NCBI RefSeq assembly: GCF_947503125.1
Contig: NZ_CANNCR010000006.1
Span: 62,001 to 126,000, forward strand
Reading direction: 5' to 3'
Length of the DNA: 64,000 nucleotides
DNA from: an uncultured Metabacillus sp.
GTDB lineage: Bacteria; Bacillota; Bacilli; Bacillales; Bacillaceae
Under the pieces are notes generated by a model. The model did not search any database. It was not told the DNA's origin and was given only the letters and a program-made list of their open reading frames with translations. This document shows, one piece after another, positions 1 through 64,000 of this stretch. Within the stretch, counting starts at the first letter, position 1, and each line of letters opens with the position of its first letter. The translations under genes and the position numbers were made by a program.

Positions 1-1
1 T

Positions 2-907
2 GTTGATATGGTAAACCCTCAACTTGGTGAAAAAGTTTTAGATTTTGCCTGTGGCACAGGAGGATATCTAACAAGCTCATTGGAACATTTAAGAAAACAG
101 ATTAAAAGTGTTGAAGATAATCGTATACTACAAGAAACAATTATGGGGATTGAGAAAAAACAGTTACCTCATCTCCTAGCAGTAACTAATATGATTCTTC
201 ATGATATAGATGTTCCAAACATAAGGCATGATAATTCATTAACAAAGAATGTTAGGGATTACAAGCCTTCAGAAAAAGTCGATGTTATTGTTACCAATCC
301 TCCATTTGGTGGAATAGAAGAAGATGGTATTGAAATAAATTTTCCACAACAATTCAGAACTAAAGAAACAGCTGACCTTTTTATTGTATTACTTATGTAT
401 CTATTAAAAGAAAATGGTAGAGCAGGAATTGTTCTTCCTGATGGATTTTTGTTTAGTGAGGGTATCAAAACTACAATAAAGCAAAAGCTTTTAGAAGAAT
501 TTAATTTGCACACTATCGTTAGACTACCAAAAGGAGTTTTCTCTCCTTATACAGACATCAATACCAACTTACTATTTTTAGAAAAAGGTAAATCAACTAC
601 TGAAACCTGGTTCTTTGAGCACCCACTACCAAAAGGATATAAAAATTATACGAAGACCAAACCAATAAGATATGAAGAGTTTGCGTTAGAAAAAGAGTGG
701 TGGAAAAAGAGAGAAGAAAATGAATTTGCATGGAAAGTCTCAATTGATGAAATAAAGAAAAATAATTATAACTTAGATTTTAAACATCCAAATAAACAAG
801 ATGATGAAGAAATAAAAGATACTAAAGAATTATTTATGGATTTATTAAAGCTGCAAAAACAGTCGCTTGGACTTTTAGAAGATATGCAAAAGGATTTAGG
901 ATTATGA
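2..907 (+). CDS. hsdM: Type I restriction-modification DNA methyltransferase subunit HsdM (5' end outside window)
   Basis: N6-adenine methyltransferase subunit of a type I restriction-modification complex. The frame is open to the window edge (codons for Val-Asp precede the first visible Met at base 8), so this is the C-terminal part of a protein usually near 500 aa. Counting from that Met, the SAM-binding motif DFACGTGGYL lies at residues 12-21 and the catalytic NPPF at 97-100. The stop overlaps the hsdS start by 4 bp (ATGA), so the two are translationally coupled. The region is clearly more AT-rich than the rest of the window, which fits horizontal acquisition. The hsdR gene is not visible and may lie upstream. 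Confidence 0.93.
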   Translation, partial: VDMVNPQLGEKVLDFACGTGGYLTSSLEHLRKQIKSVEDNRILQETIMGIEKKQLPHLLAVTNMILHDIDVPNIRHDNSLTKNVRDYKPSEKVDVIVTNPPFGGIEEDGIEINFPQQFRTKETADLFIVLLMYLLKENGRAGIVLPDGFLFSEGIKTTIKQKLLEEFNLHTIVRLPKGVFSPYTDINTNLLFLEKGKSTTETWFFEHPLPKGYKNYTKTKPIRYEEFALEKEWWKKREENEFAWKVSIDEIKKNNYNLDFKHPNKQDDEEIKDTKELFMDLLKLQKQSLGLLEDMQKDLGL

Positions 908-2199
908 GAAAATTTTTAATTGGAGATATTTTAACAAGGGTGAAAGATGTTGTATTAATTGAAGATGATAAGCAGTATAAAAGGGTAACAATAAGATTAT
1001 ATCATCAAGGTGTAAATTTACGAGATATTGAAAAAGGTGAAAATATAGGTACAAAGAGGCAATACTTGGTAAAACCAGGTCAATTTATAATGTCGAGAAT
1101 TGATGCTCGAAATGGGGCTTTTGGAATTATACCAGAAGAGCTAAATGATGCAATAATAACAAATGATTTTTTGACTTTTAAGGTAAATAGTGAAGTTGTT
1201 AATATTGAATATTTTAACCTACTTTCCAAAACAAAAGATTTTCTTTCTTATTGTATAAATGGTAGTACAGGAACTACTAATCGAAAAAGATTAAAGGAAG
1301 ATTTATTTCTTAATTTTGAGATTGAGCTACCAAGTAAAGAAGAGCAAGATTCCATCATTCACAAATATAATAATATAAGTACTAAACATAGATTACTTAG
1401 TGAAAACTTCAGGGAACAAAAAATATTACTGGAGAGACTAAGAACAAGTTATAAAATAGACGCTATAAATGGTAAGTATACTAAAAAAGGTGAAAGCCAT
1501 GAATCCTCGATAGGTCTTCTAGAAGAGATTAAGAAAGAAAAAAATAGATTAATTGAGAGTGGAACAATAAAAAAGGAAAAACCTCTTCTACCAATTGAAA
1601 TCAGTGAGCAAGAATATGACCTACCAGAAGGATGGACTTATGCAAGATTAGGTGATTTATTAAACCCTATTAATGGTAAGGCTTTTAAGCCCTCTGATTG
1701 GTCTGAAGAAGGATTGCCAATAATTAGAATACAAAATTTAAATAATCCAGATGCACCTTTTAACAGATGTAATTTTTCAGTGGATTCCAAGTATCATGTT
1801 AAGAAGGGTGATTTATTAATAGGATGGTCTGGAACACCAGGTACATCATTTGGTGCATTTATCTGGGATAGGGAAGATGCTCTATTAAATCAGCATATAT
1901 TTAAAGGTGTTATATATGGTGATTTAGTTGACAAATACTTTATGCAATATGCAATAAATTCAAAGTTAAATGAGATGATATCTAAAGCTCATGGTGGAGT
2001 TGGACTTAAGCATATAACAAAAGGTAAATTTATGAATTTAGTAATTCCTTTACCTCCTTTAAAACAACAATTAGAGGTTGTAAGGATGATAAAAAAAGCT
2101 GAGTATATGTTCGAGCAGCTAGAACAAAACCTTATAAAATCTGAAGGATTGGGGAATTTGTTATTAAATTCTCTCCTTAGTTTAGAACAAAAAAGGTAG
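904..2199 (+). CDS. hsdS: Type I restriction-modification specificity subunit HsdS
   Basis: 431 aa DNA-recognition subunit that guides HsdM/HsdR to a bipartite target. It has two target-recognition domains. The first spans about residues 1-140. A conserved helical spacer with PSKEEQDSII follows at about 143-200. The second domain opens with the typical PEGWTYARLGDLL near 240, and a second helical spacer (PPLKQQLEVVRMIKKAE) lies near the C-terminus. The two half-repeats are the usual HsdS layout and the length is normal. The start overlaps the hsdM stop by 4 bp. The last codons run into the 5' arm of the transcription terminator. The recognition sequence cannot be read from the protein. Confidence 0.93.
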   Translation: MRKFLIGDILTRVKDVVLIEDDKQYKRVTIRLYHQGVNLRDIEKGENIGTKRQYLVKPGQFIMSRIDARNGAFGIIPEELNDAIITNDFLTFKVNSEVVNIEYFNLLSKTKDFLSYCINGSTGTTNRKRLKEDLFLNFEIELPSKEEQDSIIHKYNNISTKHRLLSENFREQKILLERLRTSYKIDAINGKYTKKGESHESSIGLLEEIKKEKNRLIESGTIKKEKPLLPIEISEQEYDLPEGWTYARLGDLLNPINGKAFKPSDWSEEGLPIIRIQNLNNPDAPFNRCNFSVDSKYHVKKGDLLIGWSGTPGTSFGAFIWDREDALLNQHIFKGVIYGDLVDKYFMQYAINSKLNEMISKAHGGVGLKHITKGKFMNLVIPLPPLKQQLEVVRMIKKAEYMFEQLEQNLIKSEGLGNLLLNSLLSLEQKR

Positions 2200-2222
2200 A
2201 GGTACGCCACCTCTACTTTTCT
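2196..2222 (+). terminator. Rho-independent terminator of hsdMS
   Basis: Perfect 8-bp stem GTAGAGGT / ACCTCTAC with a 5-nt loop, followed by TTTTCT. The 5' arm contains the hsdS stop codon, so the hairpin forms as soon as the ribosome leaves. Confidence 0.85.
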
Positions 2223-2376
2223 ATGAGAATTAAAGTATTTCTAGCTTTAAATTTCTAGAAAATTACTTTTTTCTACTCTATCCAACGTTACGGTGAACCG
2301 TACCATAAGTAATTAAGATTTTTGGAAATATGAAGAAACTCAATATAATGATAAAAAATTTTCTAGGCAATAGTAG

Positions 2377-2436
2377 AAAAAGCTGAAATACACATGACTT
2401 TATTTTAAGAATAAAAACTGTATATTTCAGCTTTTT
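2377..2436. terminator. Long-loop terminator between hsdS and the minus-strand operon
   Basis: The arms at 2377-2393 and 2420-2436 are 17-bp complements with one mismatch (AAAAAGCTGAAATACAC against GTATATTTCAGCTTTTT). The A/T runs at both ends allow termination in either direction. It lies 6 bp beyond the stop of the minus-strand gene ending at 2443, so it most likely ends that operon. Confidence 0.6.
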
Positions 2437-2442
2437 AAGTAA

Positions 2443-3012
2443 TCATCCCCCCAACACACTCGTCACAAGTGATAGAGTTAACAAAACAGCCATAAGTCCA
2501 CTTGCTGCAATCGCATGCTTTCTTTGCTTTCCTTTAGCTTTTGGAACAAGGGAGCGATGGTATAGGATAGAGCCGAAAATGATAAGGGCAAGCTCGAAAA
2601 CGATGATGATCATTGGAAATGTCCATAATCCTAATCCAAGCAGCGGAAAGTTTCCGGCAGCTCCAGGGAGGATGGCCATATCTGCTCGATGAACGATTAG
2701 ATCAAGAAGCCAATGGCTGAAAACGACCGATGAAATGGCAATGCCTCCTCGTTTTCCCCATATGCGCCAAGCAATTAAACCAGCAATGATCGACATGATG
2801 AGTGCACTTATGAAAGAATGAGTATAATGTGCATGTATGATCACTGCGCCATATCCGCCGCCATCGACTGGCTCTAAGCTTTCAATTCCAGCGATTAACA
2901 ATGGAACAAACACAACATCTAATAATTGCGTACTTAACATAAGTGCCCATAAAGGAACTTCAGGTGTCTTTGCTTTTACGGCAGCTGCTACTCCAAAATG
3001 GCCTGCAAACAT
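2443..3012 (-). CDS. YdjM/DUF457-like integral membrane protein, putative metal-dependent hydrolase
   Basis: 189 aa membrane protein with about five hydrophobic segments. Conserved polar residues sit in the pattern of the YdjM (LexA-regulated, membrane-bound hydrolase-like) family: AGHFGVA at the N-terminus, HAHYTHSF near residue 62 and FSHWLLDLIVH near 100. The family has no firmly proven reaction. The ATG lies 1 bp after the stop of the upstream 30-aa ORF, which suggests translational coupling. It is the last gene of a TetR-controlled operon. The family call rests on motif pattern only; a plain permease-like membrane protein is the alternative. Confidence 0.6.
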   Translation of the reverse strand: MFAGHFGVAAAVKAKTPEVPLWALMLSTQLLDVVFVPLLIAGIESLEPVDGGGYGAVIIHAHYTHSFISALIMSIIAGLIAWRIWGKRGGIAISSVVFSHWLLDLIVHRADMAILPGAAGNFPLLGLGLWTFPMIIIVFELALIIFGSILYHRSLVPKAKGKQRKHAIAASGLMAVLLTLSLVTSVLGG

Positions 3013-3013
3013 A

Positions 3014-3106
3014 TTAGTTCATCTCTTTTTCAATGGAGGTCCGAATTTTGCCATCAAACACGCCGCAAACCACTGTAAAGAGAAGCATAAATAGGATAAA
3101 ACTCAT
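3014..3106 (-). CDS. Small membrane peptide (30 aa), hypothetical
   Basis: A 30-codon ORF in the gap between the TetR gene and the YdjM-like gene. It starts MSFILFMLLFTVVCGVFDG and ends in a charged tail (EKEMN). Residues 3-17 are hydrophobic enough for one membrane span. An upstream GGAGTG lies 6 nt before the ATG, and the stop is 1 bp before the next ATG, so the ORF fits tightly into the operon. This spacing and the RBS are the main evidence that it is real; no family is recognised. Confidence 0.55.
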   Translation of the reverse strand: MSFILFMLLFTVVCGVFDGKIRTSIEKEMN

Positions 3107-3120
3107 TTTTTATCACTCCA

Positions 3121-3717
3121 TTATTTAGGATGATTTTCTATACTTTGCGACTTCATTTTATGAATGCCTGCAAGAAATGTATTAATGAGCAGGCTGATGC
3201 TGACATCAAGATCGATTGGGATGCCAAAGCCATTCTTTTGTTCAAGAGAAGCAAAGCCGTGTAAAATGCTGCGAAGCCCTCTGGATGCATGAATTGCTTC
3301 TTCATCCTCGAGTTCATAAGCATGTAACACTTGAACAACGAGGTCAACAATTTTTGAACTAATACGATTAAATTCAATATCGTGTACATCAGCATTTGCC
3401 CAAAGAGTTGCTTCATATAAACCGGGATGAGCACGTGCAAAGCTCATATACGCTTTACTGATTGCATGAACAGCTTCATCCTTTGATCGTCCAATCGCAG
3501 CTTGTGATAACCGTTTATATAATTCCTCTAATCCATAAAGAGCTAAAGCCCTTTGCAAGCCCTGTAGGCCATCTACATGATTGTATAAAGAAGGGGGGCG
3601 AATCTTTAATTTTTTTGCTAGTGTTGCTAACGTTAAAGCGTGTACTCCGTCGGTGTCAACTATTTCTGTTGCTGCAGCTAAAATGGTGTTTAAATCTAAT
3701 CCTGCTTTAGGTGACAT
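3121..3717 (-). CDS. TetR/AcrR family transcriptional regulator (autoregulatory)
   Basis: 198 aa repressor. The N-terminal helix-turn-helix (about residues 8-50: LNTILAAATEIVDTDG, then LTLATLAKKLKIRPPSLYNHV) is typical TetR. The C-terminal ligand and dimer domain resembles the WHG type (HASRGLRSILHGFASLEQKNGFG). The frame is open 20 codons further upstream, but the start at 3717 has GGAGG 7 nt before it and lies 19 bp after the stop of the MBL gene, so I chose it. It is co-transcribed with the MBL hydrolase and probably represses the operon through the twin palindromes at 4469-4509. Confidence 0.88.
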   Translation of the reverse strand: MSPKAGLDLNTILAAATEIVDTDGVHALTLATLAKKLKIRPPSLYNHVDGLQGLQRALALYGLEELYKRLSQAAIGRSKDEAVHAISKAYMSFARAHPGLYEATLWANADVHDIEFNRISSKIVDLVVQVLHAYELEDEEAIHASRGLRSILHGFASLEQKNGFGIPIDLDVSISLLINTFLAGIHKMKSQSIENHPK

Positions 3718-3736
3718 TTTCGATCCTCCAATTTGT

Positions 3737-4450
3737 TCAACTAATTGTTTCCTCAAGCTTAGAAATGGCGAGTTCAATTATACTTGCAGGCTGCTTGATC
3801 ATTTTTCCATGTCCTACCGCAAGAAGGGTTGGGTTTTGTTTTTTAATCTTCATCGCACTTTTTAGTGCATCCTCCTTATTCCAAGTCGCCATGGCAGGGA
3901 AAGGAAATAAAATTTGGAAATGCCCTGAAACGGCAACTCCCCCTCGAGTCTGAAAAGCATCTCCAGCAATGATTGCTTTCGTACGTTCATCAATAAAAGA
4001 CATTGAGCCAGGAGTATGGCCTGGTGTACTGATCGCTTTTAATGAGCCAATTCGATCTCCTTCTTGAAGCAATACATCTGGTTGCGTTTTTATCTCTCCA
4101 GGCTTAAGAACTCCACCTTTTATAGGTGTTTTATTTTCATTTTCATCTAAAGTGCGATCTCCTCTTAACAAACGTTCGTCTCGTTTGGACATATAAACCT
4201 TTGCGTCAGGGAGCATCTCCTTTAGTTTATCCAATGAGCCGATATGATCCCCGTGTGCATGTGTCAAAACAATTCGTGTTAGAGGCTTCCCAATTTTTTG
4301 AGCTGCTTCAAGTATTGATTTATAGCTATTCGGCAGAGCAGTATCTACCAATGTCAGTTCATTTTCTTCTTCCACAAAGTAACAATTAACTGGAAAAAGT
4401 GTCGGGTAAAAATTTAATTGATGAATAAAACCTTCTTTAACAACCTTCAT
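3737..4450 (-). CDS. MBL-fold metallo-hydrolase (glyoxalase II/lactamase superfamily)
   Basis: 237 aa zinc-dependent hydrolase. The family motif HxHxDH is present as THAHGDHIGS with H64, H66, D68 and H69. Further metal ligands are in STPGHTPGSM (about 134) and AGDAFQTRGG. The substrate is unknown; related TetR-MBL pairs often handle toxic or quorum-type small molecules. The frame extends 39 codons upstream through the promoter, but GGTGG lies 7 nt before the ATG at 4450, and the upstream stretch contains the operators and -10, so the short form is right. First gene of a four-gene operon. Confidence 0.88.
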   Translation of the reverse strand: MKVVKEGFIHQLNFYPTLFPVNCYFVEEENELTLVDTALPNSYKSILEAAQKIGKPLTRIVLTHAHGDHIGSLDKLKEMLPDAKVYMSKRDERLLRGDRTLDENENKTPIKGGVLKPGEIKTQPDVLLQEGDRIGSLKAISTPGHTPGSMSFIDERTKAIIAGDAFQTRGGVAVSGHFQILFPFPAMATWNKEDALKSAMKIKKQNPTLLAVGHGKMIKQPASIIELAISKLEETIS

Positions 4451-4468
4451 TTTTTTGCCACCTCTTTT

Positions 4469-4516
4469 AACTAATAACGTTAGTTTTATTTTAACTAATG
4501 TTATTAGTTTCAGCAA
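4469..4516 (-). promoter_or_regulatory. SigA-type promoter with two TetR-type operators
   Basis: On the minus strand a -35 TTGCTG (4511-4516) and -10 TAAAAT (4488-4493) are 17 nt apart. The palindrome AACTAATGTTATTAGTT (4493-4509) fills this spacer almost exactly. A second, inverted near-copy AACTAATAACGTTAGTT lies at 4469-4485, just downstream of the -10. Two sites 24 bp centre to centre that cover spacer and start site suggest strong, possibly cooperative repression by the TetR encoded in the operon. Confidence 0.75.
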
Positions 4517-4624
4517 GCAAAAGTTTAGTGTAAAAGAATCTCTAATCCCTTTTAGACCACATCTCATTTAGATTCAATATGGAGTGTATGCAGTACCGTA
4601 TCCATCAGTAAACAAGGCACTCAA

Positions 4625-4650
4625 TAAAAAAACCACCAATCCAGTGGTCT
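4625..4650 (-). terminator. Terminator after the SDR remnant
   Basis: Stem ACCAC / GTGGT (4632-4648) with a 7-base-run of T on the minus strand (4625-4631). It is the surviving terminator of the truncated SDR gene. Confidence 0.6.
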
Positions 4651-4664
4651 TTCATCTAATATAC

Positions 4665-4853
4665 TTAATAAGCCGTCCAACCGCCATCTACAGCAATTAC
4701 TTGACCATTCACAAAGCTTGCTTCATCTGATCCTAAAAAGATGGCCAACTGGGCAATTTCTTCTGGTTGTCCAACTCGCGGATTAATCTTTAAACCTAAT
4801 GCTTGGCGGCTTGCAATAAAGAGTCCGCCCTTACAAACGGAATCAATCCTCAG
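4665..4853 (-). pseudogene. 3' remnant of a short-chain dehydrogenase/reductase gene
   Basis: Only the last ~62 residues of an SDR remain, from RIDSVC (matching the usual RVNSVCPG) through [20 protein letters not shown] to [15 protein letters not shown] at the stop. The Rossmann nucleotide-binding part, the NNAG motif and the catalytic Tyr-Lys are all missing. Homology ends sharply near 4853, where a TetR fragment on the opposite strand begins. An ATG further upstream gives an 82-aa ORF, but its first 20 residues are not SDR-like. Not expected to be functional. Confidence 0.75.
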
Positions 4854-4988
4854 CTTTTTTGTGCCTATCAAGCGAATGCCATTATTGGCATCATTATCGA
4901 TTGGTATAAACATGATTTTGCTTATAGTGCAAGCTATTTAAATAATCAGCTCGTTCAAATCTTAAAAATGAAAATAAACACTGAATAG
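4851..4988 (+). pseudogene. 3' remnant of a TetR-family regulator gene
   Basis: The plus-strand frame reads [20 protein letters not shown] and continues through [19 protein letters not shown] to a stop at 4988. This matches the last part of TetR C-terminal domains, where a Gly-(Ile/Leu)-rich helix is followed by W(Y/W)-x-(E/K)-x-(D/G) and a final helix. No HTH or start is present. It abuts the SDR remnant on the other strand, so it appears to be half of a former divergent regulator-target pair. The match is from pattern only. Confidence 0.5.
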
Positions 4989-5133
4989 GTTCACTAATAA
5001 CCGTAAAACAAGGCAAAGAAATGAAGGTTTATCCTTATTTTTTTGCCTTGGTGGAAAGACTTCTCACTTTTTTACAAGCCTTAAATAGTTTATAATTATC
5101 AGATAATAGTAGAAATTTTGATGAATAAATCAT

Positions 5134-5235
5134 TATAATAGATATGGTATGGTTTTTTATTGAGTCAGAGAAGGTATGTTTCTGGGTGGCGCCTTGCTTT
5201 TGGTGACACCAAAGCAGGAGCACCTGCTCTTTTTT
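5134..5235 (+). promoter_or_regulatory. mqo promoter -10 and attenuator-like leader with competing hairpins
   Basis: A TATAAT at 5134-5139 (weak -35) precedes a leader of about 120 nt. The leader ends in a terminator: stem AGCAGG (5213-5218) / CCTGCT (5223-5228), 4-nt loop, then CTTTTTT (5229-5235), only 28 nt before the mqo ATG. An alternative fold uses the hairpin GCTTTTGGTG / CACCAAAGC (5196-5215), enclosed by GGTG (5185-5188) with CACC (5221-5224) and CCT (5192-5194) with AGG (5216-5218). It takes up both terminator arms. The two folds exclude each other, as in riboswitches and attenuators. No known class is recognised. Confidence 0.5.
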
Positions 5236-5263
5236 GCAAATATAGGGGATAAGGAAGGGTAAA

Positions 5264-6763
5264 ATGAGCAACATACAGAACAAAACAGACGTTATCTTAA
5301 TTGGTGCCGGAGTCATGAGCGCGACTTTGGGATCATTACTGAAAGAGTTAGCACCGGAATGGGAAATGAAAGTATTTGAGAAGCTCGCAACTCCAGGAGA
5401 AGAAAGCTCCAATGAGTGGAATAATGCAGGAACGGGCCATGCTGCACTGTGCGAGCTTAACTATACATCCGAAAAAGCAGACGGATCTATAGACATTAGC
5501 AAAGCGATTAAAATTAATGAACAGTTTCAGCTTTCAAGACAATTTTGGTCTTATCTAGTAAATAGTAATCTAATTCGTAATCCGCAGGACTTTATTATGC
5601 CAATCCCTCATATGAGTCTAGTACAGGGGGAAAGCAATGTAGCTTTTTTGAAAAAACGTTTTGAAGCGCTGTCAAACAATCCTTTGTTTCAGGGGATGGA
5701 GTTTTCTGATGATCCTGAAAAACTGAAGGAATGGGTGCCGCTTATCATGGAGGGCCGTACAGCAAATGAACCGATTGCGGCAACCAAAATCGACTCTGGA
5801 ACGGACGTCAATTTTGGTGCTTTAACACGCATGTTGTTTGACCACTTAAGAAGTAAAAACGTTGAAATTAACTACAAGCATAGTGTGAAAGATCTTAAAC
5901 GTACTAGCGATGGCTTGTGGGAAGTGAAAGTGCATAATATGGATAGCGGGCAAACGGAATATCATACTGCTAAATTCGTCTTTATCGGAGGCGGGGGCGG
6001 AAGTCTGCCTTTACTACAAAAAACCGGTATTCCTGAGTCGAAACATATTGGGGGATTCCCGGTAAGCGGACTATTTATGGTATGTAACAATCCGGAAGTT
6101 GTAGAGCAGCATCATGCAAAAGTATACGGTAAAGCGAAGGTTGGTGCGCCTCCAATGTCTGTTCCGCATCTTGATACAAGATTTATAGATAATAAAAAAT
6201 CCTTGCTGTTTGGACCGTTTGCCGGTTTCTCACCAAAGTTCTTAAAAACGGGATCGTATTTTGATTTGATAGGTTCTATTAAACCGAATAATCTCCTCAC
6301 GATGTTAGCGGCAGGGGTAAAAGAAATGGCATTAACAAAATACTTGATTCAGCAGGTTCTTTTATCGAATGAAAAGCGTATGGAAGAATTACGCGAGTTT
6401 ATTCCAACTGCCAAAAGCGAAGATTGGAGTATAGTGGTAGCCGGCCAACGTGTGCAGGTTATCAAAGATACGGAGGCAGGGAAAGGAACACTTCAATTTG
6501 GTACGGAAGTGGTTAGTGCTGCTGATGGCTCGGTAGCTGCATTACTCGGTGCTTCTCCAGGTGCTTCTACGGCCGTTCACGTTATGCTTGAGGTCTTAGA
6601 AAAATGCTTCCCAGAACGTATGATGGAGTGGCAACCGAAAATAATGGATATGATTCCTTCTTATGGCGTGTCACTCTCGGAAAACCCGGAGCTTTTCCAA
6701 AAAATTCATGCTTCAACAGCTCAAACACTTGGTTTAAGCGAAAAAGAACCAGTCTTTAATTAA
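5264..6763 (+). CDS. mqo: Malate:quinone oxidoreductase
   Basis: 499 aa FAD enzyme of the cytoplasmic membrane surface. It oxidises malate to oxaloacetate and passes electrons to quinone, bypassing NAD-dependent malate dehydrogenase. The N-terminal dinucleotide fold reads [20 protein letters not shown] (residues 9-28). Family blocks follow: [23 protein letters not shown] (about 47), [13 protein letters not shown] (about 180) and [17 protein letters not shown] near the C-terminus. The length is normal. The ATG follows AAGGAAGGG at a good distance. The gene stands alone between its leader and a strong terminator. Confidence 0.96.
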
Positions 6764-6837
6764 TTATTTGAATGAAGAGGCAAAGGTAGTAAATGAAAAA
6801 GTTTGTAAATAATAGAATAGCATTAAAAAGTAAACGT

Positions 6838-6877
6838 AGAACCTTTGATCTAACGCTGGATTGAAGGTTCTTTTTTT
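6838..6877 (+). terminator. Rho-independent terminator of mqo
   Basis: Stem AGAACCTT (6838-6845) / AAGGTTCT (6864-6871) followed by a run of seven T. Confidence 0.85.
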
Positions 6878-6901
6878 GCTTCATTCCATAAACGAATAGA
6901 A

Positions 6902-6926
6902 GGGTCGCTACCTAGGTAACGATCCT
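6902..6926 (-). terminator. Inverted repeat after the unknown minus-strand gene
   Basis: Arms GGTCGCTACC and GGTAACGATCC pair with one mismatch around a TAGG-containing centre. It lies 23 bp beyond the stop at 6949. There is no long T run on the minus strand, so termination is only likely, not clear. Confidence 0.4.
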
Positions 6927-6948
6927 CTACTATTTAGAGATTTATGCT

Positions 6949-7551
6949 TTAAGCTAATCTTTTTACGATGTTTTCTAATTCCTTTGTTAAGGTACCATTT
7001 TTGTATTTTTCGATAAAACAGCTATATAAAACTTGGATGAGATCTTTTACAGTGAATGTTATATCCGGTTCTATGGCTGCCAAATCACTTAAAATGATTT
7101 CAAGCCTTAGCGCTTTTTTCCTTTTAATCGTACAGTCGATCCTCTTTTCTCCTTGAATCTCTCTTTGAAGATGCAGGATTTCTTGTTCACCTCTGTAATG
7201 GTAGACTTTGATAGGCTGCGGAATTCTTGAGTGTAACTCTCTGAATAAGCCGTAAAGGTTTTTTCGGTTGTTTGCCAGATAGAGAAAATCATCAAGAAGA
7301 ATGCTGATCAGATTTGTTTGGGTAAATGGTTTGTCGATCACTTCAGAAATGTCTTCACAAAATAACTCACCTCTAAGAAATTCTGAAGCAGGAACAGAAA
7401 TTGTATAGGTTAGGTCAGTGTTAGAAGTAAACCTTCGTGATACATTATGAATGAATTTGTCTAAAAGTCCTTTAGGATGATAGTTGAGTTCATCAAGTTC
7501 TTCTTCATAGATTGTATATATATGTTGATTAGAATAGGTCTTGCTCATCAT
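6949..7551 (-). CDS. Hypothetical protein, no family recognised
   Basis: 200 aa soluble-looking, charged protein without signal peptide or membrane segment. No motif that I recognise. It contains a leucine-rich stretch (LISILLDDFLYLANNRKN, about residues 82-99) and a basic segment IKRKKALRLE near 142. Codon use and the RBS-like GGGAGAG directly before two ATG codons (7551 and 7548) support a real gene; the second ATG has better RBS spacing. It stands alone between the mqo terminator and a divergent 39-aa ORF. Function unknown. Confidence 0.7.
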   Translation of the reverse strand: MMSKTYSNQHIYTIYEEELDELNYHPKGLLDKFIHNVSRRFTSNTDLTYTISVPASEFLRGELFCEDISEVIDKPFTQTNLISILLDDFLYLANNRKNLYGLFRELHSRIPQPIKVYHYRGEQEILHLQREIQGEKRIDCTIKRKKALRLEIILSDLAAIEPDITFTVKDLIQVLYSCFIEKYKNGTLTKELENIVKRLA

Positions 7552-7680
7552 CTCTCCCTACTTTCTAAATGATTCTATCAATTTGTTATATTGCTAGTCT
7601 ATTCGAGAGAGGGAAGAGGTAGAACGTTTAAACGAATAAGTTTTTGTATAAACTAGTAGAAAAAAGGATGGGAGAGCAAG

Positions 7681-7800
7681 ATGTCTACTAAAAAGAGAGG
7701 TAAGAAAAATAGTCTCGAGGGAATCGATAAAAAAGTAATCAAGCAATTTGCCTATGCAGCGAAAAAATCAAAGACCGTGTCTGCTTTTAAGGCAAGATAA
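7681..7800 (+). CDS. Small basic protein (39 aa), hypothetical
   Basis: 39-codon ORF starting MSTKKRGKKN and ending SAFKAR. About one third of its residues are Lys or Arg. A GGGAG lies about 6 nt before the ATG. It is transcribed away from the unknown 200-aa gene and is followed directly by a dispersed palindromic repeat. The extreme positive charge suggests nucleic-acid or membrane contact, but this is inference; it is too short for family assignment. Confidence 0.5.
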   Translation: MSTKKRGKKNSLEGIDKKVIKQFAYAAKKSKTVSAFKAR

Positions 7801-7804
7801 TAAG

Positions 7805-7921
7805 AAAAGCGTAAGGCGCTTAGCATTCGGCGACAAGCATAAGTCAAATCGGAATAGAAGGTGTTCTTTACCTTCAATTCCGATTTGACTAGACCCTAGA
7901 GCCGATGGCGCCTGGAACTGG
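7805..7921 (-). repeat. Dispersed palindromic intergenic element, copy A (inverted orientation)
   Basis: About 117 bp. Read on the minus strand it has the same order as copies B and D: CCAGGCGCCATCGGCTC, variable arm, GAATTGAAGGTAAAGAAC, CACCTTCTATTC, complementary variable arm, CTTATGCTTGTCGCCGA. Its variable arm is TCAAATCGGAAT paired with ATTCCGATTTGA. The whole element can fold into one long cruciform or RNA hairpin. Confidence 0.8.
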
Positions 7922-7970
7922 ACACCAAACTAAGTACAAATTTTATACTTTCTTAACTTACTAGCAAAAG

Positions 7971-8031
7971 TAAAAAATTGAGGCTTAATTTTCACCTGTA
8001 TGATAGGGAAACTGGTGCCTCAATTTTTTTA
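7971..8031. terminator. Bidirectional terminator-like hairpin
   Basis: Arms near 7971-7984 and 8017-8031 are complementary (GTAAAAAATTGAGGC against GCCTCAATTTTTTT plus AC, one extra T). A and T runs flank both sides. It overlaps the last codon of the interrupted DUF421 frame and probably ends that minus-strand transcript. Confidence 0.6.
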
Positions 8032-8757
8032 CTTATATAAAAACACATTCAATTTGTCGTTGTTATCAATTGTCGCTAGCAGAACATTTTTTATCTCTGT
8101 TTGATATAAACTCTCTATATTGGAAACCAGCCAGCTTTCATTCTTTTGAGTTTCTTTTAACTCCTTTTTCATTATTTTTCCTTCCTTAATGATTGTCTTT
8201 GGCAAATGAAAAGCATTCGTTTTGATTTGTCATGATTCATGTGTGACCGGCATATATTTTGGATCTAGAAAAATAGACATTTTCCCTTCCGCTTCCCAAA
8301 ACGCTAAGGCGACCTTTTTTACATCTTCTATTTTTTCTTTCCGTAATTCTTCTAATAAAACATCAATTGATATTCTTGCATGCATTAATCCTTTATAATC
8401 AATTTCTCCGTTTTGAATGAGGGTGATCGGTTTATGATTTACCCAGTTTCGAACCAAAGGCCATTTTAGAATTAATAATATGCCGGCAAGGTATAAAATG
8501 ACCAAAACACTTGTGGTAATCATTGACCCTTTTAATCCTAGTTCTTCGTCTGATAAAGGATGGGCGATAATGTTTCCAATGACTAAAGCAATAACGAAAT
8601 CAAGGAGTCTTAATTGGGAAATCGCACGCTGGCCTAACACTTTCGCAACAATGACTAAAAAGAAAAATGAAACGACAGCTCGCAGGGCCCATTCCAATGC
8701 AGTAAGTGTTGGCTGACCATGAAAAAAATCCAAGTAAAACACATCCTTTGTCCCCAT
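8029..8757 (-). pseudogene. DUF421 (YetF/YkjA-type) membrane protein gene interrupted by an in-frame TGA
   Basis: The 5' part (8230-8757, 175 codons) encodes three membrane spans and the DUF421 domain (KVLGQRAISQLRLLDFVIALVIGN, then KPITLIQNGEIDYKGL and DVKKVALAFWEAEGKMSIFLDP). The frame hits TGA at 8232-8230 but continues without shift for 66 more codons to TAA at 8031-8029. This tail reads HLPKTIIKEGKI, then NESWLV and IKNVLLATIDNNDKLNVFLY, which is the second half expected in this family. One base change of a Leu TTA to TGA explains the break. A truncated product may still be made. Confidence 0.8.
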
Positions 8758-8880
8758 AAACTACCTTTAGTTTTCCAATTTTCATTTTTAATAACCGGCA
8801 ATCAAAAATTAATTTTAGAAAAAAAGAAAGTCACTTTACTACCCGACAAATAGCAAAGTGACTTTTTAACATATTATCGA

Positions 8881-10410
8881 TTAATTTCGAATGAGATAGT
8901 CGAATGCACCTAAGGCTGCATTTGCGCCTGAACCCATTGAAATAATGATTTGCTTATAAGGATTATTTGTACAGTCTCCAGCAGCAAACACGCCAGGGAT
9001 GTTTGTTGCTCCATGATTGTCTACTACAATCTCACCGGTTCTCGTACGTTCAACAGTATCTGATAACCAATCTGTATTTGGTACAAGACCGATTTGAACA
9101 AACACACCTTGCAATTCAATATGATGTTCTTGTTCTGTTTCGCGGTCAACATAGGTAATACCGTTCACTTTGTCGGTGCCGGTAATTTCTTTTGTTTGAG
9201 CGTTCTTGATGACTGTTACATTTGGAAGGCTGTAAAGACGGTCTTGCAGGACAGAATCAGCCTTTAGCTCCGGCATAAATTCAAGAACTGTTACATGTTT
9301 AACAATTCCTGCAAGGTCAATAGCCGCTTCAATACCGGAATTGCCGCCGCCAATAACGGCTACGTGTTTTCCTGCAAACAATGGACCATCACAGTGAGGG
9401 CAGTATGCGACCCCTTTATTCTTAAATTCAGCCTCGCCTGGCACTCCAACATTACGCCAACGAGCACCTGTGGAAAGGATGACGGTTTTACTCTTAAGAA
9501 CAGCACCGTTTTCCAATTCAATCTCGATAAGGTCATTCTTTTCTAAGCGTTTCGCACGCTGCAGGTTCATGACATCAATGTCGTACTCTTTCACATGTTC
9601 TTCAAGACTTGCTGCGAGTTTTGGACCTTCTGTATATTTCGTACCGATAAAGTTCTCAATGCCCAGCGTGTCCATAATTTGACCGCCAAAGCGTTCAGCA
9701 ACAATCCCAGTACGAATGCCCTTACGTGCTGCATAGATAGCTGCACTTGCACCGGCTGGTCCGCCGCCAACAACAAGCACATCAAATGGATCCTTATCAG
9801 CAAATTCTGATGCATCTGGAGTACTGCCTACTTTAGCAAGGATTTCTTCCAGTGACATACGGCCGCTGCCAAATGATTCTCCATTTAGAAACACGGTTGG
9901 TACAGCCATGATGCCTTTGCTTTCAACCTCATCTTTAAACGCTGCACCATCAATCATCGTATGTGTGATGCCAGGGTTAAGAATGCTCATCAGGTTTAGT
10001 GCTTGTACAACATCAGGGCAGTTGTGGCAGCTTAGGCTGATGTAAGATTCAAAGTGATATTCACCTTGAATGCTTTTAATTTGATCAATGACCTTTTGTT
10101 CAACCTTTGGAGCTCTTCCGCTCACTTGCAGTAAAGCCAGCACTAGTGAAGTAAATTCGTGTCCAAGAGGGATACCAGCAAACGTTACCCCAGTGTCTTC
10201 GCCGATGCGATTCACACTAAAGCTTGGTGTTTTAGGCAATTCTGTGTTCTCAACTTTAATTTTTGGCGACATCGTCGCTAGTTCATCAATTAAAGCAAGC
10301 ATGTCGCGAGAAACGTCATCGGAGCCTGCGCTAACTTTTAGCAGCACGTCGCCCTCCATCAGTTCAAGATATTGGGCTAATTGTGCTTTAATATCTGCTT
10401 CAAGTATCAT
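8881..10410 (-). CDS. ahpF: Alkyl hydroperoxide reductase subunit F
   Basis: 509 aa flavoprotein disulfide reductase that passes electrons from NADH to AhpC. The N-terminal double thioredoxin-like domain carries the CHNC centre (C128, C131). The FAD fold begins at [14 protein letters not shown] (about 211). The thioredoxin-reductase-type active site is CPHC (C337, C340). The C-terminal FAD motif GVFAAGDCT is present. Length is exactly that usual for Bacillus AhpF. The start has AAGGAG 9 nt upstream and lies 14 bp after the ahpC stop, so the two form an operon. Confidence 0.97.
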
Positions 10411-10424
10411 GAATTTCGTGCTCC

Positions 10425-10988
10425 TTAAATTTTCCCTACAAGGTCAAGGCTTGGCTTTAACGTTGCAGCACCTTCTTGCCATTTTGCCGGACAAACTTCA
10501 CCTGGGTTGTTGCGCACATATTGTGCTGCCTTAATTTTGTTAACGATCGTGCTTGCATCACGGCCAATGCCGCCAGCATTAATTTCAACAGCCTGAACGA
10601 TACCGTCTGGATCGATAATGAAAGTACCGCGATCAGCAAGACCTTCTTCTTCGTTTAGAACATCAAAGTTGCGGGAGATTTTTTGTGAAGGGTCACCAAT
10701 CATGATGTACTCGATTTTGCTAATTGCTTCTGAGTGATCATGCCATGCTTTATGTGTAAAGTGAGTGTCTGTTGAAACAGAGTATACTTCAACTCCAAGC
10801 TCTTTTAGTGTTGCGTATTGATTTTGAAGGTCCTCAAGCTCAGTAGGACAAACAAATGTAAAGTCTGCTGGATAAAAGCAAACAACGCTCCATTTTCCTT
10901 TAAAGTTTTCTTCAGAAACTTCGATGAATTCTCCGTTATGGTATGCATGTGCTTTGAATGGCAGTACTTCTTTTCCGATTAATGACAT
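10425..10988 (-). CDS. ahpC: Alkyl hydroperoxide reductase subunit C (typical 2-Cys peroxiredoxin)
   Basis: 187 aa peroxiredoxin that reduces H2O2 and organic peroxides. The peroxidatic cysteine is C47 in DFTFVCPTE and the resolving cysteine is C166 in GEVCPAKW. Length is standard. AGGAGG lies 8 nt before the ATG. It is first in the ahpCF operon; the AT-rich region upstream holds PerR-box-like sequences, consistent with peroxide induction. Confidence 0.98.
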
Positions 10989-11050
10989 AATAAATTCCTC
11001 CTAGTGTAAATGTTGATGATGTTAGGTATATCGTCAAAGCGATGCCTAAC

Positions 11051-11090
11051 AATTAATAATTATAATTTGTTTTTAATTATAATTAGTTAT
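11051..11090 (-). promoter_or_regulatory. PerR-box-like AT-rich repeats upstream of ahpC
   Basis: Two partial matches to the PerR box TTATAATNATTATAA lie here, around 11051-11066 and 11075-11090, each with good half-sites and degenerate partners. ahpC is a classic PerR target in Bacillus. Because the region is nearly pure A/T, chance matches are likely and the site is tentative. Confidence 0.35.
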
Positions 11091-11382
11091 TTAAAATAAT
11101 TCTAATACAAAAGATATTATTATATAAACCTCATTATTTTGTCAAGGATAAAGTTTGAGTTATAGATAAATCATCATTGGCAGTTGTTGTTAATGAAGAA
11201 GTGAGGCATTAATCCTGGTGAATAAAGCTTATATTTTCAATTAATATCAACATTTCTCAATTGATTATTCTTTTGTTGCTGAACCCTTATGTGAAATAGG
11301 AAAAAGATTGTTTGCGATCGAAATAAACATAATCAGATCTAGCAAGTTTATTTTGAGAAATAAAAAAGTAAAATAAAAATCG

Positions 11383-11434
11383 TGTTACAAAATCTAACAT
11401 TGTTTTGGGAATGGATAAAAATACTATTTATACT
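11383..11434 (+). promoter_or_regulatory. TnrA/GlnR box and promoter of the urease operon
   Basis: TGTTACAAAATCTAACA (11383-11399) is a perfect match to the TnrA/GlnR consensus TGTNA-N7-TNACA. Downstream lie -35 TTGGGA (11405-11410) and -10 TATACT (11429-11434), 18 nt apart. The box centre falls about 50 bp upstream of the expected start site, the distance at which TnrA activates in B. subtilis. The rest of the ahpC-ureA intergenic region (10989-11583) shows no further gene. Confidence 0.75.
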
Positions 11435-11583
11435 ATCTATATCATTGTTATGATGAAAAATTTTTCTACGGATGAAGTAATTTTTTTATTCTTTTTTCAA
11501 AGGTTCGGTGTTTTCGAGTTTCATATGGTCCGTTTGGGGCTTTCAAGATGTAATACAGAAATTTTATGAAAGAGGCGATAGTA

Positions 11584-11886
11584 ATGAAATTGACCTCAAG
11601 GGAAATAGAGAAACTTATGGTTGTTGTTGCTGCTGATCTTGCAAGGCGCCGCCAAAAACGCGGGCTTAAGCTAAACTATCCTGAAGCAATGGCGATTATT
11701 ACTTATGAAGTATTAGAAGGTGCACGGGATGGAAAAACAGTCGCTCAACTAATGCAAGAAGGAACAACAATTTTGACAAAGGAAGATGTAATGGAGGGTG
11801 TTGCTGAGATGATTTCGGATATTCAAGTGGAAGCAACTTTTCCTGACGGGACGAAGCTTGTCACAGTTCACAATCCAATTCAATAA
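11584..11886 (+). CDS. ureA: Urease subunit gamma
   Basis: 100 aa structural subunit of urease, the nickel enzyme that splits urea to ammonia and carbamate. It reads [20 protein letters not shown] and contains the family stretch [21 protein letters not shown]. An ATG six codons upstream (11566) lacks an RBS; the chosen ATG has AGAGG at the right distance and gives the family's usual 100 aa. First gene of ureABCEFGD. Confidence 0.97.
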
Positions 11887-11898
11887 AAGGAAGGGAAA

Positions 11899-12222
11899 AT
11901 GATGATTCCTGGAGAGTACCTATTAAAAAAGGAACCGATTATTTGTAATAAGGATAAGGAAGTAACATTGATTACTGTACTGAATAGGGGAGACCGTCCC
12001 ATTCAAATCGGATCGCATTTTCACTTTTTTGAAGTGAACAATATGCTTCATTTTGACCGGCAAAACGCCTTTGGGCTGCATTTAAATATTCCAGCAGGAA
12101 CAGCCGTGCGGTTTGAGCCTGGAGATGAAAAGGAAGTAGAGCTTGTCGCTTTTTCAGGTGAAGGAAAAGTATATGGTTTAAATAACTTAACAAACGGCTC
12201 TGTGAAAAAGGAGGGGAAGTAA
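11899..12222 (+). CDS. ureB: Urease subunit beta
   Basis: 107 aa beta subunit with the family opening [15 protein letters not shown] and the conserved [15 protein letters not shown] and [26 protein letters not shown] precedes two adjacent ATG codons. The gene ends one base before the ureC ATG, so translation is coupled. Confidence 0.97.
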
Positions 12223-13932
12223 ATGAGCTTTTACATGTCCCGAAAGCAGTATGCTGATATGTTTGGCCCAACTGTAGGAGATGCTGTTCGATTAGCGGAT
12301 ACAGACCTTTTTATCGAAATTGAAAAAGATTATACAACATATGGAGATGAAGTAAAGTTCGGCGGTGGAAAGGTCATAAGGGATGGAATGGGTCAGCATC
12401 CTTTAGCAGGCAGAGACGAAACCGTAGATTTAGTGTTAACAAATGCCATTATTGTTGATTACACAGGGATTTATAAAGCAGATATTGGTGTAAAGGATGG
12501 GTTTATTTCGGCTATTGGAAAGGCAGGAAATCCATTATTAATGGACGGAGTCAATATTGTGGTTGGAGCGGCAACAGAAGTGATTGCGGCTGAAGGAATG
12601 ATCGTGACAGCAGGAGGAATTGATGCACATATTCATTTTATTTGCCCTCAGCAAATTGAAACAGCAATATCTTCAGGCGTAACAACAATGATCGGCGGTG
12701 GAACCGGACCTGCTACAGGAACAAATGCTACAACCTGTACACCAGGAGCTTGGAATATTCATCGGATGCTCGAAGCAGCAGAGGAATTTCCTATCAATCT
12801 AGGATTTCTTGGAAAAGGAAATGCCTCTGATGAAAAGCCATTAAGGGAGCAAATTGAAGCAGGTGCAATTGGTTTGAAGCTGCATGAGGATTGGGGAACA
12901 ACCGCCTCGACTATTGATGCAAGCTTGAGAGTTGCCGATCAGTATGATGTTCAGATTGCGATTCATACGGACACACTTAATGAAGGTGGGTTTGTAGAGG
13001 ATACTTTGGCAGCAATAGGCGGTCGGGTTATTCATACATACCATACAGAGGGAGCTGGAGGAGGACATGCCCCAGATATTATAAAAGCAGCAAGTTATCC
13101 AAATATTTTACCTTCCTCAACAAATCCTACACGTCCATATACAGTGAATACTCTTGAAGAACATTTAGATATGTTGATGGTTTGCCATCACTTAGATCCA
13201 AGTGTTCCAGAAGATATTGCGTTTGCAGATTCCCGAATTCGAAAAGAAACAATAGCAGCGGAGGATATTCTCCACGATTTAGGGGTTTTCAGCATGATTT
13301 CGTCTGATTCTCAAGCAATGGGACGTGTTGGAGAGGTAATTACACGTACATGGCAAACAGCAGATAAAATGAAGCAGCAAAGAGGGAAATTAAATGAGGA
13401 CAAGGGTGTCGGAGATAATTTTCGTGTTAAGCGTTATATTGCCAAATATACAATTAACCCGGCCATTGTACATGGGATCTCAGATTATGTCGGTTCTGTT
13501 GAGGTAGGGAAACTTGCTGACTTAGTTGTATGGGATCCGGCTTTTTATGGTGTAAAGCCTGAGTTGATTTTAAAAGGCGGTATGATTGCTCATAGTCTTA
13601 TGGGAGATCCAAATGCAAGTATCCCAACACCTCAGCCTGTTTTATACCGGCCGATGTTTGCCGCCTATGGGAAAGCAAGGTTTAAAACTTCTATGACATT
13701 CGTATCGAAAGCAGCTTATGAAGAGGGTGTTCATGTAAACCTTGGTTTACAAAAGATGATCAAGCCTGTGTCAGGAATTCGGCAATTGACGAAAAAAGAG
13801 ATGAAGTTTAATGGAGAAACACCAGAAATTGAGGTTGATCCGCAAACATATGAGGTAAAAGTAGATGGTGAGTTAATCACCTGCGATCCTGCAAAAAAAC
13901 TTCCTATGGCACAGAGATATTTCTTATTTTGA
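12223..13932 (+). CDS. ureC: Urease subunit alpha (catalytic)
   Basis: 569 aa catalytic subunit, the normal length. The dinickel ligands are all present: H136 and H138 (DAHIHFI), the Lys to be carbamylated K219 (GLKLHEDWG), H248 (AIHTDTLNE), H274 ([12 protein letters not shown]) and D362 ([10 protein letters not shown]). The mobile flap with C321-H322-H323 (MVCHHLDP) is intact. GGAGGGG precedes the ATG. All known catalytic residues are conserved, so an active enzyme is expected if nickel is supplied. Confidence 0.99.
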
Positions 13933-13944
13933 GGTGAGGAATCG

Positions 13945-14391
13945 ATGATTATTGAAAAAGTAATTGGGAATGTGGCAACGTTTGAAAAAAGAGCTCCCCA
14001 TGTGGAGCGAGTGTATTTACAAAGTGATGATTTAGTGAAACGCATTCAGCGTGTTGTCACAGATCATGGGAACGAGATTGGCATTCGTTTAAAGGATCAT
14101 CGTGAATTACTAGATGGTGACATTTTATTTATGAATGAACGGAATATGATTATAGTGTCTGTAAAAGAAGACGACCTCCTGGTTATTAAACCAATATCTA
14201 TTCAGCAAATGGGGGAAATTGCTCATCAGCTTGGTAATCGTCATTTACCAGCACAATTTGAAGCCGGTGAAATGCTCGTTCAATATGATTATTTAGTTGA
14301 AGAATTGCTTATGGAATTATCTATTCCGTATAAACGTGAAAATCGAAAGGTGAAACAAGCATTCCGTCATATTGGACACCGCCATGACTAA
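13945..14391 (+). CDS. ureE: Urease accessory protein UreE (nickel metallochaperone)
   Basis: 148 aa nickel carrier for urease maturation. Family features are [17 protein letters not shown] near the N-terminus and the metal-binding core [10 protein letters not shown] (about residue 97). The C-terminal tail is short, with only a few histidines (HIGHRHD), unlike the His-rich tails of some UreE proteins. The end overlaps the ureF start by 8 bp. Confidence 0.95.
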
Positions 14392-15070
14392 TGGATTGTA
14401 TCCCCTTCTTCAACTTTGTGATTCAAACTTCCCGTCTGGGGCTTTTTCACATTCGTTTGGGTTTGAGACGTATATCCAGAATCAGATTATTACGAATAAA
14501 GAAACTTTTGCACAAGCCATCATTGTTTATCTTCGGAAACAGCTTATATATACAGATGGCCTTGCTTGCAGGCTTGCGTATGAGGCTTTAGAACAAAACA
14601 ATCTAGCAAAAATCATAAAGCTTGATGAACTCTTATTCGCCTCCAGCCTTGCACAAGAAACAAGAATGGGGAATAAACGAATCGGAGAAAGAATGGCAAA
14701 GCTATGTGTTGAACTATATCCGTCACCTGTTCTTATCAAGTTTGTGCAGTGGTTAAAAGACAAGAAAGTATATGGTCATTCTGCACTTGTTTTTGCGATG
14801 GTCACTCATCATTTAAACGTGACAAAAAAGACGGCAATTGAAACCTATTTGTTTGCAGCTGTTTCTTCCCTAATTCAAAATGCTGTTCGCGGTATACCGC
14901 TTGGGCAAACTGATGGTCAAAAGATATTGGTAGAGATCCAGCCTTATTTACAGGATGCTGTGAAAACGATCTGTCAATTATCTATCGATAATTTAGGGGC
15001 AGTGAGTCCAGGATTGGAAATCGCACAAATGCGTCACGAACGCTTACATGTCCGATTATTTATGTCTTAA
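14384..15070 (+). CDS. ureF: Urease accessory protein UreF
   Basis: 228 aa activation factor that binds UreD and UreG on apo-urease. Family motifs: [19 protein letters not shown] at the N-terminus, [16 protein letters not shown] (about 87) and [16 protein letters not shown] (about 165). A TTG at 14372 would add four residues, but the ATG at 14384 fits the family start; it overlaps the ureE stop, so translational coupling probably replaces a strong RBS. Confidence 0.95.
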
Positions 15071-15096
15071 ATGTATTTGAAAAAGGAGAGGGTAAA

Positions 15097-15711
15097 ATGG
15101 AGCCGATACGTATTGGAATTGGCGGGCCTGTTGGAGCAGGAAAGACGATGCTTGTCGAAAAATTAACAAGAGCTATGCACAAAGAGTTGAGTATGGCAGT
15201 CGTAACAAATGACATCTACACAAAAGAGGATGCTATGTTTTTAATGAAAAATGGAGTATTACCTGAAGATCGAGTCATTGGCGTCGAAACAGGAGGATGT
15301 CCGCATACAGCCATTCGTGAAGATGCTTCAATGAATTTTGCTGCAATCGATGAATTAAAGGAGCTTCATCCTGATGTGGAATTGATTTTTGTTGAAAGCG
15401 GCGGTGACAATCTTGCTGCGACGTTCAGTCCAGAGCTCGTTGATTTTTCTATTTATATTATTGATGTGGCACAAGGAGAAAAGATACCGCGAAAAGGCGG
15501 ACAAGGAATGATTAAGTCAGACTTGTTTATTATTAATAAAATTGATCTTGCCCCTTATGTTGGGGCGAGCCTGGAGGTAATGGAGCGCGATACAATTGCA
15601 GCAAGAGGGGATAAACCATATATTTTTACGAACTTAAAAGATGAGGTTGGTCTTGATAAAGTAATAGATTGGATTAAAAAGCAGGCCCTATTAATTGGAC
15701 TTGAATCATGA
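15097..15711 (+). CDS. ureG: Urease accessory GTPase UreG
   Basis: 204 aa SIMIBI-class GTPase that drives nickel insertion. P-loop GPVGAGKT at residues 10-17; the metal-binding CPH motif is in [17 protein letters not shown]; the G-domain specificity motif is NKID ([12 protein letters not shown]). AAAGGAGAGG precedes the ATG. The stop overlaps ureD by 4 bp. Confidence 0.98.
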
Positions 15712-16523
15712 GCCATACGGGGTTTTTAGACATTACGGCTAAGAAAAAACATCGAAAAACAGTGATATCCTCTTGTTATTATGAAGGGGCACTGAAAATA
15801 ACCCGACCGGTATATCTTGAGGACAACAATCCTTCTATTTTTTTAATTCATGTTGGAGGAGGATATGTGGATGGAGATTCATATTTGACGAATCTCATCA
15901 TTGAAAAGAACGCGGAACTTTCAGTTACAACACAATCCTCTACAAAGGTTTATAAAACCCCAAAGCAGCCCGTTCTTCAGCGAATGAATATTAAATTAGC
16001 ACAAGGAAGCATTCTTGAATATTTGCCAGACCCTTTAATCGCATATGAAGGAGCCCGATTTACTCAAGAAACAATCGTACAGCTTGAAAGCGGTGCATGC
16101 CTTTTTTACAGTGATATTATTACACCAGGATGGGCAAAGGACGGAAGTTTTTTTCGCTATAAATGGATTCGTTCTAAACTAAAAGTTTATAAAGGGGAAA
16201 AACTAGTATTACTAGATCATACATGGTTAGAACCCGACGGTGATATGAGCGGGATCATGCAAATGGAAAAGTATACGCATTTTGGGACTTTTCTAATTAT
16301 TCATGACCATGTAGATAAAAGCTTCCTTAACGATTTATATGAAAAGCTAGAAACATTATTTCCAGATGTACATTTTGGGCTTTCAGCTTTACCAGAAAGC
16401 GGCGTTATCCTGCGGATCCTTGCATTTACTACAGGTATAATTGATAAAATGATTCACTATGCCCATTCAATTGCTAGAGGTAAACTGTTAGGGAAAGAAA
16501 ATATTGTATGGAGAAAGTATTGA
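15708..16523 (+). CDS. ureD: Urease accessory protein UreD (UreH)
   Basis: 271 aa scaffold protein that binds apo-urease and recruits UreF and UreG. Family features: [18 protein letters not shown] (about residue 46), [11 protein letters not shown] (about 76), [14 protein letters not shown] (about 104) and ITPGWAKDG. Start overlaps the ureG stop (ATGA). Last gene of the operon, which thus carries all four standard accessory genes; no nickel importer is in the window. Confidence 0.95.
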
Positions 16524-16526
16524 AAG

Positions 16527-16563
16527 AGCATCTTTCCTTTCGAGGAAGGGTGCTTTATTTTTA
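16527..16563 (+). terminator. Terminator of the urease operon
   Basis: 12-bp stem (AGCATCTTTCCT / AGGAAGGGTGCT, two G-U pairs) closed by a TTCG tetraloop, followed by a T-rich tail. It starts 3 nt after the ureD stop. Confidence 0.9.
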
Positions 16564-16604
16564 AAGTTAAAGAATGCATAAAATTTTGTACTTAGTTTTT
16601 GTAT

Positions 16605-16722
16605 ATAGCTCCAGGCGCCATCGGCTCTAGGGTCTAGGCAAACATGAATTTAGGTAAAGAACACCTTCTATTCATGTTTGCCTTATGCTTGTCGACGATA
16701 GGCAGGCGCCTTGCAGTTTTGT
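16605..16722 (+). repeat. Dispersed palindromic intergenic element, copy B
   Basis: Opens AGCTCCAGGCGCCATCGGCT, closes GATAGGCAGGCGCCTTGC. Its variable arms are GGCAAACATGAAT and ATTCATGTTTGCC, fully complementary but different from those of copies A, C and D. The core GGTAAAGAACACCTTCTATTC is shared. Confidence 0.85.
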
Positions 16723-16772
16723 TTTGAAATTCGGAGGTTGGTAGAGTGGACGAGGTAGGTTTATTAGCCTTA

Positions 16773-16781
16773 TGGTATAAT
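16773..16781 (+). promoter_or_regulatory. Extended -10 promoter of the Snf2 gene
   Basis: TGGTATAAT is an extended -10 (TG-N-TATAAT) with no clear -35. It lies about 80 nt upstream of the TTG start at 16857 and between the repeat and the gene. Confidence 0.45.
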
Positions 16782-16856
16782 CAGGATAATAAGATTTAGA
16801 TGGATTTCATATCTAGCCTTGAAAAGCGATATTTTAGGTAGAAGTAGGCGAGACAT

Positions 16857-19800
16857 TTGGAGATTGAATTAAATCATAAAATAATTGAAGAAATGTGCGG
16901 TACTGTCTCCTTGAAACGAGGGGACTCTTTTTATCGAGCTAATAAAGTAATATTTAAAAGTTCCACTTCCAATCGGTGTGAAGCAATCGTTAAAGGAACA
17001 GAGGATTTCCATGTCACGATTAGTAAGGAGTCTAATGGAAAGATTTTGACGGAATGCAGCTGTCCTACGTTAGCTTCGTTTAAAAATGATTGTCAGCATA
17101 TTGCGGCCGTTTTACTAGCGATTTATGGAAAGCAACATCATGGAGCTCCTGCTCAATCCTCAACAAATCAAGAACTGGCAGAAGGGCTCATGACTATTTT
17201 CAATAATCGTCCTTCTCGATCTAGCGGCAGCCAGCTACATTTTGAAAATCGGCAAGTTCTTGATTTAGGGTTTGCATGTAAACCCGTCACAGTAAGAAAT
17301 GGACAATACATGCTTGCCGTAGAAATGTCGATTGGCGATATCAAGATAAAACATATTCGTGATTTTCTAAAGCATGTAAGAGAAGGAGATCCTTGTCAAC
17401 TATCGGCCACCTTAACGTACGATCCAGATCTTCATTGCTTTCAAAAGGAAACAAATGATGTGATACAGCAGCTCATCCAAGTGAGCCATGATGAAAGAAT
17501 ATATATTGGTGAATTACCGGAAACCCCTGAAATAACAACCAGCAATCATATGTTAGTTGTTCCGCCGTCTTCCTGGGAACGATTTTTACGACACATGAAA
17601 CTGGCTCCTTTCGTAAAGCTGGAATATGGCCAGAAAACGTTTCATGGCCTCCAACAATCTGATGAACATCTCCCTTTAGCGTTTTATTTTTCAAATCCAG
17701 AGGGAAAGAGCTATCAGCTAAGGATTGAAGGGATGGAGCAGTTCATTCTTTTAAAACCATATAGCGCTGCTCTTTATGATGGAAAAGTGATTCAGTTAAG
17801 AAGGGAGGACTGCAACTATCTGTCTGATTTGAAGCAGCTGCTTGATGCTTCTGGAACGAATCAAATTCCAATTGCTCAAAACCAGCTCAACTATTTTATA
17901 GAAAAAGTAATTCCCGGATTGAAAAGATTAGGCAGCTTCCATTTATCTGGGGAACTATCCAAGCATTTTGAAAAGACGCCTTTAATTGCCAAATTATACT
18001 TAGACCGTGTGAAAAATCGCCTTCTAGCAGGTTTGGAGTTTCACTATGGAAATATTGTGATCAATCCTTCTGAGAGTCGTGAAATCAGGACAGGAACCTT
18101 CTTTATAAGGGATATAGAAAAGGAAGAGGCCATTTTAGAATGGATGGAGAAGAGTTCGTTTGCTGAAACTGAGGGCGGATATTTTTTGCATAATGAAGAG
18201 CTTGAATATATGTTTTTGTATCACCATCTTCCAAAGCTACAAAAGCTTGTGCAGGTTTATGCAACAACAGCAGTGAGGAACCGTGTAATCAAGGGAAACC
18301 ATCAGCCGAAAATCAGAGTAAGGATAAAAAAAGAGCGGACCAACTGGCTGGAATTCAAGTTTGAAATGGATGGCATACCCGATCAGCAAATACGTGATGT
18401 TTTAGCGGCTTTAGAGGAAAAACGGAAATATTACCGATTGCGAAATGGATCATTGTTGTCATTGGAGTCACGGGAATTTGCAGAAATTCAACGGTTTTTG
18501 CAGGCGGCTCCTATACAGAATGAAGACCTGGAAGCTGGTTTACAGGTACCGATTACACGTGGCTTTCAGCTTCTTGATTCTGCAGATGATCAGGTATTTT
18601 CTTTCGAAGCATCCTTTCACCAGTTCCTGGAATCACTCCAAAATCCAGACAAATTGACGTTTACGGTACCAAAAAGCTTAGAAACCATATTACGAGAGTA
18701 CCAAAAACAAGGCTTTAGATGGATGAAAACAATAGCCAATTACGGATTTGGGGGAATTCTTGCCGATGATATGGGATTAGGGAAGACACTGCAAAGCATT
18801 GCGTTCATTGTGTCAGAGCTTACTGATATCCGCCAACAGAAACACCAGGTACTAATTGTTTGCCCTTCATCTTTAACATATAACTGGCTAGGCGAAATTA
18901 AAAAGTTTTCTCCTGACATACAAGCGGCAGTTGTTGATGGCAACAAAGATGAACGGGCTAAACAATATAAAGACCTGAAGGGGATAGACATTGTCATAAC
19001 TTCTTATACGTTGTTGCGGAAGGATATAAAGTGGTTTGAAAAGCAATCGTTTCACACAGTGTTTTTTGACGAGGCACAGGCATTTAAAAATCCTATCACA
19101 CAAACAGTGAGAGCAGTAAAGAAGATCCAAGCAAAACATCGCTTCGCCCTTACTGGTACACCAATAGAGAATTCACATGAGGAGCTGTGGGCGATTTTCC
19201 ATGTTGTTTTTCCAGAACTATTCTTAGGGTTGAAGGAGTATAGTAAGCTTACAAAGAAAAAGATCGCTCGGAGGGCCCGTCCATTTATGCTTCGCAGGGT
19301 AAAAGAGGATGTCCTTTCAGAGCTTCCTAAGAAAAGTGAATCGCTGGAAGCAGTAGAGCTATATCCAGAGCAAAAGAAGTTATATACAGCTTATTTAGCG
19401 AAACTAAGACACAAAACATTGAAGCATTTAGACAAGGATACCATTCGAAAAAATCGAATCAAAATTCTTGCCGGTTTAACTCGGCTGCGACAAATTTGTT
19501 GTCATCCAGCCTTGTTTGTTGATGGCTATAAAGGCAGGTCAGCTAAATTTGAACAGTTAAAACAGATCATTGAGGAGTCAAGGTCTGTCGGCAGAAGGGT
19601 GTTAATTTTTTCCCAGTTTACAAAAATGCTGAATCTAATCGGGAGAGAATTAACCAATCAAGGATTACCTTATTTTTACCTTGATGGACAAACTCCATCA
19701 GAGGAACGAGTGGATATTTGCCATCGGTTTAATGCAGGGGAACGTGACCTCTTTCTCATTTCCTTAAAAGCAGGGGGGACAGGTCTTAATCTGACTGGAG

Positions 19801-20054
19801 CTGATACTGTTATTTTATATGACACATGGTGGAATCCAGCAGTCGAGGAACAAGCAGCTGACCGCGCTCACCGGATCGGACAGCTAAATGTCGTTCAGGT
19901 GATTAAGCTTGTTACACGTGGAACAATCGAAGAAAAAATGAGCGAACTGCAAGATAAAAAGCGACAGTTGATAGAAGAAATAATCGATTCAGATGAAAAA
20001 GCTAATGCCACTCTTACGGAAGAGGATATTCGGGAGATATTGATGATGAATTGA
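16857..20054 (+). CDS. SWIM zinc-finger Snf2/Rad54-family helicase
   Basis: 1065 aa DNA-dependent ATPase of the Snf2 type. A SWIM zinc finger lies near the N-terminus (CSCPTLASFKNDCQH, about residues 66-80). A long middle region of unknown role follows. The motor starts near 615: Walker A DDMGLGKTLQS (about 634), DEAQ box (about 740), LTGTPIENSHEEL, and in the second lobe SLKAGGTGLNLTGADTVILY with ADRAHRIGQ (about 1000). The start is TTG at 16857 with a weak RBS; no better ATG is close. Probably a chromatin or DNA-repair-related translocase; the exact role in Bacillus relatives is not known. Monocistronic. Confidence 0.92.
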   Translation: MEIELNHKIIEEMCGTVSLKRGDSFYRANKVIFKSSTSNRCEAIVKGTEDFHVTISKESNGKILTECSCPTLASFKNDCQHIAAVLLAIYGKQHHGAPAQSSTNQELAEGLMTIFNNRPSRSSGSQLHFENRQVLDLGFACKPVTVRNGQYMLAVEMSIGDIKIKHIRDFLKHVREGDPCQLSATLTYDPDLHCFQKETNDVIQQLIQVSHDERIYIGELPETPEITTSNHMLVVPPSSWERFLRHMKLAPFVKLEYGQKTFHGLQQSDEHLPLAFYFSNPEGKSYQLRIEGMEQFILLKPYSAALYDGKVIQLRREDCNYLSDLKQLLDASGTNQIPIAQNQLNYFIEKVIPGLKRLGSFHLSGELSKHFEKTPLIAKLYLDRVKNRLLAGLEFHYGNIVINPSESREIRTGTFFIRDIEKEEAILEWMEKSSFAETEGGYFLHNEELEYMFLYHHLPKLQKLVQVYATTAVRNRVIKGNHQPKIRVRIKKERTNWLEFKFEMDGIPDQQIRDVLAALEEKRKYYRLRNGSLLSLESREFAEIQRFLQAAPIQNEDLEAGLQVPITRGFQLLDSADDQVFSFEASFHQFLESLQNPDKLTFTVPKSLETILREYQKQGFRWMKTIANYGFGGILADDMGLGKTLQSIAFIVSELTDIRQQKHQVLIVCPSSLTYNWLGEIKKFSPDIQAAVVDGNKDERAKQYKDLKGIDIVITSYTLLRKDIKWFEKQSFHTVFFDEAQAFKNPITQTVRAVKKIQAKHRFALTGTPIENSHEELWAIFHVVFPELFLGLKEYSKLTKKKIARRARPFMLRRVKEDVLSELPKKSESLEAVELYPEQKKLYTAYLAKLRHKTLKHLDKDTIRKNRIKILAGLTRLRQICCHPALFVDGYKGRSAKFEQLKQIIEESRSVGRRVLIFSQFTKMLNLIGRELTNQGLPYFYLDGQTPSEERVDICHRFNAGERDLFLISLKAGGTGLNLTGADTVILYDTWWNPAVEEQAADRAHRIGQLNVVQVIKLVTRGTIEEKMSELQDKKRQLIEEIIDSDEKANATLTEEDIREILMMN

Positions 20055-20070
20055 CATTACGGAGAATAGC

Positions 20071-20116
20071 AAAGAGCCCTTCTCAGTACCAAAGGGAGTG
20101 AGAAGGGCTCTTTCAA
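20071..20116 (+). terminator. Terminator of the Snf2 gene
   Basis: 15-bp perfect stem AAAGAGCCCTTCTCA / TGAGAAGGGCTCTTT with a 13-nt loop. Confidence 0.85.
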
Positions 20117-20264
20117 TTGGATACGCTTCCTTATACTTTTTTTGTTAAGATAGCTTTTGTGACTTTATTATCTTGAAAAAGGATATGCCTCTTTGAGCAT
20201 GTATTTTTGAGCTTTTTCATGTTCATGCTACAATGGTTGATACCTAAAGGAAAGAGGTGTAACA

Positions 20265-20990
20265 ATGAAAATTGAAGTATGGTCTGATTTTGTCTGTCCA
20301 TTTTGTTATATAGGGAAAAGAAGATTAGAATTGGCTTTAGAACAATTTCCACATAAAAATGAAGTTGAAGTTGAATTTAAAAGTTTTGAATTAGATCCAA
20401 ATGCACCATTGTATTCTGGAAAAAGCATTCACGAAGTAATCGCAGCAAAGTATGGGATGAGCGTTGAACAAGCTAAACGGAATAACGTACAATTAGGTCA
20501 ACATGCAGCTAGTGTCGGTTTAACATTTCATTTTGAGGAGATGAAGCCGACGAACACGTTTGATGCCCATCGTTTGTCAAAGTTTGCAAAAGAACATAAC
20601 AGAGAAAAGGCAATGACAGAAAATCTGCTTTATGCATACTTCACAGAATCTAAAAATATTAGTGATATAGAAACACTTGCAGATATTGCTGAAGCTTCAG
20701 GGTTAAAGCGACAAGAAGTTTTAGAAGTTCTTAAAGATAAAACAGCATATGCAAATGATGTTCGAATCGATGAAGAAATTGCAGGGCAGTATGGGATTTC
20801 TGGTGTTCCTTACTTTATCATTAATCAAAAATATGCCATTTCAGGCGCACAACCACTTGAAACCTTTGTTGGCGCGCTTCAAAAGGTGTGGGAAGAAGAA
20901 AACCCAAAACCTAAATTCCAGGAACTATCCTCAGATGGAGCGAACGGAGCCATATGTACGGATGGCAGCTGTGAAATACCACCAAAATAA
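20265..20990 (+). CDS. DsbA-family oxidoreductase (FrnE-like)
   Basis: 241 aa thioredoxin-fold protein of the FrnE subgroup, cytoplasmic because no signal peptide is present. The active site is CPFC (C11, C14), the helical insert contains FDAHRLSKFAKEH, and the cis-proline loop is SGVPYFIIN (about 180). The extra C-terminal tail holds a second cysteine pair (CTDGSC), a feature of this subgroup that may act in disulfide shuffling. AAAGAGGTG precedes the ATG. Likely linked to oxidative-stress redox balance; substrate unknown. Confidence 0.9.
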   Translation: MKIEVWSDFVCPFCYIGKRRLELALEQFPHKNEVEVEFKSFELDPNAPLYSGKSIHEVIAAKYGMSVEQAKRNNVQLGQHAASVGLTFHFEEMKPTNTFDAHRLSKFAKEHNREKAMTENLLYAYFTESKNISDIETLADIAEASGLKRQEVLEVLKDKTAYANDVRIDEEIAGQYGISGVPYFIINQKYAISGAQPLETFVGALQKVWEEENPKPKFQELSSDGANGAICTDGSCEIPPK

Positions 20991-21064
20991 AAATTGTAAT
21001 ATCGTTTTATATAATCTGGATAATACAGGGACTTAATTGAACGGTTCCAACTAAATAAGGATTC

Positions 21065-21113
21065 AAAAAGAGGCAGTTCCAAAAGGGTTTCAACCCTTTG
21101 GACTGCCTCTTCA
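21065..21113. terminator. Terminator between the FrnE-like gene and the gnt operon
   Basis: Long near-perfect hairpin: GAGGCAGTTCCAAAAGGG against CCCTTTGGACTGCCTC, with A run on the left and TTCATT on the right. The T run is better on the minus strand, so it mainly ends the gnt operon. Confidence 0.85.
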
Positions 21114-21152
21114 TTACTAAATGATTTCTACACGATCGTTTTACATGACGAT

Positions 21153-22553
21153 TTATTGCCAATTTGTATGGAAAACACCTTCCATATCATTTCTCTCATA
21201 CGTATGGGCACCAAAATAATCACGTTGTGCTTGCAGTAAGTTTGCATTTGATTTTCCTGTCCGGTAGCTATCGTAATAAGTGAGGGAAGAACTTAAGCAT
21301 GGAAGCGAAATACCGGAATTGATGCCCTCGCTAACAACTTTTCGTAAGCCCGTTTGATAGGCTTTAGCCTTTTCTGCAAAATAAGGAGCGGTTAACAAAT
21401 TATTCAAATTTGTGTCTTTCTGGAACGCTTCGCTTATTACATTTAAAAATTCTGCGCGAATGATGCAGCCGCCGCGGAAAATAAGGGCAATATCTTTTAA
21501 AGGTAAATTCCAGCCGTAAAGCTCGGAAGACATTTTGTATTGCGTAAATCCTTGCGTATAGGCACAGACTTTCCCCATGTATAAAGCTTGTTTAATGTAC
21601 TCTATCCACACCTCTTTATCTAAGCTCTCCTGATTTATCTCAGGACCAGCTAAGGTGGTTTCGGCATACACTCGTTCGTCTTTTAAAGAGGAAATGTAAC
21701 GGGCAAACAATGATTCGGTAATGATCGAAGAGGGGATGCCATGATTAATTGCTTGAATGCTCGTCCATTTTCCTGTTCCTTTTTGACCTACCTTATCAAG
21801 AATAACATCGATCAATGGCAGGCCAGTTATGTCATCTTTTTTCTTTAAAATTTCTGCCGTAATTTGAATTAAATAGCTTTTTAGTTCGCCTTGATTCCAA
21901 GATTCAAAGATCTCAGCAATTTCATCAACAGGTAATTGCAATCTTTCTCTTAAAAAAGTATAAGCTTCTGCGATTAATTGCATATCCGCATATTCGATGC
22001 CGTTATGGACCATTTTGACAAAATGGCCGGCACCTTTTGGACCGATATACACACAGCAAGGAGTATAGTCAACCTGTGCAGCTATTTTTGTCAGAATTGG
22101 TGCTGCTTTTTCATAGGCATCTTTATCTCCGCCAGGCATAATCGATGGTCCTTTTAAAGCACCGACTTCACCTCCGGAAATTCCAATTCCTAAATAATGG
22201 ATTCCTTTCGCTTTTAATTCATCATATCTGCGTTCCGTATCCTCGTAATGGGAGTTGCCGCCGTCCATAATAATATCTCCAGCCTCTAGAAAGGGGACTA
22301 ATAAACTGATCACCGAGTCGATCGGTTTCCCGGCTGTCACCATAAGAAAGATCTTTCTCGGTGTTTTTAAGGACTGGACAAAATCTTGAATCTCGTAGTA
22401 TGGATCGAGTGAATGATTTGAGCTTTTTTCCATCAGCTTATCGGTTAAATCTCTTGTGTAATTATAGACGGCCACTTGTTCACCTTTACTAGCCATATTT
22501 AACGCGATGTTACTGCCCATTACTCCTAAACCGATAACACCAATTGTATTCAT
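21153..22553 (-). CDS. gntZ: 6-phosphogluconate dehydrogenase, decarboxylating
   Basis: 466 aa enzyme converting 6-phosphogluconate to ribulose-5-phosphate and CO2. N-terminal cofactor motif IGVIGLGVMGSNIALNMASKG; the family signature IMDGGNSHYEDTERR at about 95; substrate and catalytic residues in GISGGEVGALKGPSIMPGG and VKMVHNGIEYADMQ (K and N of the active site). Last gene of gntRKPZ, so the operon supplies both kinase and the first oxidative step. GGAGT lies upstream of the ATG. Confidence 0.96.
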   Translation of the reverse strand: MNTIGVIGLGVMGSNIALNMASKGEQVAVYNYTRDLTDKLMEKSSNHSLDPYYEIQDFVQSLKTPRKIFLMVTAGKPIDSVISLLVPFLEAGDIIMDGGNSHYEDTERRYDELKAKGIHYLGIGISGGEVGALKGPSIMPGGDKDAYEKAAPILTKIAAQVDYTPCCVYIGPKGAGHFVKMVHNGIEYADMQLIAEAYTFLRERLQLPVDEIAEIFESWNQGELKSYLIQITAEILKKKDDITGLPLIDVILDKVGQKGTGKWTSIQAINHGIPSSIITESLFARYISSLKDERVYAETTLAGPEINQESLDKEVWIEYIKQALYMGKVCAYTQGFTQYKMSSELYGWNLPLKDIALIFRGGCIIRAEFLNVISEAFQKDTNLNNLLTAPYFAEKAKAYQTGLRKVVSEGINSGISLPCLSSSLTYYDSYRTGKSNANLLQAQRDYFGAHTYERNDMEGVFHTNWQ

Positions 22554-22586
22554 GATTGATTCTACTCCTTTGAATTCAGATTAATA

Positions 22587-22627
22587 GGCAGTAAATCCTT
22601 TACTTAATCGGTAGTGGATTTACTGCC
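22587..22627 (-). terminator. Intra-operon hairpin between gntP and gntZ
   Basis: Perfect 12-bp stem GGCAGTAAATCC / GGATTTACTGCC with a 17-nt loop. No T run follows, so it is more likely an mRNA-stabilising or processing hairpin than a full terminator, and could lower gntZ expression. Confidence 0.55.
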
Positions 22628-22644
22628 TAGATTGGTATTGTTGC

Positions 22645-23991
22645 TTATACAAACAAACTTAGTAGTAGGATAAACAATAATCCAGCTACTGAAATAATCG
22701 TTTCAAGCAATGTCCATGTTGCAAAGGTTTCTTTCATGCTTAAGCCAAAGTATTCTTTAAACATCCAGAAGCCGGCATCGTTTACATGGGAAGCAATTAA
22801 GCTTCCTGCTCCTGTTGCAAGGACGACTAAAGCCAGGTTTGCGTCAGATTGTCCTAACATTGGAATCACCAAGCCAGCAGTCGTTAAAGCGGCAACAGTG
22901 GCAGAGCCTAAAGCGATACGTAAGATCGCTGCGATGATCCAAGCTAGCAGGATGGGCGATAATGTTGTTTCCTTGAATAACTCAGCCACATAGTCACCAA
23001 CACCGCCATCAATTAATACTTGCTTGAAGGCGCCGCCTCCTCCGATAATTAACAGCATCATTCCAATATGCAAGATCGCTTGTGTACAAGATTCCATTAC
23101 ATCTTTTATTGGAATTTTTCTTGCTAATCCCATCGTATAGACGGCAACTAATAAGGAAATTAACATAGAAGTTGATGCATCACCAATAAAGCGAATGACC
23201 GCTAGGAAACTATTATCCTCAATTCCTAATGTTTTTTGAAGCAACGTAATAATCGTCGCAATTGACATTAAAATAACAGGAAGCATCGCTGTAAATACGC
23301 TGACGCCAAAGCCTGGTGTGTCTTCAAGCTTAAATACTTTTTGTTCGCCTAATGAGGCAATACTTCCTGTTTTTGTAAATGATTCAGGTACAAGCTTTTT
23401 AGCAAGCTTTGTAAAGATAGGTCCAGCTAAAATAACGGTAGGAACCGCAATAATAAATCCATAAAGTAAAACTTCACCAAGGTTTGCGCCAAATTCACCA
23501 GCAATAACAGTTGGCCCTGGGTGAGGCGGCAGGAAGCCATGGGTTACGGATAAAGCAGCAACCATGGGAATTCCAAGATACAAGATTGAAATTCTTAATT
23601 CTTTTGAAATAGCAAATACGATTGGAATTAACAATACTAATCCTACTTCGAAAAATAATGCGATCCCAATAATGAATGAAGATGCAACAACAGCCCATTG
23701 AATATTTTTTTCTCCAAATTTGTTAACAAGGGTCATCGCAATCCGTTGCGCACCGCCAGCATCTGCGATTAACTTGCCCAGCATAGCTCCAAGTCCAAAG
23801 ATTAAAGCTAAATGACCAAGTGTCCCGCCTAATCCGGCTTCAATTGTTTTTACAATTTCCTCCAGCGGCATACCAAGGGCTAAAGCTACCCCAAATGAGA
23901 CAATAATTAACGAAATAAATGTATTTAATTTTAAGCCCATGATCAAAATCAGTAAGGCTATGATTCCTATTGCGACAATAACTAAAGGCAT
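22645..23991 (-). CDS. gntP: Gluconate permease (GntP family)
   Basis: 448 aa H+/gluconate symporter of the cytoplasmic membrane with about 12-14 spans. Family landmarks: GAMLGKLIADAGGAQRIA (about 69), HGFLPPHPGPTVIAGEF (about 155), and SHVNDAGFWMFKEYFGLS near the C-terminus. Length equals that of B. subtilis GntP. AGGAGG precedes the ATG. Third gene of the operon. Confidence 0.96.
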   Translation of the reverse strand: MPLVIVAIGIIALLILIMGLKLNTFISLIIVSFGVALALGMPLEEIVKTIEAGLGGTLGHLALIFGLGAMLGKLIADAGGAQRIAMTLVNKFGEKNIQWAVVASSFIIGIALFFEVGLVLLIPIVFAISKELRISILYLGIPMVAALSVTHGFLPPHPGPTVIAGEFGANLGEVLLYGFIIAVPTVILAGPIFTKLAKKLVPESFTKTGSIASLGEQKVFKLEDTPGFGVSVFTAMLPVILMSIATIITLLQKTLGIEDNSFLAVIRFIGDASTSMLISLLVAVYTMGLARKIPIKDVMESCTQAILHIGMMLLIIGGGGAFKQVLIDGGVGDYVAELFKETTLSPILLAWIIAAILRIALGSATVAALTTAGLVIPMLGQSDANLALVVLATGAGSLIASHVNDAGFWMFKEYFGLSMKETFATWTLLETIISVAGLLFILLLSLFV

Positions 23992-24009
23992 CGTTATTCC
24001 TCCTAATAT

Positions 24010-25554
24010 TTATCTGGTTGGGTTGATTAAACTTCTTTGATATTTTGCAATGCGTGAATAATCTTCTGTTAGTACTCTTGAAAGGTTAATAAAGATTGGC
24101 AGAAGCTCCCTGTATTCTTTTGCCGCTTCTTCTTTAGGCGTGTGTTTGTAAGTGCTGCCAACCATGTCTGATACAACCTCAAAGGAATCAATTTTTCCAG
24201 TTGCATAAAGGCCTAAAATACATGCACCTAGACATGAACTTTCATAGCTTTCTGGAACAACTACTTCTGATTCAAAAATATCGGACATCATTTGCCGCCA
24301 AACATCAGACCTTGCGAAGCCCCCAGTTGCTTGAATTCGTGTTACAGGTCCGTCCATGCATTCGGTTAAAGCTAGAAACACGGTGTATAAATTGTAAATG
24401 ACTCCCTCTAGTGCAGCGCGAATCATATGTTCCTTTTTATGTGACATCGTTAATCCGAAAAATGAACCGCGTACATCTGGATTCCATAGAGGAGCGCGTT
24501 CACCGGCTAAGTATGGATGAAAAATTAATCCATCAGCTCCAGGTCGTACACGTTCAGCAATCTTTGTTAAGACCTCGTACGGGTCGATGCCAAGTCTTTT
24601 TGCTGTTTCTATTTCTGAAGAAGCAAATTCATCCCTTATCCAACGAAGGACCATCCCGCCATTGTTTACCGGTCCGCCAATGACCCAGTGTTTGTCTGTT
24701 AGGGCATAACAAAATATTCTTCCTTTTTCATCTGTTTGCGGCTGGTCAATAATGGTGCGAATCGCACCGCTTGTCCCAATAGTGATCGCAATTTCACCTT
24801 TTTTTATAGCGTTTACACCGAGATTAGAAAGTACTCCATCACTTGCACCGATGACAAATGGGGTTGTGGAATCGATCTCAATTTGACGTGCTAAATCCGG
24901 ATCACAGTTGCTAAAGGCCTTTGTTGTCGGAACAAGCTCAGATAAATGATCTGGGGTTACACCTGCAATCTTTAACGCTTCTTCATCCCAATCCAATGTT
25001 TTAAGATTCATCATGCCCATGGCTGATGCGAGGGAATGATCGACTACATATTGGTTAAAAAATCGATGGAAAATATATTCTTTAATGCCAATGTATTTTT
25101 TTGCTTTGTCAGCAATTTCAGGACGTTCATTCACAATCCAAGCAATTTTGGTTAATGGGGACATCGGATGAATCGGTGTTCCTGTACGCTTGTAGATTTC
25201 ATGTCCATTTAGTTCATTCTTTATTTTATGAGCCCATGCTTCACTGCGGTTATCAGCCCAAGTGATACATGGTGTCAGTGGTTGATCATTCTCATCCATA
25301 ACAATGACACTATGCATGGCACTGCTAAATGAAAGAAACGAAGGCTTTTTTTCTGGATGATTTCTCGTTAGATTTGAAATGGCTTTCAATACAGCTTGAA
25401 ATATTTCCTCTGGATCTTGCTCAGCTGTGGAGATATCCGGTGTATAGAGGGGATACCCTATATTTTCGGTTTGGATGACTTCACCCTTTTTTGTAAATAA
25501 GACCGCTTTCGTGCTTGTCGTGCCAATGTCTATACCTAACATATAGCTACTCAT
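24010..25554 (-). CDS. gntK: Gluconokinase (FGGY family)
   Basis: 514 aa sugar kinase that makes 6-phosphogluconate. ASKHA phosphate-1 motif GIDIGTTSTKAVLF at residues 7-20; FGGY family blocks TIGTSGAIR (about 255), GGPVNNGGMVLRW (about 297) and ATGGFARSDVWRQMMSDIF (about 425). The ATG overlaps the gntR stop by 8 bp (coupled translation). Second gene of gntRKPZ. Confidence 0.96.
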   Translation of the reverse strand: MSSYMLGIDIGTTSTKAVLFTKKGEVIQTENIGYPLYTPDISTAEQDPEEIFQAVLKAISNLTRNHPEKKPSFLSFSSAMHSVIVMDENDQPLTPCITWADNRSEAWAHKIKNELNGHEIYKRTGTPIHPMSPLTKIAWIVNERPEIADKAKKYIGIKEYIFHRFFNQYVVDHSLASAMGMMNLKTLDWDEEALKIAGVTPDHLSELVPTTKAFSNCDPDLARQIEIDSTTPFVIGASDGVLSNLGVNAIKKGEIAITIGTSGAIRTIIDQPQTDEKGRIFCYALTDKHWVIGGPVNNGGMVLRWIRDEFASSEIETAKRLGIDPYEVLTKIAERVRPGADGLIFHPYLAGERAPLWNPDVRGSFFGLTMSHKKEHMIRAALEGVIYNLYTVFLALTECMDGPVTRIQATGGFARSDVWRQMMSDIFESEVVVPESYESSCLGACILGLYATGKIDSFEVVSDMVGSTYKHTPKEEAAKEYRELLPIFINLSRVLTEDYSRIAKYQRSLINPTR

Positions 25555-26278
25555 TTTCTTGCTCTACTCCTTTAGATCGCATTTGTTGAGACATCCATAG
25601 GTCTTCTACTTTCCCTTGAACATCATCAAAGTTTTCGTGCAAGGACTTAACCATAAGTGTCCGGTCCTTGGTTTTGATTGCTTCAATATAAAGCTCGTGG
25701 TTTTGCAAAATTCGGGTAAAATCTTCGTACTTTTCTTTAAAACGGACACGCATGGATAAAAGAATGAAGCTCTCCATGACGGGTTTTAAATTATCCCAAA
25801 TCATTTGGATATAAGAATGATTAATCGCTTTAATAATCGTTTCATGGAATAGGACATCTTGATAAGCAAATTCATCAGCATCCTGGTATTTTATTGCGAC
25901 CTTCATCATTTCAAGGATTTTGCTAAGTTCCATTACTAATTCACTAATATCCATTTTGACGAGCCGTTCAAATACAAATGTTTCAATTAGTAAACGTACA
26001 TCATAAATTTCTTCTACTTCTTTTTCTGTTAAACCAATGACGACTGCACCCATTCTTTCTAAACGAATCATGTTTTCGGATGCAAGTATTTTTAGCGCTT
26101 CACGAACGGGTGAGCGACTTACAGCAAAATCTGCAGCTAATTTATTTTCAGATAGAATGGTGCCGCTTTCAATCATGCCTGAAATAATCCGCATTCTAAG
26201 CTCTGAAGTAACACGAGTGCCAGCAGAAGCTTTTGAAAGCCATTTTGCAGGGTAAAGATATTCCTTTGAATCAGTCAT
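25547..26278 (-). CDS. gntR: Gluconate operon repressor GntR
   Basis: 243 aa transcription factor, founder type of the GntR family (FadR subgroup). The N-terminal winged helix contains VTSELRMRIISGMIESGTIL and SRSPVREALKILASENMIRLE (about residues 55-75). The C-terminal FCD domain, with LIETFVFERL, binds gluconate. Length is identical to B. subtilis GntR. First gene of the operon it represses through the palindrome at 26308-26325. Confidence 0.96.
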   Translation of the reverse strand: MTDSKEYLYPAKWLSKASAGTRVTSELRMRIISGMIESGTILSENKLAADFAVSRSPVREALKILASENMIRLERMGAVVIGLTEKEVEEIYDVRLLIETFVFERLVKMDISELVMELSKILEMMKVAIKYQDADEFAYQDVLFHETIIKAINHSYIQMIWDNLKPVMESFILLSMRVRFKEKYEDFTRILQNHELYIEAIKTKDRTLMVKSLHENFDDVQGKVEDLWMSQQMRSKGVEQENE

Positions 26279-26307
26279 ATATTCACCTACTCAATTTAAA
26301 TTCAAGT

Positions 26308-26351
26308 ATACTTGTATACAAGTATTATATATGAGATTCATATTTTTGCAA
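26308..26351 (-). promoter_or_regulatory. gnt promoter and GntR operator
   Basis: The perfect palindrome ATACTTGTATACAAGTAT (26308-26325) equals the known B. subtilis gnt operator. It overlaps the downstream edge of -10 TATAAT (26324-26329, minus strand); -35 TTGCAA is at 26346-26351, 16 nt away. GntR binding would cover the start site; gluconate releases it. Confidence 0.9.
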
Positions 26352-26429
26352 GCCCTTTTATGAATCAAAATATAAAAAACATCAAAATTCGACAAAATCT
26401 ACGTCGTGCTGCTAATAGGTGTGAAATTA

Positions 26430-26470
26430 AAAAATCACCCCGATGAACAACGCTGTTGGGGTGATTTTTA
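26430..26470 (-). terminator. Terminator of the BCCT transporter gene
   Basis: 12-bp perfect stem AAAAATCACCCC / GGGGTGATTTTT (26430-26441, 26458-26469); T run on the minus strand. Confidence 0.85.
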
Positions 26471-26477
26471 GTACCTT

Positions 26478-27998
26478 TTAAGATTGCTTAGCTCCCCGGT
26501 TACCGCTTCTTTGCAGATGAACTTCATTTTTTAACCCTCTTAGTAATGAATAACTCATGATCACCATGATAATAGCAAAGGGGAGGGCTGCTGCGATGGA
26601 CGCAGTTTGCAATACGTTTAATCCGCCTGCTAACAGTAATACAGCCGCAAGGGCAGACTGAATGACGCCCCATGTCACTTTAATTTTGTTCGAAGGGTTC
26701 AATGTACCGCCTTCACTAAGCATACCTAGAACAAAGGTAGAGGTGTCGGCAACAGTTATATAATAAATCGCTACGACGGCAAAGCCTAAAATGCTTAATA
26801 GGGAAGTAAGCGGCAAATAATCAAAAAATATAAAGATTGATAATGAGACATTGTCTTTAATATAGTTTGCCAAATCATTGTTTCCTATGCTCTGAACAAT
26901 ATCAAGCGCCGAGCCGCCAAATATGGACATCCAGGCAAAAGTTCCGAGAGTTGGAACGATTAATACACCAATGACAAACTCCCGAATCGTTCTTCCTTTT
27001 GAAACCCGGGCAATAAACATGCCGACAAATGGAGCCCAAGCAATCCACCAAGCCCAATAGAATAACGTCCATGAGGCAATCCATTCTCCCTCGCCAAAGG
27101 GCTTTAGCCTTAAGCTCATGTGGATAAAATCACTGATATAAATACCAGTTGTATTGAAGAGCACTTTAATAATTGTCATCGTTGGGCCGACGATTAAAAT
27201 AAGCAGCATGAGAGCAAATGATAAGATCATAGCTGAATTTGATAAATATTGAATCCCTTTTTCTAAGCCTGTGTTGATGGAGATAATAAACAGAACGGTG
27301 GCAACAGCAATGACGACCAATTGAATCACTAATGTATTTGGAACGGCAAAGATATCGTGCATCCCTGCAGTTACCTGCATGGCGCCAAGTCCTAAAGAGG
27401 TTGCTATACCAAAGACCGTCGCAAAGATTGACAGCACATCAATGGTTTTTCCAATTGGCCCGTAAATCCGATCTCCCAATATCGGATGAAACGCTGAACT
27501 GATGGCAGCAGGCAGCCTTTTGTTATATTGAAAAAAGGCGAGTGCCAAACCAATAACGGTATATATGGCCCAAGGATCAAGACCCCAATGGAAAAATGTA
27601 TATTTCATTGCAGTATTGGCAGCATCAACCGTGAAGCCTTTACCAACAGGAGGGTCTGTGTAGTGGGTTACAGGTTCAGCAACACTCCAATACACAATTC
27701 CAATTCCCATTCCAGCACCGAACAGCATCGCGAGCCAAGAAGCGGTATTAAAATCAGGCTTATCTGTTTTTCTACCAAGTCGAATATTGCCGTATTTAGA
27801 AAACATTAAGTAGATCGAGAAGATGACAAAAAATAATGTGGCTCCAAGATAAACCCAGCCAAGATAATCAATTGAACCATTGTAAATCAGGTCAGTTACC
27901 TTCGCTAAATTGTCTGTAAAAAAGACTCCCCAAATAATAAAGATGAGAGTAAGTAAAAGTGAGATGGTAAAAACGCTGTTTTCTTTTAATATATTCAT
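26478..27998 (-). CDS. BCCT-family betaine/choline/carnitine transporter (OpuD-like)
   Basis: 506 aa, 12 predicted membrane spans, secondary transporter for quaternary ammonium osmolytes. Family motifs: GAGMGIGIVYWSVAEPVTHY (about 94-113) and the signature WAWWIAWAPFVGMFIARVSKGRT (about 317). Short N- and C-termini resemble OpuD (glycine betaine) rather than long-tailed BetP. Exact substrate cannot be told. AGGAGG lies before the ATG. Monocistronic. Confidence 0.9.
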   Translation of the reverse strand: MNILKENSVFTISLLLTLIFIIWGVFFTDNLAKVTDLIYNGSIDYLGWVYLGATLFFVIFSIYLMFSKYGNIRLGRKTDKPDFNTASWLAMLFGAGMGIGIVYWSVAEPVTHYTDPPVGKGFTVDAANTAMKYTFFHWGLDPWAIYTVIGLALAFFQYNKRLPAAISSAFHPILGDRIYGPIGKTIDVLSIFATVFGIATSLGLGAMQVTAGMHDIFAVPNTLVIQLVVIAVATVLFIISINTGLEKGIQYLSNSAMILSFALMLLILIVGPTMTIIKVLFNTTGIYISDFIHMSLRLKPFGEGEWIASWTLFYWAWWIAWAPFVGMFIARVSKGRTIREFVIGVLIVPTLGTFAWMSIFGGSALDIVQSIGNNDLANYIKDNVSLSIFIFFDYLPLTSLLSILGFAVVAIYYITVADTSTFVLGMLSEGGTLNPSNKIKVTWGVIQSALAAVLLLAGGLNVLQTASIAAALPFAIIMVIMSYSLLRGLKNEVHLQRSGNRGAKQS

Positions 27999-28052
27999 GA
28001 AAACCTCCTCGTATTGAATAAAAACGGTATGAGCTTCCTCTCAAACATAAAT

Positions 28053-28724
28053 TTACTTTTCATTGAGGTTATATAGAAATGTCCACTTTTCTGTGTTCAT
28101 CAGCTCTTCCTGCGGCACCTCTAAACCGTTTCCTAGGAATACCGTTTGTCCTTGTATAGCGACCACCATCGCTTCAATGAGTACTCCGTTTTCATTTGTT
28201 TTATAGACATCTCCTAAAATTGGCAGCGGTTCAGTGGCCATTTGATTTAACGCAGTGGTACCAAGGTTTGTTAAGTCTTCAGCTGCCATATTTTCTACTT
28301 CGAGATAGTCGATCTGACGGCTGTTGTGGCTTCGGCCTGGAACCATTAATAAATACTCATTGTGCTTGATCCCGTTTGAATTACTTGTGATGACCCCTTT
28401 ATGATCAACGGTTTCAACAACTTCAATTTCATTTAATGAATAATGATCCAAAGAATCGGGAGTTGGGTTGGTAATTAAGATATAGTCCCCCGGCTCAGCA
28501 TTTCGATCTTTTCTGAGCGTATAAATCTTATGATTGTAAGTAAAGCAGTCAAGTTGCTGCGGTTTGTATTTTTCTACATTCGCTGCGGTAGTTAAATTCT
28601 GTGTTAAATCCCTCAGCCTAATTAAATGTACGGATTGTTTATAGAGCGGCTTTACCCCGTATACCCTGTGCAGCTCATTATGATAATAGACAAATTGTCC
28701 TTTTCTTACATGGTATAGTTTCAA
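28053..28724 (-). CDS. Hypothetical protein, TTG start
   Basis: 223 aa soluble protein of unknown function. It opens KLYHVRKGQFVYYHNELHRV and looks like repeated small beta-barrel (SH3/KOW-like) units: RKGQFVYYHNELHRVYGVKP, then EPGDYILI, then LGDVYKTNENGVLIEAMVVAI. This structural guess comes from pattern only. An ATG at 28754 has no RBS, while GGAAAGGAG sits 8 nt before the TTG at 28724, so TTG is the likely start. It lies alone between the BCCT gene and a divergent regulator. Confidence 0.7.
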   Translation of the reverse strand: MKLYHVRKGQFVYYHNELHRVYGVKPLYKQSVHLIRLRDLTQNLTTAANVEKYKPQQLDCFTYNHKIYTLRKDRNAEPGDYILITNPTPDSLDHYSLNEIEVVETVDHKGVITSNSNGIKHNEYLLMVPGRSHNSRQIDYLEVENMAAEDLTNLGTTALNQMATEPLPILGDVYKTNENGVLIEAMVVAIQGQTVFLGNGLEVPQEELMNTEKWTFLYNLNEK

Positions 28725-28998
28725 TGATTGCGCTCCTTTCCTATATTGGTGCATTTCTCGTCATTTTAAGTGCATCCAAATGATTGGTTACTTAAAACAT
28801 ATAAAATGCAGGCCATAGCTATCATGTTTTTTCCTGCTATTTTTAGAATGGCTTATTTTTGCAAAAACATGCTGTTGAAAAAAGAAGGATAAAGAAAGGT
28901 GAAGAATAGAAGCATTGTTCTTGTCATCTATTTCATTTATTGTTCATTTGCACTATGGTACATTAGAAGAAATGAAGCAGGAAGGATGGCGAAAAAGG

Positions 28999-30114
28999 AT
29001 GCATTTTTTAACCTACGACCTGGCTCAGGAAATTGTTGAGCGGACGATGAAAATATTAAAGACGAATATAAATGTAATGAATGATAAGGGGATTATCCTA
29101 GGGTCAGGTGAAAGGGAGAGGATAAATCAGCTTCATGATGGTGCTCTTCTCGTTCTAAAAAACGGAGAAAGTATTGAAATTGATCAGTCTAAGGCAACCG
29201 AAATGAAGGCGACAAAGCCGGGAATTAATATGCCGATACGCTTCGGTAACCAAATTGTTGGAGTTATAGGGATAACAGGAGAGCCTGAGAAAATCAAGAA
29301 TTATGCTCAGCTCGTAAAAATGGCTGCAGAACTTGTATTAGAGCAATCCTTTTTATTTGAGAGGTTTCAATGGAAGCAAAGAATGCAGAGCGAGATTGTG
29401 AATCAGCTAGTTTCAGAAGAGGGTTTAAACGAAGCGTGGATTATAGAGCGTGCCGGGTTTCTAGGAATTGATTTAGAACAGCCTAGAAGCGTGATTGTAA
29501 TAAAACCATTGGATCGTTTAGAAAACTATGGTCAAAAAATAATAAGGACAATTCAATATGAACTGGACAAAACAGATTTAATCGGTGTCACGTTAACTAA
29601 TGAAATCATTATTTTAAAGGCATCAACAGAAAAAACAAAAAGGGAGCTAAGCCAATTCTTAAAGCGGTTGCAAAAAGTATTGGATGGAGATCTCCTTATT
29701 GGGGCCGGGCGTCCTGTCGATAGGATAAAAGAATTAAAAACTTCATTTGACCAGGCTAAAAGAGCAATCCTGGTTGGGAGTAAACTTCAGCCAGACGCCA
29801 GTTTCTATCATTACGAGGATTATCGGTTAGAAGCAATGCTGGTAAAAACGGCGCTGGATGAGCAGGACAAACACACCTACTCCTTTTACGAAAAGCTGCT
29901 TGATAAGGGGAAGAAGGGAGACCTGGTCCAAACCTTGGAAGCATACATAAGAGAGAATGGGGAATTAAACAAAATTGCTGAAAGCCTGTTTATTCACCGG
30001 AATACCTTAAGATACCGGCTTGAAAAAATAACTGAATTGACTAAGAAGGACCCGCGGAATATACGGGACTTGATGGAATTGTATACAGCAAAGCTATTTC
30101 ATGATATTTGCTAA
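28999..30114 (+). CDS. CdaR-type sugar-diacid regulator
   Basis: 371 aa transcription factor. N-terminal diacid-recognition domain (LAQEIVERTMKILKTNINVM, then GIILGSGERERINQLHDGAL and GIIGIT-like VIGITGEPEKIKNYAQLV). Central GGDEF-like/PucR-type domain. C-terminal HTH_30 with LFIHRNTLRYRLEKITELTKKDPRN. In E. coli and Bacillus such proteins sense glycerate or sugar acids and activate glycerate use. Adjacent glycerate kinase gene supports this. The frame extends to a TTG at 28915; the ATG at 28999 fits the family start best, 28972 is possible. Confidence 0.88.
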   Translation: MHFLTYDLAQEIVERTMKILKTNINVMNDKGIILGSGERERINQLHDGALLVLKNGESIEIDQSKATEMKATKPGINMPIRFGNQIVGVIGITGEPEKIKNYAQLVKMAAELVLEQSFLFERFQWKQRMQSEIVNQLVSEEGLNEAWIIERAGFLGIDLEQPRSVIVIKPLDRLENYGQKIIRTIQYELDKTDLIGVTLTNEIIILKASTEKTKRELSQFLKRLQKVLDGDLLIGAGRPVDRIKELKTSFDQAKRAILVGSKLQPDASFYHYEDYRLEAMLVKTALDEQDKHTYSFYEKLLDKGKKGDLVQTLEAYIRENGELNKIAESLFIHRNTLRYRLEKITELTKKDPRNIRDLMELYTAKLFHDIC

Positions 30115-30134
30115 TTTGTGCTTATGCACAATTT
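30113..30134. promoter_or_regulatory. Inverted repeat between the CdaR-type regulator and glycerate kinase
   Basis: TTTGTGC-TTAT-GCACAAT forms a 6-bp perfect stem right after the regulator stop and 133 bp before the glycerate kinase gene. It could be a CdaR-type operator or a weak terminator; no T run follows. Confidence 0.35.
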
Positions 30135-30183
30135 ATACAATTTATTATTCTGCTATTTTGTCACCATTTACAATGCAATAATG

Positions 30184-30201
30184 ATAGCAAACGTTTACGA
30201 T
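30184..30201. promoter_or_regulatory. cre-like site upstream of glycerate kinase
   Basis: The reverse strand reads ATCGTAAACGTTTGCTAT, two mismatches from the CcpA cre consensus WWTGWAARCGYWWWCWW. It lies between the regulator and the kinase gene, where catabolite control would make sense. Confidence 0.35.
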
Positions 30202-30267
30202 TAACGTATAACAAATGAAGTATTTTGCGGATGTTGCAAATCTCTTATAGAAAGGGAGATCAAAAAT

Positions 30268-31410
30268 ATGAAAATTGTCATTGCCCCTGACTCTTTTAAA
30301 GAAAGCTTATCGGCACTAGAGGCAGCCAATGCAATCGAGAAAGGCTTCAAAACGATTTTTCCGAATGCTATATACTATAAAATGCCGATGGCGGATGGCG
30401 GTGAAGGAACCGTTCAGTCTTTAGTAGATGCTACAAACGGCAAGATGGTGGAGCGAATTGTCACCGGCCCGCTTGGTGAACCAGTTCATGCATTCTTTGG
30501 ATTAATGGGAGATGGAAAAACAGCTGTGATCGAAATGGCTGCTGCCTCAGGGTTGCATCTTGTTCCTCTTGAAAACAGAAATCCATTAGTCACTTCGACA
30601 AGAGGAACGGGAGAACTAATAGCAGCTGCATTAGATTTAGGAGTAAAGCATTTAATCATTGGAATTGGCGGGAGCGCCACAAATGATGGGGGGGCCGGAA
30701 TGGTTCAGGCATTGGGTGGCAGACTGCTGGATGACAGAGGAAACGATATTGGTCCAGGAGGCGGCGCTCTCTCGAAAATCATGACAATTGATGTAACCGG
30801 TCTTGACGCTAGATTAAAAGACGTTCAAATTGACGTAGCCTGTGATGTGGACAACCCGTTAACTGGCTCAAGAGGCGCTTCAGCCATTTTTGGCCCCCAA
30901 AAAGGGGCCACACCTGAAATGATCGATTTGCTTGATAAAAACCTATCCCACTTTGCTGATGTCGCAGAAAGAAGTATTGGCAAACCATTTCGCGATTTAG
31001 AGGGTGCCGGTGCGGCAGGAGGTCTTGGAGCCAGCTTGCTAGCTTTCCTACATGCAGATCTAAAAAGAGGAATTGATATTGTCCTTCATGCTGTAAATTT
31101 TGATGAAGTCGTTAAGGATGCAGATCTTGTCATTACAGGGGAAGGTCGGATTGATGGTCAAACGGTATATGGAAAAACTCCTATTGGTGTAGCTAAAGCA
31201 GCAAAAAAATATGGTGTCCCTGTGATTGGTCTTGCCGGTTCAGTATCTAAAGACAGTGATGCCGTGCATGAATATGGAATTGATGCTCTTTTTAGCATTG
31301 TTCCAGGTATCGTATCACTTTCTGATGCATTTGAACATGCTGCAGAATATATGGAAAAAACCGCAAGAAATATTGCGGCGGCTATGAAAATCAGTCAATC
31401 ATTTAATTGA
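30268..31410 (+). CDS. glxK: Glycerate kinase (GarK/GlxK family)
   Basis: 380 aa enzyme phosphorylating glycerate with ATP. Family blocks: KIVIAPDSFKESLSALEAANAI at the N-terminus, MADGGEGTVQSLV (about 42), the glycine-rich IGIGGSATNDGGAGMVQALGG (about 131), and TGEGRIDGQTVYGKTPIGVA (about 288). AAAGGGAG lies 9 nt before the ATG. It sits directly downstream of a CdaR-type regulator, which probably controls it. Confidence 0.95.
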   Translation: MKIVIAPDSFKESLSALEAANAIEKGFKTIFPNAIYYKMPMADGGEGTVQSLVDATNGKMVERIVTGPLGEPVHAFFGLMGDGKTAVIEMAAASGLHLVPLENRNPLVTSTRGTGELIAAALDLGVKHLIIGIGGSATNDGGAGMVQALGGRLLDDRGNDIGPGGGALSKIMTIDVTGLDARLKDVQIDVACDVDNPLTGSRGASAIFGPQKGATPEMIDLLDKNLSHFADVAERSIGKPFRDLEGAGAAGGLGASLLAFLHADLKRGIDIVLHAVNFDEVVKDADLVITGEGRIDGQTVYGKTPIGVAKAAKKYGVPVIGLAGSVSKDSDAVHEYGIDALFSIVPGIVSLSDAFEHAAEYMEKTARNIAAAMKISQSFN

Positions 31411-31611
31411 AGTCTCATATTAGTTAATGGAAAAGTAATACAATGATATGACTAAAAAGTTCAGACTAATGGAAAAATAAGAAGGAACTCCTATCATTCA
31501 TTAGAATGAGCTTTTTGCTCGTGCTGTATTATTTGTCTGGTTTCAACTTGCTAACCAATAGGAAACAACTTAAACTAAGGGAAAAAGATTACTTTTAACA
31601 GGTGGGTAAAC

Positions 31612-32283
31612 ATGGCAAAATCAATCGTTGAAAAACTAAACTTGCAAAAATATAAAAAGGCAGCGGTTTTAAATTTGCCGGAGGGTGCGGAATATTTAGC
31701 AAAGTTAGAAGGTTATGATACTGAGCTTGCTGGGAGCGGATATGATCTGATATTTGCTTTTGTATTGGATATGGAGTCTCTAAAAGACCTCGTATACAAG
31801 GTGATTGAAAAGAACTTTTTAAATAAAAACGGTTATCTTTTTTTGGCCTATCCTAAAAAGGGGAATAAGGTATACCCGACCTATATTCACCGCGATGATT
31901 TATTTCCCAGCCTAGGTGTTGATGAGAGCGGGTTTATTGGCACGAGCTCAATTAAATTTGCCCGAATGGTCGGGCTGGATGATGTTTTTACCGTTGTTGG
32001 CTTAAAGGAAGATTCGAAAAGCAAAAATAAGACATCAACAAAAGCAAGCCAATGTGTGGATGATTATATCGAGATGATTCCTGATGTGGAAAAGGATTTG
32101 CAAGATACGCCTGACTTGCTTGCTTTCTATCAATCCTTAACCCCGGGCTATCGGAAAGACTGGGCCCGATATGTATATAGTGCGAAACAAGAAGCAACAA
32201 GGAAAAAACGACGTGAGGAAATGAAAAGTATACTTGGGGCAGGGTATAAGAGCCGGGATCTTTATAGAAGAGAACATTCATAA
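31612..32283 (+). CDS. YdeI/OmdA-like protein with N-terminal DUF3052-like domain
   Basis: 223 aa. The C-terminal half (FYQSLTPGYRKDWARYVYSA with a following KQEATRKKRREEM) matches the YdeI/OmpD-associated family, linked in some bacteria to resistance to bacteriocins or cationic peptides. The N-terminal half (residues 1-135) resembles small proteins with LDMESLKD and YLFLAYPKKGN blocks. AGGTGGG precedes the ATG. Downstream lies a bce-type peptide-antibiotic module on the other strand, but no shared control is visible. Confidence 0.7.
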   Translation: MAKSIVEKLNLQKYKKAAVLNLPEGAEYLAKLEGYDTELAGSGYDLIFAFVLDMESLKDLVYKVIEKNFLNKNGYLFLAYPKKGNKVYPTYIHRDDLFPSLGVDESGFIGTSSIKFARMVGLDDVFTVVGLKEDSKSKNKTSTKASQCVDDYIEMIPDVEKDLQDTPDLLAFYQSLTPGYRKDWARYVYSAKQEATRKKRREEMKSILGAGYKSRDLYRREHS

Positions 32284-32293
32284 TTATGATAAC

Positions 32294-32325
32294 AAAAAGC
32301 ACCATTTCAACATGTGGTGCTTTTT
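32294..32325. terminator. Bidirectional terminator between the YdeI-like gene and bceB
   Basis: 11-bp stem AAAAAGCACCA / TGGTGCTTTTT with A and T runs on both sides; the two genes converge here. Confidence 0.85.
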
Positions 32326-32336
32326 GCTGTTCATGT

Positions 32337-34277
32337 TTATAATGCTTCCTTAATCATTTTTTTATAGTAAAGAACGGAAAGGATACCAAAGATAGAGTAC
32401 AATCCTGTGTAGATGACCATTACAATAATCATCGGTGTCCAAAGCTCAGTTCCGAATAAAAACCAGCCGGATTGAACGGCGAAATAACTATGCAAGAGGC
32501 CGATTATTAATGGGATCCCAAAGCTGTAAATTTGTTTGGCTTGGATGCCTCTCAGCAGGTCTCCGCGCGTAAATCCTAGCTTTCTTAAAATCGTATAATT
32601 TCCCTTTTCATCTTCACTCTCATCCATTTGTTTGAAATAAAGGATACAGCCTGATGTAATGAGGAAGGTTAGCCCTAAGAAAGCGACTATGAACATGATC
32701 AGTCCCATGTTTTGCTTTTGATCATTACTCATATTAAGGCGTGAAGAATGGTTTTCATCATAGTTTGCAGCTTTAAATAAGTCATTTGCCTTTTTAAGCT
32801 GGTCTCCATTTTTAATGTCTATACCGATATATAGGAAGGTTTCTTTTTGAATTTCCGGGTCCATGTCCTTTTTTAAGCGTTCAAATACGGTTTCATCTAC
32901 AATGGCAACAGGCAGCCCGCCACCCGTAAATGTATAGGGAAGGAGAAAATCTTTTCTAAGCCCTAAATAGTTTTGCTTAATTTCCCCATTTTCTCCTTTA
33001 ATGATTATTTTGCCAGAATCTTTTAAGGTCATAAATTTTTGCATCAAATCATTGTAGCCGGAAAAAACCGTGTCTTCTGCAGCCAGATCTAAATCTGGGA
33101 CAGATTGATCACTTATGACAGCGAGCGTCATGATATTTGGGTCAAATGTTACTTCACTTAGATTGATATCCAAAATGTTTCTTGCATCGATGTTTGCCTG
33201 AATGACCTCAATAACCTTCTTATCGTAGGCTATCTCATTCTTCTTTAATGTCTCTTCAAATTGCTTTGCATCTTCCATATTTGTCATGGCAAAATGGGAG
33301 GGGACATTATTTTCGGCTGATTTTTCTGCTGAGTAATACGAAATATAGCTTAACGATAGCAGACCGATTGCCAGGGCTGATACAGTCGTAATAATCGTTA
33401 ATAATAAGGCATTCGATTTCATGCGAAACATAATCGATGAAAGGGATAATACCTCATTAATGTTTAAGTAGCCGCCTTTGCTTTTTCGTATCACATTGGC
33501 AATAAAGCTAACGGAACCTTTATAGAAAAGATAGGTTCCAATAATGACGGAGCCAAGGATAAAGATCATGGCTAAGAATAATTCATTCATGGTTGTAAAG
33601 TCACCATCAAATAACTTTGATGAAACAAAATATCCTAAGATAATGAATGCCAACCCGATGACCCCAATGATAATTTCAAGCACGGACATCTTTTTAACTT
33701 TGCCTTCTGTTGAAGAGGTCACTCGAAATAAGGCTAAAATGCTTTGTCTTTTGATGAATAGATAATTCATGATCATGATTAACAAGTAGATCACACAAAA
33801 AACGATCAAGGTTTGGACAAGGGCTTGCTGTGAGAATTGCAGAGTCGCAATTGCCTCAACACCCGTTATCTTAAATAAAATCATGATGATTAATTTTGAA
33901 ACAGAAAATCCGACAAAAATCCCGATCAGTAAAGAGCCGAAGTAAAGAATTAGGTTTTCAGCACTTAGGATGCGAAAGATTTTATTTTTTGTCATACCGA
34001 TTAATTGAAATAAGCCGATTTCTTTACTGCGCCTTTTAATAAAAATCGTATTGGCGTACAAAAGAAAGATGGCAACAATCGCAACAAGCAGAATGGATGC
34101 TGATCGTATCGCTGCCGCCCCTTTAATTGAGCCTTCCACTTCATCCATTGACGGGTCATATTGCAGGGTGACAAAGGCAAAATACAGGGCAACACTAAAG
34201 ACTAACGCAAAAACGTAAAGATAGTAGTTTTTTAAATTCTTTTTTAGGTTACGAAGGATAAGCTGATTAATGTTCAT
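32337..34277 (-). CDS. bceB: Bacitracin-type ABC transporter permease BceB
   Basis: 646 aa membrane protein, identical in length to B. subtilis BceB. FtsX-like domains flank ten expected spans, and a large extracellular domain of about 210 residues lies between spans VII and VIII (around residues 310-520), the part that defines Bce-type peptide sensors. It moves or frees cell-wall-active peptide antibiotics from lipid targets and signals to the kinase. A GTG three codons upstream is possible, but AGGCGGTG sits 6 nt before the ATG at 34277. It overlaps bceA by 11 bp. Confidence 0.88.
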
Positions 34278-35028
34278 ATTGAACACCGCCTAAAACACCT
34301 TGGGTTTTCATAATATCCTTAAAGAAGCTTTGTCTTTCCTGTGCTCCTTTCGTAAGCTGAGTATAAATTTGCCCATCCTTAATAAAAATGACTCTGCTGC
34401 AATAGCTGGCAGCGACCGGGTCATGAGTGACCATAATGATCGTAGCCTCGCGCTTTTGGTTTAATTCACTCAGTTTGTTTAATAAATCAGAAGCGGATTT
34501 TGAATCAAGTGCACCGGTTGGTTCATCGGCAAAAATGATACTTGGTTCATGAATAAATGCCCGAGCCGCAGAGGTACGCTGCTTCTGCCCGCCTGAAATT
34601 TCATTTGGATATTTATCTTGAAGCTCATAAATTCCCAGTTCCTTAGCTAATTCTTGGAATTTTTGATTTGCTTCCTTCCTGGATGTATTGGAAATGGATA
34701 ATGGTAAAAGGATGTTTTCTTTCACTGTTAGTGTGTCTAATAGATTGTATTCTTGAAAGATAAACCCTAAATGATGTTTACGAAATTCAGCCAGCTGCTT
34801 TTCCTTCATTTTTGTCATTTCGATATCTTGAATTTTGATCGTACCGTTACTGACCTGATCAATGGAGGAAAGAACATTAAGCAACGTTGTTTTACCAGAG
34901 CCTGATGCTCCCATAATACTGACGAATTCTCCTTTTTTAATGCTGATATCGATTCCCTTCAATACTTCTTGCTTATTAAATTTATTTCCGTAGCTTTTAT
35001 GAATTTTCGTTGCTTCTAAAATATTCAT
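34267..35028 (-). CDS. bceA: Bacitracin-type ABC transporter ATPase BceA
   Basis: 253 aa nucleotide-binding subunit. Walker [13 protein letters not shown] (about 40), signature [16 protein letters not shown] with the Bce-typical TSAARAF, Walker [17 protein letters not shown]. The frame is open 30 codons upstream, but AAAAAGGAG lies about 10 nt before the ATG at 35028, which gives the B. subtilis BceA length. A terminator hairpin with operator symmetry separates it from the kinase gene, so bceAB likely has its own promoter. Confidence 0.9.
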
Positions 35029-35101
35029 CCCAACTAACTCCTTTTTCTTTGATAGTTTTATCATAATAGGGATCGGATTCCTTTTCCTTTGATTGGGCGA
35101 A

Positions 35102-35138
35102 CAAAAAAACAAAAGCATGTGACAATTTTGTCACATGC
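35102..35138 (-). terminator. Terminator of bceRS that also has response-regulator operator symmetry
   Basis: Perfect hairpin with GCATGTGACA and TGTCACATGC arms (35115-35138) followed by TTTTGTTTTTTT on the minus strand. It overlaps the last codons of bceS. The core TGACA-ATTT-TGTCA also fits the TNACA-N4-TGTNA inverted repeat reported for Bce-type response regulators, and it lies about 87 bp upstream of the bceA ATG. Confidence 0.7.
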
Positions 35139-36135
35139 CTGCAATATTCACAAAGTCATTTTTCTTTGGAAAGGATAACGTAAAGGTTGTTCCAGCATCT
35201 ATTTCTGATTGCACCTCTATATGGATCAGTAATGGCTCTGCAGCTTTTTTTGTTAAATAAAGCCCCATACCTGTTGAAGCATTGTCAGCATGGTTTGTCG
35301 TTGACGTAAAGCCTTTATCAAAAATCCTCGGTAAATCCTTTGGGTCAATCCCTCGGCCAAAGTCTTGAATTTCTAATTTCGCTCTGTCATTCTCCTCATA
35401 GCTCTTAATATTAATATCACTTGCTTCACTATATTTAATAGAATTGCTCAATAGCTGTCTGATCATAAAGGCAAGCCATTTGGCATCACTTAGCACCTCT
35501 GTTACTTCAAGCTGGATGTCAAAGCCAATCCCTTTTCGAATGCACCACGATTGTAAGGTTTTAAGCTCTTTAAAAATCAATTCTTTTAGATTGATGGTTT
35601 CTACATATAAATCATTTTCTATAAATGAGATTCTCTTATGGTGCAGCTGCTGATCGAGCAGCAAATGAATTCGCAGCCATTCATAGGTTAACTGAGATTT
35701 TAACGGTTTATCATCAATTCGTTCAATAATTAAATACATAGCTGTTAATGGTGTTTTCACCTCATGAATCCAAGCCAAAAGTTCGTCCTTTTCCATCTCT
35801 AACACTAGCTGGTTTTCTGAAGCAAGCCGTTTTAATCGCTTTGTTTGATCGGTCATGCTTTTCTCAATGATTTTTTCAAATGGACGTTCTGGTTCAATGA
35901 TGCTTGTTAAATCAAGATTGTTTTCCCATTCCTCTAAGCTTTTATAAAACTTGGTTTCTTTATGATAGCGGACAACCAAAAAGAGAATAAATATGATCAT
36001 TGATAAAAAAACGATATAGAGTATGGGCTTGAATGGGATCGCATTGTCGAGATAAGCGACCAAAATAATCACAAGCTGCTGGATGATGAAGAGCAAAATC
36101 CAGCTGCGCCGTTCAATAAGGAAGTTTTTAATCAT
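35131..36135 (-). CDS. bceS: Intramembrane-sensing histidine kinase BceS
   Basis: 334 aa, the same length as B. subtilis BceS. Two membrane spans at about 10-50 with almost no extracellular loop, so it cannot sense antibiotic alone and relies on BceAB. Phospho-acceptor His is in LLAWIHEVKTPLTAMYL (about 125); ATP-binding N box RQLLSNSIKYSEA, G1 DFGRGID and G2 TGMGLYL follow. The frame extends upstream, but the ATG at 36135 overlaps the bceR stop and has AGGAAGAAGG before it. Confidence 0.9.
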   Translation of the reverse strand: MIKNFLIERRSWILLFIIQQLVIILVAYLDNAIPFKPILYIVFLSMIIFILFLVVRYHKETKFYKSLEEWENNLDLTSIIEPERPFEKIIEKSMTDQTKRLKRLASENQLVLEMEKDELLAWIHEVKTPLTAMYLIIERIDDKPLKSQLTYEWLRIHLLLDQQLHHKRISFIENDLYVETINLKELIFKELKTLQSWCIRKGIGFDIQLEVTEVLSDAKWLAFMIRQLLSNSIKYSEASDINIKSYEENDRAKLEIQDFGRGIDPKDLPRIFDKGFTSTTNHADNASTGMGLYLTKKAAEPLLIHIEVQSEIDAGTTFTLSFPKKNDFVNIAGM

Positions 36136-36823
36136 ATCCTTCTTCCTCTTCAGTCGCAATATAGCCTTGTCCAACCTTTGTTTCAATAAAACGTCCTAGG
36201 CCAATCTCATCCAGCTTTTTTCGCAGCCTGTTTAAGTTGACTGTTAACGTATTATCACTGATGAAACGTTCATCATCCCAAAGGCTTTTAATTAATTCTT
36301 CACGACTAACAATCTTATTTTTATGTTCAATTAATTGCTTTAAAATGAAAAATTCATTTTTTGTTAGTTCAATGGTGCCACCCTCATTGGTTACAAGATT
36401 TTTTTCAAAATCGATCGTTGCCCTGCGCCAGGTTTTGAGAGAGATGGGTTCAGTATTGTAATTATAAACACGGCGGAGAATCGCTTGAATCTTCGCAATT
36501 AATACATCAAAATGAAAGGGCTTTTGGATAAAATCATCGGCCCCAAGCTGCATTGACATGACCATATCAGTAGGATGGTCACGAGATGATAAAAAGATGA
36601 TCGGAACATTTGAATGAGAACGAATCATCCGGCACCAATGAAAACCATCAAATTTTGGCAGCTGAATATCGATAATCACTAAATCAGGCTTTATCGCTGT
36701 AAATTCTTGAAGCACTCTGCTAAAATCAGTGATCCCATACACATCATAAGACCAACCTGTTAACCGATCTTTTATTTCTTTAAACAATGTTTCATCGTCT
36801 TCAATCAAAAGCAATGTAAACAA
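36128..36823 (-). CDS. bceR: Response regulator BceR (OmpR family)
   Basis: 231 aa. Receiver domain with acidic pocket (IEDDE), phosphorylation site in LVIIDIQLPKFDG (D52 region) and conserved Lys in DFIQKPF. C-terminal winged-helix DNA-binding domain (ELTKNEFFILKQLIEHKN, then LTVNLNRLRKKLDEIGL). The start is TTG at 36823. It is co-transcribed with bceS and probably activates bceAB. Confidence 0.9.
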   Translation of the reverse strand: MFTLLLIEDDETLFKEIKDRLTGWSYDVYGITDFSRVLQEFTAIKPDLVIIDIQLPKFDGFHWCRMIRSHSNVPIIFLSSRDHPTDMVMSMQLGADDFIQKPFHFDVLIAKIQAILRRVYNYNTEPISLKTWRRATIDFEKNLVTNEGGTIELTKNEFFILKQLIEHKNKIVSREELIKSLWDDERFISDNTLTVNLNRLRKKLDEIGLGRFIETKVGQGYIATEEEEGYD

Positions 36824-36861
36824 TGGAATTCACCACACTTTTCCTTTCTTTACATAAAGTG

Positions 36862-36888
36862 TATAGCAAAATTTCCATTCTTGCTATA
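36862..36888. promoter_or_regulatory. Inverted repeat in the bceR / DUF1801 divergent promoter region
   Basis: TATAGCAA (36862-36869) and TTGCTATA (36881-36888) are exact complements with an 11-nt centre, in the 131-bp region between divergent genes. It may be an operator. No regulator can be assigned. Confidence 0.4.
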
Positions 36889-36954
36889 GGAGGAGGTATG
36901 ATAAAGGAAATCGAATAGTTAAAATGTAACAATAATGAAAGTGAGGTTACCTTT

Positions 36955-37377
36955 ATGTATGAATTAAAAACAAAAGAAACAGACAGCAGTGTCATTGAGT
37001 TTATTGAACAGGTTGAAAGTCCAAAGAAACGTGAGGATGCTTATAAATTATTGGATATTTTTACAGAAACGTCCGGCTATGAAGCGAAGATGTGGGGGCC
37101 AAGCATTATCGGTTTTGGAAAATATCATTATAAATATAAAACAGGTCATGAAGGTGATGCGCCACTTGTTGGCTTTTCGCCGAGGAAGGCAAAAATCAGC
37201 CTGTATTTTGCAACTGGTGACACAGAGCGAGACGAATTATTAAAGGATTTTGGGAAGCATACAACAGGAAAAGCCTGTGTGTATATCAATAAAGTGGCTG
37301 ATGTTGATATAGAAGTCTTAAAGAAGCTTATTCTTCAATCCATAAAGTTTTTAAAAGAAACCTATCCAGATCAATAA
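36955..37377 (+). CDS. DUF1801 domain protein
   Basis: 140 aa small protein of the DUF1801/YdhG-like family. Typical features are the opening VIEFIEQVESPKKREDAYKL, MWGPSIIGFGKYHYKY and a C-terminal helix LKKLILQSIKFLKETYP. The fold is known but the biochemical role is not. GAGG lies upstream of the ATG. Monocistronic, divergent from the bce module. Confidence 0.88.
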   Translation: MYELKTKETDSSVIEFIEQVESPKKREDAYKLLDIFTETSGYEAKMWGPSIIGFGKYHYKYKTGHEGDAPLVGFSPRKAKISLYFATGDTERDELLKDFGKHTTGKACVYINKVADVDIEVLKKLILQSIKFLKETYPDQ

Positions 37378-37415
37378 CAAAAAAAGCGAAACGCTGCTGT
37401 TTCGCTTTTTGTTAT
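37376..37415. terminator. Terminator after the DUF1801 gene
   Basis: AAAAAGCGAAA (37381-37391) pairs with TTTCGCTTTTT (37400-37410), 8-nt loop, A/T runs both sides. Confidence 0.88.
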
Positions 37416-37463
37416 TGCTTAGGAAATTATAAAATTCTTGGACTGTGGATAGCGCTTTGACAT

Positions 37464-37581
37464 CCAGCTCCAGCGCCTAGCCCCTCGAGGTCATAAGCCA
37501 ATTTAGAATTGAAGGCAAAGAACGCCTTCTATTCTAAATCGTCTTATGCTTTTCGGGGCTGAACGAGGCGCTTGCGCTTTT
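37464..37581 (+). repeat. Dispersed palindromic intergenic element, copy C (variant subtype)
   Basis: Opens CCAGCTCCAGCGCCTAGCCC, ends GGGGCTGAACGAGGCGCTTG. It has the same internal plan but a different outer arm (AGCCCC / GGGGCT instead of ATCGGC / GCCGAT), and a GAAGGC / GCCTTC inner pair where the other copies have GAAGGT / ACCTTC. Confidence 0.85.
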
Positions 37582-37649
37582 GTTCGTAACATTGATATAT
37601 TTAAATGAAGCTGACTATTTCACAGGAAATAATCTGGAATGTTCCCATT

Positions 37650-39086
37650 TCAAATAAAAAAGAAGGCTGTCACAAGATATAAAACCGTGGCAATTGCACA
37701 GCCTATGGAGGCAATTTTCAATTTATACCTGGCATAATCGACGAGCGGCATTTCGAGAATGGATGCGGTCGTAATTGTTGTGTCCCCTAATGGTGAGGTT
37801 AAAGCACCAAATGAGCCGCTGGCAAATACTGCTCCTACTGTAAGTGGTATCGATGCTCCTGTCGCAGTTGCTAATGTCATTCCCAATGGCATAAACAATC
37901 CCCATGTTCCCCAAGAAGACCCGATAAAATAGCCGACAGCCGAACCAATAAGGAAAATGATGGCCGGGATGACATAGTCCGGTAAAAATGTCCCTAAGGT
38001 TGCGCTAATAAAGGTTGTAAATCCAAGATCCTCCGCTGCTAATGTTAGTGACCATACAAGCACAAGCAGTATGATTGCCTGCATCATTTGATTTCCGCCA
38101 TCAAAGAAATGATAGAGAATTTCGTCTAACGGTTGCTTGCGGAATATGTAAAAAACGAATGTTAACACAAGGGTTATAAATATAGCTAATAGCATAATAA
38201 ATGTTGAATCCGCCTTTGAAAAAGCTTCGAAAATGGTTTTCGCTCCTTTTGCAGTGCCATCCTGCCATAAAAGAAACAAAGAGAGGCCGAGGAGCAAAAT
38301 AAGCGGAATGATTAAATTCCATGGTTGAGCCTTTACCATGGATAATTCCTCTTTTATCCCCATCCCGTGATAGGGGTGGGCTTCATGTTCATGATCCAGG
38401 TTTTTTTGAGCTTGATGATTGTTTTGTTTCTTTTTCTTTTTAGAAGATGGCAAAAATGTTTTCAAGAGCCCAATTACTAACATACTAATGGCAAAGTAGT
38501 TAAACGGAATACTAAGCAAAAACACGTGATATGGGGACATGTCTAATTGATGCTCCTGAACGCCTGCTTCCACTAACGATACCATAAAGCCAACAAATGC
38601 AGTGGCAACAGGTAAGAGTACAATGACTGAAGCGGTGGAGACATCCATAACAAATCCAACCTTTTTCTTTGATAATCTCCTTTTTTCCATGATGGATTGG
38701 ACAATGGGACCAATCATCATAATCCGAAACATCGGCATCATAAAGGTAAAAGGCAGTGTCAGCCAAATAAGGCTTAGCAGACCGCGCTGTGACTTAATTT
38801 TTGCGCCAACCCACTCAGAAAAACCTTTCATTCCACCAGAAATTTTCATCATGCCAACGAGACCGCCAAAAAGATAAAGAAATCCGATGATATTAATATT
38901 CGTAGGGTCTGATAATGTCTTTACAATGTATTTTATTGTTTGTTGCAATCCATGTAATAAATCAAACGTAACCAGTAAAGAACCAAGGATAAGTCCCAAA
39001 ACAAGACCAGGCAAAATTTTCTTTAACCAAATGGACATAGCTATAACAATAAGAAATGGCAGTAATGAAAACCAAGTTTGCTCCAA
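37650..39086 (-). CDS. NhaC-family Na+/H+ antiporter
   Basis: 478 aa membrane protein with about 11-12 spans. Family blocks include FLYLFGGLVGMMKISGGMKG (about 68), SSWGTWGLFMPLGMTLA (about 390) and ALTSPLGDTTITTASIL (about 435). The cytosolic loop (about 215-250) is rich in Lys and His. Family members export Na+ in exchange for protons, or exchange malate and lactate; the substrate cannot be told here. The frame starts further upstream at 39134, but AAAGGAG lies 9 nt before a TTG at 39086, which I take as the start. Confidence 0.85.
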   Translation of the reverse strand: MEQTWFSLLPFLIVIAMSIWLKKILPGLVLGLILGSLLVTFDLLHGLQQTIKYIVKTLSDPTNINIIGFLYLFGGLVGMMKISGGMKGFSEWVGAKIKSQRGLLSLIWLTLPFTFMMPMFRIMMIGPIVQSIMEKRRLSKKKVGFVMDVSTASVIVLLPVATAFVGFMVSLVEAGVQEHQLDMSPYHVFLLSIPFNYFAISMLVIGLLKTFLPSSKKKKKQNNHQAQKNLDHEHEAHPYHGMGIKEELSMVKAQPWNLIIPLILLLGLSLFLLWQDGTAKGAKTIFEAFSKADSTFIMLLAIFITLVLTFVFYIFRKQPLDEILYHFFDGGNQMMQAIILLVLVWSLTLAAEDLGFTTFISATLGTFLPDYVIPAIIFLIGSAVGYFIGSSWGTWGLFMPLGMTLATATGASIPLTVGAVFASGSFGALTSPLGDTTITTASILEMPLVDYARYKLKIASIGCAIATVLYLVTAFFFI

Positions 39087-39182
39087 TTTCCCACACTCCT
39101 TTACCATTAAATTCTCCATTTTTGCCTGCTTCATTCATGGATGGGAGGTATTTGTGCGAAAGGTTACCAAGGTAAAATGTGA

Positions 39183-39209
39183 AAAGGCCGTCCTTTAAGA
39201 CAGCCCTTT
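39183..39209 (-). terminator. Terminator of the DHA2 transporter gene
   Basis: 11-bp stem on the minus strand (AAAGGGCTGTC / GACGGCCTTTT, two G-U pairs) with a 6-nt loop and T tail, 23 bp after the stop at 39232. Confidence 0.75.
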
Positions 39210-39231
39210 CCATAATAATGGAAGTCTCACT

Positions 39232-40755
39232 TTATCGTTCATTTAAAGCTAGTTGATGTGTTTTTGCTTTTTGTCTTTTGATTGTTTCCTGTCCCTCATC
39301 TTCTTCAGGATTTACCCTTTTAATAAAAAATGCAAGAACAACGGCCAATACCGATAACCAAGTAGCGACGACGAAGGCATCGTTAATCCCTTGGATGGTT
39401 GCTTCTTTTACGATAAATGCCATTTGCTGTTTGGCATCTGGTGTGACACCAGATGCAGCGGCGAGTTCTGTTACATGCTTTTCCGTTTGATTGGACATGA
39501 CAGTGACAAGAAATGCGGTACCGAGTGCTCCAGAAACTTGTTTAAACGTGTTGGACATTGCCGTTCCGTGTGCGTTTAATCGTCTTGGAAGCTGATTAAG
39601 TCCGGCCGTCATAATCGGCATCATTAGCAGCGACATGCCAAACATTCTGGCTGTGTAAATAACTAATAAAAAAGTATAAGTGGTGGAGTCTGTTAGCTCA
39701 CTAAATTCCCAGGTGGTAACGGTGGTAATGGCCAATCCGATGACGGAAAGCCAGCGTGCACCAACTCGATCAAATATCCAGCCTGTAATCGGAGACATAA
39801 TCCCCATTAATATCGCGCCTGGTAACAGCAATAGTCCTGATTCCAAAGGAGTAAAGCCCCGGATTGTTTGCAAATAAATCGGCACCAGAATCATGCCTGC
39901 AAACATTGCCATTGTAATAATGACATTAATGATCGTCGTAAGAGTAAACATATTATATTTAAATACTCTGAACTCCAGCATTGGATGATCAACCGTCATT
40001 TGCCGCCAAATAAATAACGCTAATGCGATCACTCCTACTAGTATCGAGGTGATCACTTCGATACTTCCCCATCCTGAGTTACCGGCACTGCTAAATCCAT
40101 ATAATAAGCCGCCAAAGCCTAATGTAGAAAGGGCAATACCAGCTATGTCAATGTTCGGATACGTTTGCTTTGTGACATTTTTTAAGAGAAGAATGGCGAT
40201 GATGAAATCAATCACCGCAATGGGTAGAACGATATAGAATAAGACCCGCCAAGAATAACTTTGCACAATCCAGCCTGAAAGAGTCGGACCAATTGCAGGT
40301 GCAAATGTCATCGCAAGCCCAATTAGGCCCATTGCCTGTCCTCGTTTAGCAATAGGAAAGATCGTTAAAATTACCATCATTAATAAAGGCATAAGGATGC
40401 CCGCACCTGCAGCCTGGACAACTCTCCCGATTAAAAGAATGGTGAAAGTAGGAGAAATCGCGCAGATGAAAGTGCCAATTGAAAACAATCCTATTGCTGT
40501 TAAATAGAGCTGTCTCGTGGTAAAACGTTCAATTAAAAAGGCGGTAACAGGGATTAATACGCCATTAACAAGCATATAACCTGTTGACAGCCATTGCGCT
40601 GTATTTGCGGATATATGTAAGTCTTCCATCATTTCCGGCAAGGCTACATTCATTAATGTTTGGTTTAAAATCGCCACAAATGAACCTAAAAGCATAACGG
40701 TAAGAATGGCGCCTTTTTTTATTTTCTGGTCGGATACACTTCCTTCAGTGGTCAT
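39232..40755 (-). CDS. DHA2-family multidrug MFS transporter (14 TM, LmrB/EmrB-like)
   Basis: 507 aa drug:H+ antiporter. Motif A-like region and the DHA2 hallmark blocks are visible: FVAILNQTLMNVALPEMMEDL (TM1), NTAQWLSTGYMLVNGVLIP, GRVVQAAGAGILMPLLM (motif B) and FAPAIGPTLSGWIVQ (motif C). Closest in style to B. subtilis LmrB/YhcA. The frame begins 11 codons upstream, but GGAGAGG lies 8 nt before the ATG at 40755. A strong promoter followed by a palindrome suggests control by an unlinked repressor. Confidence 0.9.
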   Translation of the reverse strand: MTTEGSVSDQKIKKGAILTVMLLGSFVAILNQTLMNVALPEMMEDLHISANTAQWLSTGYMLVNGVLIPVTAFLIERFTTRQLYLTAIGLFSIGTFICAISPTFTILLIGRVVQAAGAGILMPLLMMVILTIFPIAKRGQAMGLIGLAMTFAPAIGPTLSGWIVQSYSWRVLFYIVLPIAVIDFIIAILLLKNVTKQTYPNIDIAGIALSTLGFGGLLYGFSSAGNSGWGSIEVITSILVGVIALALFIWRQMTVDHPMLEFRVFKYNMFTLTTIINVIITMAMFAGMILVPIYLQTIRGFTPLESGLLLLPGAILMGIMSPITGWIFDRVGARWLSVIGLAITTVTTWEFSELTDSTTYTFLLVIYTARMFGMSLLMMPIMTAGLNQLPRRLNAHGTAMSNTFKQVSGALGTAFLVTVMSNQTEKHVTELAAASGVTPDAKQQMAFIVKEATIQGINDAFVVATWLSVLAVVLAFFIKRVNPEEDEGQETIKRQKAKTHQLALNER

Positions 40756-40872
40756 CTTTATTTCCTCTCCTTTTACCGATCTTTTCAAGTTTTCTCTTTC
40801 TGTAATATGTTTTCATCTTTATGAATGAAATATGTTAAATGTTTTAACCCGATCAGTTAATCATTTACCTTA

Positions 40873-40937
40873 GTTAATATTTCGATGTACGAAATATTAA
40901 CGTTATACCATTATACTCCCCTATAAGTGAATGTCAA
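40873..40937 (-). promoter_or_regulatory. SigA promoter and palindromic operator of the DHA2 transporter
   Basis: Minus-strand -35 TTGACA (40932-40937) and -10 TATAAT (40910-40915), 16 nt apart, both consensus. Right after the -10 lies a 12-bp perfect inverted repeat with a 5-nt centre (arms GTTAATATTTCG at 40873-40884 and its complement at 40890-40901), placed where a repressor would block the start site. Confidence 0.75.
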
Positions 40938-41008
40938 TCAGGGAAAATTTTTCATCCCTGGGTTAATAATGAGATAATAATGCTGAATGAAAGCTAGGAG
41001 GGGGTTAA

Positions 41009-41369
41009 ATGCCGGTAAAAATCAAGCGTGCTTATGAAAAGTCGTCTAAAGGGGATGGCATCAGAGTCCTAGTCGATCGGATATGGCCAAGAGGACTTTC
41101 AAAGCAGGAAATAAACATCGATCATTGGATGAAGGATGTTGCCCCCATCGAATCAGTTGCGGAAATGGTTTAACCATGAACCCAGTAAGTTTGGGGAATT
41201 CAAAGTTAAATATAAAGAAGAATTACGTAAGGATAAAAAGGACTTGGTGTAGGAGCTGCAAGAAATGGCCGCTAACCAGACCATTACTTTGCTATATGCG
41301 GCAAAGGATCAGGAGCATAATCAAGCAGTGGTCCTGAAGGAAATAGTGGATAAACAGGAGGACATGTAG
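41009..41369 (+). pseudogene. DUF488 (YeaO-like) gene with frameshift and stop
   Basis: Starts with a good RBS (AGGAGGGGG) and the family opening [31 protein letters not shown]. After Ser49 the frame breaks. Removing one base (G at 41156) restores [28 protein letters not shown], and after an in-frame TAG at 41250-41252 the rest reads LLYAAKDQEHNQAVVLKEIV. Two independent lesions make a non-functional gene; a sequencing error would explain the frameshift but not the TAG. Confidence 0.85.
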
Positions 41370-41500
41370 GTAAAAACAAGGGTCAGAGAGCCTAATATTG
41401 AGGTTTGTTGACCTTTTCAGTTAAGGTTATATAATCGTTTCCTGTTATAAACGCTCTCGGCCAATTTGTAGATGAGTGATAAAGCACCATTTTACTTGAA

Positions 41501-41556
41501 GTGAAAAAATCCCCTGGTAAGAAGTGCAGCAGTCAGCACTTCTTGCTTAGGGGATC
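41501..41556 (-). terminator. Terminator of dtpT
   Basis: Two-tier hairpin: outer ATCCCCT / AGGGGAT (41509-41515, 41549-41555) and inner AGAAGTGC / GCACTTCT, with TTTTTT on the minus strand beyond the outer stem. Confidence 0.85.
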
Positions 41557-41568
41557 GATAAGATTAAA

Positions 41569-43062
41569 TTAACGGACACCTTTCATAAAGCCTTGAATTT
41601 TTGGTGAAAGGGAGAAAAGCAGGATACTAAGAACGATTGCAGCTCCTCCGATTGTACCGAAATAAACCATTTCTGTTTCAGGTGTATAGAAACGAACAAT
41701 TTGTGCATTAATCGCTTGTGCAGCGGCATTTGATAGGAACCATAAGCTCATTGTTTGTGCCGAGAATGCAGCAGGAGCTAATTTTGTTGTAGCAGAAAGT
41801 CCGACAGGTGATAAGCAAAGTTCACCAAGGACGACAATAAAGTAACTTAGGACAAGCCATAAAGGATGAACTAATGCATCCTCCCCGCCAATATAGGCAG
41901 GTAACAGAATAACGAGAAATGACAAACCAGCAAATAGTAAACCTAATGAGAATTTTTTAGGAATGGAAGGCTGGCGATTTCCAAGCTTTACCCATAACCA
42001 TGCAAAAACGGGTGCCAAAATGATGATGAATAATGGGTTCAGTGATTGGAACCATGCTGGAGAAATATGAATACCAGCAAAGTCTAATTGTGTTCGTTTA
42101 TCAGCATAGTTTGCTAAAATAGTTGAGCCTTGCTCTTGGATTGCCCAGAACATGACAGAAGCAATAAACAATGGGATATAGGCAATAATTCGCGAACGTT
42201 CAACTGCCGTTGTTTTAGGGCTTCTATACATCACGATAAAGTAGATCGTTGGGATCAAAATCCCTAAAATACCGACTAAAGCAATAAAACTATTAATCGT
42301 TAATATGCCTGCTGGTATAGTGATGGCAATAATAATTGCGATAATAGCAGCGCCTAATCCAATGATGGTATAGACCTTTTTCTTTTCAGATGGAGACATT
42401 GGATTTGCAATTAACGTTCCTGCAAGACCAAGATTTTTTTTCTTAGTAAAGATAAAAACTAATAATCCAAGGAACATTCCAACTGCGGCAATTCCGAAGC
42501 CCAGGTGGAAATTGTATCTCATTCCAACTGTACCGACAATTAATGGAGCTAAAAATCCGCCAAGGTTAATACCCATATAGAAAATACTAAAGCCTGAATC
42601 ACGGCGATTGTCTTCTTCACTATATATTTCTCCGACAACGCTCGAAACGTTAGGTTTTAGTAAGCCTGTCCCAAGAACGATTAAAACCATTGAGACGAAA
42701 AACATAGGTACACTTCCAGGTACTGCTAGTACAATATGACCTAGCATAATTAGGATTCCGCCATAAAAAACAGCATTTGATGTCCCGAATACCCGGTCTG
42801 CAAGCCAACCGCCAATGATGCCGGACATATACACTAATGAGCCATAAATCGACATGATGGCAAGAGCGGTGTTTTCTTCAATACCTAAGCCGCCTTTTGA
42901 AACTTCATAATACATATAAAAGACTAGGATTGCTCTCATTCCATAGTAGGAGAAACGCTCCCAAAATTCAGTAAAGAAAAGTGTGAAAAGTCCCTTAGGA
43001 TGGCCAAAAAATCCTTTCTGAGGGACGCTTGCCACAATTTTCTGTTTATTTAAATTTGACAT
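41569..43062 (-). CDS. dtpT: Di-/tripeptide:proton symporter, POT (PTR2) family
   Basis: 497 aa, 12-14 spans. Proton-coupling motif ExxERFSYYG is present (FTEFWERFSYYGMRA, about residues 31-45). Further family blocks: LGTGLLKPNVSSVVGEIYSEED (about 133), SIFYMGINLGGFLAPLIVG and LSPVGLSATTKLAPAAF near the C-terminus. It imports short peptides. The expected RBS, GGAGGTT, lies before the ATG. It has its own promoter at 43089-43117. Confidence 0.94.
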   Translation of the reverse strand: MSNLNKQKIVASVPQKGFFGHPKGLFTLFFTEFWERFSYYGMRAILVFYMYYEVSKGGLGIEENTALAIMSIYGSLVYMSGIIGGWLADRVFGTSNAVFYGGILIMLGHIVLAVPGSVPMFFVSMVLIVLGTGLLKPNVSSVVGEIYSEEDNRRDSGFSIFYMGINLGGFLAPLIVGTVGMRYNFHLGFGIAAVGMFLGLLVFIFTKKKNLGLAGTLIANPMSPSEKKKVYTIIGLGAAIIAIIIAITIPAGILTINSFIALVGILGILIPTIYFIVMYRSPKTTAVERSRIIAYIPLFIASVMFWAIQEQGSTILANYADKRTQLDFAGIHISPAWFQSLNPLFIIILAPVFAWLWVKLGNRQPSIPKKFSLGLLFAGLSFLVILLPAYIGGEDALVHPLWLVLSYFIVVLGELCLSPVGLSATTKLAPAAFSAQTMSLWFLSNAAAQAINAQIVRFYTPETEMVYFGTIGGAAIVLSILLFSLSPKIQGFMKGVR

Positions 43063-43088
43063 TACTCAACCTCCTTTGTTCTTTTAAT

Positions 43089-43117
43089 ATAATACTTTTA
43101 TGATTCGATATTGTCAA
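43089..43117 (-). promoter_or_regulatory. dtpT promoter
   Basis: Minus-strand -35 TTGACA (43112-43117) and -10 TATTAT (43089-43094) with 17-nt spacing, 27 bp before the ATG. The remaining intergenic stretch to 43420 is AT-rich; it holds a cre-like site and the SDR promoter region. Confidence 0.7.
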
Positions 43118-43265
43118 AAAAAATAGAAACAAGTCTATTTTACTAGTTTTTCCCCTTTTTAGTGAAAATTGAATAGTTTTAATATTTTATTAGAATAATA
43201 GAACTTCTCAAGAAGATCATTTTGAAATTTTTTATGTAAAAAGAACTAGGAGTTTATAATCAATA

Positions 43266-43283
43266 CTTGAAAGCGCTTTAAAA
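43266..43283. promoter_or_regulatory. cre-like site
   Basis: CTTGAAAGCGCTTTAAAA differs from the CcpA cre consensus mainly at the second C. It lies about 150 bp upstream of dtpT and of the SDR gene, so either may be under catabolite control. Confidence 0.4.
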
Positions 43284-43378
43284 ATATTCCTGTAGAATAA
43301 TAGAATAGTAGTAAAAGTAACAATAACAGAATTTTTTCAAGTGTAGATAATTACTTTCGATAAGAGTTATATCCGCTT

Positions 43379-43399
43379 TATTTCTATAAAATAGAAATA
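43379..43399 (+). promoter_or_regulatory. Perfect inverted repeat upstream of the SDR gene
   Basis: TATTTCTAT-AAA-ATAGAAATA, 9-bp arms with a 3-nt centre, overlapping a TAAAAT -10-like sequence and ending 7 bp before the RBS AAAGGAG. A candidate operator. Confidence 0.45.
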
Positions 43400-43420
43400 A
43401 ATAGTTAAAGGAGAAGATAG

Positions 43421-44260
43421 ATGGATAAAAAAATTGCTGTTGTGACAGGCTCTTCAAGTGGTTTTGGTTTCATGACATCGTTAGAATTAGCGAAATGCGG
43501 TTATTATGTTATCGCAACGATGCGCAATACAGAAAAATCTCCTCAGCTATTGGAACGCGCGGAACAACTTGGTGTAAGGGATCTGATTTATGTACTTGAA
43601 TTAGATGTCACTTCACAGGTTTCGATTCATCATTGGAGAGATTTCATGAGAACATTAGGGCGAATTGATGTGCTGGTTAATAACGCTGGATTTGCTGGTG
43701 CGGGTTTTGTTGAGGAGATTCCACTTGATGAATATAGGAAGCAGTTTGAAACGAATGTTTTTGGGGTTATTGCGGTAACTCAGGCAGTCTTGCCACTAAT
43801 GAGAGAACAACGAAAAGGGAGAATTATCAATATTAGCAGCATAAGCGGACGAATTGGCTTTCCCGGCTTATCGCCATACATTTCTTCCAAGCATGCATTA
43901 GAGGGCTGGAGTGAGGCATTGCGATTTGAAATGAAGCCTTTTGGCGTCGATGTTGTCTTGGTAGAGCCGGGTTCTTTTCAAACAAGTATCTGGACATCGG
44001 GTAAACATGTAACGAAGAAATCGTTGGACGTGAAGTCTCCGTATTATGAAATGATGAAAAAGCTAGAAGAACATATTGAAAAAGGGGCAAGCAAGTTTGG
44101 TGATCCAACCGAAGTTGCTCAATTAATCGCAAAAATTGCCCAAAAGAAACAGACTAGAATGAGGTACATGATTGGAAAAGGAGTAAAAACAGCTGTTTTT
44201 GTAAAAAACATACTTCCCTGGAAAGTATGGGAGAGAATTTTTTTACGGCAGTTAAAGTGA
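43421..44260 (+). CDS. Short-chain dehydrogenase/reductase
   Basis: 279 aa classical SDR using NAD(P)H. Cofactor motif TGSSSGFG (residues 9-16), NNAG (about 90), catalytic Ser in INISSISGRIG and Tyr-Lys in SPYISSKHALEG (about 155-159). The C-terminal extension (about 245-279) is basic and hydrophobic (KTAVFVKNILPWKVWERIF), suggesting membrane contact as in ketoreductase or retinol-dehydrogenase-like SDRs. Substrate unknown. AAAGGAG lies before the ATG. Single gene. Confidence 0.92.
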   Translation: MDKKIAVVTGSSSGFGFMTSLELAKCGYYVIATMRNTEKSPQLLERAEQLGVRDLIYVLELDVTSQVSIHHWRDFMRTLGRIDVLVNNAGFAGAGFVEEIPLDEYRKQFETNVFGVIAVTQAVLPLMREQRKGRIINISSISGRIGFPGLSPYISSKHALEGWSEALRFEMKPFGVDVVLVEPGSFQTSIWTSGKHVTKKSLDVKSPYYEMMKKLEEHIEKGASKFGDPTEVAQLIAKIAQKKQTRMRYMIGKGVKTAVFVKNILPWKVWERIFLRQLK

Positions 44261-44277
44261 GTTTTGTATTGGTAAAA

Positions 44278-44314
44278 GTGAGACTGCTGCTTAATTAGGT
44301 TGCAGCAGCCTCAC
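44278..44314 (+). terminator. Hairpin after the SDR gene
   Basis: GTGAGACTGCTGC pairs with GCAGCAGCCTCAC apart from one mismatch, loop 11 nt. No T run follows, so termination may be partial. Confidence 0.5.
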
Positions 44315-44700
44315 GAAACGTGGTGATCTTCAGTGAAAAAGGTAGGGAAATGTCAATCTTTGTCCCGCGGTATAAAGCACCGTCAACTATATTTGTTCCT
44401 CTGTACTATCCTACCCGAGCTAGCCTCCTTTTAAGAGAATAGTTCGTTTAAAAACTTGGTAAAGTATTTCCTTTGCTATTCCAGCACCATTATCTTCGAA
44501 TTCAAGTCATGCAAAATTTTCTACTTACTACTCTCCTAATTAATAGCCATCAATAGAATTAAATCTCTCATATATGGTTAACACTCACTTGTATTTTTTG
44601 TGTGGTCAATCATCTATATTATCATTTCAAAGTTTCGACAAATGCAAGCGCACGGGAAAGAATATAAGTAAAAAGAGTGATATTTTTAGGCCGAAAAGCA
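44315..44700. other. Non-coding region with a possible structured element
   Basis: About 390 bp without a convincing ORF. Between 44340 and 44415 the outer pair GGTAGG / CCTACC encloses a CGGT / ACCG hairpin and other short pairs. On the minus strand the outer helix is followed by TTTTT. It may be a small RNA or nothing. The rest is AT-rich without visible signals. Confidence 0.25.
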
Positions 44701-44711
44701 GCAAAACTCGT

Positions 44712-44878
44712 TGTTTACAAAAATGTATACATGTAAACAAAATGTAATCGTAATGTGTGCAAAGGTGTAAACATGTGTACAAACCTGTATGCATGTTGAT
44801 TTAAAGGGATGTGTACAAAATTGTTTGCATGTATTCTCTTTTGATTACATGTAAACGTTATTTGTATACATGTTTACG
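44712..44878. repeat. parC: Iteron array, putative parC centromere of a ParMR cassette
   Basis: Ten exact copies of the octamer TGT-NN-RCA (for example TGTATACA, TGTAAACA, TGTGTACA) start at 44712, 44724, 44732, 44754, 44766, 44774, 44786, 44810, 44822 and 44863. Three one-mismatch copies start at 44842, 44850 and 44871, and more decayed ones lie between. Units are spaced 8 bp (abutting) or 12 bp in most cases. The array ends 24 bp before the candidate parM promoter, so it can serve both as centromere and as operator. Confidence 0.75.
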
Positions 44879-44901
44879 ATATGAACACAACGAAAGTAAT
44901 A

Positions 44902-44930
44902 TTGACGCTTTGAGTGATAAGCTTTACCCT
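44902..44930 (+). promoter_or_regulatory. Candidate promoter of the parMR operon
   Basis: TTGACG (44902-44907), 17 nt, TACCCT (44925-44930). The -35 is good and the -10 weak. It lies between the octamer array and parM. Confidence 0.4.
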
Positions 44931-44991
44931 TAAATTAAACTGGTGATCGTTCTTCTTGAACATCATCATTTTAATAGAAAGGAATGATTGG

Positions 44992-46176
44992 ATGAGCGTA
45001 ACGCGTATTGCAGCAATTGATGTAGGAAATGATTGTGTAAAAGCTTTGTTTGGAAAATTGGATCATAACTTGTACATACCAAATGTTATAGCAAGAGACA
45101 CCGAAGACCGACCAGTTATTGGTATTGAAGAATTAAATGATAAGGATCCGCTAGATGGCATTCATATTAGGGTTCACTCCCCTGCTTTAAAAGAAAATAA
45201 TGCTATTTATCGTGTTGGGAATCTTGCAACCAAAAGTGATCATGCGAATGAATTAGATCCTGGCAGCAGCAAATCTGAAGAGGATCAAACTCTAGTTATG
45301 TTGTTTGCTTCATTAGCATTAGATGCAGTAAGAGAAGAAAATTCTAATTTATTTAAAAAGACAAACAATGTCATTGATGCGAACTACACACTTGGAACAG
45401 GACTTCCCCTTCGTGAAGTAAAAGAAGGTAAGGATGTTGGCTATCGCTCACAATTACTAAGCTCTGTTCACCAAGTTGAATTTTTAGTTACACCAAAATA
45501 CCAAGGACTAAAAGTAAATATAAGATTTGATGAGGTTAAGGTGTATCCAGAAGGATTTGCTGCCTATATTAATCTTGTAATGGATAATGACTTAAATATC
45601 ATTAACCGTGATTTGATTGACAAACGCATTCTTATTCAAGACATCGGCGGTTTATCAACAGATATCGCTGTCATCAAGAATCGTAATGTAGATGACGATA
45701 AGGCACAAGGCTTTAATCTTGGTGTTTCTGAATCGTTAGAAGCAATAAGAGAAGAAATTCGCTCAAAGCATGGAGTTGAATTAGACAGCCGACGAGATGT
45801 TGTTGAAATCATTACTCGAAAAAATGACCGCAACCATATTATGGTAAAAGGGAGCCGGACAAGCGTTCATGATATTACAGATCGTATTTTGCTAGAATTA
45901 GCGAAAAAACAATATCGTCATTTGCGCAATGTGTGGCAGAAAAACTCGCAAACAGAAATCTGCTACTTTGTTGGCGGCGGAGCGATGGTATTAAAGGACT
46001 ATATCAAAATGTTAAATAATAGCTTGGATGGCTATAACATTGAATTCTTTGAAGATGAACAAGAGAGCATTTGGATGATGGCAAATGCCTATTATAAATT
46101 AATCTCTGATTATACTAGAAGAAACAATCCGAATACAAAGGGTAAAAAGGCAGAGAAACAAACAGTAGAAAAATAG
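44992..46176 (+). CDS. parM: ParM/StbA-family actin-like ATPase
   Basis: 394 aa filament-forming ATPase of the actin superfamily, related to plasmid-segregation ParM/Alp proteins. Phosphate-1 loop AIDVGNDCVKALFG (residues 8-21), phosphate-2 QDIGGLSTDIAV (D217 start), adenosine motif CYFVGGGAMVL (328-331 GGGA). The frame is open from a TTG at 44956, but AAAGGA lies 8 nt before the ATG at 44992. It is followed 9 bp later by a small DNA-binding-type gene and preceded by an octamer array, the parC-parM-parR order of type II partition loci. Neighbouring genes are chromosomal housekeeping types, with no replication gene nearby. Confidence 0.88.
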   Translation: MSVTRIAAIDVGNDCVKALFGKLDHNLYIPNVIARDTEDRPVIGIEELNDKDPLDGIHIRVHSPALKENNAIYRVGNLATKSDHANELDPGSSKSEEDQTLVMLFASLALDAVREENSNLFKKTNNVIDANYTLGTGLPLREVKEGKDVGYRSQLLSSVHQVEFLVTPKYQGLKVNIRFDEVKVYPEGFAAYINLVMDNDLNIINRDLIDKRILIQDIGGLSTDIAVIKNRNVDDDKAQGFNLGVSESLEAIREEIRSKHGVELDSRRDVVEIITRKNDRNHIMVKGSRTSVHDITDRILLELAKKQYRHLRNVWQKNSQTEICYFVGGGAMVLKDYIKMLNNSLDGYNIEFFEDEQESIWMMANAYYKLISDYTRRNNPNTKGKKAEKQTVEK

Positions 46177-46185
46177 GGTGGTTTC

Positions 46186-46800
46186 ATGAATAAAAAGGGC
46201 TCGGCATCCATACAAAGGGGACAAGCAATTACTTTTCGCCTTCCTTCAGACACTCCTGATCATCTTTTAAAACAGCTTCAAATGTTAAAGGATACAGAAA
46301 GACGAAACTTTTCTAGTAAAATAGCTGAGTTTGTTTTAGAAGGGGTTGGCAGCTCTCAGTCAAAGGATCGCGAAACAATAACACTACCTCTGCCGAAAAA
46401 ACTAAGCAAAGACCAACGGAACTGGTTAAAACACTCTCATTCAGAAGCGTTATTAGGCAGCATTGTCTATCAGCTGTTAGCAGACCCGGTCCGGGCAACA
46501 TCGATTTTAGCTTCACTGAACAGCAATGCGTTGGATATTAATGAAGCACTGTATTTGCAAGAATCTGAACCGATTGACATAAAAGATGATAACATCTCAC
46601 CAATCTCCTCAACTGAAATGGAAGAACTGGAAGAGGAGGCTGCCCTGTCTAGAGCTGATGAAATGGAGTTGGATTTAATAAACTTCGATTGGGAGAAGGT
46701 TAGACAAGAGCAAGCCTCTGCTGAAGAGGAAGATCAAGACGAGAAAGAAGAAGATGTGGATGATCTTCTTGGAGGATTTCTTGCCAATATGAATAAATAA
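46186..46800 (+). CDS. parR: ParR-like centromere-binding adaptor
   Basis: 204 aa. Two segments have the strand-turn-two-helix look of ribbon-helix-helix domains: QAITFRLPSDTPDHLLKQL with RNFSSKIAEFVLEGV (about 13-55), and ETITLPLPKKLSKDQRNWL with LLGSIVYQLLADPV (about 64-105). The rest is very acidic (about 125-195) and ends in VDDLLGGFLANMNK, a possible filament-capture peptide. ParR proteins bind parC with an RHH fold and contact ParM through the C-terminus, so layout and context agree. Sequence identity to known ParR is not evident to me; the call rests mainly on position and shape. Confidence 0.65.
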   Translation: MNKKGSASIQRGQAITFRLPSDTPDHLLKQLQMLKDTERRNFSSKIAEFVLEGVGSSQSKDRETITLPLPKKLSKDQRNWLKHSHSEALLGSIVYQLLADPVRATSILASLNSNALDINEALYLQESEPIDIKDDNISPISSTEMEELEEEAALSRADEMELDLINFDWEKVRQEQASAEEEDQDEKEEDVDDLLGGFLANMNK

Positions 46801-46901
46801 GAAATCTGTAATTAGATTGAAGCTTTTTAGCATAAGCAAAAACGTATATGAATATATGTGTTATAGATCATTTCCGGGGGAATGATTTTGCTAAAAAGAT
46901 A

Positions 46902-46931
46902 TTGACAATAATAATTGGAAAATTATACAAT
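46902..46931 (+). promoter_or_regulatory. Promoter of the bmr leader
   Basis: TTGACA (46902-46907), 18 nt, TACAAT (46926-46931). Transcription would start near 46938, about 36 nt before the 25-codon leader ORF. Confidence 0.7.
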
Positions 46932-46973
46932 GAAATAAGAATATTAATTTACAAGAAATGGAGGGTTACAAAA

Positions 46974-47051
46974 ATGGAAAACGTAATGGGAAACAAAGGT
47001 TACCAAATTTCATATTTTATATGTGACCCGCAAAGGATTGTAAATCGTTAA
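46974..47051 (+). CDS. Leader peptide (25 aa) of the bmrCD attenuator
   Basis: Short ORF starting MENVMGNKGY and ending CDPQRIVNR. GGAGG lies 9 nt before the ATG, one of the best RBSs in the window, which is unusual for a 25-codon ORF unless it is translated for regulation. Its last ten codons contain the 5' halves of an antiterminator (GTGACC 47023-47028, AGGATT 47034-47039). By position it corresponds to the bmrB leader of B. subtilis bmrCD. A longer frame from an ATG at 46848 has no RBS and spans the promoter, so it is not used. Confidence 0.75.
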   Translation: MENVMGNKGYQISYFICDPQRIVNR

Positions 47052-47096
47052 TTCTTATTTGTGAGCAAATCCTATTTGTCATTAATCGCAGGTCAC
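47023..47096 (+). promoter_or_regulatory. Nested antiterminator of the bmr leader
   Basis: GTGACC (47023-47028) pairs with GGTCAC (47091-47096), and nested inside it AGGATT (47034-47039) pairs with AATCCT (47068-47073). GGTCAC is also part of the 5' arm of the terminator at 47087. A ribosome finishing the leader ORF would cover the left side and let the terminator form; a ribosome stalled early would leave it free and prevent termination. Confidence 0.65.
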
Positions 47097-47119
47097 TACT
47101 ATAGTGGCGTGCGTTTTTT
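47087..47119 (+). terminator. Attenuator terminator 1 of the bmr leader
   Basis: 12-bp stem CGCAGGTCACTA / TAGTGGCGTGCG (one mismatch, one G-U) with a 3-nt loop and six T, 36 nt after the leader stop. Confidence 0.85.
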
Positions 47120-47134
47120 ATTGTCTTCTTTTTT

Positions 47135-47168
47135 AGGCATCGTACGTTTACCGTACGGTGCCTTTTTG
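47135..47168 (+). terminator. Second terminator in the bmr leader
   Basis: AGGCATCGTACG pairs with CGTACGGTGCCT (one G-U), 5-nt loop, then five T. Two terminators in series would hold basal bmrCD expression very low. Confidence 0.8.
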
Positions 47169-47240
47169 TCTTTATTAAGAGGGCAAATTCCGAGCATTTA
47201 GCTCGTTTAGATAGATATTTTTTTGAAGGGAGCTTTGAAA

Positions 47241-47294
47241 ATGGAAAAAGAAAAGATCATTCGCATTCATTTAGATTGGATGAAAGGTGGCTAA
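47241..47294 (+). CDS. Second short leader ORF (17 aa)
   Basis: MEKEKIIRIHLDWMKGG, preceded by AAGGGAG 8 nt upstream. It lies after both terminators, so it is translated only when the attenuator is passed. It may be a second regulatory ORF or a remnant of a longer bmrB-like gene. No family can be assigned at this length. Confidence 0.45.
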   Translation: MEKEKIIRIHLDWMKGG

Positions 47295-47328
47295 GGGCCA
47301 TAAATTGAAATTTTATTTTTAGTTTTGG

Positions 47329-47417
47329 TGTTTAGCTCGAGTGCCTATGAACTTCACACTTAAAAGGTGGAGGCAACTGTTAATAGGTTGCTGGTGTAAG
47401 GCGCTTGCGCTTTTCTT
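47329..47417 (+). repeat. Decayed copy of the dispersed palindromic element (copy E)
   Basis: Begins TTTTGGTGTTTAGCTCGAG and ends GTAAGGCGCTTGCGCTTTTC, matching the ends of the full element, but its central hairpin is different. The rest of the 47295-47606 gap is copy D. Confidence 0.5.
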
Positions 47418-47466
47418 ATAATATCAGAATTTATATATTTTCTTAACATAGCTTGCGTTTCTGAAT

Positions 47467-47587
47467 CTAGCTCCAGGCGCCATCGGCTCGAGGTCATAAG
47501 TCAAACAGGAATTGAAGGTAAAGTACACCTTCTATTCCTGTTCGCCTTATGCTTGTCGCCGATAGGCAGGCGCCTTGCGCTTTTTTT
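47467..47587 (+). repeat. Dispersed palindromic intergenic element, copy D
   Basis: Opens CTAGCTCCAGGCGCCATCGG, closes GCAGGCGCCTTGCGCTTTTT. Variable arms AGTCAAACAGGAAT and ATTCCTGTTCGCC. It lies 20 bp before the bmrC start, within the leader, so it is transcribed with the operon. Confidence 0.85.
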
Positions 47588-47606
47588 ATAAGGGAGGGAC
47601 CTTTCT

Positions 47607-49355
47607 GTGTTCTCAGTACTTGGAAAATTAAGCTGGTTTTTTAAACAGTATTGGAAGCGTTACACTGTAGCAATAACGTTATTGATTATCGTTAGTGTAT
47701 TAGATGTTATTCCTCCGAAGATTATCGGAATAGCGATTGACGATATGCAATTTGGTCAAATGACGGGCGAAAGGCTTCTTGATCTGCTTCTCTTCTACGG
47801 TGCACTACTCATTTTGAGCTATGGGATCACCTATGTGTGGATGTACCAGCTTTTTGGAGGAGCCCATTTGATTGAACGAATATTAAGATATCGCTTTATG
47901 AGACATCTACTCACGATGACTCCAAGCTTTTATGAAAAAAATCGAACAGGCGATTTAATGGCAAGAGCAACGAATGATCTAAAGGCGATATCCTTGACTG
48001 CAGGATTTGGGATTTTGACTTTGATTGATTCGACAATCTTTATGATTATTATCATTTTTGTCATGAGTGTGACGATTAGTTGGCAGCTGACTATTGCTGC
48101 GCTTTTGCCTTTGCCCTTGATGGCGTTGGCGATTAATTTTTATGGAAGTCTTATCCATCAACGCTTTACTGTAGCCCAAAATGCCTTTGGCGATTTAAAT
48201 GACAATGTTCTGGAATCAATCGCTGGTGTCAGGGTCATCCGTGCATATGTGCAGGAAAAAGCGGATGAAAAACGTTTTAAAGACATGACAGAGGATGTTT
48301 ATCAGAAGAACATTGAGGTAGCAAAGGTTGATGCATTATTTGAACCAACGATTAAAATCCTAGTTGGATTAAGCTATGTGATCGGACTTGGATATGGGGC
48401 CTATTTAGTCTTTCATCAAGTGATTACGTTAGGAGAATTAATCAGCTTTAACATTTATTTAGGAATGTTGATTTGGCCGATGTTTGCAGTAGGAGAGCTG
48501 ATCAATATTCTGCAGCGCGGTAATGCTTCCTTGGATCGCGTAAATGAAGTGCTTGCTTATGAGCCTGATGTTAAGGATCATGAAAATCCTGTTGAACTGG
48601 ATACAGCAGATTCGATCGTGTTCTCTAATGTCACGTTCCGCTATCCTTCATCAACAACCGATAACTTAAAAAATCTTACTTTGCATGTAAAAAGAGGCGA
48701 AACAATTGGTGTTGTTGGTAAAACAGGCAGTGGAAAGACAACGTTGTTGAAACAGCTTCTGCGGGAATATCCATTAGGAAGTGGAGAAATACTCGTATCG
48801 GGAACTTCTCTAGAAAAGGTTGCAATTGACACAGTCCATTCTTGGGTTGGTTATGTACCGCAGGAACAAATACTTTTTTCGAGAACGATTCGTGAAAATC
48901 TTCAATTTGGAAAAGAGAACGTAAGCGAGGAGGAAATTGATCGCGCCCTGCATTTAGCGGCGTTTGACCAAGATTTATCTGTTTTGCCGAAAGGCCTTAA
49001 TACGCTTGTCGGTGAAAAAGGTGTTGCCTTATCAGGCGGTCAAAAACAAAGGATATCTATTGCCAGAGCGCTCATTAAAGATCCGGAGATTTTGTTGCTG
49101 GATGATGCAATGTCTGCTGTTGATGGAAAGACAGAGGCGAAAATCATTAAAAATATTCGTAAAGAGAGAGCTGGAAAAACAACCTTTATTAGTGCACACC
49201 GTTTATCAGCCGTTCAGCATGCTGATTGGATTATTGTCATGGATGAAGGGAGAATCGTGGAAGAGGGCACACATGAACAGCTCCTTAAGCAAGGGAAATG
49301 GTATAAAGAGCAATTTGATCGGCAACAGGCTGATTCCTATGGAGAGGTGAGTTAA
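47607..49355 (+). CDS. bmrC: Heterodimeric multidrug ABC exporter subunit BmrC
   Basis: 582 aa half-transporter (B. subtilis BmrC is about 585). Six-span membrane domain in the first ~310 residues, then the ATPase domain: Walker [13 protein letters not shown] (about 374), signature LSGGQKQRISIARAL, and Walker B LLLDDAMSAVD. The catalytic Glu after Walker B is replaced by Asp (D500), the degenerate site expected in this subunit. GTG start with GGGAGGG upstream. Pairs with bmrD, whose start is 1 bp after this stop. Exports drugs using ATP. Confidence 0.92.
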   Translation: MFSVLGKLSWFFKQYWKRYTVAITLLIIVSVLDVIPPKIIGIAIDDMQFGQMTGERLLDLLLFYGALLILSYGITYVWMYQLFGGAHLIERILRYRFMRHLLTMTPSFYEKNRTGDLMARATNDLKAISLTAGFGILTLIDSTIFMIIIIFVMSVTISWQLTIAALLPLPLMALAINFYGSLIHQRFTVAQNAFGDLNDNVLESIAGVRVIRAYVQEKADEKRFKDMTEDVYQKNIEVAKVDALFEPTIKILVGLSYVIGLGYGAYLVFHQVITLGELISFNIYLGMLIWPMFAVGELINILQRGNASLDRVNEVLAYEPDVKDHENPVELDTADSIVFSNVTFRYPSSTTDNLKNLTLHVKRGETIGVVGKTGSGKTTLLKQLLREYPLGSGEILVSGTSLEKVAIDTVHSWVGYVPQEQILFSRTIRENLQFGKENVSEEEIDRALHLAAFDQDLSVLPKGLNTLVGEKGVALSGGQKQRISIARALIKDPEILLLDDAMSAVDGKTEAKIIKNIRKERAGKTTFISAHRLSAVQHADWIIVMDEGRIVEEGTHEQLLKQGKWYKEQFDRQQADSYGEVS

Positions 49356-49356
49356 A

Positions 49357-51390
49357 ATGAAACAAAAAACAACAGGAAGACGCCTTTTCAACTACGCCCT
49401 GCTTTACAAAAAAACAATTTTGATTGCATTGGCGATGTTGGCTCTAGCTGTTACAGCCGAGCTAACAGGACCATTTATCGCAAAGAGAGTGATCGATCAC
49501 CACATGATGGGAATTGAAAGCCCATGGGTGGAAGTAAAAGAAAAGGATGAACAAACCGTTCTTTATCATGAGCGGTATTACAAAAGAAGCAGCAATATAA
49601 CCGATGAAACGGCTGTAGGCGATGCCAAGCTGCAGATTGTTCAAGTCGGCAGGTCCTTCTACGTTACGGAGGAGCATCTTAGCTTTGATGGAGAAAGGTC
49701 AATAAATGGCAATGAATTAACCATCGTTAAAGGTAATGAGCAAGCCAGCTTTGAAGTGGACAGATTAAGCCAGCAAGAATTAATGGCTTTCTATCAACCA
49801 GAAATTCGTCCGATTATTCTGTTGCTTGGCTTTTATGTCGGTCTGCTTTTGGTTGCAGCATTTTTCCAATATGGAAAATCGTTAATGCTCCAAAAAGCTG
49901 CAAATCGTATAATCCAGAAGATGAGAACAGATGTATTTGAGCATATTCAGCGAGTGCCCATCAACTATTTTGATAATAGGCCCGCTGGGAAAATTGTTTC
50001 ACGTGTAACAAATGATACCGAAGCAATTAGAGAGCTTTATGTAAAAGTACTTGCGACTTTTTTCACTAGCGGAATTTATATGACAGGTATTTTTATTGCG
50101 TTGTTTTTCCTTGATACAAAGCTTGCCCTCATCACTCTGCTATTGGTACCGATTATTTTGGTTTGGACGTTGCTCTATCGAAAGGTAGCTTCTAAATATA
50201 ATCACTTAATTCGAACAAGAATAAGTGATATAAATGGAATCATCAATGAATCGATTCAAGGAATGCCAATTATTCGAGCATTTCGACGCAAAGAACAAAC
50301 GACAAAGGAATTTGAACAGTTAAATGAGGAGCATTTTGTTTATCAAAATAAACTGCTCAGTTTAAATGCATTAACATCGCATAATTTAGTTAATGTTCTT
50401 AGAAATGCCACCTTTGTTGTGCTCATTTGGTATTTCGGAGGACAATCGATTAGCGCAGCAGGAATTGTATCAATTGGTATGCTTTATGCTTTTGTTGACT
50501 ATCTTAATCGTTTATTCCAGCCGGTAACGGATATTGTTAATCAGCTGGCACAGCTAGAGCAAGCGAGGGTTGCGGCTGAGCGAGTATTTGAGCTTTTAGA
50601 TGAAAAAGGTGTCCCTGTTGATGAGGGAAAACTTCCAAGATATGAAGGAAATGTTCGATTTGATCAGGTATCCTTTTCCTATGATGGTGAGCATGATGTT
50701 TTGAAAAATATCACCTTTGCGGCGAAAAAGGGTGAAACGGTTGCTTTAGTAGGGCATACCGGTTCAGGAAAAAGCTCAATTATTAACCTGTTATTTCGTT
50801 ATTATGATATTGATCGCGGAACGATTACGATTGATGGTAAAGATACAAGTAAACTGCCGCGTCAGCAGCTTAGAAAGCATATGGGGATTGTGCTTCAAGA
50901 TCCGTTCTTGTTTACAGGGACCATTGCTTCAAATGTAAGCTTGGATAATCCTGAAATTGCTAAAGAACAGGTCATAAAGGCGCTTAAGGATGTAGGAGCT
51001 GACCGGTTTATTGAAAAGCTTCCGAACAAATATGATGAGCCTGTACTTGAAAAAGGCAGCACCTTATCAGCCGGAGAGCGGCAGCTTATTTCCTTTGCGC
51101 GGGCGTTAGCATATGACCCGGCTATTCTCATTTTAGATGAAGCAACAGCCAATATTGATACCGAAACAGAAGCTTTGATTCAAGAGGCCTTGAAGATTGT
51201 CAAAGAGGGCAGAACAACGTTTATTATTGCCCACCGTCTTTCAACGATTCGCAGTGCTGATCAAATCCTTGTATTAGATCACGGTGAAATTGTTGAAAGA
51301 GGACGTCATGAGGAGCTGCTGAATCAAAGAGGAAAATACTATCAAATGTATCAGCTGCAGAAAGGGAAAGAAGTTTCAAGGGTTGGATGA
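49357..51390 (+). CDS. bmrD: Heterodimeric multidrug ABC exporter subunit BmrD
   Basis: 677 aa (B. subtilis BmrD about 673). It has an extra extracellular domain of about 100 residues between the first two spans (about 45-150), typical of BmrD. The ATPase domain has Walker A GHTGSGKSSIINL, a degenerate signature LSAGERQLISFARAL and a canonical Walker B with catalytic Glu (ILILDEATANID). With BmrC it forms one active and one degenerate ATP site. Translation is coupled to bmrC. Confidence 0.92.
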   Translation: MKQKTTGRRLFNYALLYKKTILIALAMLALAVTAELTGPFIAKRVIDHHMMGIESPWVEVKEKDEQTVLYHERYYKRSSNITDETAVGDAKLQIVQVGRSFYVTEEHLSFDGERSINGNELTIVKGNEQASFEVDRLSQQELMAFYQPEIRPIILLLGFYVGLLLVAAFFQYGKSLMLQKAANRIIQKMRTDVFEHIQRVPINYFDNRPAGKIVSRVTNDTEAIRELYVKVLATFFTSGIYMTGIFIALFFLDTKLALITLLLVPIILVWTLLYRKVASKYNHLIRTRISDINGIINESIQGMPIIRAFRRKEQTTKEFEQLNEEHFVYQNKLLSLNALTSHNLVNVLRNATFVVLIWYFGGQSISAAGIVSIGMLYAFVDYLNRLFQPVTDIVNQLAQLEQARVAAERVFELLDEKGVPVDEGKLPRYEGNVRFDQVSFSYDGEHDVLKNITFAAKKGETVALVGHTGSGKSSIINLLFRYYDIDRGTITIDGKDTSKLPRQQLRKHMGIVLQDPFLFTGTIASNVSLDNPEIAKEQVIKALKDVGADRFIEKLPNKYDEPVLEKGSTLSAGERQLISFARALAYDPAILILDEATANIDTETEALIQEALKIVKEGRTTFIIAHRLSTIRSADQILVLDHGEIVERGRHEELLNQRGKYYQMYQLQKGKEVSRVG

Positions 51391-51482
51391 TTAAGATAGA
51401 GTCGTGATAAATAAACCGTTCAACAATGTTTACCTTCCAGCAAATGCGGGAAAGTTTATTAAAAAAGCGGGAGGTAACGTTT

Positions 51483-51578
51483 ATGAAAAGAGCGTTTAAA
51501 AATGTCATGAAATGGGCTCCTATCATTTATCCAATTGTCAAAAAGTTTATAAACAAACGGAAGGCTAAACGAATTTAA
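51483..51578 (+). CDS. Small cationic amphipathic peptide (31 aa), hypothetical
   Basis: Begins MKRAFKNVMKWAPIIYPIVK and ends in a Lys/Arg-rich tail (KRKAKRI). Eleven of 31 residues are Lys or Arg, around a short hydrophobic centre. GGGAGG lies 8 nt before the ATG. It sits 92 bp after bmrD and just before a terminator, so it may be the last gene of the bmr transcript. It could be a membrane-active peptide or a small partner protein; no evidence decides this. Confidence 0.6.
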   Translation: MKRAFKNVMKWAPIIYPIVKKFINKRKAKRI

Positions 51579-51616
51579 ATTTTCGTGCGGAAAGATAAGT
51601 AAAGTTATGATGCCGA

Positions 51617-51650
51617 AAGGAGCCAGGTAAAAGTGAACTGGCTCCTTCAT
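51617..51650 (+). terminator. Terminator after bmrD and the small peptide
   Basis: 10-bp perfect stem AAGGAGCCAG / CTGGCTCCTT with an 11-nt loop, T-rich tail. Confidence 0.8.
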
Positions 51651-51686
51651 TATTAAAAGGAATGTATAAAATTTTAAGCTAGTTTT

Positions 51687-51717
51687 AGTGTCTAGCTCCA
51701 GGCGCCTTGCGCTTTTC
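51687..51717 (+). repeat. Truncated copy of the dispersed element (copy F)
   Basis: GTGTCTAGCTCCAGGCGCC is followed at once by TTGCGCTTTTC: the two ends of the full element are joined with the whole centre missing, as after a deletion between the GGCGCC repeats. Confidence 0.65.
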
Positions 51718-51735
51718 TTATGAAAGCTTCAAGAT

Positions 51736-53022
51736 TCATGACTTATAAGGTGTTTCTTCAATCGAAATAGGCAAGGCTGTCTGTGGTTCAGGTACACGAG
51801 AGAGAATAAGAAAACCAATAATAAATAAAATTACTAAACTGAATACACCGCTATTTGTATCTCCAGTAAGCTGTGCAGTTATCCCTACTAAAAGCGGCCC
51901 CATAATTGATGCAAATTTGCCAAAGATTGTATAAAAGCCAAAGAATTCGTTTGCATTTTCCTTTGGAACCAGCTTTGCGAAATAAGATCTGCTCAATGCT
52001 TGGATTCCTCCTTGAGAGGTGGCTACCAGCATAGCTAAAATCCAAAAGTCTAAAGTTGTCTTCAGAAAATACGCATATATGCAAACGATCATATAGATGA
52101 TAATGCCAACATACAGCATTTTCTTCCCTGTGAATTTCTCAGCCAGCCGGCCATAAAGAATAGAAAATGGTGCGGCAACAACCTGTGTAACGAATAATAT
52201 GATCAATAGATTTGTAGAGCTGATCCCCAAATCCGAACCATAAGCTGTGGACATCGTAATAATCGTTCCAACTCCATCAATATAGAAAAAATAAGCAAGC
52301 AGGAATAAAAATAGTGCCCGATATTTGCGAATTTCGGTGAACGTTTTTCCTAAACGTCGGAAGCTGTTTGCAATTGGGCTTGGCTCACGTGCAATAAAAT
52401 AGCGTTGATGGACATTTTTTAATAGAGGGATGGTAAACCCTGCCCACCATAGAGCCGTTATGATGAAGGCGATTTCACTTGCAGTAGTAGTAGAAACAGG
52501 AATGACCTTGCTTTGCGCCAATATAATAATCGCAATGCTTATTATAAACGGAATCGTGCTGCCGATATACCCAAAGCTGAAGCCGCGAGCAGACACACGG
52601 TTCATTCGTTCATCTGAGGTAACATCAACTAAAAATGCGTCATAAAACACATTGGCACCAGCTGAACCAATTGCTGCGATTGTATAACAGATAAGCAAAA
52701 GCAACCACTGGTTACTTGGAATAAAGGCCAATAAACCCGTAAAGATTACACCTAAAGCCACGAAGAATGTAAAAAATCGCTTCTTAAATCCTTGATAATC
52801 GGCAATGGTACCTAAAATTGGACCAAGCATCGCTAAAATAAAAGTTGCGATGGCAATCGTATAGCCTAAATAGGCGGTAGAATCTGCAGAACTGATCCCT
52901 GCATTTTTCGCCGCTGCTTTATAAAATAATGGAAATACGGCTGTTGTAATAATAATCGAATAGGCAGAGCTTGCCCAATCATAAAAAATCCAGCTATTTT
53001 CCTCCTTCGTGAAACGCCTCAT
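51736..53022 (-). CDS. UMF1-family MFS transporter (Atg22-like, YxiO-type)
   Basis: 428 aa, 12 spans. The N-terminus SWIFYDWASSAYSIIITTAVFP is the hallmark of the UMF1/Atg22 group; GANVFYDAFLVDVTSDERMNRVSARGFSFGYIGS (about 130-165) is also diagnostic. Substrate is unknown; the fungal relative exports amino acids from vacuoles. AGGAGGGG lies 7 nt before the ATG. Confidence 0.88.
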   Translation of the reverse strand: MRRFTKEENSWIFYDWASSAYSIIITTAVFPLFYKAAAKNAGISSADSTAYLGYTIAIATFILAMLGPILGTIADYQGFKKRFFTFFVALGVIFTGLLAFIPSNQWLLLLICYTIAAIGSAGANVFYDAFLVDVTSDERMNRVSARGFSFGYIGSTIPFIISIAIIILAQSKVIPVSTTTASEIAFIITALWWAGFTIPLLKNVHQRYFIAREPSPIANSFRRLGKTFTEIRKYRALFLFLLAYFFYIDGVGTIITMSTAYGSDLGISSTNLLIILFVTQVVAAPFSILYGRLAEKFTGKKMLYVGIIIYMIVCIYAYFLKTTLDFWILAMLVATSQGGIQALSRSYFAKLVPKENANEFFGFYTIFGKFASIMGPLLVGITAQLTGDTNSGVFSLVILFIIGFLILSRVPEPQTALPISIEETPYKS

Positions 53023-53105
53023 TCATAACCCCTCCTAAAGTCACCGGTTACTTATATTTTACAAGAAAAATAGCCTATATGACCGAAAATTAAAAAAATT
53101 AACAC

Positions 53106-53615
53106 TTAGTTTACATTATTACTCATCCATTCTTCATATACACGGTCTTCCACATTTTTTTCTTCTACTAATTCTTTTTCCATTACCGTTGAAACGTCAC
53201 GAAAGCCCAATTGTTCATATAAACGTTTTGCAGGATTGCCGCTAAAAACATTTAGGAGGATTTTTTTATAACCTTGACCTTTAAAGTCTTCAAGGGCTGC
53301 TTGCATAAGCTTTTTGCCAATTCCTAATTGTCTAAACGGGGGAAAAACATAAAGAGATGCAATTGATCCAGTCTTAACAGTATTTAATGGATTAAAGTCA
53401 GGACCTATTAGGATCCAGCCTAAAAGCATTTTATCTTTAAGTGCAACAAGGTAATAAGAGCCGTTATTTAAAAGTGGAATAAAGGCGTGAAAGCCATTTT
53501 CGCTGTTTTGCACAAAGCCCATTGAACTTTCATTCATCACATTTACTGTTAATTTTAATAGTTCGTTTGACTCCATCACGGTTGCCTTTCTAATGATCGA
53601 TCTAGACAATTTCAT
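53106..53615 (-). CDS. GNAT-family N-acetyltransferase
   Basis: About 169 aa acetyl-CoA-dependent transferase. The acetyl-CoA loop is FRQLGIGKKLMQAAL (Q-x-x-G-x-G/A) after SIASLYVFPPF (beta 4), and the C-terminal part reads LNVFSGNPAKRLYEQLGFRDVS, a standard GNAT ending. Substrate unknown. The frame is open to 53648; the RBS AAGGTG lies directly before an ATG at 53615, and a TTG two codons later is also possible, so the start is uncertain. Confidence 0.85.
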   Translation of the reverse strand: MKLSRSIIRKATVMESNELLKLTVNVMNESSMGFVQNSENGFHAFIPLLNNGSYYLVALKDKMLLGWILIGPDFNPLNTVKTGSIASLYVFPPFRQLGIGKKLMQAALEDFKGQGYKKILLNVFSGNPAKRLYEQLGFRDVSTVMEKELVEEKNVEDRVYEEWMSNNVN

Positions 53616-53911
53616 CACCTTTTCGAAGGATTTTAGCATTATAAACATATTGTATGGAGCAATTAGGTAAAACGTGTAAGGTGCTATTTATCGGCATTAA
53701 CATGAACGGGTCTGTATAGCAAATGGAGATATTAGGTTTATATACCCACTTTTTTAAAACTCCTTCTGATTTTTAGGGTTCAAACGACTCATGAATATTT
53801 CTTGATATTTATGCAATTTTTCCTGTGGACAAATCTATTAGATAGGGAAAAAGTTCCCTTTTTCGTGACAATTTTTGTTTTATTCTATATTTATTTGGGT
53901 AAATATGTTAT

Positions 53912-53920
53912 TGGTATAAT
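53912..53920 (+). promoter_or_regulatory. Extended -10 promoter of the type VII secretion operon
   Basis: TGGTATAAT gives an extended -10 with a poor -35. It leaves a 5' UTR of about 160 nt before yukE. The rest of the 53649-54085 gap is AT-rich; no other feature was found in it. Confidence 0.45.
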
Positions 53921-54085
53921 ATAGGAAAAAGTGAATGTTTTGAATTAATTTCCAATTATTATGTAGAGGAGATTTTCATTTGGTCACTCGCTATTAAGAT
54001 CGTTTAATAGAGAGAAAACATGTAAAGGGTACTCACAATTAATATAGATGAATACCAAATAACAAAATGATAGGGAGAGAATGAA

Positions 54086-54379
54086 ATGTCTGGAATTATT
54101 CGCGTTACCCCAGCAGAGCTAGTTAGTATGTCCAACCGCTATTCAAGTGAAAGCAGCCAAGTAGGAGAGCAAATTTCTCGTCTTGATACAATGATTAGAG
54201 AACTAGAAGGCATGTGGGAAGGTGAATCAAGCAGAGCATTCAGCGAGCAATATCAATCATTAAGACCTTCTTTTATTCAAATGCAGCAATTGCTTGATGA
54301 TATTTCTACTCAATTGAACAGCACTGCTAAAGCACTTGAAGATGCTGATCAACAAATCGCAAGCCAAATCAGAGGATAA
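54086..54379 (+). CDS. yukE: WXG100-family secreted effector/chaperone YukE (EsxA)
   Basis: 97 aa helical hairpin protein exported by the type VII secretion system; the length equals B. subtilis YukE. The WXG turn is MWEGESSRAF (W43-E-G) between two amphipathic helices. There is no signal peptide, as expected. GGGAGAG precedes the ATG. It is first in the operon and separated from yukD by a hairpin, which fits the need for more YukE than machine components. Confidence 0.96.
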   Translation: MSGIIRVTPAELVSMSNRYSSESSQVGEQISRLDTMIRELEGMWEGESSRAFSEQYQSLRPSFIQMQQLLDDISTQLNSTAKALEDADQQIASQIRG

Positions 54380-54393
54380 TCAGTTAAGAGATA

Positions 54394-54430
54394 AGGGAGC
54401 GCTCTTTTACATAGATGGCGCTCCTTCCTT
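54394..54430 (+). terminator. Partial terminator hairpin between yukE and yukD
   Basis: GGAGCGC (54396-54402) pairs with GCGCTCC (54418-54424), extended by G-U/A-U pairs, followed by TTCCTTAT rather than a T run. It is probably leaky, allowing read-through into the secretion genes. Confidence 0.55.
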
Positions 54431-54444
54431 ATGAGGTGAATGAG

Positions 54445-54684
54445 GTGTACATAGAAGTTACAGTTGATTTAAAAAACTACCAAAAGGATAGCTTTGATTT
54501 GCGATTATCAAACTATCATACTGTCAAAAAAATGGTCGATATCGTATGGCAGGCAAAGAAAGTAAACGAGCAGCCGAAAGAAGGTTCTTGGATACGAATC
54601 ATTAATAAGCATAAAATCGTTCAAGGAAATGAACGGTTAATAGATGTTGGCATTACAACTGGAGATCGAATTGAAATACTATGA
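54445..54684 (+). CDS. yukD: Ubiquitin-like type VII secretion protein YukD (EsaB)
   Basis: 79 aa beta-grasp protein of the secretion locus. From GTG at 54445 it reads YIEVTVDLKNYQKDSFDLRL and ends IDVGITTGDRIEIL, giving the exact YukD length. An ATG ten codons upstream lies inside the preceding hairpin; AGGTG 7 nt before the GTG supports the shorter form. Its stop overlaps the following frame. Confidence 0.9.
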   Translation: MYIEVTVDLKNYQKDSFDLRLSNYHTVKKMVDIVWQAKKVNEQPKEGSWIRIINKHKIVQGNERLIDVGITTGDRIEIL

Positions 54685-54698
54685 AGGAGTTAGTGGGA

Positions 54699-56027
54699 AT
54701 GTCATCACAAAACGATCGCTCATACTTAGAAGAAAAATTAGAAGCTAGTATAAAAATTGATAAGCAAACCATCGCGTTTTCCTTTCAAATTGAAAGAATT
54801 AAATTGGATAATCCTGCAGAAATTTCCTTTTTAAAAGAGATCAACCAGAAGATTAAAAAGGAAATTAACATGATGTATGATGAATTATCCATTCTTCATA
54901 CAATCCCTAACACATTCACCCTTCTTCCTCGTATGGAGCAAGCAGAGGAAAGAGATCGCCTGATGATTTCATATAAAATTGTTCAACAGGTTGAGCTCCA
55001 TTCCTTAACAAGAATTCATCTTATTGTATGCCCTGAGAATATTGTCCTTGACCAAGGGCTTAATCCATACTTTCTTCATTTTGGGGTAAAAGAAAGTCTT
55101 CCACCATATGAAAAAAATTCTGAAAATCTATTTAAAGAGGTAAAAGCAACGGTTGCGGCAATTGCTGATAAACAATATTCCTTTCAACAATACGTAAACC
55201 ACTATGAAACACTTAAGCTTTCTAATTTTATAAAACGCGTATTTGCAGCACAAAGCTTTGCTGAATTATTGGGAATCATTGAAGAGCGGATTCAGCAGCT
55301 AAATGAAGAGAAGTCTCTTTTAATGACAGTGAATAAAAAAACATGGAAACTAAATCGCTATGTTCTTTACGGTGTCACCATATGCTTAATCCCGGCACTG
55401 ATTTATTCCTTTTATTCATTATTTTTCCTCCAGCCAAAGCAAGAAAGCTTTATTTATGCACAGGAGAAATTCTTAAATAATGAATTTAGTGAAGTTGTAA
55501 CAGCTCTTCAACCATATGAGATTGATGAAATGCCTAAAGTCACACAATATGAATTATCTTTATCCTATATTATCAACGAATCACTAGCAGAAAATCAAAA
55601 AGAGGTTATACGAAATACTGTGTCGTTACAGTCTGATCCGCTCTATTTTGAATATTGGATCCATATCGGACGTGGTAATGCCGAGGAAGCAGTTGATATT
55701 GCACGGTTTTTTGAAGACCGGGATTTGATATTGTACGGGCTTGTAAAATATAAAGAACAAGTGAAAGCAGATGATGAGTTAAATACGGATGAAAGACAGC
55801 AGCTATTAGCTGAAATTGACGGGGAAATAGAAGAGTATGAAGCAGAAAAAGAAGAGGAAGGACTAACTAGCACAGAGGAAGAGACAACTTCTGAGCAGGT
55901 TCAAGAAAAGCCGCAGGAGCAAACGGAGAAAGCAAGTGCGCCAGCTAATACTGATGCTCAAAAGGCTGCGACTCAAGCTAAGCAAACAACGACGACAAAT
56001 GAACAGGGAGCAAAATCTCCACAATAA
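54699..56027 (+). CDS. yukC: Type VII secretion pseudokinase-like membrane protein YukC (EssB)
   Basis: 442 aa bitopic membrane component. The N-terminal cytosolic part (to about 215) is the family's pseudokinase fold. One span lies at about 228-250 (YVLYGVTICLIPALIYSFYSL). An extracellular helical domain follows, then a low-complexity acidic and Thr/Gln-rich tail from about 375. An in-frame ATG lies at 54681, but AAGGAG sits 9 nt before the ATG at 54699. It contacts YukBA and YueB. Confidence 0.92.
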   Translation: MSSQNDRSYLEEKLEASIKIDKQTIAFSFQIERIKLDNPAEISFLKEINQKIKKEINMMYDELSILHTIPNTFTLLPRMEQAEERDRLMISYKIVQQVELHSLTRIHLIVCPENIVLDQGLNPYFLHFGVKESLPPYEKNSENLFKEVKATVAAIADKQYSFQQYVNHYETLKLSNFIKRVFAAQSFAELLGIIEERIQQLNEEKSLLMTVNKKTWKLNRYVLYGVTICLIPALIYSFYSLFFLQPKQESFIYAQEKFLNNEFSEVVTALQPYEIDEMPKVTQYELSLSYIINESLAENQKEVIRNTVSLQSDPLYFEYWIHIGRGNAEEAVDIARFFEDRDLILYGLVKYKEQVKADDELNTDERQQLLAEIDGEIEEYEAEKEEEGLTSTEEETTSEQVQEKPQEQTEKASAPANTDAQKAATQAKQTTTTNEQGAKSPQ

Positions 56028-56103
56028 AGTGAGCTTTTATGTGCCTTTAATAGAAGCTGACGTAAGGCTAATTTTAATTTGAAAGAGTGCAGGTGGTGAT
56101 ACT

Positions 56104-59100
56104 ATGCCAATTTTATGGGTTTTCCATCGAGATTCTTACCAATACATGACATTGAAAACAAATCCAAAGCAGGAGGTGACCATTGGAGGTGATTGGCAGC
56201 ATACCATCACTATTCAACAGGCACCTTCCACGCAAAAACCACTAAAAGTGAAATATAGCAATGACTCCTATTGGCTTTACCAAGCGGAGGATCATGCTGA
56301 ACAGCTTTTATGGAATAAACAATACAAGTGCAGTTGTGGCAAAGAGCCGGTCACGTTGATGGTCACTGAAGCTTTTTTGCCAGCAAAAACGTATTATATT
56401 GGAAATAAAAGTGAGGTCGCTTTTTCAATAACAAAGGAAAACGCAGCTTTTCAAAAGGCTTCTGAAGCATCATGGAAGCAAGACTCTTTTATGCTGTACA
56501 AGGAAGAGGATCGCTGGGAAATCGCTGCTGATGAATCGGAAACAATTTATCGAAATGGCCGGAGAATGGAGCAAGCAACACAATTAGAAATTGGCGACCA
56601 ACTGTTTTGGCCAACCATGGTCATTACATTGATAGAAGAGGATCTCATTCAGATTGAAAGCCTGATAGAATACAAGACAGACCTTTTGGAAACGATGAAG
56701 CCTCAGTCAGAAATGCAAAAGAAATACCCTGTGTATCGTCGAACGCCAAGAATGGTCTATGACCTGCCTGAAGAGAAGGTGCAATTCTCCTTTCCGTCTC
56801 AGGATTCAGAAGGCTCTAACCGCAGCCTATGGCTGATCATTATGCCGCCGCTTATTATGTTGATTGTCATGGGGCTTGTAGCCATTCTTGTGCCAAGAGG
56901 GATATTTATTATCGTCTCATTAGTGATGTTTATGACAACATTGGTCACCTCTACGGTCCAATACTTTAAGGATCGCGGGCAGCAAAAGAAATCAAAAGAA
57001 CGGCGCAAACGTATTTATACGCAATATTTAGATGCGAAAAGACAGGAGCTGCAGACGCTTGCCGATAAACAACGTGAGGTTTTGACCTTCCACTATCCAT
57101 CCTTTGAGAGAATGAAGTATTTAACAGCTGAGCTATCTGACCGACTTTGGGAAAGAACCCTTGAAAGTCCGGATTTCCTCCAATTTCGGCTTGGACTTGG
57201 AACGGTTCGGGCAAGCTATACGATTTCTTCCTCCTCTTCCGATATGTCAAATAGGGAAATGGATGAGCTGCTTGAAGAATCCCAAAAGCTTGAAAGGGCC
57301 TATAAGTATTTGAAAAACCTCCCGATAACAGCCAATCTTTCAGAAGGTGCTATTGGGCTTATTGGAAAAGACGCTGTGTTGAAAAATGAATTACACCAAC
57401 TAATTGGTCAGCTTGCGTTTTTTCATAGCTACCATGATTTGCGGTTTGTGTTTATCTTTGATGAGCATGAGTACAAGGGTTGGGAATGGATGAAGTGGCT
57501 TCCGCATTTTCAATTGCCTAATTCCTTTGCAAAAGGGTTCATCTACAATGAAAAAACAAGGGACCAATTGCTTTACTCCCTTTATGAAATGATCAGGGAA
57601 CGTGATCAGGAGGAAGACAAAGAAAAACTGCGTTTTACACCGCATTATGTTTTTGTCATCACAAACCAACATTTGATCTCAGACCATGTCATTTTGGAAT
57701 ATTTAGAGGGTGACCATAAACATCTTGGCATCTCAGTTATTTTTGCTGCAGAAGCGAAGGAAAGTTTATCAGATAATATTCATACCCTTGTCCGCTATAT
57801 CAATGACGGTCAAGGTGATATTTTAATACAGCAGAAAAAGGCGGTTCAAATCCCGTTTCAGCTTGATTTACATAGCAGGGACACGAATGAGAATTACGCC
57901 CGCATGCTCAGGACCCTTGATCATCAAATTGGGATGACAAATTCGATTCCTGAAGCTGTATCATTTCTTGAAATGATGAATGTAAAGAGTGTAGATGAGC
58001 TTTCAATTAAGCAGAACTGGCTGACAAGAGAGTCAGCAAAATCATTGGCAGTGCCAATTGGGTTAAAAGGAAAGGAAGAAACCGTTGAACTGAATTTGCA
58101 TGAAAAGGCCCATGGTCCACATGGCTTATTGGCAGGAACGACAGGGTCAGGGAAAAGTGAATTTTTACAAACTTATATTCTGTCCCTTGCTGTTCATTTT
58201 CACCCTCATGAGGTTGCGTTTTTATTAATTGATTATAAGGGTGGAGGCATGGCACAGCCCTTTAAAAACATGCCCCATTTATTAGGGACGATCACCAATA
58301 TCGAAGGAAGCAAAAATTTCAGCCTGCGCGCATTAGCTTCGATTAAAAGTGAGTTGAAACGGCGCCAGCGCTTGTTTGACCAATATAGCGTTACACATAT
58401 TAATGACTATACGAAGCTATTTAAGCAAGGAAAAGCAGAGGACCCTCTGCCGCATTTGTTCCTTATTTCTGACGAGTTTGCGGAGCTTAAGACCGAAGAA
58501 CCTGATTTTATTCGCGAGTTAGTTAGTGCGGCCCGTATCGGTCGAAGCCTTGGGGTACACCTCATTCTTGCAACGCAAAAGCCTGGAGGCGTCATTGATA
58601 ACCAAATTTGGAGCAATGCCCGTTTCCGTGTCGCATTGAAGGTGCAAAACACAGAGGACAGCCGGGAAATCTTAAAAAATGGTGATGCTGCCTCGATCAC
58701 GGTCACTGGGCGAGGGTATTTACAGGTTGGAAACAACGAGGTCTATGAGCTGTTCCAATCCGCATGGAGCGGTGCCCCATATCATGAAGAAGATAACTAT
58801 GACATGGAGGACGAAGTAGCGATTGTAACAGACTTAGGGTTAATTCCTTTATCAGAAGTGTCTGCATTAGATCAAAAGCAGAAGGATCATGAAAGTGAAA
58901 TTGACGTGATTGTTGATAAAATTGAACAGCTTCAGCGTGATCTGGAGATTGAGAAGCTTTCAAGCCCATGGCTGCCGCCGCTTCCAGGACGTCTATATCG
59001 CGGTGGAATGGATCTTGTTCAAAGAGATCAATCAAGCATTGTCTTTGCAATGATTGATGAACCAGAACAGCAAAGTCAATCACCATATTCATATGAGGTG

Positions 59101-60579
59101 ATCGAGGATGGAAATATTGGAATCTTTGGTTCCTCCGGCTATGGAAAAACACAAACCATCCTTACTCTTTTGTTAGGAATGGCAAAGCAATTTTCTCCAG
59201 AGGATGTTCACTATTATTTAATGGACTTTGGAAATGGCGGATTGCTGCCGCTTAAGCAGCTTCCACATACCGCTGATTATTTCTTGCTTGATCAAGAGCG
59301 GAAAATTGAAAAATTTATGGGGATTTTACGTGATGAAGTAGCAAGAAGGAAGCAGCTTTTCCAAAAGCAAGAGGTAAGCTCAATTAAGATGTACAATGCA
59401 TTAAGTGAAGAGCCGCTGCCGTTTTTGTTTGTTGTCATAGATAATTTTGACCTTGTTAAAGAGGAGATGCTTGACCTTGAGCAGCAGTTGAACCAGTTTG
59501 CCCGCGATGGTCAGTCTCTAGGAATTTACATGATCTTAACGGCTACGCGAATCAATTCGGTTCGCCAATCGTTAATGAACAATTTAAAAACAAAGATTGT
59601 ACACTATTTAATGGATTCTTCAGAGGCTTATACGATACTCGGAAGACTGCCGTTTGCACCTGAGGCTATGCCGGGAAGGGCGATTATCAAAAAGGATGCC
59701 GCCCACTTTGCCCAAGTTTACCTGCCAACAGAAGGAAAAGATGACTTTGAGCAAATGACTAGCCTGAAAGAAGAAGTACAGAATTTGAAGGAAATATATG
59801 CAACGGCGAAAAAGCCGGCTCCGGTTCCAATGCTGCCTACAGAGCTTACGCTTAGCAATTTTGCCGGTTATATTGAGAAGCGGATTGGTATGCTGCCGAT
59901 TGGGCTTGATGAAGAACATGTCACACCAGTTTATATAAACTTCTTAAAGACAAAGCATTGTATGGTGCTTGGACAAGCTCAAAAAGGTAAAACAAACTCG
60001 CTTAAGGTGCTGATTCAAACAGCGCTTGAACAGGATATCGAGCATATCGCGATTTTTGATTCGATTGATCGAGGATTATCATCATTTATCGGAGAAGAGA
60101 ATTTGGTCTACCTTGAAGGAAAGGATCATGTCATTTCCTGGTTGGATCAATTGGAAACACTCTTTATTCAACGGGAGGAAGCCTATCATCAGCACATCCA
60201 GAGAGGCGAACAATTGCCGCAATTTTCTCCGGTTCTGTTCATCGTTGATGGCTATTCCCGCTTCCTGCAAAGCTTAGATAATCTGACCCAAGATCGAATC
60301 GTCCGCTACATGAAAAGCTATAGCCATCTTGGATTTAATATGGTCGTATCCGGCAGCAATAATGAATTAACAAAGGGCTATGACCCATTAACAACTGAAA
60401 TTAAGCAAATCAGACAAGCGGTTATTTTAATGAAAAAATCTGAACAAACCTTATTTACTCTTACCTATGATCGTAAGGAAGCAGAGATCCAGCCGGGCTT
60501 TGGTTATTATGTAGAAAATGGAAAAGAGCAAAAAATTCAGATCCCGCTTGCAAATGTTGAAAGGAAGGTACGAATATGA
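56104..60579 (+). CDS. yukBA: FtsK/SpoIIIE-type secretion ATPase YukBA (EssC)
   Basis: 1491 aa motor of the type VIIb secretion system. Two FHA-like domains at about 1-190, two membrane spans at about 238-285, then three P-loop ATPase domains: D1 with AGTTGSGKSEFLQ (about 678) and Walker B FLISDEFAEL; D2 with GSSGYGKTQTI (about 1010); D3 with GQAQKGKTNSL (about 1290). D1 keeps catalytic motifs; D2 and D3 are more diverged, as usual. Length matches the B. subtilis single-chain form. GGTGGT precedes the ATG. Confidence 0.96.
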   Translation: MPILWVFHRDSYQYMTLKTNPKQEVTIGGDWQHTITIQQAPSTQKPLKVKYSNDSYWLYQAEDHAEQLLWNKQYKCSCGKEPVTLMVTEAFLPAKTYYIGNKSEVAFSITKENAAFQKASEASWKQDSFMLYKEEDRWEIAADESETIYRNGRRMEQATQLEIGDQLFWPTMVITLIEEDLIQIESLIEYKTDLLETMKPQSEMQKKYPVYRRTPRMVYDLPEEKVQFSFPSQDSEGSNRSLWLIIMPPLIMLIVMGLVAILVPRGIFIIVSLVMFMTTLVTSTVQYFKDRGQQKKSKERRKRIYTQYLDAKRQELQTLADKQREVLTFHYPSFERMKYLTAELSDRLWERTLESPDFLQFRLGLGTVRASYTISSSSSDMSNREMDELLEESQKLERAYKYLKNLPITANLSEGAIGLIGKDAVLKNELHQLIGQLAFFHSYHDLRFVFIFDEHEYKGWEWMKWLPHFQLPNSFAKGFIYNEKTRDQLLYSLYEMIRERDQEEDKEKLRFTPHYVFVITNQHLISDHVILEYLEGDHKHLGISVIFAAEAKESLSDNIHTLVRYINDGQGDILIQQKKAVQIPFQLDLHSRDTNENYARMLRTLDHQIGMTNSIPEAVSFLEMMNVKSVDELSIKQNWLTRESAKSLAVPIGLKGKEETVELNLHEKAHGPHGLLAGTTGSGKSEFLQTYILSLAVHFHPHEVAFLLIDYKGGGMAQPFKNMPHLLGTITNIEGSKNFSLRALASIKSELKRRQRLFDQYSVTHINDYTKLFKQGKAEDPLPHLFLISDEFAELKTEEPDFIRELVSAARIGRSLGVHLILATQKPGGVIDNQIWSNARFRVALKVQNTEDSREILKNGDAASITVTGRGYLQVGNNEVYELFQSAWSGAPYHEEDNYDMEDEVAIVTDLGLIPLSEVSALDQKQKDHESEIDVIVDKIEQLQRDLEIEKLSSPWLPPLPGRLYRGGMDLVQRDQSSIVFAMIDEPEQQSQSPYSYEVIEDGNIGIFGSSGYGKTQTILTLLLGMAKQFSPEDVHYYLMDFGNGGLLPLKQLPHTADYFLLDQERKIEKFMGILRDEVARRKQLFQKQEVSSIKMYNALSEEPLPFLFVVIDNFDLVKEEMLDLEQQLNQFARDGQSLGIYMILTATRINSVRQSLMNNLKTKIVHYLMDSSEAYTILGRLPFAPEAMPGRAIIKKDAAHFAQVYLPTEGKDDFEQMTSLKEEVQNLKEIYATAKKPAPVPMLPTELTLSNFAGYIEKRIGMLPIGLDEEHVTPVYINFLKTKHCMVLGQAQKGKTNSLKVLIQTALEQDIEHIAIFDSIDRGLSSFIGEENLVYLEGKDHVISWLDQLETLFIQREEAYHQHIQRGEQLPQFSPVLFIVDGYSRFLQSLDNLTQDRIVRYMKSYSHLGFNMVVSGSNNELTKGYDPLTTEIKQIRQAVILMKKSEQTLFTLTYDRKEAEIQPGFGYYVENGKEQKIQIPLANVERKVRI

Positions 60580-63500
60580 CAGAAAAAGCAAGCATATTTA
60601 AGCTTATCCTCGTCATTATTATGATTGTCATTACACCCCTTCTTTTCTTCCGATCAATCGGAGACAGCCCGTTGCAAGTCGTGAAACCAGAAAATGCAAC
60701 AAAATCCATTGCCATTATCAATGAGGATATTGGAACACAGGAAGGCGATGAGGAGATTCAATTTGGCCAGGATGTTGCGGCAATCCTGGCTGAAAACTCT
60801 TCCTATGAATGGACGGTTGTCGGCAGAAGTGCAGGGGAAAATGGCCTGAGCAATTTAAAATACGACGCCATTGTTTATTTACCATCAGACTTTTCGCAAA
60901 ACATCATGACGTATGATGAGGAAAATCCAGTAAAAACGAATCTCCAATATAAAGTGCAGAGCCAATTGAATGCAGTGAATAAAGAAAAAGTATTAGTTGA
61001 GCTCGAAAAAGCGACAAAACGAATCAACCGAAAGATTTCATCCCTATATTGGAATTATGTATCAGCCGATATGGAGCATATTCGCCAGGAATTTGATGAA
61101 ATTCTTGAAAAGGAAGTTGCCTTTCAAGAAACAATGACAGCTTTTTATAAGCCAAGCTCAAAAAATTTAGCGGGACAAATTGATGATCAAAAAGCCATGC
61201 TCACAAGCCTGCAAGAGTCGATTGAGCAGATTGGCGAAAGAGCTCCGGATCAAAAGGCAACGATGGAAGCCTATGCGCAAGACTTAACAACCTTTGTTGA
61301 GTATGTGAAGCAATATAAGGAATACCAAGAAAAGCAACAAACCCTTTTAGCTGAGATACAGGCACAGTCCATCGAGACGGTGAATCAGGCAACTGAAAAT
61401 CAAAAGCCAATGTTTGTGAAATCACAAAGCCTTTTTGATGAAGAGGGCGAGAAGTTTTTAGAGAGCATGTCTCAGTTGGACCAGCGAATGGCCAGCAATC
61501 AACAGGTATTTAATCAATTAGAGGACCAAAGGTACAGCCAGGTAGCAAGACAAGTAAATGAATTCTACTCCCTGCAAAAAAAGATTCTTGAGTTTTATCA
61601 GCAGTTAAAGGATACAAACCTGCTAAATGATGTAGAAGGTCAGCTTGCTGTCTATAGTGACAAGCTTAGTGTAGGCGAGGAACCGGAAGAGCCTGCTGAA
61701 GATGGCGAGGAAAAGCCTGGTAAACCAGATGATCAGGTTATTGTTTCAAATACCGAGGAAAAAAAGGAAGAAACCAATAATAATGGTGTGGAAACTTCAA
61801 ACGAGGGCAACCAAGGAGAAGATAATGGAAACCCCAATAATCCTGAAGATCCGAAAGAACCATTTGTAGACTTAACATCTGAAAGAGAAGAGCTTAAAAA
61901 GATCTCAACTGAAATGAATAGAATAAAAGATTCACTAAATGTTGAGGAACTGCCGCCCGAGGCAGTCGTTAAGGCAGTAGAAGATATAACTAGTCTTGAT
62001 CATCGTGTTCTTGAAGTTGAAAAGGCATTGGGAGAAAAACAACCAGGAAAAAACCCATTAGAAGATGATGTCAAGCAATTACAGAAGGATATTGATAATT
62101 TAATTAAAGCAAAATCAGATCTTGAAACAGAGCTAAACAAAAAAATAGACGAAATTACTAAACTAGAAGAAGAGAAAGCACAATTAGAAACGGCTATTAA
62201 TCAATTAGAAGAAACGAATAAAAAACTTGATACCGAACTAAGCTTATACAAAGACTATGAAGCAAACATCAAAGATGAGATCGAGAAAATGGAACAATCA
62301 ATCCTTGCTTCTGAAGCACTTTCTGCAACAAGAAAAGACGTTTTAACAGGCATCTTTACCAAGGAAATAAAAAGCAAGGATCTTCTCGATATGATGTATT
62401 ACTTTTCTTACTTAGGCCGCTATCAGGAAACATTGGACAGCGTGCTGGCTGAAAACACGGCAATGAACGCTGTTCTTGGGAATGAAGAGTTTAAGGAAGA
62501 AGCAAATAAAATTGTCGAAATTACAAGTGAAGAGGAATCGGGCTGGAAACAATTGGGTAAAGATATGCCAACGACCCAGGATGCACTAAACACCATGGAA
62601 GATAGCTTTACTGTATTTATGGCAAATTACCGAAAAACCGTTGATGAGCAGCAAGCGAAACTGCTTGAAAGCTTGAACGGCATTCTGCAGGAAGCAACAA
62701 TGGTACTTGATCAAATTCAACAGCCTCAGCAGATGCTTACAGTTGTAGAGCCGACAGCACCTATTGAAGGTCAGGAAATGGTTTCAGGTACAGAAAAAAT
62801 TAGCGAGCAATTGGCTTCCATTCATACATGGATGGATTCTATTAGTGAAAGTCAAAGCAGTATCATAGAATATACGGGTGAGCTTCAAGTTAGAGTAAAT
62901 GATGTTCAGGTTGATGCAGATAAACTAAACAACAAATGGGCATCAAATGTTGCTTCAACAGAGCTGATTCGTGATGATGTATTTAGTGTTCTAGGTAATA
63001 CATTTGTTGATGGTCAACAAAATGGATATGTCTATGATTTCTTAACAAATCCATTAAAGGTGAGCGGCGATATTCTTGAGGAAACCGAAAGTGAGACGGT
63101 GAAAAATATACCGCCAGTGGTAGTGTTATTTATCGTGCTTATATCAAGCCTGCTGATCGGTTATACAAGTTATTATTTCCAACAGCCGCCGTTATGGGTT
63201 CAAGCCATTCTATTTGTCCTATTAAACCTTATTGTCGGCTTTGTCATTAGTCTGTTTGGACTGGATATTTATCCATTACGAGAAGAAAGTGCGGTTGAAT
63301 GGACCGTCTATACGATCCTGCTTCTAGCAGCTGGTTCAGCCTTAGTACGAGTTGCATTTTCTGCCCATCATTTAATTGGGCTGTTTGTAACGGTAGGATT
63401 GGTGATTTTTTATGTTACACCTTTACTTGCCTTAACAACACCAAACTTTAGTTTTACTGACCCGATGTCAAATGTGTATATGTCGATTCAATATGGTACA

Positions 63501-63632
63501 GAGTCATTATTCACACAAGCAGTAGTGGTTCTAAGCTTGATTTTAGCAGTGCTCATTGGACTCCAGTACTTCATTGGTAAATCAAGATTAAATATTGATA
63601 AGAAGAAGGGATCGGAGACCCATGCAGCATAA
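60576..63632 (+). CDS. yueB: Type VII secretion membrane protein YueB (EsaA)
   Basis: 1018 aa. One N-terminal span (about 9-27), a very long extracellular region, and about five to six C-terminal spans (about 845-1005). The ectodomain holds a low-complexity acidic and Pro/Asn-rich linker (about 365-430) and a strong coiled coil (about 500-590). In B. subtilis, YueB projects through the wall and is the receptor of phage SPP1. It is somewhat shorter than that protein (about 1076). The start overlaps the yukBA stop (ATGA). Confidence 0.93.
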   Translation: MTEKASIFKLILVIIMIVITPLLFFRSIGDSPLQVVKPENATKSIAIINEDIGTQEGDEEIQFGQDVAAILAENSSYEWTVVGRSAGENGLSNLKYDAIVYLPSDFSQNIMTYDEENPVKTNLQYKVQSQLNAVNKEKVLVELEKATKRINRKISSLYWNYVSADMEHIRQEFDEILEKEVAFQETMTAFYKPSSKNLAGQIDDQKAMLTSLQESIEQIGERAPDQKATMEAYAQDLTTFVEYVKQYKEYQEKQQTLLAEIQAQSIETVNQATENQKPMFVKSQSLFDEEGEKFLESMSQLDQRMASNQQVFNQLEDQRYSQVARQVNEFYSLQKKILEFYQQLKDTNLLNDVEGQLAVYSDKLSVGEEPEEPAEDGEEKPGKPDDQVIVSNTEEKKEETNNNGVETSNEGNQGEDNGNPNNPEDPKEPFVDLTSEREELKKISTEMNRIKDSLNVEELPPEAVVKAVEDITSLDHRVLEVEKALGEKQPGKNPLEDDVKQLQKDIDNLIKAKSDLETELNKKIDEITKLEEEKAQLETAINQLEETNKKLDTELSLYKDYEANIKDEIEKMEQSILASEALSATRKDVLTGIFTKEIKSKDLLDMMYYFSYLGRYQETLDSVLAENTAMNAVLGNEEFKEEANKIVEITSEEESGWKQLGKDMPTTQDALNTMEDSFTVFMANYRKTVDEQQAKLLESLNGILQEATMVLDQIQQPQQMLTVVEPTAPIEGQEMVSGTEKISEQLASIHTWMDSISESQSSIIEYTGELQVRVNDVQVDADKLNNKWASNVASTELIRDDVFSVLGNTFVDGQQNGYVYDFLTNPLKVSGDILEETESETVKNIPPVVVLFIVLISSLLIGYTSYYFQQPPLWVQAILFVLLNLIVGFVISLFGLDIYPLREESAVEWTVYTILLLAAGSALVRVAFSAHHLIGLFVTVGLVIFYVTPLLALTTPNFSFTDPMSNVYMSIQYGTESLFTQAVVVLSLILAVLIGLQYFIGKSRLNIDKKKGSETHAA

Positions 63633-64000
63633 GCAAGGTTTGCTCGTTTCATTGCTTTTGCTAATCATAACTGGTTACCACCTTTTAGCTGCAAATCCTG
63701 TCCATGCGGATTCGACGAAAATTGATGAGCTTGTTCCAAATGATTATCAAGAAAATCAATTTAAAAAAAATAATGAATTGCTTCATGATGAATCATTAAC
63801 GAATCAACGCTCAAATATACCTGAAGAGGTAAAGGATCTAACCTTTGAACGGGAAAAACAGTCTCAGGATGACATCATGAAATCAACCTTGTTTTTAAGT
63901 GAGACAAGTGACAACAATACGATCAAAGCGAAAGCACTTGAAATGCAGTTGTTTACAAATGTAGAAGATAAAGCTTTGAATCTGGCGGAAGAGGATGAAC
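63622..64000 (+). CDS. yueC: Type VII secretion protein YueC (EssA), 3' end outside window
   Basis: The frame from ATG at 63622 runs open to the window edge. A signal-peptide-like start (KQGLLVSLLLLIITGYHLLA, then AANPVHA) is followed by a charged Asn/Glu-rich extracellular stretch. EssA proteins are about 150 aa with a second span near the end, which would lie beyond the window. It overlaps the yueB stop by 11 bp; GGAG lies before the ATG. Confidence 0.85.
   Translation, partial: MQHKQGLLVSLLLLIITGYHLLAANPVHADSTKIDELVPNDYQENQFKKNNELLHDESLTNQRSNIPEEVKDLTFEREKQSQDDIMKSTLFLSETSDNNTIKAKALEMQLFTNVEDKALNLAEEDE

Follow-up and report, generated by a model that had tools for sequence, protein, structure and literature searches.

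The stretch of DNA analysed here (the window; 64 kb on contig 6 of a source genome of 5.44 Mb in 244 contigs) carries an array of short repeats, the gene of an actin-family ATPase and the gene of a dedicated partner protein, which travel together among relatives, show strong conservation and are found to one side of dnaA. Such a trio of actin-like motor, adaptor to the DNA and landing site on it is otherwise known mainly from plasmids. Judged from its sequence, the cassette is probably a chromosomal ParMRC system (type II, actin-based) of the Bacillales, which would position or segregate the origin region beside ParABS. Chromosomal ParMs have already been described in 2025, among them cassettes that are conserved across several Bacillus (Ali et al. 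2025, PMC12270681); newly found is the position, as the cassette is kept in a zone on one side of dnaA. The first-pass annotation had described a promoter, an actin-like ATPase with its nucleotide motifs and a partner gene following the array, and a promoter-like site, the motif-bearing ATPase and the partner gene are indeed all present 3' of it:

44712..44878, + strand: parC-like array of 10 exact TGTNNRCA octamers and 3 with one mismatch, identified by pattern scan and kept upstream of parM in relatives
44902..44930, + strand: sigma-A-like promoter TTGACG-17-TACCCT, a consensus match only, located 3' of the array without octamer overlap
44992..46176, + strand: parM-like gene (394 aa) for an Alp7A-like actin ATPase, assigned by family models, motifs and orthologues
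46186..46800, + strand: parR-like gene (204 aa) after a 9-base gap behind parM, the partner in 80 of 80 loci examined
46216..46365, + strand: ParR residues 11-60, a conserved stretch read as ribbon-helix-helix-like
46756..46797, + strand: C-terminal tail of ParR ending in FLxxMNx, found in 80 of 80 chromosomal partners and in none of six plasmid partners read

The exact octamers start at 44712, 44724, 44732, 44754, 44766, 44774, 44786, 44810, 44822 and 44863 on the plus strand, in start-to-start steps of 8, 12, 22, 24 or 41 bases, and those with one mismatch at 44842, 44850 and 44871. The coordinates confirm the earlier count of ten exact and three one-mismatch octamers within 167 bp. Five further one-mismatch words occur at the same place, three of which overlap exact octamers while two lie just past 44878. 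The octamer itself is a common word (71 matches on both strands of the 64-kb window versus 58 expected from shuffling), and it is therefore the clustering and not the word that is unusual. A search of the source genome on both strands with a two-octamer pattern gave 10 matches versus four for the reversed control; five are part of this array, and the five outside it form no cluster, so that no second octamer array was found in this genome. Scattered additional arrays, as known for parS, are not supported there, since no other cluster of paired octamers occurs.

A scan of named genomes identified 450 relatives, of which the best 80 loci served as a close-up set; this choice favours close relatives, and the set includes Metabacillus, Mesobacillus, Peribacillus, Psychrobacillus, Alkalihalophilus, Jeotgalibacillus and Evansella. 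In the culturable Alkalihalophilus pseudofirmus OF4, the orthologue is located on the chromosome. Across the set, an average of 7.2 octamers is found over the 400 bp preceding parM, versus 0.5 in dinucleotide shuffles. At least four octamers are present within this distance in 78 of the best 80 of 450 loci, and the observed count was reached by at most one of 200 shuffles in 77 of the 80. The exceptions are locus L029, where the array is shifted upstream and apparently duplicated, and locus L032 with two octamers only. The commonest octamer word pattern across the related loci is TGTATACA, and the favoured distances between sites are 8, 12, 20-21, 36, 42, 56 and 62. Octamer positions in 78 loci follow a 10.8-bp period with a power of 0.68 (maximum in 40 random placements, 0.44), so that the octamers line up along a single face of the helix, in keeping with a segrosome. 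The first-pass annotation had made its reading depend on the conservation of the octamers upstream of parM orthologues; this comparison was run, the octamers are conserved, and the reading stands.

It might also be argued that the genes encode a filament system for another job, such as cell shape, division or spore morphogenesis, and that the octamers are an operator for autoregulation only. Actin-like proteins serve many jobs, the array adjoins the promoter-like site, and ParR of plasmid pSK41 represses its own operon by binding to parC (PMC4911067). However, about seven phased sites over about 170 bp, mostly ending before the promoter-like site, are more than a plain operator should need, and neither should such an operator need a steady place relative to the origin; we thus consider this explanation unlikely. 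In a set of 78 chromosomal loci that includes the window, an octamer overlaps the best promoter-like match in 13; each pick is the best match in 400 bp, and about one third are far from the gene and possibly due to chance. Such an overlap also occurs in three of the six plasmid cousins described below.

The parM product carries DVGNDC at residue 10, DIGGLSTD at residue 217 and GGG at residue 328, which we take to be the phosphate and adenosine motifs of actins. The Pfam model Alp7A_like_C matches at 7.5e-40 (136.7 bits, cut-off 22), and ALP_N (5.7e-9) and MreB-like_C are above their cut-offs as well. The Pfam ParM model reaches 26.9 bits, just under its cut-off of 27.4, the NCBIfam ParM model 31 bits, far under its cut-off of 417, and a PHROG labelled 'partition protein' is matched at 2.2e-40. 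The protein thus resembles the Alp7A/Alp7R plasmid type of pLS20 and the pBM69 cousin, a likeness drawn from the family model and six plasmid cousins. The Alp7A-like family gave no match in 14 control genomes, B. subtilis among them.

In the partner, a variable acidic linker joins the conserved N half to a C part with an F[DN]W motif (62 of 80 loci). Pfam and a sequence search against solved structures gave no convincing family match for ParR, and fold searches with two low-confidence AlphaFold models (pLDDT 64.6 and 61.4) gave no fold match. In these low-confidence models helices are predicted at residues 25-37 and 42-60, following an extended stretch, and no strand is assigned. Residues 11-60 look ribbon-helix-helix-like, with the ribbon read from the sequence and the fold unconfirmed by the models. 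The N half matches the plasmid partners at 28-39% identity. The tails of the six plasmid partners, which are shorter (133-151 aa), align with the F[DN]W region of the chromosomal protein, and we infer that the F[DN]W part may be the counterpart of the ParM-binding tail of plasmid ParR, while the FLxxMNx end would be an addition of the chromosomal type.

Matches to ParM were obtained in 85 of 72,556 plasmid records. In all six plasmid cousins read, parM is followed by the partner gene, and the octamers are of the same type as those on the chromosome and clearly clustered in four of the six. The plasmid octamers are fewer, and most of them lie no more than about 110 bp from the gene. Exact octamers in the 500 bp upstream number four to five in three cousins, three in one and one in two, where two of the counts include one site far from the gene. 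The two cousins with a single octamer have near-matches in repeats. The parC-parM-parR plan initially proposed for the cassette is therefore supported by the partner in 80 of 80 loci, by at least four octamers in 78 of 80 and by the same gene order in six of six plasmid cousins. What sets the chromosomal type apart, besides the longer partner with its end tail, is ParM itself: 40 chromosomal ParMs share 84.1% mutual identity (minimum 75.7%) but only 43.0% identity (maximum 45.6%) with the six plasmid ParMs. This split has a support of 1.0, and chromosomal ParM accordingly forms one clade among the sequences compared, and its array is longer and more distant from the gene.

These plasmid cousins, on 85 records and with a gene order common to the six read, together with the patchy presence of the cassette, would fit a domesticated plasmid remnant, kept for incompatibility with related incoming plasmids or because it stabilises an integrated element. 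We regard such an origin of its maintenance as very unlikely in view of the deep division between chromosomal and plasmid ParMs (84% identity among 40 copies versus 43% to the six cousins), the surrounding open reading frames (38000-54000), which read as transporter and metabolic genes, and a conservation at the level of DnaA. The old integrated element, one of three options offered by the first-pass annotation, is thus the least likely of them, given that the cassette is found widely across the order, matches DnaA in conservation and never changes sides relative to dnaA. An integrated plasmid or prophage was rejected as the main reading on account of the spread, the conservation and the constant side.

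The source genome contains one copy of the cassette. Orthologues are present in 14 of 21 genomes of the window's genus (in one case as two separate frames, in another cut short by the end of a contig), and 30 of 80 genomes of the family have matches. In the sister genus g2, which we take to be Bacillus sensu stricto, none of 44 genomes has an orthologue; one genome of this genus (G050) contains copies of 39-43% identity only. Of 397 genomes sampled across the order, 229 (the source genome among them) gave a match, and 207 of these, at E 1e-200 or better, were counted as orthologues; the latter number leaves out 22 weak matches, and the matches listed are 80-90% identical, the source genome apart. 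In a phylum-wide sample, five of 398 genomes match at 1e-30, all five belonging to the same order and the source genome being one of them. As the cassette is missing from about half of the sampled order, from 44 of 44 g2 genomes and from seven of 21 in the window's genus, it is dispensable at the species level. Two ParB-family genes occur in all 26 cassette carriers tested (26 of the 59 genomes used for the position analysis). Thus, the cassette is no replacement for ParABS but would supplement it.

To define the position, we mapped dnaA in 59 few-contig genomes that had been picked for carrying the orthologue, of which one (G365, with the two genes on separate contigs) was dropped. In the remaining 58, parM is located on the same side of dnaA in every case, 35-288 kb away, on the strand opposite to dnaA and transcribed away from the origin. 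The median distance is about 97 kb, and 50 of the 58 are within 150 kb. In 33 genomes the distance lies inside one contig (35-260 kb); in 25 it crosses contig ends under the assumption of closed circles, as does the largest (288 kb in G379). Rounded genome lengths were initially used for four distances, three of which are exact at 235, 220 and 109 kb, while that of G415 is approximate. In the source genome, dnaA (10678-12009 of the contig) is outside the 64-kb window and 95 kb from parM at 106992 on the same contig, with the same side and orientation as in the 58 others. In these genomes and the source genome, the cassette is on the dnaA-bearing contig and not on a plasmid.

This constant position could reflect inherited gene order or recombination between the flanks. 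In the former case, the place near dnaA would be the legacy of a slow-changing region, unrelated to any job at the origin, and the tree conflict reported below would stem from ancient tandem copies lost differently or from flank recombination. In line with this, rlmH, a plain vertical marker, is also found 28-77 kb from dnaA on the same side as parM. However, parM has no fixed spot relative to rlmH but ranges between 1.2 kb inside and 233 kb beyond it, indicating that the zone is kept while the exact spot is not. Moreover, the 80 loci have 59 distinct pairs of immediate neighbours by a mechanical ORF call, and no gene family near the cassette other than ParM and its partner occurs in more than 16 of the 80. 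As a control, the orthologue of a neighbouring ABC gene (49357-51390) resides at most 300 kb from dnaA on the parM side in nine of 44 genomes and elsewhere in 35; it was sought in 48 of the 59 genomes, of which 46 matched and two with paralogues (47% and 51% identical) were dropped, with some genome lengths rounded. Together with the tree tests, these findings make inherited order without an origin job a rather improbable explanation. The steady place near the origin rather suggests that the cassette moves or holds the chromosome itself, and we propose that its position may be kept because the array would work only as an origin-linked centromere.

Across 20 genomes, ParM averages 84.7% pairwise identity, DnaA 82.2% and the N half of ParR 69.4%, and ParM is more identical than DnaA in 142 of 190 genome pairs. 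The distances of ParM and DnaA showed no correlation in an untrimmed comparison, and one of 0.12 after trimming, a value reached in 376 of 2,000 permutations. For 40 genomes, the tree of ParM was compared with one built from 2,302 columns of origin-block proteins, comprising DnaA, DnaN, RecF and GyrB along with part of a fifth frame. For the ParM data, the whole origin-block topology is rejected by the AU test (p = 2.8e-6) and also by the SH test. Among 18 ParM splits with a bootstrap of at least 95, six clash with origin-block splits of at least 95 when IQ-TREE is used on both sides, and seven with a FastTree origin tree. Of the eight families represented by at least two members, three hold as ParM clades (f3, f28 and f47, in both trees), whereas f1, f7, f11, f42 and f46 are no ParM clades; in the origin-block tree, f1 forms a clade with a support of 100, and f46 reaches only 90. 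Monophyly of f1, f42 and f46, three families chosen after the tree was seen, is rejected for ParM by AU (p = 5e-4, 1.1e-3 and 5.5e-5), which counts against inherited order, but left standing by SH (p = 0.157, 0.202 and 0.055), which leaves room for it. Simple vertical inheritance of ParM is not supported, as some of its well-supported splits conflict with the origin-block tree.

Since the phylogeny of the origin-linked genes is rejected for ParM, the position is kept despite a discordant ancestry, and horizontal exchange with a constant address would be the simplest reading of the sequence comparisons. Possible alternatives are old tandem copies that were lost differently or recombination through conserved flanks. 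Genome G014 harbours a degenerate second parM copy beside the intact one, as expected if tandem copies had existed; blastx scores did not separate the candidates for the source of this copy.

With respect to other systems, chromosome-encoded cParMR cassettes have been described for Desulfitobacterium, Clostridium botulinum, Moorella and Bacillus tropicus, for which a role beyond plasmids has been proposed (PMC12270681). As in the present case, a ParM-fold gene and an adjacent ParR are encoded on the chromosome and highly conserved within a lineage, the likeness being based here on family models for ParM and on position and similarity to plasmid partners for ParR, and for B. tropicus on the published description. 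In contrast, according to the legend to Figure 4 of that study, a conserved parC was not identified among the Clostridium strains, whereas the array is conserved here. In its main text dnaA is absent and oriC appears in one reference title only, and no claim of origin linkage was found there. Likewise, we found no report on the origin linkage of a ParM in the titles and abstract openings of the open literature. Plasmids pSK41 and R1 share the order of parC upstream, parM and then parR, and parC of pSK41 consists of 10-bp repeats which are bound by ParR as a dimer of dimers (PMC4911067). Unlike the present cassette these systems are plasmid-borne, and the similarity of ParM is weak (E = 0.009 for R1-type ParM). 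Origin-proximal sites are also a property of ParABS and RacA in B. subtilis, where RacA sites are mainly found to the left of oriC and RacA affects how that chromosome part is captured during sporulation (PMC4949633). The proteins are different, and ParB-family genes coexist with the cassette; its location, in the carriers, on the side corresponding to that of the RacA sites is suggestive.

Among the three options initially offered, segregation or positioning of the chromosome fits best with the sequence data. In such a mechanism, ParR dimers would occupy neighbouring octamers along one face of the DNA and so assemble a segrosome, and the ParR tail would bind the ends of ParM filaments. By growing between sister arrays or from the array to the cell pole, these filaments might push apart or hold the origin regions once they have been copied. 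They would do so alongside ParABS, during growth, during sporulation or in both. A serious, if still tentative, candidate is thus the first actin-driven centromere of a bacterial chromosome: an origin-linked parC array and ParM filaments that would segregate the origin region or anchor it to the pole in about half of the sampled Bacillales, exchanged between genera and kept in one zone on that side of oriC where B. subtilis, which is devoid of the cassette, has most of its RacA sites. With its conserved array near the origin, such a widespread chromosomal ParMRC would offer a natural place to test this in relatives of B. subtilis. It could explain how related species place their origins with different tool sets, and it is a case in which horizontal exchange seems to preserve a chromosomal address.

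The exchange may have involved more than the cassette. The nine orthologues of the ABC gene located on the origin side belong to seven genomes of the window's genus and to G241 (family f6) and G405 (family f3). The ABC neighbour is 80% identical to that of G241 and 75% to that of G405, compared with 63-66% to sister genera of its own family, and in the ParM comparison the window's genus groups with genomes of f6, f3 and f29. The affinity to f6 and f3 that the ABC neighbour shares with ParM suggests that a block around the cassette was transferred between lineages.

The ABC transporter gene that adjoins the cassette (49357-51390) is 75-80% identical to its counterparts in genomes of two other families of the order, G405 (f3) and G241 (f6), and just 63-66% identical to those of sister genera within its own family. 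Judged by these identities, the gene shares the odd ancestry of the cassette, and thus it may have been transferred jointly with it. The following genes lie on this side of the cassette:

47607-51390, genes of an ABC heterodimer

Upstream of these genes, inspection by eye revealed at 46974-47120 a short ORF, MENVMGNKGYQISYFICDPQRIVNR, and behind it a segment that resembles a hairpin and a run of T. This arrangement resembles a leader-peptide attenuator of the BmrB type and may act as one.

Elsewhere in the window, an Rfam match was obtained on the minus strand:

12376-12664, minus strand, RF02514 (5' ureB sRNA), 88.9 bits

It perhaps reflects mere coding conservation opposite a putative urease gene.

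Several relatives carry altered parM copies or arrays. The genome G014 harbors a second, degenerate parM copy with many stops (contig 1, 5477673-5478676; loci L016 and L019), and an intact parM is located about 0.7 kb downstream of it. At a further parM locus, L029, the octamer array is displaced to 800 to 440 bases upstream of parM and looks duplicated, with copies about 300 bp apart, and extra sequence separates the gene from the promoter-like site. In the assembly of G003, parM consists of two overlapping frames (contig 1, 2501785-2502953), which represents either a sequencing error or a real break.

Additional, divergent ParM copies of 39-44% identity reside on other contigs, perhaps plasmids, in G050, G066 and G070; five of these occur in G050, yet its genus lacks the chromosomal form, the orthologue near dnaA. 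In G250, a second ParM-like gene (36% identical; contig 1, 2349369-2350445) is located on a chromosome-sized contig, distant from dnaA, and weaker ParM-like copies (25-29%) are present in several other genomes.
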